A stretch of 20,359 nt of DNA from Elusimicrobiota bacterium (GTDB taxonomy: Bacteria > CG03 > SLGR01 > PWQF01), in contig PWOI01000211.1 of the NCBI GenBank assembly GCA_003557485.1, forward strand, positions 1 through 20,359, read 5' to 3'. The notes beneath the pieces were generated by a model that ran no database searches, had not been told where the DNA came from, and saw only the letters and a program-made list of their open reading frames with translations. The translations under genes and the position numbers were made by a program. Below, piece by piece: positions 1 to 20,359 of the stretch. How positions within the stretch are numbered: the stretch's first letter is position 1; every line of letters starts with the position of its first letter.

Positions 1-1359
1 AGTACGGCAACATACTCCCTGACATCCGCTACGGCGGCTTATGCCGAAAGTTATTTCGAGACTGACCCAGTCTTTTCTGTGTTTATGAGCACCTCTGATG
101 CCGGTGTGAGCATATCCACGGATACCTATGTTGACGGCAGGCTCTCTTTGTCTGGTGACGGGGCAATACTTGCTCAAGGTGAACTTGAACAGGGTTGGAC
201 TTTGCCGAATCTTGGAGATGGTACCAGGATGCTCTGGTACCCGCGTAAGGGAGCTTTCAGGGCGGGAACTGTTGATGACGATCAATGGGATGATTCAAAT
301 ATTGGTGATAATTCCGCGGCTTTGGGGTACTTGACTATAGCAAGCGGCAGCAATTCCCTTGCGGCCGGAAGGGATACGGAGGCTAGCGGAACTAATGCGA
401 CAGCGTTGGGAAGAAATCCTACAGCTAGCGGCAACCAGTCACTGGCAGCCGGGAGCGGAACGACTGCGTCGGGCGGTAATTCATTCGCAATGGGAACATG
501 GACAAGAGCTGATGGCGACAACTCATTTGCAATTGGTAATGTGGTTAAGGCAAGCTCGTTTTCTTCGGTTGCTATGGGTTTCGGGATAGAAGCTGCTGCG
601 GATCTTTCTTTTGGAATCGGACTTGGCGCGGAAGCTAATGGAGCAGTAATAACCTCATCAAATACCATGGCTATAATAGGGGGTAAAGTCGGTATAGGAA
701 CTACAGATCCTAAGTGGCTGCTTGATGTGGGCAGTGATGATCATGACGAGCTTGTCTATGTTAATGTCAATGCCGCTTCCAATAGAGGAAAGGGCTATAT
801 GTGGTCAACCGGAGGAGAGCGCGACTGGTTTATGCTTAACCCTCCGAATTCAGATAATTTAAAATTGTTTTCGCGTTATGATTGGGTAGAGGGCCTGGTT
901 ATGAGATTTGAAAAGGATGGAAAAATCCTTATGCCCGAGGTGTATGGTAATAGCATTAGCGGCAGCCTTCTTTATATAACAGCCGGCGGTGAGCTTGGTA
1001 TTAACACATCCAGCAGGTTGCATAAGGCATATATAGAGGATATAGATGATACTTCCTGGCTCTACTCACTAAAGCCCAGGCAGTACGAGAGGCGTATACG
1101 CGATGAAGAAGGCAATTATGTTGATGAAGAGATAGGTGACGGCATAAGGGAGTTTGGACTTATTGCCGATGAGGTAGCCGATGCCGTCGGTGATATGCCG
1201 AGCAGGATTGTGAGATATGTGGATGATGCGCCCGGAGGAGTAGAATACGACCAGCTGATAGTACCTATGCTTAACGAGATAAAAACCCTCAGGAATGAAC
1301 TGGAGGCTCAGCGAAAAGAAATATCTTCATTGAAAGAAATGATAGAGGCTGGTAATTAA
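1..1359 (+). CDS. Surface fibre protein with YadA-head-like repeats and S74-type chaperone domain (5' partial)
   Basis: The frame is open from base 1, so the N-terminus and any signal peptide lie outside the window; the GTG/ATG codons near 79-85 are internal. Visible order: an 'AATAAYAE..ETDPVFS' fibre module (shared with the protein at 12433), a linker, eight 14-residue repeats of NSxAxG type (304-639), a 'GKVGIGTTDP' segment, then a C-terminal domain from about residue 335. That domain looks like the peptidase S74 intramolecular chaperone of phage tail spikes and bacterial adhesins: it begins 'NTSSRLHKAYIED', with Ser337 and Lys342 (counting from base 1) five residues apart as in the S74 Ser/Lys dyad, has 'FGLIADEVAD', and ends in a coiled coil (NELEAQRKEI). 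By family knowledge such domains trimerise a beta-helical fibre and may cleave themselves off. Likely an exported trimeric surface fibre. Its gene looks separate from what follows, because the largest gap in the window comes after it. Confidence 0.85.
   Translation, partial: STATYSLTSATAAYAESYFETDPVFSVFMSTSDAGVSISTDTYVDGRLSLSGDGAILAQGELEQGWTLPNLGDGTRMLWYPRKGAFRAGTVDDDQWDDSNIGDNSAALGYLTIASGSNSLAAGRDTEASGTNATALGRNPTASGNQSLAAGSGTTASGGNSFAMGTWTRADGDNSFAIGNVVKASSFSSVAMGFGIEAAADLSFGIGLGAEANGAVITSSNTMAIIGGKVGIGTTDPKWLLDVGSDDHDELVYVNVNAASNRGKGYMWSTGGERDWFMLNPPNSDNLKLFSRYDWVEGLVMRFEKDGKILMPEVYGNSISGSLLYITAGGELGINTSSRLHKAYIEDIDDTSWLYSLKPRQYERRIRDEEGNYVDEEIGDGIREFGLIADEVADAVGDMPSRIVRYVDDAPGGVEYDQLIVPMLNEIKTLRNELEAQRKEISSLKEMIEAGN
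58..109 (+). repeat. 52-bp fibre-module repeat, copy 1 of 3
   Basis: This 52-bp stretch encodes 'ETDPVFSVFMSTSDAGV'. Near-identical copies lie about 13 kb downstream at 13198-13249 and 13573-13624 in the second fibre gene. All three are in frame and same-strand, so they are coding modules shared by two paralogous fibre genes. They could serve as homology for recombination between the genes. Confidence 0.85.
304..639 (+). repeat. Eight tandem 42-bp units coding 14-residue YadA-head-like repeats
   Basis: Exactly 8 x 42 bp. Each unit encodes a 14-residue motif such as GDNSAALGYLTIAS, GSNSLAAGRDTEAS and GGNSFAMGTWTRAD. Conserved positions are N/S at 3-4, A/G at 6-7, G at 8 and A/S near the end. 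This periodicity is that of the left-handed beta-roll head of trimeric autotransporter adhesins (YadA/Hia head repeats). The last two units are the most diverged. DNA identity between units is low, so the repetition is old at protein level. Confidence 0.85.
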
Positions 1360-1392
1360 ACGTGCTTTATATATTTTTGTACAATAAAGTTA

Positions 1393-1421
1393 TTGAAACA
1401 TTCGCGATCGTTGACTAATAA
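1393..1421 (+). promoter_or_regulatory. Candidate sigma-70-type promoter in the 129-bp gap
   Basis: TTGAAA at 1393-1398 and TAATAA at 1416-1421 are separated by exactly 17 nt, close to a vegetative promoter. An overlapping alternative is TTGACT at 1411 with TTTAAC at 1433 (16-nt spacer). The gap is AT-rich and also holds a short direct repeat, GTTTAACTGTTTAA (1432-1445), that could be an operator. No clear hairpin terminator for the preceding fibre gene is visible. Such matches arise by chance in AT-rich DNA, so this is a candidate only. Confidence 0.4.
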
Positions 1422-1488
1422 TTAAAAATATGTTTAACTGTTTAAATTGTCGAAGCAGATGGATTTTAATCTAAAGGAATTGTAACTT

Positions 1489-2187
1489 ATGAAGAATCAG
1501 TTTAAAGTTTTCGGGTCAAGTGCTGTCAGGTTGGTTCTGGGTTTGTTGACGGTACTTCTTTTCTCGTTTCGTATTGCAACTGCGGAAGGGGACAGTTTTC
1601 AATTTAAGATAGATGTACCAGCTCTTTCTTTTGGCGATGCTTTTGCATTTGAAGTTTACGATACTGAAGATTTTGAGGTTCGCTGGGGAAACAACGATTG
1701 GGAAGGTATCCCTAATAAGGAAGGATACCAGAAGGTTTCAAGAGCATCGTTGCCTCCGGGAGTTAATACAATATCGGTTAGGGGTGAGGCAAGCAGAATA
1801 TCCTTTTACACTGGTTTTGGGGGCACCCAAGGCCGTCTCATAGATGTGCTGACTCCCATTGATGAAGGTGTTGAAGGTATAACAAGCGCACGGGAGATGT
1901 TCCGCGGCGCTGTCAACATAACAACTTTTACGGCGGCAAATTTCTTTGATGTAGCCTCTTCAAGTGTCACCGATATGCACGGGATGTTTAGAGGAGCCAC
2001 TAATTTTAACGGGGATATAAGTTCCTGGGATGTTTCAAGAGTTGCAGATATGAGTTATATGTTCAGAGACGCTGTTTCATTTGATGGCGAACTGAACGGT
2101 TGGGGTATCGTTTTTTATCGGCCTTCAAAATACTTGTTGCCTTTACTTATGTTTAAGGCGGGTTTTGTTGTTGATTTGACAATATAG
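1489..2187 (+). CDS. Secreted BspA-like (DUF285) repeat protein, possibly C-terminally truncated
   Basis: 232 aa. ATG with AAAGGAA (1473-1479) upstream. An N-terminal signal peptide is evident (residues ~1-32, hydrophobic core LVLGLLTVLLFSF, then ATAEG). Residues ~35-125 form an unrecognised, probably beta-rich region. Residues ~130-205 contain three DUF285/BspA-type surface repeats recognisable by 'MF..A..F', 'DISSWDVS' and 'VADMSYMF'. Such repeats are known from Bacteroides-type BspA and Mycoplasma surface proteins and are leucine-rich-repeat-like. The array stops abruptly after NGW (203-205), followed by a 27-residue hydrophobic tail unlike a further repeat. I checked the other two frames over that tail and neither resumes the repeat, so truncation is more likely than a simple frameshift. 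Role unknown; probably a surface or periplasmic binding protein. The next gene begins 25 bp downstream. Confidence 0.75.
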   Translation: MKNQFKVFGSSAVRLVLGLLTVLLFSFRIATAEGDSFQFKIDVPALSFGDAFAFEVYDTEDFEVRWGNNDWEGIPNKEGYQKVSRASLPPGVNTISVRGEASRISFYTGFGGTQGRLIDVLTPIDEGVEGITSAREMFRGAVNITTFTAANFFDVASSSVTDMHGMFRGATNFNGDISSWDVSRVADMSYMFRDAVSFDGELNGWGIVFYRPSKYLLPLLMFKAGFVVDLTI

Positions 2188-2212
2188 ATAAGTTCACATT
2201 ATTAATATACAT

Positions 2213-2668
2213 ATGATAAAATATTTAATCATCGCAATCGGTTTAGTCGCAGTTTTATTTTTTCTTCTTATGCTGTCCGAAAAATTCATGGATAAGTATG
2301 GAAAGAATATTATAAAGAATCGCGGAATTTCAGAAAAGAAAACATTTTTTGTAGATTATAATAATACCTGCATGATAATAGCCTTTCTTCTGCTGGTTAT
2401 TTCATTTCTTCCTGATTTAAACAGTATCCTCTTTGTTGTAATGTCTATCCTCTTTGCTCTGCGTTCTCTTAAGGGTCCGATGTCTGTTTTCGGAGCAATC
2501 TGGCTTTTTATAGGTTCTTTTTTTCTTGGTGTCGCTGTAAGTTATGAAAGGGCAGGCATGATGGAAACGCCGGTTATTGCTTTTCTTCTTTTAATTGCCA
2601 TTCCTTTTCTTTTTCTGGGATTTAGGAGGAAAAAAGTTAAAAGGAAAAAAAATCATGTCCGAACTTAA
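2213..2668 (+). CDS. Small multi-pass membrane protein, function unknown
   Basis: 151 aa, not recognised. It has an N-terminal membrane segment (~5-22), a hydrophilic basic loop (~23-50), and three further hydrophobic stretches (~53-85, probably two segments; ~89-108; ~119-137), ending in a strongly basic tail (RRKKVKRKKN) that should sit in the cytoplasm. There is no good Shine-Dalgarno before the ATG, so translation may be coupled to the preceding gene. Its last 14 bp overlap the next gene, a response regulator, which suggests the two are co-expressed. The region is visibly more AT-rich than the second half of the window. It could be a sensor or transport accessory for the histidine kinase system, but nothing in the sequence proves this. 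Confidence 0.65.
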   Translation: MIKYLIIAIGLVAVLFFLLMLSEKFMDKYGKNIIKNRGISEKKTFFVDYNNTCMIIAFLLLVISFLPDLNSILFVVMSILFALRSLKGPMSVFGAIWLFIGSFFLGVAVSYERAGMMETPVIAFLLLIAIPFLFLGFRRKKVKRKKNHVRT

Positions 2669-3026
2669 AAAAATTCTCATAGTTGATGATGATGTTCAGG
2701 CAGTTGAAATGCTTTCAATGATTCTGCAGGACAAAGGATACGAGGTAATACCTGCGTATGTGGGTGAGTTGGGCTACAAAAAAGCTTTGGAGCACAGGCC
2801 TGATATTATACTGCTTGATATAACTTTGCCTGGAATGGACGGTTATCAGGTATGTGAGCAGATAAAACATAATCCTGAAACTTCAGATATCCCGGTTGTT
2901 ATGCTTACCGGTAAGGATATGGGAGAGAGTTTTGACAGGGCAATGGAGAAAAAAGCAGACTGGTATGTAGTAAAACCTTATAACATAGAGCATCTGATGA
3001 AGGTTTTTGAGAAGCTTGCAGATTAA
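2655..3026 (+). CDS. Single-domain response regulator (CheY-like receiver)
   Basis: 123 aa from ATG 2655 (MSELKKILIVDDD). Longer upstream starts in this frame would only add a basic tract coded by the overlapping membrane-protein gene. One complete receiver domain is present: acidic pocket D11-D13, phospho-acceptor D55 in 'ILLDITLPGMDG', T85 in 'MLTGKD' and K107 in 'VVKPY'. No output domain follows, so it should act by protein-protein contact or as a relay intermediate, as known for CheY/DivK-type regulators. It overlaps the upstream gene by 14 bp and lies 4 bp before the sensor kinase ATG, making that kinase its obvious phosphodonor. Position in the cell: cytoplasm. Confidence 0.9.
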   Translation: MSELKKILIVDDDVQAVEMLSMILQDKGYEVIPAYVGELGYKKALEHRPDIILLDITLPGMDGYQVCEQIKHNPETSDIPVVMLTGKDMGESFDRAMEKKADWYVVKPYNIEHLMKVFEKLAD

Positions 3027-3030
3027 TCTG

Positions 3031-4743
3031 ATGTCTTTCGGCCTCACTTTTCGTAAAAAGATTATTATAGTTGTTGTCGGACTTGCAACCGTTCCCCTTG
3101 TTCTTTTCGGGATGAATGCGCTCAGGGCTGCCACCCGGTTTCAAGCGGCTTCCGAGCAAGTAAGAAACAGGCTACTCTTCAGTCTTTTAGGACAGATGGA
3201 GGATTATTTTGCGCGTATTAATGAGAGCCTGGCTTTTGTGCAGAGAATTGAAAGCCGCGATACAGATGAAAGCCAGATAAACAGGATTCTCTTCAACGCC
3301 TTTAACTCATCCCGTGAACTTGCCTCAGCCGGCCATCTGGTTTCCGGACGCATTACCGCTTATTACGGCGGGGATATGGATGCTTCCTTTCAGCAGCGGT
3401 TATCCACTCTTATTGATGCCTTCAGGGAAGCGAGAACCCTTCATTTTTCAGAGGCTTATGAGGTTGGCGGAACTTTGCATTTTGATATGCTCTATCCGCT
3501 TCGAGGCCGAGAGGACGAAGCGCTGTTTTTAACCTATTCCCTTGAAGAGCCCCAGCGAAAACTTGCTGCAAACAGTATTGATGATACGGGAGAGTTTGCG
3601 ATGGTAAGCGGCTCCGGAGCCCTTTTTGCAGGGTCCCCTGATTTGAAGCGCCGTTTTGCATTTATGGAGATCGGTGGCGCTCTTTCAAGCGCCGGGGGAG
3701 GTGTTATAGAAGAAGACATAAAGGGATACCGTGTCCGGGGTACCAGGCTTAATGTTGAGTTTCCGGTATGGCTTCTGTTTTCCCAGCGTAGAAGGGAAGC
3801 CGATGCCCTGGTGACACGCCTTAGAACCGGAATGCTTCTTTTTCTTTTAATAATGCTTGGAGCCTCGGCGTTTTTGAGCTTTATGCTTGCCAGCGGTTTC
3901 AGCCGTCCGATTTCAAGCCTTCTTACTGCGGCAAAGGAAAACTACTCAGCCGGTGAACCTGTTGTAAAAGCCCGCCTTGCCGATAATGACAGGGGGGAGC
4001 TGGCGATGCTTATTAATGGTTTTAATGAGATGGTAGACGGACTGAAAGCAGCCCGGGAAAAGCTTGTTGAGAAGGAAAAGCTTGCGGCAGTAGGTGAGAT
4101 GTCAAACATCATCGGCCACGACATAAGGAATCCGCTTGCTGCCATAAAAAACGGAGTTTATTTTATCAGGTATTCGGTGAAATCCGAGAACGAGAGACTA
4201 TCCAAAACCCTTAATATTATAGATAGGGAAATAGAGAATATAACGGAAATTATTGAGAATTTGCTCGGATATTCACGCCAGCGCCCACCGGCTCTGAAGC
4301 CTGTTGATGTGAATTCTCTTACGGATGAATCTGTTTCAATAGTTGATGTTCCCGAAAATGTAGAGATCCGCAGGGAATTTTCTGAAGCTCTTGGTGAACA
4401 TAACCTGGACAAAGGAGAAATGAAACAGGTTCTGGTCAACCTTATCAATAATGCCGTTCAGGCATGCTCCGACAAGGAGTCTGGTGTTGTAACTATCAGA
4501 ACAGACAGAACAGAAAGCGGAGAACTTTTTGTAAGTATAAAAGATAACGGAAAAGGAATACCCAGGGATAAGCTTGAGAATATATTTAAAGCTTTTTACA
4601 GCACTAAGGAGGGAGGGACCGGACTCGGAATGTCTTCGGCAAAAAACATTGTTGAGAGACATGAAGGCACGATAAATGTGAAGTCGGAATTGAATAAAGG
4701 TACGGAAATTATGATTTCAATACCGCAATTAAAAAGGAGCTAA
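3031..4743 (+). CDS. Membrane sensor histidine kinase (TM-sensor-TM-HAMP-HisKA-HATPase)
   Basis: 570 aa from ATG 3031, 4 bp after the receiver gene; a TTG further upstream would lie inside that gene and is less likely. TM1 is at ~8-25 (KKIIIVVVGLATVPLVLF). An extracytoplasmic sensor region follows (~26-262) with a Cache-like feel ('VSGSGALFAGSP') but no confident family. TM2 is at ~267-289 and a HAMP linker at ~290-340. The H-box 'GHDIRNPLAAI' has phospho-acceptor H363. The catalytic domain has N-box 'NLINNAVQA', G1 'DNGKGIP', F-box 'FKAFYSTK' and G2 'GTGLGM'. The H-box and compact catalytic domain resemble NtrB/AtoS/ZraS-type kinases. It autophosphorylates in response to an envelope or periplasmic signal and should phosphorylate one or more of the five neighbouring receiver domains. 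Confidence 0.93.
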   Translation: MSFGLTFRKKIIIVVVGLATVPLVLFGMNALRAATRFQAASEQVRNRLLFSLLGQMEDYFARINESLAFVQRIESRDTDESQINRILFNAFNSSRELASAGHLVSGRITAYYGGDMDASFQQRLSTLIDAFREARTLHFSEAYEVGGTLHFDMLYPLRGREDEALFLTYSLEEPQRKLAANSIDDTGEFAMVSGSGALFAGSPDLKRRFAFMEIGGALSSAGGGVIEEDIKGYRVRGTRLNVEFPVWLLFSQRRREADALVTRLRTGMLLFLLIMLGASAFLSFMLASGFSRPISSLLTAAKENYSAGEPVVKARLADNDRGELAMLINGFNEMVDGLKAAREKLVEKEKLAAVGEMSNIIGHDIRNPLAAIKNGVYFIRYSVKSENERLSKTLNIIDREIENITEIIENLLGYSRQRPPALKPVDVNSLTDESVSIVDVPENVEIRREFSEALGEHNLDKGEMKQVLVNLINNAVQACSDKESGVVTIRTDRTESGELFVSIKDNGKGIPRDKLENIFKAFYSTKEGGTGLGMSSAKNIVERHEGTINVKSELNKGTEIMISIPQLKRS

Positions 4744-4747
4744 TAAA

Positions 4748-5527
4748 TTGAAAGCCGATGATTCAAAAAATAAATTGAATGAGAAGGAGAGAAAGAAAAG
4801 CCTTATAATAGTTGATGACGAGATAAGCCTGTTGACTACCTTGAAATTTATTTTTGAGGATAACGGCTTTGATGTGGTTATGGCCGGCGGCGGTGTTGAA
4901 GCCCTTGAGATTATGACGAAAAGAACCTTTGATATGGCAATTCTGGATATAAATATGCCGGAAATGGACGGCCTTCAGACTTTCAGGGAGATAAAGAAAA
5001 ATTATCCCTCAACAGCGGTTTTTATGATGACAGGCAACAAGGAAAGCAGCCAGGTAAAGAAGTGCATAGAAGAAGGTGCGATAACTGTGGTTTATAAGCC
5101 TTTTTCTGTAAATAATCTTCTTGAAGTTATGGATAAGGTAGCAAGGAAGCCTGTAGTCCTTATAGTAGATGACAGGGGAGATGACCGGGTGATACTCAGG
5201 AGCGCTCTTGAAATTCACGATTACCGCATTATTGAAGCCAAAGACGGTGCGGATGCCATTGAAAAGGTTAAAAAAGGCAATTTTGATATATGCCTGATAG
5301 ATTACAAAATGCCCGGAATGAACGGTATCGAAACAATTGAAAATATAAAGAAAGTATCTCCTGATGCAAATATGGTCCTGGTATCGGCTTATACTCTTGA
5401 AGAAGCAATAAAAAGCGAATTGAAGGAGCAAAAAGGGGTTGCTTTCCTGAAAAAACCATTTGAAATAAATAACCTTGTTGATATTATCAAGGAAGAGACT
5501 TCGAAAAAAAAGAAGACAGAACAATAA
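4748..5527 (+). CDS. Tandem double-receiver response regulator
   Basis: 259 aa starting at TTG 4748, supported by AAGGAG at 4734-4739 with 8-nt spacing. Receiver 1 (~18-135): D23/D24, phospho-acceptor D67 in 'ILDINMPEMDG', T in 'MMTGNK', K in 'VYKPF'. Receiver 2 (~140-250): 'VLIVDDRGDD', phospho-acceptor D185 in 'LIDYKMPGMNG', Ser instead of Thr in 'LVSAYT', K in 'FLKKPF'. Both look competent. The short basic C-terminal tail (KKKKTEQ) carries no output domain. Double receivers without output are usually phosphate sinks, relay elements or adaptor proteins. The gene lies 4 bp after the histidine kinase and is probably its co-translated partner. Confidence 0.9.
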   Translation: MKADDSKNKLNEKERKKSLIIVDDEISLLTTLKFIFEDNGFDVVMAGGGVEALEIMTKRTFDMAILDINMPEMDGLQTFREIKKNYPSTAVFMMTGNKESSQVKKCIEEGAITVVYKPFSVNNLLEVMDKVARKPVVLIVDDRGDDRVILRSALEIHDYRIIEAKDGADAIEKVKKGNFDICLIDYKMPGMNGIETIENIKKVSPDANMVLVSAYTLEEAIKSELKEQKGVAFLKKPFEINNLVDIIKEETSKKKKTEQ

Positions 5528-5552
5528 ATATAAAACTGATTTAAAAATAAAA

Positions 5553-6785
5553 ATGACTGCCAAAGATAATACAAATCACAAAGAAAACGTTTTAATTGTT
5601 GATGACGATGAGTCAATAAGAACAACTCTTTCCTACATATTGGAGGACAAAGGGTTTAGTGTAGATACTGTGCGTGACGGTACAATGGCATTGGAGAAGA
5701 TATGCTACAAGGAATACAGCCTGGCTTTACTTGACTACAAACTGCCGGATACAGATGGTGTTTCGCTTGCAAAAAAGATAAAAAGAGAGGCCAGGAATAT
5801 TGAGGTTATAATTCTTACCGGCAAGGCGACTATGGAAAGCGCGATAGATGCGGTTAAGGAGGATATTTTTGATTATCTTCTTAAACCGGTTGATCCGGAT
5901 GAATTAATCAAGGTTATAGGGGAGGCTCTTGACAAGCAGCGGCTTATAAAAAAAAACCAGGAGCTTATGTGGGAATTGAAAAAGAAAAACAGGGAGATGG
6001 AGAAACTTAATAAATTTAAAAGTGGCCTGATATCAATGCTATCTCATGATTTGCGGTCTCCAATGAGTTCTCTGAAAGGGTTTAACGAGTCTTTTCTCCA
6101 AGGGTTTCTGGGTGATTTGTCACCGAGACAAAAAGAGGTGATTCAGACTGAAAACAGGGTTCTGGATTCAATGATGGAGCTAATCAACAGCCTGCTGGAT
6201 ATGGAACAGATTGAAGCAGGACAGCTTAGAATGAATAAGAAGCCCTGTTTCATAATAAAGGATGTAATGGACCCGGTTCTGGAAAGGCTGGGTATACTTG
6301 CGGATAAAAAAAATATTGATATACGTGTTAACTGCGGAAAATCATTGCCGGAAATTGAAATAGATCCCAACAGGATATCCCAGGTCTTGCAGAATATACT
6401 TCAGAATGCGCTGAAATTCACACCGGAGAACGGTTATATAGATGTAAGTGTTTCTGAAATCTCCGAGGGGGGTAAAATAGAAGTTAGGGTAAAGGATTCC
6501 GGAAAGGGTATTGCTTCTCATGAACTGAATTCAATATTCGACTCTTTTTATACACAAGACGGGGAGACCGAGCCCTATTCAGCCGGCAGAGGCCTCGGAC
6601 TCACAATATGTAAAGAGATAATTAAGGCGCACGATGGTGTTATATGGGCAGAATCAGACGGTGAGAATAAGGGAAGCTCGTTTATTTTTATACTTCCCGT
6701 TAACGGAGCCGGGAAAGAGTATGTTAAGAAGTTCTGGCAGTGCGAAAAGATTAAGTCCTGTAACGGCTCCGGAAATGGTTTGTAA
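5553..6785 (+). CDS. Receiver-histidine kinase fusion (soluble hybrid kinase)
   Basis: 410 aa from ATG 5553 (MTAKDNTNHKENVLIVDDDE). A TTG at 5475 would extend the frame into the preceding gene without conserved sequence. No strong SD is visible, so expression may rely on coupling. Order: N-terminal receiver (acidic D17-D19, phospho-acceptor D61 in 'LLDYKLPDTDG', T in 'ILTGKA', K in 'LLKPV'), a coiled-coil linker (~130-155), HisKA with H165 in 'MLSHDLRSPMSS', then HATPase with 'NILQNALKFTPENG', 'DSGKGI' and 'GRGLGLTI'. There are no membrane segments, so it is cytoplasmic and its kinase is presumably switched by phosphorylation of its own receiver. No Hpt domain is visible here or nearby. After the catalytic domain it ends with a short Cys-containing tail. 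Confidence 0.9.
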   Translation: MTAKDNTNHKENVLIVDDDESIRTTLSYILEDKGFSVDTVRDGTMALEKICYKEYSLALLDYKLPDTDGVSLAKKIKREARNIEVIILTGKATMESAIDAVKEDIFDYLLKPVDPDELIKVIGEALDKQRLIKKNQELMWELKKKNREMEKLNKFKSGLISMLSHDLRSPMSSLKGFNESFLQGFLGDLSPRQKEVIQTENRVLDSMMELINSLLDMEQIEAGQLRMNKKPCFIIKDVMDPVLERLGILADKKNIDIRVNCGKSLPEIEIDPNRISQVLQNILQNALKFTPENGYIDVSVSEISEGGKIEVRVKDSGKGIASHELNSIFDSFYTQDGETEPYSAGRGLGLTICKEIIKAHDGVIWAESDGENKGSSFIFILPVNGAGKEYVKKFWQCEKIKSCNGSGNGL

Positions 6786-6788
6786 GAA

Positions 6789-6796
6789 AAGGAGGG
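6789..6796 (+). promoter_or_regulatory. Strong Shine-Dalgarno supporting a TTG start
   Basis: AAGGAGGG lies 4 nt before TTG at 6801. There is no in-frame ATG nearby that would keep the conserved 'KKVMVVDND' receiver start, so this site decides the TTG start of the receiver gene. Confidence 0.75.
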
Positions 6797-6800
6797 TTTA

Positions 6801-7160
6801 TTGAATAAAAAAGTAATGGTCGTTGATAATGATCCTGTATTCCTTGAAGCAGCTGACGGTTTTTTAACTGGAAAAGGATATGAGGTGCTCAAAGCTGAAA
6901 ACGGAAAGGATGCCCTGGGCCTGGCGGTTAAGGAGCTCCCTGATATTATTATACTTGATGTTGTTATGCCGGGTATGAGCGGGTTTGAGGTTTGCCGCGA
7001 GATTAAAAAGAAAAAAAAGACAAAAGATATTCCTGTAATAATTGTGTCAGGAAAGATAAATGAGATTGAAAGGGGTTTTGATTTCGGGGCGGATGATTGC
7101 GTACTTAAGCCGTTGGACTGGGGAAAGCTGTCTGAAAAGATGGAGGCAATATTAGTTTGA
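6801..7160 (+). CDS. Single-domain response regulator preceding the Ser/Thr kinases
   Basis: 119 aa with a TTG start and an excellent SD. It is a complete receiver: D9/D11 in 'VVDNDP', phospho-acceptor D53 in 'IILDVVMPGMSG', Ser in 'IIVSGK' replacing the usual Thr, and K in 'CVLKPLDW'. There is no output domain. Its stop codon overlaps the TTG start of the transmembrane Ser/Thr kinase gene by 4 bp (TTGA), which implies translational coupling and roughly matched synthesis. By analogy with systems in which receivers modulate other enzymes, it could link the His-Asp relay upstream to the Ser/Thr kinases downstream. That link is inferred from gene order only. Confidence 0.9.
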   Translation: MNKKVMVVDNDPVFLEAADGFLTGKGYEVLKAENGKDALGLAVKELPDIIILDVVMPGMSGFEVCREIKKKKKTKDIPVIIVSGKINEIERGFDFGADDCVLKPLDWGKLSEKMEAILV

Positions 7161-8941
7161 ACAAATCTCCAAAAGTAATTGATAACAGATATGTGATAGA
7201 CCGCCTTATAGGTGTTGGGGGTGTTGCGTTTGTTTATAAGGCCTGGGACACTATGCTCCATAAATTTGTTGCTGTCAAAAAGATTCATGAAGATTACGCA
7301 AAAGACGCGAAATTTGTTGACATGTTCAGGCAGGAAGCTGTAAATACCGCAAAACTGGATAACGAGAATATAGTAAGAGTTGTTAATTTCATTAAATCAA
7401 AAGGTGATTATTACATGATAATGGATTATGTAAACGGAATTGACCTTGAATACCTTATAAAAAAATGCGCCAAAAATAATATAACGATTCCGCCAGAAGT
7501 CTCAGTTTATATTGTATCTGAAATAATAAAAGCCCTGGATTACGCTCACAATATGCGGGATGAAATAAAGGGAGAGCCACTGAATATTGTGCACAGGGAT
7601 ATTTCGCCAGGAAACATCATGCTTTATTATGACGGCAGAATAAAGCTTACAGATTTCGGTATAGCCAAGGCCGGGGAGGCTGATTCGGAAGACGAACCCG
7701 CAGCCGGAAAAGTCTCTTACATGTCACCAGAGCAGGCGCTTTGCGGAGGTGTTGATTCCCGTTCAGACCTTTTCAGCAGCGGACTGGTGCTCTACGAAAT
7801 GCTTACCTCCGAGAAACCTTACAAAGGTAAAACAAATATTGAAAAATGGAAAAAAGCTAAATCTGCGGATGTCGATTTTAAAAAAGTAAAGTCTGTAGCG
7901 GGGGCGGAAGATATTCTCCCGGTACTTAAACGTGTTCTTAGCAGGAACCCTGACGAGAGATATCAGAGTGCTGCTGAAATGTTTATCGAACTGAAAAAGT
8001 ATTTAAGCAGCATAGGTAATTCTGCAGATATTAATAAGCGATATGCTAAGTTTATTACTTCTGTCTTGAAAGAGGAGATTGAAGCTTCCGAGAAAGAGCT
8101 GCAGAAAGATCCGGGCATTAAATATGAAATTCCGGAGCCAGGACCTGATGAAGAAAAACAGGTTCTACCAGCAGATCTTCCTGAAGAGTCCGATGAATCA
8201 CCCGAACCTGAAGCCAGATCGGGTTTCGGATTGTTTTTCAAGGTAGGTGCAGCTGTATTTATTTTTGCAGTAGTACTTTTTGCTTTTTTTGATACCCAAA
8301 GGCAGGATTCCCTGTTAGGGAATATTTTCAGTTCTCTTGTTGATAGGGAAGAGACGGAAATAAGAATAGATACTATTCCTTCAGGAGCTTCTGTCGAGGT
8401 GCTTAATGAGTTTGGTTACGACATAGTAAGGAAAATGAATATTAAGGGGGAATCTCCGCTTTATCTTTCTGGTGTTGAGGCAGGAAACTATATGCTGAGA
8501 GCTGAAAAGAAAGGCTTCCGTCCTATTTCCCGCAGGATGACTGTTATTGGGCGCGGTGAAAATGCTTCCGTTTCAATTGCAAATGCCCGGATGACGGGAG
8601 ACCTCTACATTCTTCCTTTTGAAGTTGATATTTCCGTCAGGTCCCGCCCATCCGGCGCAACCCTTTATATTAACAACAGAAATGTCGGAACAACTCCGTA
8701 CACCGGGGTCCTTGAATCTGGGATTTATAGTTTTCGCCTTGTGCGTTCAGGGTATGAACCCCTCGGGGTCAGGGATCCCGAAGCGGGCGGTATGTCTTAC
8801 CTTAGGGGTATGTGCGTGCTTGATGTCTCTGCTCCTGTTTCCGGTCAGACCAATGTTGATATGCGGTTCTGGGAAGTCGGGGAGGTAATCTCGGACGGAA
8901 TAAGGCAGATAAATTTATTGGGATACTTGAAGAGGAATTAA
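7157..8941 (+). CDS. Transmembrane Ser/Thr protein kinase with two PEGA domains (kinase 1)
   Basis: 594 aa from TTG 7157, with GGAGG at 7142-7146. The cytoplasmic kinase domain (~8-290) has the Gly loop 'GVGGVAFVYKAWD', K41 in VAVKK, a Glu helix 'FRQEAVNTAKL', catalytic loop 'HRDISPGN' (H146, R147, D148; Ser where most kinases have Lys, as in many myxobacterial kinases), D166 of DFG and 'YMSPEQA'. The activation segment is short and acidic (EADSEDE), and the P+1 Thr of GTxxYMSPE is Lys. A charged, Pro/Glu-rich linker follows, then a TM at ~358-378. The extracytoplasmic part holds two PEGA-type beta domains (~403-465 with 'IPSGASVEV' and ~492-545 with 'RPSGATLYINNRNVGTTPY') and a conserved C-terminal 'RFWEVGE' segment. 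The PEGA part probably senses or binds an envelope component. It is a paralogue of the next gene, with catalytic residues at identical positions. Confidence 0.95.
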   Translation: MNKSPKVIDNRYVIDRLIGVGGVAFVYKAWDTMLHKFVAVKKIHEDYAKDAKFVDMFRQEAVNTAKLDNENIVRVVNFIKSKGDYYMIMDYVNGIDLEYLIKKCAKNNITIPPEVSVYIVSEIIKALDYAHNMRDEIKGEPLNIVHRDISPGNIMLYYDGRIKLTDFGIAKAGEADSEDEPAAGKVSYMSPEQALCGGVDSRSDLFSSGLVLYEMLTSEKPYKGKTNIEKWKKAKSADVDFKKVKSVAGAEDILPVLKRVLSRNPDERYQSAAEMFIELKKYLSSIGNSADINKRYAKFITSVLKEEIEASEKELQKDPGIKYEIPEPGPDEEKQVLPADLPEESDESPEPEARSGFGLFFKVGAAVFIFAVVLFAFFDTQRQDSLLGNIFSSLVDREETEIRIDTIPSGASVEVLNEFGYDIVRKMNIKGESPLYLSGVEAGNYMLRAEKKGFRPISRRMTVIGRGENASVSIANARMTGDLYILPFEVDISVRSRPSGATLYINNRNVGTTPYTGVLESGIYSFRLVRSGYEPLGVRDPEAGGMSYLRGMCVLDVSAPVSGQTNVDMRFWEVGEVISDGIRQINLLGYLKRN

Positions 8942-8942
8942 A

Positions 8943-11900
8943 ATGGTAATTAATGTTGGAAAAATAGCAGGTCAGTACGCTGTTTTGAGGACAATAGGTG
9001 AAGGTGGATTCGCTACCGTTTACAAAGCAGCAGATTTGACTCTACAGAGGTTTGTTGCAGTAAAAAAAATAAAAGAGGAATATATAAGTAATGCCGATGT
9101 TTCAGAAATGTTCCGCAAGGAGGCTGTGAATACGGCAAAACTTGAACACGAAAACATCGTAAAAGTAATAAATTTTGTTAAGGACGAAGAGAATCACTAT
9201 ATTATCCTGGACTATGTAAACGGTGTTGATCTGGAATATTTTTTAAAAAAGCTGTCGGAGGAAAAGGTTTCGATGCCCCCCGGCCTGGCTGCATATATTG
9301 TATATGAAACTCTCAAAGCCCTGGATTATGCCCATAATTATAGGGATGATTTGACCGGAAAGCCTATGAGCTTTATTCACCATGATGTTTCCCCGGGAAA
9401 CATTATGCTTTACTATGACGGCAGGGTTAAACTTACGGATTTCGGAATAGCAAAAGCAAGAGGGGCTGCAGCTAAAAAAGGAATACGGGGAAAAATAGCT
9501 TATCTTTCTCCGGAACAGGCAGCAGGTAAAGAGGCCGGCACGGTATCTGACCTTTTTAGTCTCGGACTGGTCTTCTATGAGGCTCTAGCCGGAAAAAGGG
9601 CCTACCGGGGGAATATGTCCCAAAAAATATGGCAGGCCAAAAAAGCTAAGGTAGACCTGAAAAGTTTAAAGAAAGGAAAAGTTCCGGAACCGGTTTTTGA
9701 AATTTTAAAATCCCTGCTGCAAAAGAAAACCAAGAAAAGGTATGAATCTGCTTCAAAGTGTCTTGAAGATATTGAAAAATATCTTCTTAGTGTTAAGGAA
9801 ATCAAGGAATGGGAGAGAGATTACAGGGTTTTTGTACAGGAAAAACTGGAAGAGGAAATATTAGCGTCAGAAAAAGAGACAAAAGAAGAAGATAAATTCG
9901 GGTTCGATTTGCAAGGGGAAGCAACTCCCGAGTTCTCTGAGGAGGCGGCTGATGTCCCTCCCGCAGAAAAAGAAGAGAAAGAAGTTTTCTGGGAACCCGA
10001 AGAAGAAGAGGTGAAAGAGCCGGAACCTGTAAAAGATGATGAAGGCCAAGAGTTGCCTGATGATGCGGCTGATGTTTCTCCCGCAGAAAAAGAAGAGAAA
10101 GAAGTTTTCCGGGAACCCGAAGAAGAAGAGGAGAAAGAACCGGAACCGGTAAAAAAAGCTAAAAAGGAAAAGAAAAAAAAGAAACCTGTAGATCTTTCCG
10201 GTGAAAAAGAAAAAACTGTAATAGATTTTATACTTGATACTGCCAAAAAACACAAAAAAATATTTATTTCTCTTATGGTATCGGTTTTGTCCGCTTTTGT
10301 GATATTTTCCGCGGTGGATACCTATTTAAGAATGACTCCTGTCGGTATAAGAATATATAATAAGTTTTGGCCTCCGGCCTTGAGTATAGATACCTACCCG
10401 TCTGGAGCCAGGATAAGGATAATAGACGAGAATGATGTGGATATAGTTAGCAAGTATGATTACAGGAGGATAACTCCGACATACATAGAAAGAATTCCTC
10501 CCGGTACTTATCAGCTCAGGCTTTCCAAGGAAGAATACGGTGAAATGACCAGAATAATTACTGTCCTTGAGCAGGAAACAGGCGAGCAGCAGATTACTGT
10601 CGGAGGTTCTGTAATGGAGCGTCAGGTCCACATAGTCCCGTTTGAGGTTTTGGTAAGTGTTGATTCTGTACCTCCGGGCGCTCTTCTTATGGTAAACGGA
10701 AGAAATGTCGGGCGTACGCCTTTCAGCGGCAATATTGAGATAGACCGTCACAACCTGCAGCTGGTTCGGGAGGGGTTTGAACCCCTTGGAATGCAGCAGA
10801 TGCCGCAACAGATGCAGCCGGGGGTCTGTGTTCTTGATACCTCACAAAGACTGGATGAGCAGTATATGATAGACCGGCGGTTTTGGAATGTGTCCGAAGA
10901 GACTCTTCCTGACAGGAGAAAAAAGTTTAATGTCACAGGGTTTCTGTGGAAATATATTTCAGTTAAGTCAGATCCTCCAGGCGCTCTCGCTTTTCTGACC
11001 GATCTTGATTCCGGGGAAACGGAAGAACTTGGAACAACTCCGCTAAGCGATATTATGCTGACTGTCGGTGAATATAAGCTTGATCTGCAGCGCCCCGGGT
11101 ATAAAGACTGGGAGGGGGAGTTTACTCTGGATGAGAACACCGAAGACATAAAGACTGTAGAGATGAAAAAGTATGTGACGGTAAACGCTCTTCAAAGTGG
11201 AACAGGAAGAAGAGTAAACGCCAACATTTCGGTCTCCCATCCCGCTATAGGAACAGTAAGGGGAGCAACACCGTTCAGAGTTGCCCTTCCTCCCGGAAAT
11301 GCAAGGTTCTCACTTTCTAATGAACCTACTTATATTCCGGTAAATGTAACCAGGGACGTCAGAAGGCTCGGTGAAACCTTTAATGTTGAAATGAGTCTAA
11401 GGCCGCCCCATCTAACTGTTGAAGTTAATCAGTTTACAACGGGAGCTCCTATAGGGGAGGCAACGGTATGGGTTAACGATATGTATTGGAAAAGAACCGG
11501 CAATACAGGCAGGGTTTCCGGGTTCCTTGACGATGACCCGGGAATGTTTGATATAGAAGTGAGATCCGAGGATTACGGTCAATACAGAACCCGTCTAAAT
11601 GTAAATCGTGGCCAGAGGAGACGGGTTGAAGTCCGATTGGGAGCGCCCCGGGACGGGTCAGTCTTTTTAGATATCCCGGACCGCTATACGGTAGAATCAA
11701 TAACAATAGGAGATGACAGATTCGGGGTTCCGCCTGACAATGTAATAAGGGAGATTCCCAGAGGCCCCGCTTATCTTGAAATCAAACTCAAGGAATTTGA
11801 CGAAGCTCTTTCGGCATCCCTGAATTTCGCCTCGGCAAATGAGATTTACGCAGTTAAACTTGTTGAGGACAGGCGAGAGCCGGTTTTAAGTGTTGAGAAC

Positions 11901-12416
11901 CTGCCTTCACTGAATGTTACTGTTCGGGATTATGAGACGCAAGATCCAGTGTCCGGCGCGCAGGTAAGACTGGGAGCAGAACTTCTTGGCCGTACGGGAG
12001 AGGACGGTGTTTATTCTTCAACCCTGCTTAAAAGCGAGGGAAAGTATATTCTTACTATTGAAAAAGAAGGTGTTGGTGAGATACGAACAGCAGCGCAGCT
12101 TGAAAACAACAGAACCGATAGTGTGGTTGTGGAAACAAATGCTCCCGTTGATGGCACTTTAATTATTGATGTGGGAGACGGAATATATGACGCGGCTGTT
12201 TATGTCGGAGGAAATTTCAGGGGAGAGAACCCCCGGCTTATACCGGCTATCCCCCGTGGCCGAAGTATTGTTGAGGTTAGATCGGATATACTTGGGTATA
12301 CCGTAACTAGGATTATAGAGATTAGCTCAAGACGCACGCTTGCCGTCTTAAGATTACGCCTTACAGAGACAGGCCTTGTAGTTGAAGAAGTAGACCAGAG
12401 AGAATTCCTGCGTTGA
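8943..12416 (+). CDS. Large transmembrane Ser/Thr kinase with HHD catalytic loop and PEGA/beta-domain array (kinase 2)
   Basis: 1157 aa, ATG 8943 with AGAGGAA just upstream, starting 1 bp after the kinase 1 stop. The kinase domain (~8-290) has 'GEGGFATVYKAAD', K41, catalytic loop 'HHDVSPGN' (H146, H147, D148), D166 of DFG and 'YLSPEQA'. The usual HRD Arg is His, and the segment from DFG to SPE has no Ser or Thr, so control by activation-loop phosphorylation seems lost; the catalytic Asp, Lys and DFG remain, so activity is plausible. Next come a Glu/Pro/Lys-rich linker with an internal duplication, a TM at ~440-462, and about 695 extracytoplasmic residues. These include three PEGA-type domains (~480-545 'YPSGARIRI', ~570-615 'VPPGALLMVNGRNVGRTPF', ~672-735 'DPPGALAFL') and further beta-sandwich modules resembling carboxypeptidase-regulatory/Ig-like folds (for example 'GAPIGEATVWVND' and 'DPVSGAQVRLG'). 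It shares all of kinase 1's layout plus a C-terminal extension of roughly 450 residues. Confidence 0.95.
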   Translation: MVINVGKIAGQYAVLRTIGEGGFATVYKAADLTLQRFVAVKKIKEEYISNADVSEMFRKEAVNTAKLEHENIVKVINFVKDEENHYIILDYVNGVDLEYFLKKLSEEKVSMPPGLAAYIVYETLKALDYAHNYRDDLTGKPMSFIHHDVSPGNIMLYYDGRVKLTDFGIAKARGAAAKKGIRGKIAYLSPEQAAGKEAGTVSDLFSLGLVFYEALAGKRAYRGNMSQKIWQAKKAKVDLKSLKKGKVPEPVFEILKSLLQKKTKKRYESASKCLEDIEKYLLSVKEIKEWERDYRVFVQEKLEEEILASEKETKEEDKFGFDLQGEATPEFSEEAADVPPAEKEEKEVFWEPEEEEVKEPEPVKDDEGQELPDDAADVSPAEKEEKEVFREPEEEEEKEPEPVKKAKKEKKKKKPVDLSGEKEKTVIDFILDTAKKHKKIFISLMVSVLSAFVIFSAVDTYLRMTPVGIRIYNKFWPPALSIDTYPSGARIRIIDENDVDIVSKYDYRRITPTYIERIPPGTYQLRLSKEEYGEMTRIITVLEQETGEQQITVGGSVMERQVHIVPFEVLVSVDSVPPGALLMVNGRNVGRTPFSGNIEIDRHNLQLVREGFEPLGMQQMPQQMQPGVCVLDTSQRLDEQYMIDRRFWNVSEETLPDRRKKFNVTGFLWKYISVKSDPPGALAFLTDLDSGETEELGTTPLSDIMLTVGEYKLDLQRPGYKDWEGEFTLDENTEDIKTVEMKKYVTVNALQSGTGRRVNANISVSHPAIGTVRGATPFRVALPPGNARFSLSNEPTYIPVNVTRDVRRLGETFNVEMSLRPPHLTVEVNQFTTGAPIGEATVWVNDMYWKRTGNTGRVSGFLDDDPGMFDIEVRSEDYGQYRTRLNVNRGQRRRVEVRLGAPRDGSVFLDIPDRYTVESITIGDDRFGVPPDNVIREIPRGPAYLEIKLKEFDEALSASLNFASANEIYAVKLVEDRREPVLSVENLPSLNVTVRDYETQDPVSGAQVRLGAELLGRTGEDGVYSSTLLKSEGKYILTIEKEGVGEIRTAAQLENNRTDSVVVETNAPVDGTLIIDVGDGIYDAAVYVGGNFRGENPRLIPAIPRGRSIVEVRSDILGYTVTRIIEISSRRTLAVLRLRLTETGLVVEEVDQREFLR
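9945..10153 (+). repeat. Direct duplication (120-bp period) in the kinase 2 linker
   Basis: An ~89-bp segment at 9945-10033 recurs at 10065-10153 with few mismatches, an exact 120-bp (40-codon) period. Each copy encodes 'PAEKEEKEVF(W/R)EPEEEE' followed by 'KEPEPVK'. It extends the acidic juxtamembrane linker between kinase domain and membrane without breaking the frame, and the high DNA identity suggests a recent event. Confidence 0.9.
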
Positions 12417-12419
12417 TCC

Positions 12420-12425
12420 GGAGGG
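12420..12425 (+). promoter_or_regulatory. Shine-Dalgarno choosing among three clustered ATGs
   Basis: GGAGGG lies 1 nt before ATG 12427, 7 nt before ATG 12433 and 13 nt before ATG 12439. Only 12433 has optimal spacing, so it is the preferred start of the fibre gene. The choice changes just two residues ahead of the signal peptide. Confidence 0.65.
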
Positions 12426-12432
12426 AATGTTT

Positions 12433-14151
12433 ATGAGAATGAAAAATATAAGAGTTTATCTGTTTTTGTCGCTTTTAATGTGTGCAGCTTCCCTGGCTTT
12501 TGCCGGCGGCCAGATAAGTTTTCAGGGTAAGTTAACCGACAGCGCAGGACAACCTGTGACGGATAATCTTGATTTTAAATTTAGGGTTTATGATGCTCAA
12601 GAACTCGGTTCACTTCAATGGACCGAAGATCATGACGATTTGAGGGTTACTGACGGTCTCTATAGTGTAATGCTGGGCTCAGTGACATCTTTATCCGGGA
12701 TTGATTTCAGCGAGTCACTCTGGCTGGAAGTTGAGGTTGAAAATCAGACTTTGTCGCCGCGTTACAGGCTTGCCGGCACTCCTTTCTCATTCTTTGCGTC
12801 AACGGCAGCATATGCCAGGGACAGTAAAAAATTAGAGGGGCGCGGTTTTGACGATTTGGTCAGCGCAATTGAAACAGAAATTGATGAAACCGACCCTGTA
12901 TTCAGTGCTGTTGCAAGCACATCTGCCGCGGGAATGAATATCCGGGATGGATTTCTTCTCAGCGGGACTACAGCCGAGTTTGATCTATTCAGGGGAGAGT
13001 TTGAGGGAGAGATAAGCACAGCTGCCTATGCGCACACAGCCGCCACGGCTGCTTATGCTCTTGAGGCGGGCAGTTACGCCGAAACCGACCCTGTCTTTAC
13101 CGCTCATCCGTCGTTCGGAATAACAACAAGCAGTATAGCAACGTGGGACCAGGCGCATTCCTGGGGAGACCATTCAGCAGAGGGATATCTGGTAAGTGAG
13201 ACCGATCCGGTCTTCTCTGTTTTTATGAGCACCTCTGATGCCGGGGTGACTATATCAACGCATACGACTGTTGAAGGCATACTGACAGCCGATAGCTTCG
13301 CAGGCGATATCAGCACAGCTGCCTATGCGCACACAGCCGCTACGGCTGCTTACGCCCTTGAGGCGGGCAGTTATGCCGAGACCGACCCTGTATTCAGCTC
13401 TGTTGCCAGTACATCTGCCGCGGGAATGATTATCCGGGAAGGATTTCTTCTCAGCGGGACTACAGCCGAGTTTGCATTGTTCCGTGGTGCATTTGAGGGT
13501 CAGATTAGCACAGCTGCCTATGCGCACACAGCCGCCACGGCTGCTTACGCCCTTGAGGCGGGAAGTTATACCGAGACCGATCCGGTCTTCTCTGTTTTTA
13601 TGAGCACCTCTGATGCCGGGGTGAGTGTGTCGACAAATATATATGTCGGAGGAGTTCTGGATTTATCAGGTGTCTCTTTCTCAGTAGTGGGTGATACCCT
13701 CTCAATCACGGGTATTGACTATACCGTACTTGAATCTACGCTTACGGTGAGGCAACTACATACCAGCGGAGCCGATCTTGCTGAAATATTTTCTTCACGT
13801 CAGGACCTTGAACCCGGAGATGTGGTTGTCATAGACCCCGATTATGATGTTGGTGTTATCAGAAGTTCTAAGCCGTATGATACTGCCGTTGCCGGTATAG
13901 TCTCAACAAGTCCGGGAACTGTTCTTGGTTACGGCGAGGATGGTTTTGCCATAGCCCTTGCCGGTAGGGTGCCGGTAAAAGTATGTGATGAGGGGGGTGA
14001 TATTAATCGGGGAGATCTTCTTACTACATCATCCATTCCGGGTAGGGCGATGAAAGCCGCTAATCCGCAGGTCGGGACCGTATTGGGAAAGGCTCTTGAG
14101 TCTTTTTCGGGCAATGAGGGCGTGATATACGTTTTGGTTGCTCTGCAGTAA
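12433..14151 (+). CDS. Exported fibre protein with tandem 'ETDPVF' modules and possible G2-type C-terminal domain
   Basis: 572 aa from ATG 12433. Signal peptide ~1-24 (FLSLLMCAASLAFA). An N-terminal module ('ISFQGKLTDSAGQPV' ... 'YRLAGTPFSF') is of a type common ahead of fibre repeats in candidate-phylum surface proteins. Repeats follow: alternating 'ISTAAYAHTAATAAYALEAGSY' spacers and 'ETDPVF' modules, plus one 'AHSWGDHS..GYL' unit. The C-terminal ~130 residues begin 'GADLAEIF' and continue with 'LEPGDVVVID', 'VAGIVSTSPG', 'ALAGRVPVKV' and 'VGTVLGKALE'. This resembles phage appendage C-terminal chaperone/autoprotease domains (peptidase G2 type, which start 'ADYAE') more than S74; the assignment is tentative. 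It shares 52-bp repeats with the fibre gene at the window start. Likely a homotrimeric surface fibre exported through the envelope. It starts 16 bp after kinase 2 and is likely co-transcribed with it. Confidence 0.85.
   Translation: MRMKNIRVYLFLSLLMCAASLAFAGGQISFQGKLTDSAGQPVTDNLDFKFRVYDAQELGSLQWTEDHDDLRVTDGLYSVMLGSVTSLSGIDFSESLWLEVEVENQTLSPRYRLAGTPFSFFASTAAYARDSKKLEGRGFDDLVSAIETEIDETDPVFSAVASTSAAGMNIRDGFLLSGTTAEFDLFRGEFEGEISTAAYAHTAATAAYALEAGSYAETDPVFTAHPSFGITTSSIATWDQAHSWGDHSAEGYLVSETDPVFSVFMSTSDAGVTISTHTTVEGILTADSFAGDISTAAYAHTAATAAYALEAGSYAETDPVFSSVASTSAAGMIIREGFLLSGTTAEFALFRGAFEGQISTAAYAHTAATAAYALEAGSYTETDPVFSVFMSTSDAGVSVSTNIYVGGVLDLSGVSFSVVGDTLSITGIDYTVLESTLTVRQLHTSGADLAEIFSSRQDLEPGDVVVIDPDYDVGVIRSSKPYDTAVAGIVSTSPGTVLGYGEDGFAIALAGRVPVKVCDEGGDINRGDLLTTSSIPGRAMKAANPQVGTVLGKALESFSGNEGVIYVLVALQ
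12886..13586 (+). repeat. 492-bp (164-codon) internal tandem duplication in the fibre gene
   Basis: Sequence from 12886 recurs from 13378 with a constant 492-bp offset over at least three landmarks: 'ETDPVFS.VASTSAAGM' (12886/13378), 'LSGTTAEF' near 12971/13463, and the 80-bp 'STAAYAHTAATAAYALEAGSY' block (13015-13094/13507-13586). A third copy of the 80-bp block sits at 13312-13391. DNA identity is high and the frame is kept, pointing to recent in-frame expansion. Confidence 0.88.
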
Positions 14152-14156
14152 TAGAT

Positions 14157-15374
14157 ATGAGATCGGATTTTTATTTTATTAAAAAAGCAACAGGCGTCAC
14201 AGCGTTATTAATTGCGTTTTTATTGTTGCCGCTTTCGCGTACGCTATGCGCCGGATATAACAGTGTGTGGGGGAGTTTTTCGTCCTCTTCCGGAGATGCG
14301 CAAAGCGTTGACGGCAGCTATCTTAATGTTGCCAGTATAGGGCAGGCGGCGGCTGACAGTGACCAGAGAATAGCAGGTTCAACCTATATGAGGCTTTTCG
14401 CCGGAATTCTTTCTTCCGAAATCAAGGTTCAGGATGTGAAATTAAGCTTTGCCGATCCATCACCTTCCCCTGATAAATGGAATGATTCTTTTGAAATTGA
14501 ATGTTCTGTCACTATTATATCTTACGTTAACAATATTGCCACCAATACTGTCGCGTTCCGCATTTCTTCTGAAGGTATAGACGAGGATAAGTTTTCTGAG
14601 TGGATCTTTACCGCTACAGGGGACAAGGATTCGGGGAAGGAGATAAGGTATTCGGTTGTTATTCCCACAGCCCCCGGCGGCGTTTCTTTTGCCCCCGGTT
14701 CAAATAATTATATTCAGTGGCAGGCCTATTATGAAGGAGGGGTAAAACCGGTGCCTTCAGGGCTGTATAATATTAAAATAATTGAGCCGGGAATTGAGAT
14801 TGTCCAGCCCGGCGATATCTCAAGTATTGTTCCTTCTATTGAAATAGATTTCACAGGCCCGGTTCAGCCGGACTCTATGAATATAAAAGTTTCAGAAAGA
14901 GGCGGACCGGTAGTGCTTGATTATAATCCGCTGCACGGTTCTGATAAGTATGAAGCCCAGTGGCCAGTTTCTCCTTTGAACCCGGAGACTTATTATGTTA
15001 TCACTGCTTCGGTCAGGGATACGGCTGATAATGAATATGAAGACTCAGCAGAATTCAAAACCGCCAAAGGCGTGATTGCCGACCTTATTCCTGTCCCATC
15101 TCCTGCGGATATAGGGAGGGAGGATATTGTAATAAGGTATGTCCTTGGCGGGAATTCAAGAGTCTGCATTGCCATATATGATGTGGCGGGGCGGCTGGTA
15201 AGGGAAATTATCAGCCGGGAAGCAAGGGAACCCGGTATCCACACTTCCGATAAGTGGGACGGGCGCAACTATGCCGGAAAAAGGGTTGCTAACGGAGTAT
15301 ACTTTTGCGAGGTTAAAGTGAAAAGCGGCGGGAAAGAGTACCGGCGCTACACTTCACTTGCTGTGTTAAGATAA
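14157..15374 (+). CDS. Secreted multi-domain protein with FlgD-like C-terminal domain (possible export signal)
   Basis: 405 aa, ATG 14157, 5 bp after the fibre gene stop, with no clear SD, so probably translationally coupled. Signal peptide ~1-32; the Cys near its end lacks a good lipobox. Residues ~33-90 form an N-terminal module with 'ASIGQAA' and 'YMRLFAGIL', a pattern frequent in secreted proteins of candidate phyla. The middle (~215-300) looks like a bacterial Ig-like (Big_5-type) domain. The C-terminal ~90 residues are a FlgD-like Ig domain: 'IAIYDVAGRLVREI', 'KWDGRNYAGKRVANGVYF', ending 'YTSLAVLR'. Such domains resemble type IX secretion C-terminal sorting domains. The next gene encodes a PorV-like protein, the kind of outer-membrane protein that receives those domains in type IX secretion. 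Export by such a route is therefore an attractive but unproven inference. Confidence 0.85.
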   Translation: MRSDFYFIKKATGVTALLIAFLLLPLSRTLCAGYNSVWGSFSSSSGDAQSVDGSYLNVASIGQAAADSDQRIAGSTYMRLFAGILSSEIKVQDVKLSFADPSPSPDKWNDSFEIECSVTIISYVNNIATNTVAFRISSEGIDEDKFSEWIFTATGDKDSGKEIRYSVVIPTAPGGVSFAPGSNNYIQWQAYYEGGVKPVPSGLYNIKIIEPGIEIVQPGDISSIVPSIEIDFTGPVQPDSMNIKVSERGGPVVLDYNPLHGSDKYEAQWPVSPLNPETYYVITASVRDTADNEYEDSAEFKTAKGVIADLIPVPSPADIGREDIVIRYVLGGNSRVCIAIYDVAGRLVREIISREAREPGIHTSDKWDGRNYAGKRVANGVYFCEVKVKSGGKEYRRYTSLAVLR

Positions 15375-16390
15375 TGAAAAAAGCGCTACTATTTATTTTT
15401 ATTTTTTCTGTGTCGTTTTTACCGGCCTCTTCTTCATACGGAGCTGACGCTTTTCTCAGAAGGGGAGCCGGCGCAAGGGCCATTGCTATGGGAGGCGCAT
15501 TAACTGCAGTTGCAAATGACTCGGCAGCGGCCTACTGGAATCCTGCCGGACTGGCCGGTATTGATGAGTACCGGGTTTCTTTTATGTTCCAGCAACTTGA
15601 CAGCGCCAGGTGGCCCGGAATGGAAGATATATCCCCCGAGTATCACTTTGTAAGCGTTATTCTCCCGTTTGAAAAACTAACCGGAAACGGCGTGGCAGCG
15701 GTTTCGCTGGTAAGGCACGGCATAGACAATATTCCTCATACCCGCTATGACGGCGCCGGGGGAATAGTAAGGGACAGTTTCAGCAGCTCAGATTCTGCCA
15801 TTATTGTTTCATATGGATATCCTTTTTTTGAAGGGCTTTTCAGGGCAGGGGGGAGTTTTAAGTATATTTCCAGAGACTTTTCTTCCATAAAAGACGGAAG
15901 CGCCCGCGGATGGGATATTGACGCCGGTTTTATTATAACCCTTTCTCCCGAATTGGACATAGGGGTAATGATGAGCAGGGGAGCGGAAGTGACCTGGGAT
16001 ACCGGGCATACCGATAAGGGCTCTTTACGGACCCGCCTAGGACTGGCTTATACGCGTTATATTGTTGACAACATATCTGTTCTTGCTACAATGGATTTAT
16101 GTCAGGAAAAAGACCATCCGCTTGCCGGGTCGGCAGGAACGGAAATACTTTTTCTCCCGGAAGTTGAAGGGATAAGTTCTTTTGCTGTAAGAGCAGGAAT
16201 GGATAGCTTATATTTGGAAAACCGGTACGGGAACACAGCAAGGTTGAATGAAGATATAGGTTGGAACGTCGGGGGCGGGATTGGCTCCCGTCTTTTTAAC
16301 CTGGGCCTTAATCTGGACTATGCCTTTGCTTTCAGGCGGCTGGGCTCCGGCCATATTTTCAATGTAACCCTGGGAGGCAAATTTAATTGA
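15374..16390 (+). CDS. PorV/PorQ-family outer-membrane beta-barrel protein
   Basis: 338 aa, ATG 15374 overlapping the upstream stop by 1 bp (TAATG). Signal peptide ~1-23. The mature N-terminus carries the family hallmark 'GAGARAIAMGGALTAVANDSAAAYWNPAGLAGI' (only the core is diagnostic: MGG..TAVA.D..A.YWNPAGLA). The remainder alternates short amphipathic beta strands with Gly/Asp turns and ends 'HIFNVTLGGKFN', consistent with a FadL-like outer-membrane barrel. PorV in type IX systems binds C-terminal domains of cargo and passes them to the attachment machinery; many PorV-like proteins in other phyla are uncharacterised. The 1-bp overlap with a FlgD-like-domain gene supports a functional pair. 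Confidence 0.9.
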   Translation: MKKALLFIFIFSVSFLPASSSYGADAFLRRGAGARAIAMGGALTAVANDSAAAYWNPAGLAGIDEYRVSFMFQQLDSARWPGMEDISPEYHFVSVILPFEKLTGNGVAAVSLVRHGIDNIPHTRYDGAGGIVRDSFSSSDSAIIVSYGYPFFEGLFRAGGSFKYISRDFSSIKDGSARGWDIDAGFIITLSPELDIGVMMSRGAEVTWDTGHTDKGSLRTRLGLAYTRYIVDNISVLATMDLCQEKDHPLAGSAGTEILFLPEVEGISSFAVRAGMDSLYLENRYGNTARLNEDIGWNVGGGIGSRLFNLGLNLDYAFAFRRLGSGHIFNVTLGGKFN

Positions 16391-17214
16391 AAAAATTTAA
16401 AGCAGTTATCTCTCTAGTTACGGTAGCGGCGCTGATGAATCTCGGCAGTTTTGCATACGCTTTCAGGGATGCGGCTCCTGAATCACGCCGTGCGGCTGAA
16501 GAACTTTCTGATGCAGGAATGTTCAGTTCGTTTATATACAAGTTCGGGAATAACTACTTTCGCCCTGAGGGCAATGTCTCCAGGGATGATATGCTTCTAA
16601 TATTAAGGGAATACTACGAAATAGCTAACAGGCTTTTTGAACAGAACCAGAACATTCTTTCAAGGCTTGGAGGCCTTGAAAGGGCTCAGCGGCAGCAGCT
16701 GACTTCTTCCGAGATTGATACTATAATAAGGGAAGTTCAGAGAAACCTTGATCCGATGCTTGAGCGTTCTGCAACGATAAGAAACCTCTCTGCGGGATCC
16801 GGCGCGGATACGGCCGCGCCCGGTGTTTCTCCTGATATAAGTAATGAGGTAGCCAGGCTTAAAGAGGAAGTTGACTCCATTTCACGTGAAATGAAGAAAC
16901 TTGAAGCAGCCTCCCCGGATCCCCGTTCCGAGACTGATATGTCCGGCCTCCGGCGGGATGTAGACAGGCTTAAGAGCGCCTTTTCTCACCTTGAGAGGAG
17001 CGCTGTTTCTTCGGATGAAACCGGTGAAATTAAAAAGGAAATATCTGAAATAAAAGATAGTCTTGATCTCATCGCTCGCGCTCTTGCAGAGGGAAGCGAT
17101 ATTCCTCCGGCGTTATACAGCCGGCCTTCCGCGATTGCGGATTCCGGACTTCCTTTCTGGACAAGGCTAAGTATAGGTTTTTCCGCGTTGACATTACTGT
17201 TTATGTCGAGATAG
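16387..17214 (+). CDS. SLH-like / coiled-coil / C-terminal anchor protein (Omp-alpha-like envelope tether)
   Basis: 275 aa from TTG 16387, overlapping the PorV-like stop by 4 bp (TTGA). Signal peptide ~1-25 (SLVTVAALMNLGSFAYA). Residues ~28-80 match the layout of one S-layer-homology domain ('AAEELSDAGMF' ... 'YFRPEGNVSRDDMLLILREYYE'). Residues ~80-220 are largely helical, with heptad-like stretches ('DISNEVARLKEEVDSISREM', 'GLRRDVDRLKSAFSHLE', 'GEIKKEISEIKDSL'). The C-terminus has a single hydrophobic segment (~255-273, WTRLSIGFSALTLLFM). SLH head, coiled-coil rod and short C-terminal anchor is the architecture of Thermotoga Omp-alpha, which spans the periplasm between peptidoglycan and outer membrane. 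The SLH match is by eye and moderate. It may tether or position the neighbouring outer-membrane and fibre proteins. Confidence 0.75.
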   Translation: MKKFKAVISLVTVAALMNLGSFAYAFRDAAPESRRAAEELSDAGMFSSFIYKFGNNYFRPEGNVSRDDMLLILREYYEIANRLFEQNQNILSRLGGLERAQRQQLTSSEIDTIIREVQRNLDPMLERSATIRNLSAGSGADTAAPGVSPDISNEVARLKEEVDSISREMKKLEAASPDPRSETDMSGLRRDVDRLKSAFSHLERSAVSSDETGEIKKEISEIKDSLDLIARALAEGSDIPPALYSRPSAIADSGLPFWTRLSIGFSALTLLFMSR

Positions 17215-17221
17215 ATAATGA

Positions 17222-17228
17222 GGAGGAG
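17222..17228 (+). promoter_or_regulatory. Shine-Dalgarno supporting a GTG start
   Basis: GGAGGAG lies 7 nt before GTG 17236, ideal spacing. The GTG gives the protein start 'MISILLKRKAEI', directly ahead of the first FHA beta strands. Confidence 0.75.
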
Positions 17229-17235
17229 ATAGCAA

Positions 17236-19440
17236 GTGATAAGCATTCTACTGAAGCGTAAGGCCGAGATTTTAAAAGAATTCAGCACCGGCCTTAAAGA
17301 GATAAAAATAGGACGGAGCCCCCGGAAAAACAATATAGTAATAAAAGACAAGCAGGTCTCGGAGACTCACTGTGTTATCCGCAGAACAGAAGAAGGTTTT
17401 GAAGTTGAAGACCTCAACACATCATTCGGCACACTTGTAAACGGAAAAAAGATAACCAAACAGAACATCTCTTTTAATGACGAGATTCAGGTAGGCTCTT
17501 ATATCCTGAATCCTGTCCAAAGTTCTCCGGCTGACAGACAGCCCTGCCTTTTAGCCATACACGGAAAAATGACCGGAAGAAAATTTGAACTTAATCCCGG
17601 TGAAACCAGGATAGGCCGGTCAGGCGAATTTAACGACTTATGGATACCAAAGGATATTGATCCAAGTGTTTCCCGCAGGCATGCGACTGTAATTGCTGAC
17701 GGCGGAAAATACATACTTAGCGATAAGCGAAGCAAAAACCGGACCTTCCTTAACCAGCGCCAGCTTAAGGAAACCGACGAGCTCCACCTAAAAGAAGGCG
17801 ACGAGATTTTGATAGGTAAAAACATTTTCAGGTTTCTCCCTGCCGGTAAAGAAGACTACTCCTATCCGGGAAAAGCCGGAATATTGTGGACACGCCTGTT
17901 TCCCAAATTAAGGATTGCCGTTTTTCTGATGCTCTTTGGCGCCGGCGCCTATTCTGCCTATACCGGGCTAAGCAGCCTTATGATTATTGATTACCGTCCG
18001 GCGCAGCATTCCCTTACGGTAAGTCCCTGGAGGCCCGAGGGATTGAGTCTTACTCCCGGCGGATTTCTTCAGGAAGAGCAGCTTGACATAACCCCTTCGC
18101 CTGCGGTAGGGGATGTCACCGGTGACGGGGCAAACGAGATTGTAATTGCGTCACCCGGAGGGGACATTTATGTCTGGAACAGTGAAGGAAAGCTTCTATG
18201 GCGCAAAAATTTTGCCAGAGCCGGCCTTACCACTCCCCAGCTTATTGATATCAGCGGCAACAGGCGGAAAGATATAGTTTTCGGATCGGATGACTCCAGG
18301 ATTTATGCTGTTGACGGAAGAACTGGGCAGCTGATATACAGGAGCACCTTTCTTGGGGGAAGAGTCCTCCCCGGTTCGGCTATTCTTGTTGATGATATTG
18401 ACGGAAGCGGGTTCAACGATATTGTTGCTGTTACGGACGACAGGGTAATATGTTTTATATACTCTCCCGTAGTTGGTGTAAGAAGGCCTTACTATTTCAG
18501 TACTGCAGATGATATAATGTCGTCACCTGTTCTTATTCAGTCAGGCGACAGCAAACATGTCGCTGTTCCAACAAACGGCGGCAATGTTTATGTTTTTGAA
18601 GGGTCAAACCCGGATAACAGGCGTGTCTTCGATGTCACAGGTGAGATAAACAGGGCAGCGGGTTTAAACCTTGTTCTTAACGAAATAAATACCAGTCCGG
18701 CCTCTGTTGATCTCAACAATGACGGCACTGACGACCTGGTTTGCGCAGCCGGTTCCTATTACGTAACTGCTCTTTCCGGCGCGGACGGCTCTTTAATATG
18801 GAAATACCGTATTGAGCCGTTTTCCCTGCTTGAACCGCCCCTGAGGTACGGGTCGCCGGTTATTGCTGATTTAAACGGCAACGGCAGGCCTGATGTTGCT
18901 ATAGCCTGGGCAAACGGCCGTATAATAGCCCTTGAAGGCGCTACCGGCCGGGAATTATGGGATTTCACCACAAGAGGTGAAAACAACAGGATAATAGCTT
19001 CCGCGGCGCTTGCTGACTTTAACAAGGATGGCCTGGCAAACCCTGTAGTCGCTTCCGAGGACGGCTCTGTCTTTATTATTGACGGCCGGGGCAGTGGAGA
19101 CAATATGGTGCTTGCATCTGCTGATATGAATGTTCCAATTACCGCAACTCCCGTTATAGCCGATATAACCGGAGACGGATATCTTGATATAGCAATACTG
19201 TCTGTTGACGGTAATCTCCGTCTGCTTACGACTTCTCTGAGGGTTTTCAGAAATGAAACCCGCTGGCCGTTATTCCGTAATACCCCGGACAACAGGGCAG
19301 TTATGTTCTACGAGGACAGGCAAGACATCTACAGCCTCTATGCCGCTTCGGGTGTTTTTGCTATACTGGCAGTTATGGTTTCAGTTATCATAATAAAGAA
19401 GAGGAGAAAAAGAAACCGTCCCCGGACAGTTAAAATATGA
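17236..19440 (+). CDS. FHA-FHA-TM-beta-propeller-TM protein (phosphothreonine reader with extracytoplasmic propeller)
   Basis: 734 aa from GTG 17236. FHA 1 (~1-95): G26-R27-S28, S42, H45 ('VSETHCVI') and N69-G70. FHA 2 (~105-210): G127-R128-S129, S146-R-R-H149 and N in 'KNRTFLNQ'. Both keep the Arg/Ser residues that contact phosphothreonine. TM1 at ~224-248 is followed by an extracytoplasmic propeller (~260-690) with repeats mixing FG-GAP/VCBS-like metal loops ('DVTGDGANEI', 'DIDGSGFNDI', 'DLNNDGTDDL', 'DLNGNGRPDV', 'DITGDGYLDI') and PQQ-type strands ('WNSEGKLLW', 'VDGRTGQLIY', 'LEGATGRELW'). I count seven such loops and probably eight blades. TM2 (~705-727) precedes a very basic tail (KKRRKRNRPR), giving both ends in the cytoplasm. 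It would bind Thr-phosphorylated proteins inside, plausibly the two kinases, and a ligand or protein outside. It overlaps the PP2C gene by 4 bp. Confidence 0.92.
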   Translation: MISILLKRKAEILKEFSTGLKEIKIGRSPRKNNIVIKDKQVSETHCVIRRTEEGFEVEDLNTSFGTLVNGKKITKQNISFNDEIQVGSYILNPVQSSPADRQPCLLAIHGKMTGRKFELNPGETRIGRSGEFNDLWIPKDIDPSVSRRHATVIADGGKYILSDKRSKNRTFLNQRQLKETDELHLKEGDEILIGKNIFRFLPAGKEDYSYPGKAGILWTRLFPKLRIAVFLMLFGAGAYSAYTGLSSLMIIDYRPAQHSLTVSPWRPEGLSLTPGGFLQEEQLDITPSPAVGDVTGDGANEIVIASPGGDIYVWNSEGKLLWRKNFARAGLTTPQLIDISGNRRKDIVFGSDDSRIYAVDGRTGQLIYRSTFLGGRVLPGSAILVDDIDGSGFNDIVAVTDDRVICFIYSPVVGVRRPYYFSTADDIMSSPVLIQSGDSKHVAVPTNGGNVYVFEGSNPDNRRVFDVTGEINRAAGLNLVLNEINTSPASVDLNNDGTDDLVCAAGSYYVTALSGADGSLIWKYRIEPFSLLEPPLRYGSPVIADLNGNGRPDVAIAWANGRIIALEGATGRELWDFTTRGENNRIIASAALADFNKDGLANPVVASEDGSVFIIDGRGSGDNMVLASADMNVPITATPVIADITGDGYLDIAILSVDGNLRLLTTSLRVFRNETRWPLFRNTPDNRAVMFYEDRQDIYSLYAASGVFAILAVMVSVIIIKKRRKRNRPRTVKI

Positions 19441-20359
19441 AAGTTCAATTTGCTGCAAAAACAGATAGAGGGCTGAAAAGAGAGATCAACGAGGATATGT
19501 ACGGGGTTTTCCCCGGGCAGAACCTTTTCTTTGCCTGTGACGGTATGGGAGGGCATGCTGCGGGCGATTACGCCAGTTCTATGGCTGTTGAGACCATATC
19601 GGGAATCAACCGGCCTAATTCGATGGAGCTTTTTGATCGTATAGGTTCATCGTACGAAAATATACCCTATGACGGCAGAAGGCTTGCCGTTCAGGTTATG
19701 CTTGCAAACAGGCGTTTGTTCAGGCTGGCTGTTATGTATCCAAAACTAAGGGGAATGGGTACGACGTTTACGGGTGTTATCTTCAGCAGCGGTTTTGCAA
19801 ATATTGTTAATGTGGGAGACAGCAGGACATACCTTTTCCGCAATTCATCTCTAAGGCAGGTTAGTGTTGATCATTCCTGGGTTGAAGAGTTACTGGAGGA
19901 CGGCGAACTGGCAAGGCAGGAATTGGATAGTTTTGGGGAAACCAATGTCATTACCAGGGCGCTCGGCACCGACCCATCTGTTAAAGTAGACGCTATGGCA
20001 GTGCGCGCCCTGAAGGATGACATTTTTCTTATGTGCACCGACGGCCTTTGCGGGGAGATAGATGACAGTCAAATAGAGCAGATACTACGTTCTTCCGGCA
20101 GTCTGGATGACGCCGCCGCGGCCCTGATTGAAGCTGCTAAAAGAGCTGGCGGCTCTGACAATATTACGGTTGTCCTTGCCAGAGTTGAGGAGGATCGGTC
20201 TCTGACGGAAATTATCAATACGGAAAAAATTGTTTCTGTCTCAGCCGATAAGCCGGAAAGCGAAGCTCTGGATGAATTTATAGACAAATTTTATCCTCCC
20301 GAAAAAACCGGCGTTCCTGACGGTGTGGAAAAAGAAAAGAAAAAGTTTTACCAGTACCC
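19437..20359 (+). CDS. PP2C-family Ser/Thr protein phosphatase (3' partial)
   Basis: ATG 19437 overlaps the preceding TGA (ATGA). The frame stays open to the window end, giving 307 residues. PP2C/PPM motifs occur in order: D10/R11 in 'KTDRGLKREINED' with D20, metal-binding D35 in 'ACDGMGGHAAG', 'GMGTTFTG', 'NVGDSRTYLF', 'DHSW', 'NVITRALG', D202 in 'CTDGLCG' and D241 in 'GGSDNITVVL'. All metal-coordinating Asp positions expected of bacterial Stp1/PrpC/PppA-type enzymes are present, so it should be active and manganese- or magnesium-dependent. It should reverse phosphorylation by the two upstream kinases. After residue ~250 a charged extension (ending KEKKKFYQY at the window edge) exceeds the usual ~240-260 aa catalytic domain, so a further domain or membrane anchor may follow. 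Confidence 0.95.
   Translation, partial: MKVQFAAKTDRGLKREINEDMYGVFPGQNLFFACDGMGGHAAGDYASSMAVETISGINRPNSMELFDRIGSSYENIPYDGRRLAVQVMLANRRLFRLAVMYPKLRGMGTTFTGVIFSSGFANIVNVGDSRTYLFRNSSLRQVSVDHSWVEELLEDGELARQELDSFGETNVITRALGTDPSVKVDAMAVRALKDDIFLMCTDGLCGEIDDSQIEQILRSSGSLDDAAAALIEAAKRAGGSDNITVVLARVEEDRSLTEIINTEKIVSVSADKPESEALDEFIDKFYPPEKTGVPDGVEKEKKKFYQY

Follow-up and report, generated by a model that had tools for sequence, protein, structure and literature searches.

Which envelope machine is served by a gene array that encodes membrane Ser/Thr kinases, an FHA protein and a PP2C phosphatase side by side with fibre and outer-membrane genes? The question is raised by a contig of an Elusimicrobiota bacterium (PWOI01000211.1 of assembly GCA_003557485.1; contig C139 in our numbering), which is one of 212 contigs of a 2.07 Mb genome and was analyzed over its entire length of 20,359 nucleotides (the window). 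A sequence-only reading of the window had described two PEGA kinases, an FHA/propeller protein, a PP2C phosphatase, a fibre protein, a FlgD protein, a PorV-like barrel and a tether encoded on one strand, and open reading frame (ORF) analysis together with Pfam and NCBIfam profile searches recovered every one of these genes in place on the forward strand. The array is indeed nearly gapless, as neighbouring genes from the receiver gene rr3 to the PP2C gene are separated by -4 to +21 bases. The extent proposed for the array (7157-20359) had to be revised: the genes lie where they had been placed, but the array starts at about position 2595, and its PP2C gene is cut by the contig end and continues on another contig of the genome, C90. 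The additional upstream part (about 2595-7160) is a two-component block, identified by Pfam, that consists of a receiver (2595-3026), a histidine kinase (3007-4743), a double receiver (4748-5527), a receiver-histidine kinase (5475-6785) and rr3 (6801-7160), all on the forward strand. The block runs gapless into the kinase array, with rr3 overlapping the first kinase gene by 4 bases. It is also present upstream of this kinase gene in a related genome (G005), together with one extra receiver gene, and part of it is found upstream of the array in a second relative (G002). An Rfam search of the window gave zero matches.

The first kinase, K1 (7157-8941, forward strand; Pkinase 3.9e-44, PEGA 6.1e-21), is a membrane Ser/Thr kinase with an HRD catalytic loop and with PEGA domains past its transmembrane (TM) helix. 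The second membrane Ser/Thr kinase, K2 (8943-12416, forward strand; Pkinase 4.3e-45), has an HHD (non-RD) loop, retains the catalytic K, E, D and N residues and the DFG motif, and is a predicted kinase; past the TM helix it carries three PEGA stretches and a CarboxypepD_reg domain. The model for PASTA kinases (PknB/Stk1) reached 268 bits against a cut-off of 450, and PEGA domains are found in place of the PASTA repeats. The PP2C gene (19437-20359, forward strand) encodes within the window the N-terminal 307 amino acids of a phosphatase, which scored 227 bits with an Stp1-type model (cut-off 230). Combined with the remainder on C90, the protein is about 510 amino acids long and includes a TM helix and PEGA-like domains; its catalytic motifs are conserved.

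The FHA-propeller protein (17236-19440, forward strand; FHA 6.3e-34) contains two FHA domains and an FG-GAP propeller, arranged as FHA1 (aa 23-87), FHA2 (about aa 108-202), a TM helix, the propeller (about aa 285-670) and a C-terminal TM helix. AlphaFold modelled a confident 8-blade propeller between two predicted TM helices, and FHA domains of low confidence. As the first TM helix comes after the FHA domains, the propeller would be periplasmic. The best natural structure matches of the propeller model were BamB structures. BamB acts in outer-membrane barrel assembly, and by analogy with this role one may reasonably guess that the propeller contacts PilQ or PorV. Among 46 FHA-propeller sequences, the FHA2 residues G127, R128 and S146 are invariant and H149 is present in 45, and the FHA1 arginine is often lost. 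FHA2 also has two unusual arginines, R165 and R169.

The genes between K2 and the FHA-propeller gene encode the putative cargo and envelope components. The fibre gene (12427-14151, forward strand) encodes a protein with a MAT-like N-terminus and repeats, and this N-terminus scored 29.7 bits with the Bdellovibrio-type MAT domain, below the cut-off of 60. Of all parts of the array, the fibre shows the lowest conservation: its counterpart in G002 matches at the C-terminus only (57% identical), and in G005 the fibre slot is occupied by a FlgD-tail protein. The secreted protein encoded next (14157-15374, forward strand) ends in a FlgD_ig or T9SS-tail-like domain (FlgD_ig 30.3 bits, above the cut-off) and has relatives at the same array position in G002 and G005. 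It is followed by a PorV/PorQ-family outer-membrane barrel (15374-16390, forward strand; NCBIfam NF033709 72.8 bits, below the cut-off of 90), which has orthologues in relatives; a counterpart in candidate division KSB1 (locus L172, 95.7 bits) exceeds the same cut-off. The protein encoded at 16387-17214 (forward strand) shows, by eye and alignment, an SLH-like N-terminus, a coiled coil and a C-terminal hydrophobic helix, features which make it a probable envelope tether. The Pfam SLH domain gave no match in this protein and its AlphaFold model (pLDDT 54.5) was too poor for use.

An SprA homologue is encoded elsewhere in the same genome (a 1729-aa ORF on contig C42 that scored 199.6 bits, just under the cut-off of 200), and for that reason the FlgD-tail protein and the PorV barrel could be part of a T9SS-like export path. 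Taken further, the whole region could be a T9SS-like export locus under kinase control, in which a PorV shuttle exports FlgD-tail cargo and the pilus genes described below are bystanders. A PorV-family barrel adjoins a tail-bearing protein, as such a locus would have it, and KSB1 locus L172 repeats the window's order of kinase, FlgD-tail protein, PorV, short tether-like protein, FHA-propeller and PP2C. However, the tail scored 17.9 with the T9SS sorting-tail model, under the domain cut-off of 23, SprA lies on another contig, and no PorV or FlgD genes were recognised beside the pilus-linked triads of kinase, FHA-propeller and PP2C genes in KSB1, so that we consider a dedicated export locus improbable. 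The earlier suggestion that the cargo represents surface-fibre display or envelope tethering holds in part: the FlgD/PorV pair may fit T9SS-like export, but the fibre is poorly conserved and most KSB1 core triads are without fibre genes.

The sequence-only reading had advised that the contig be extended to look for secretion genes, and the extension led via C90 into a type IV pilus operon (PilB, PilM, PilQ). Over 121 bases, the end of the window and the start of C90, a contig of the same genome, are identical from end to end. Such an exact overlap of contig ends is as expected for neighbours in an assembly graph. On C90, the end of the PP2C gene is followed by genes for PilB, a pilin, PilM, PilN/PilO-like proteins, PilQ and a response regulator that is fused to a TM helix and five PEGA stretches (the RR/PEGA protein). 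PilB (639 bits) and PilQ (232 bits) both score somewhat below their curated cut-offs, and PilM and PilT exceed theirs. PilT and PilC of the window's genome could not be placed, since a search with the last 162 bases of C90 returned only C90 itself. In G005, a single contig (C78) carries the end of the FHA gene, PP2C, PilB, PilM, PilN, PilO, a secretin, an RR/PEGA protein, a TPR protein, PilT and PilC, and thus has the type IVa pilus genes PilB, PilM, secretin, PilT and PilC in one operon. In a third relative (G007), PilB directly follows the C-terminus of K2. Array and pilus genes are therefore linked in three of the four informative genomes; in the fourth, G002, the array of fibre, FlgD, PorV, tether, FHA, PP2C and kinase genes is intact, and the pilus operon is on a separate contig with other neighbours. 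Based on the continuity with C90, the G005 contig and the adjacency in G007, we conclude that the machine beside the array is a type IV pilus. The proposal of a phosphorylation-controlled surface system different from the T6SS was thus right in that envelope genes are co-encoded and a T6SS is not involved, but it missed the adjoining pilus, which lies past the contig end.

Across families f1, f2 and f3 of the order, the array genes are found mostly in corresponding order with roughly 30-60% protein identity, and because most of them recur in this way the array is more than a chance assembly. The search of related genomes for conserved co-occurrence, which had been recommended, bore out that envelope genes accompany the genes for writer, reader and eraser in all three families. 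No FHA-propeller gene turned up in G001, a MAG of the sister species, or in G003 and the f4 genomes, and the PilB-PilT-PilC loci of G004, G008, G009, G011 and G013 have no adjoining kinase or FHA genes. The relatives are deposited as Elusimicrobia MAGs.

Searches of the genome contigs with the single FHA protein as a query gave no match, and an alignment as a query identified the relatives in KSB1. A survey of that phylum found the FHA-propeller gene in 36 of 82 KSB1 genomes. A kinase gene lies directly beside it on the same strand in 38 of 43 loci, in most cases followed by PP2C, and often then by genes for a TPR protein and a TPR-kinase. The TPR-kinases with a readable kinase domain (n = 5) have HxN in place of HxD and for this reason look like pseudokinases. 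In a tree of kinase domains, the KSB1 partner kinases group with those of the window's order (support 0.95), and the kinase of locus L177 falls inside the partner-kinase group. Pilus or secretin genes adjoin the core in 10 of the 43 loci, in two arrangements: either the core is preceded by PilO-like and secretin genes (L158, L162, L164, L165, L166 and L168), or it is followed by pilin, PilC and PilB (L167, L169, L170 and L171). For five secretin-linked loci, PP2C was not seen beside the FHA gene. PorV plus a tether adjoin the core in two loci, L172 and L173, the latter with the order kinase, PorV-like, tether-like, FHA, PP2C, ExbB and ExbD. In 33 of the 43 loci no pilus gene was recognised within about 7 kb, and the output of the core may accordingly differ by locus.

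This last count, together with the unlinked array and pilus operon of G002, fits an explanation in which the triad serves cell-envelope signalling in general, adjoins pilus or export genes by chance in some genomes and has an output other than the pilus. Chance adjacency is harder to reconcile with the variety of pilus neighbourhoods, in which PilO-secretin genes precede kinase-FHA or the series kinase-FHA-PP2C-TPR-kinase is followed by pilin-PilC-PilB, with the succession FHA-PP2C-PilB in both the window's genome and G005, and with the presence of the kinase's juxtamembrane motif in the RR/PEGA gene of the pilus operon. A general module is therefore unlikely, even though it is a stronger competitor than the export locus.

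This shared motif, [KR]T[VI][IF]D, occurs at the same place before the TM helix in the order's K2-type kinases and in almost every partner kinase from KSB1. In K2 it comprises residues 425-428, T-V-I-D (10215-10226, forward strand), is conserved and lies 15 residues before the TM helix; in K1 this TxxD juxtamembrane motif is absent. Among the RR/PEGA proteins of the pilus operon it is present in three of four (G000, G005 and G002) and absent in G007. An alignment of 52 juxtamembrane segments, controls included and made without selection on the motif, contains both T and D in 43 segments. The nine segments without the pair are those of K1 of the window and of G005, the controls G002 C1, G024 and G028, the RR/PEGA protein of G007, and the KSB1 kinases of L161, L163 and L173. 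The motif pattern was found at 43 distinct sites in 503 thousand ORF residues, a set drawn from loci enriched for such kinases, and 42 of these sites are in the kinases or RR/PEGA proteins described here. T and D are almost never exchanged, the exceptions being one T-E (L173) and one S-E (an unlinked kinase).

The presence of the motif parallels that of an FHA2 residue. R169 is kept in 38/38 loci with the T-D pair, and it is absent in all four loci that lack the pair, namely L161 and L163, where A or P stands in place of T, L173, where D is replaced by E, and L177, whose kinase has no motif. A Fisher test on this co-absence gave p 9e-6, which overstates the support because kinship is ignored and the four loci, with L161 and L163 as a close pair, represent only about three independent events. 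S/T-x-x-D/E is also a known helix capping box, and TxxD could merely be an N-cap that positions the TM helix, in which case its conservation would be unrelated to FHA binding. In line with this, the conserved stretch extends through the amphipathic segment and the TM helix; a table of column conservation was picked by the motif itself and hence is not evidence for T and D. An N-cap role sits less well with the near absence of T and D exchanges across two phyla and with the lack of the motif in K1 of the window, in the unlinked PEGA kinase and in kinases whose FHA partner lacks R169, and we regard this account of the mechanism as somewhat unlikely. Rad53 FHA1, a reader of pTxxD, has ligands of the TxxD type (PMC3146460), and the sequence T425-V-I-D of K2 is a candidate phosphothreonine docking site.

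We interpret the locus as a transmembrane phosphothreonine switch embedded in an array of type IV pilus and surface-export genes, a reading to which we assign a probability of roughly 0.5. It builds on gene content, order and conservation, on intact catalytic and phosphate-binding residues, and on the motif and its co-absence with the FHA2 signature. In the topology that we infer, the PEGA ectodomains of K1, K2, PP2C and the RR/PEGA protein would sense or bind something periplasmic, and K1, K2 or both would phosphorylate the TxxD threonine in K2 and in the RR/PEGA protein. FHA2 would act as the reader, binding the phosphothreonine and thereby joining the kinase or the response regulator to the periplasmic BamB-like propeller. 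The propeller would probably contact the pilus secretin or PorV-type barrels, and this contact would gate either pilus assembly, as the presumed output, or the export of the fibre and of the FlgD-tail protein. PP2C would erase the phosphothreonine mark. Only tentatively do we extend this to a wider scheme, in which kinase and response regulator share one docking motif and both systems converge on a single transmembrane FHA-propeller clamp, through which type IV pili and PorV-type export would be controlled in two phyla or more. The receiver/PEGA protein suggests such a junction between two-component and Ser/Thr signalling, and given the predicted docking motif, a single peptide and a single FHA domain would be enough to test the mechanism. 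Close to half of the KSB1 genomes surveyed contain the core, and in the open-licence literature we found no paper that links a kinase-FHA-PP2C set with type IV pili of bacteria.

Several known systems resemble parts of the array. With the PknB/Stk1-Stp1 PASTA pairs it shares a kinase domain and a PP2C of broad type (268 and 227 bits), whereas PEGA ectodomains are found here instead of PASTA repeats and an FHA-propeller protein is the partner. The Sulfolobus archaellum network acts on archaellum expression and is archaeal, and to our knowledge it has no PEGA, propeller or secretin partner. According to PMC5300886 and PMC12852372, this network includes the FHA protein ArnA, the kinases ArnC and ArnD, which are of the eukaryotic type, and the phosphatase PP2A, so that there, too, a type IV filament is regulated by these three kinds of protein. 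The array resembles Rad53 FHA1 (PMC3146460) in combining a candidate TxxD ligand motif, found at a fixed site in the partner, with an FHA reader; it differs in that the site is bacterial and juxtamembrane, that the phosphosite is predicted, and that different arginines are proposed. The fibre N-terminus resembles the MAT N domain of Bdellovibrio mosaic adhesive trimer fibres (PMC10769870), but with a score below the cut-off and in a slot that differs from one relative to another.

Control of an envelope machine by kinase, FHA protein and phosphatase is best known from the T6SS, in which the kinase phosphorylates Fha and thereby promotes assembly (PMC12607579; the pathway is named in PMC5995506). 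In PpkA-Fha-PppA and in the array alike, a membrane Ser/Thr kinase, an FHA scaffold and a PP2C are tied to an envelope-spanning machine, and here the three are encoded together. The earlier statement that T6SS genes are not visible in the window was confirmed and extends to the phylum: the T6SS sheath gene VipB (TssC) was detected in 0 of 16 genomes with a search that was positive in the E. coli control, which rules out a T6SS as the partner machine. The same three activities could be a left-over of the T6SS threonine phosphorylation pathway after loss of the T6SS itself, but the missing VipB, the TM helices and propeller of the FHA protein, and a match to the T6SS TagH/Fha model that is confined to the FHA domains (67.5 bits against a cut-off of 120.25) leave very little room for such a remnant. 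Most likely, the array works like the T6SS kinase-FHA-phosphatase pathway without being a member of it. The same three activities occur here in a clearly different protein architecture, with PEGA kinases and a two-TM FHA-propeller protein, and in these candidate phyla they are linked to type IV pili and to export of the PorV type.

Receiver-TM-PEGA fusion proteins, in which a response-regulator receiver is joined to a PEGA array via a TM helix, are encoded by genes within the pilus operon at L048 (6795-8961), L044 (7772-10039), L050 (6155-8632) and L047 (10794-12965). This architecture is unusual, and the PEGA array of the fusions is homologous to that of K2, one of two PEGA-containing membrane Ser/Thr kinases of the window. 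In the MAG of a sister species from the same genus (G001, 82% complete), neither a full FHA-propeller nor a match to K2 was seen, indicating that some members of the genus lack the array or that it was overlooked in this MAG.

In KSB1, ExbB and ExbD genes (L173:10609-13010) are located immediately 3' of a kinase-PorV-tether-FHA-PP2C set, and coupling to the proton-motive force is possible. At the KSB1 locus L172, where the array of the window recurs, additional FHA genes and TadE/TadC-looking genes adjoin it on the minus strand (10852-15791); an NCBIfam search with three genes from this region gave no match. The final kinase-like gene of five KSB1 operons (L139, L140, L147, L164 and L169) encodes a TPR-kinase in which HxN replaces HxD and DFG is altered, and from their sequences these proteins look like pseudokinases.

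The contig start falls within a second, partial fibre gene (window 1-1359) with YadA-head repeats, whose C-terminus looks like an S74-type chaperone. ETDPVFS repeats are common to this fibre and the fibre at 12427-14151. A DUF285 protein with a signal peptide is also encoded in the window (1489-2187; 7.4e-19); Mycoplasma is the best-known source of this family of surface repeats.
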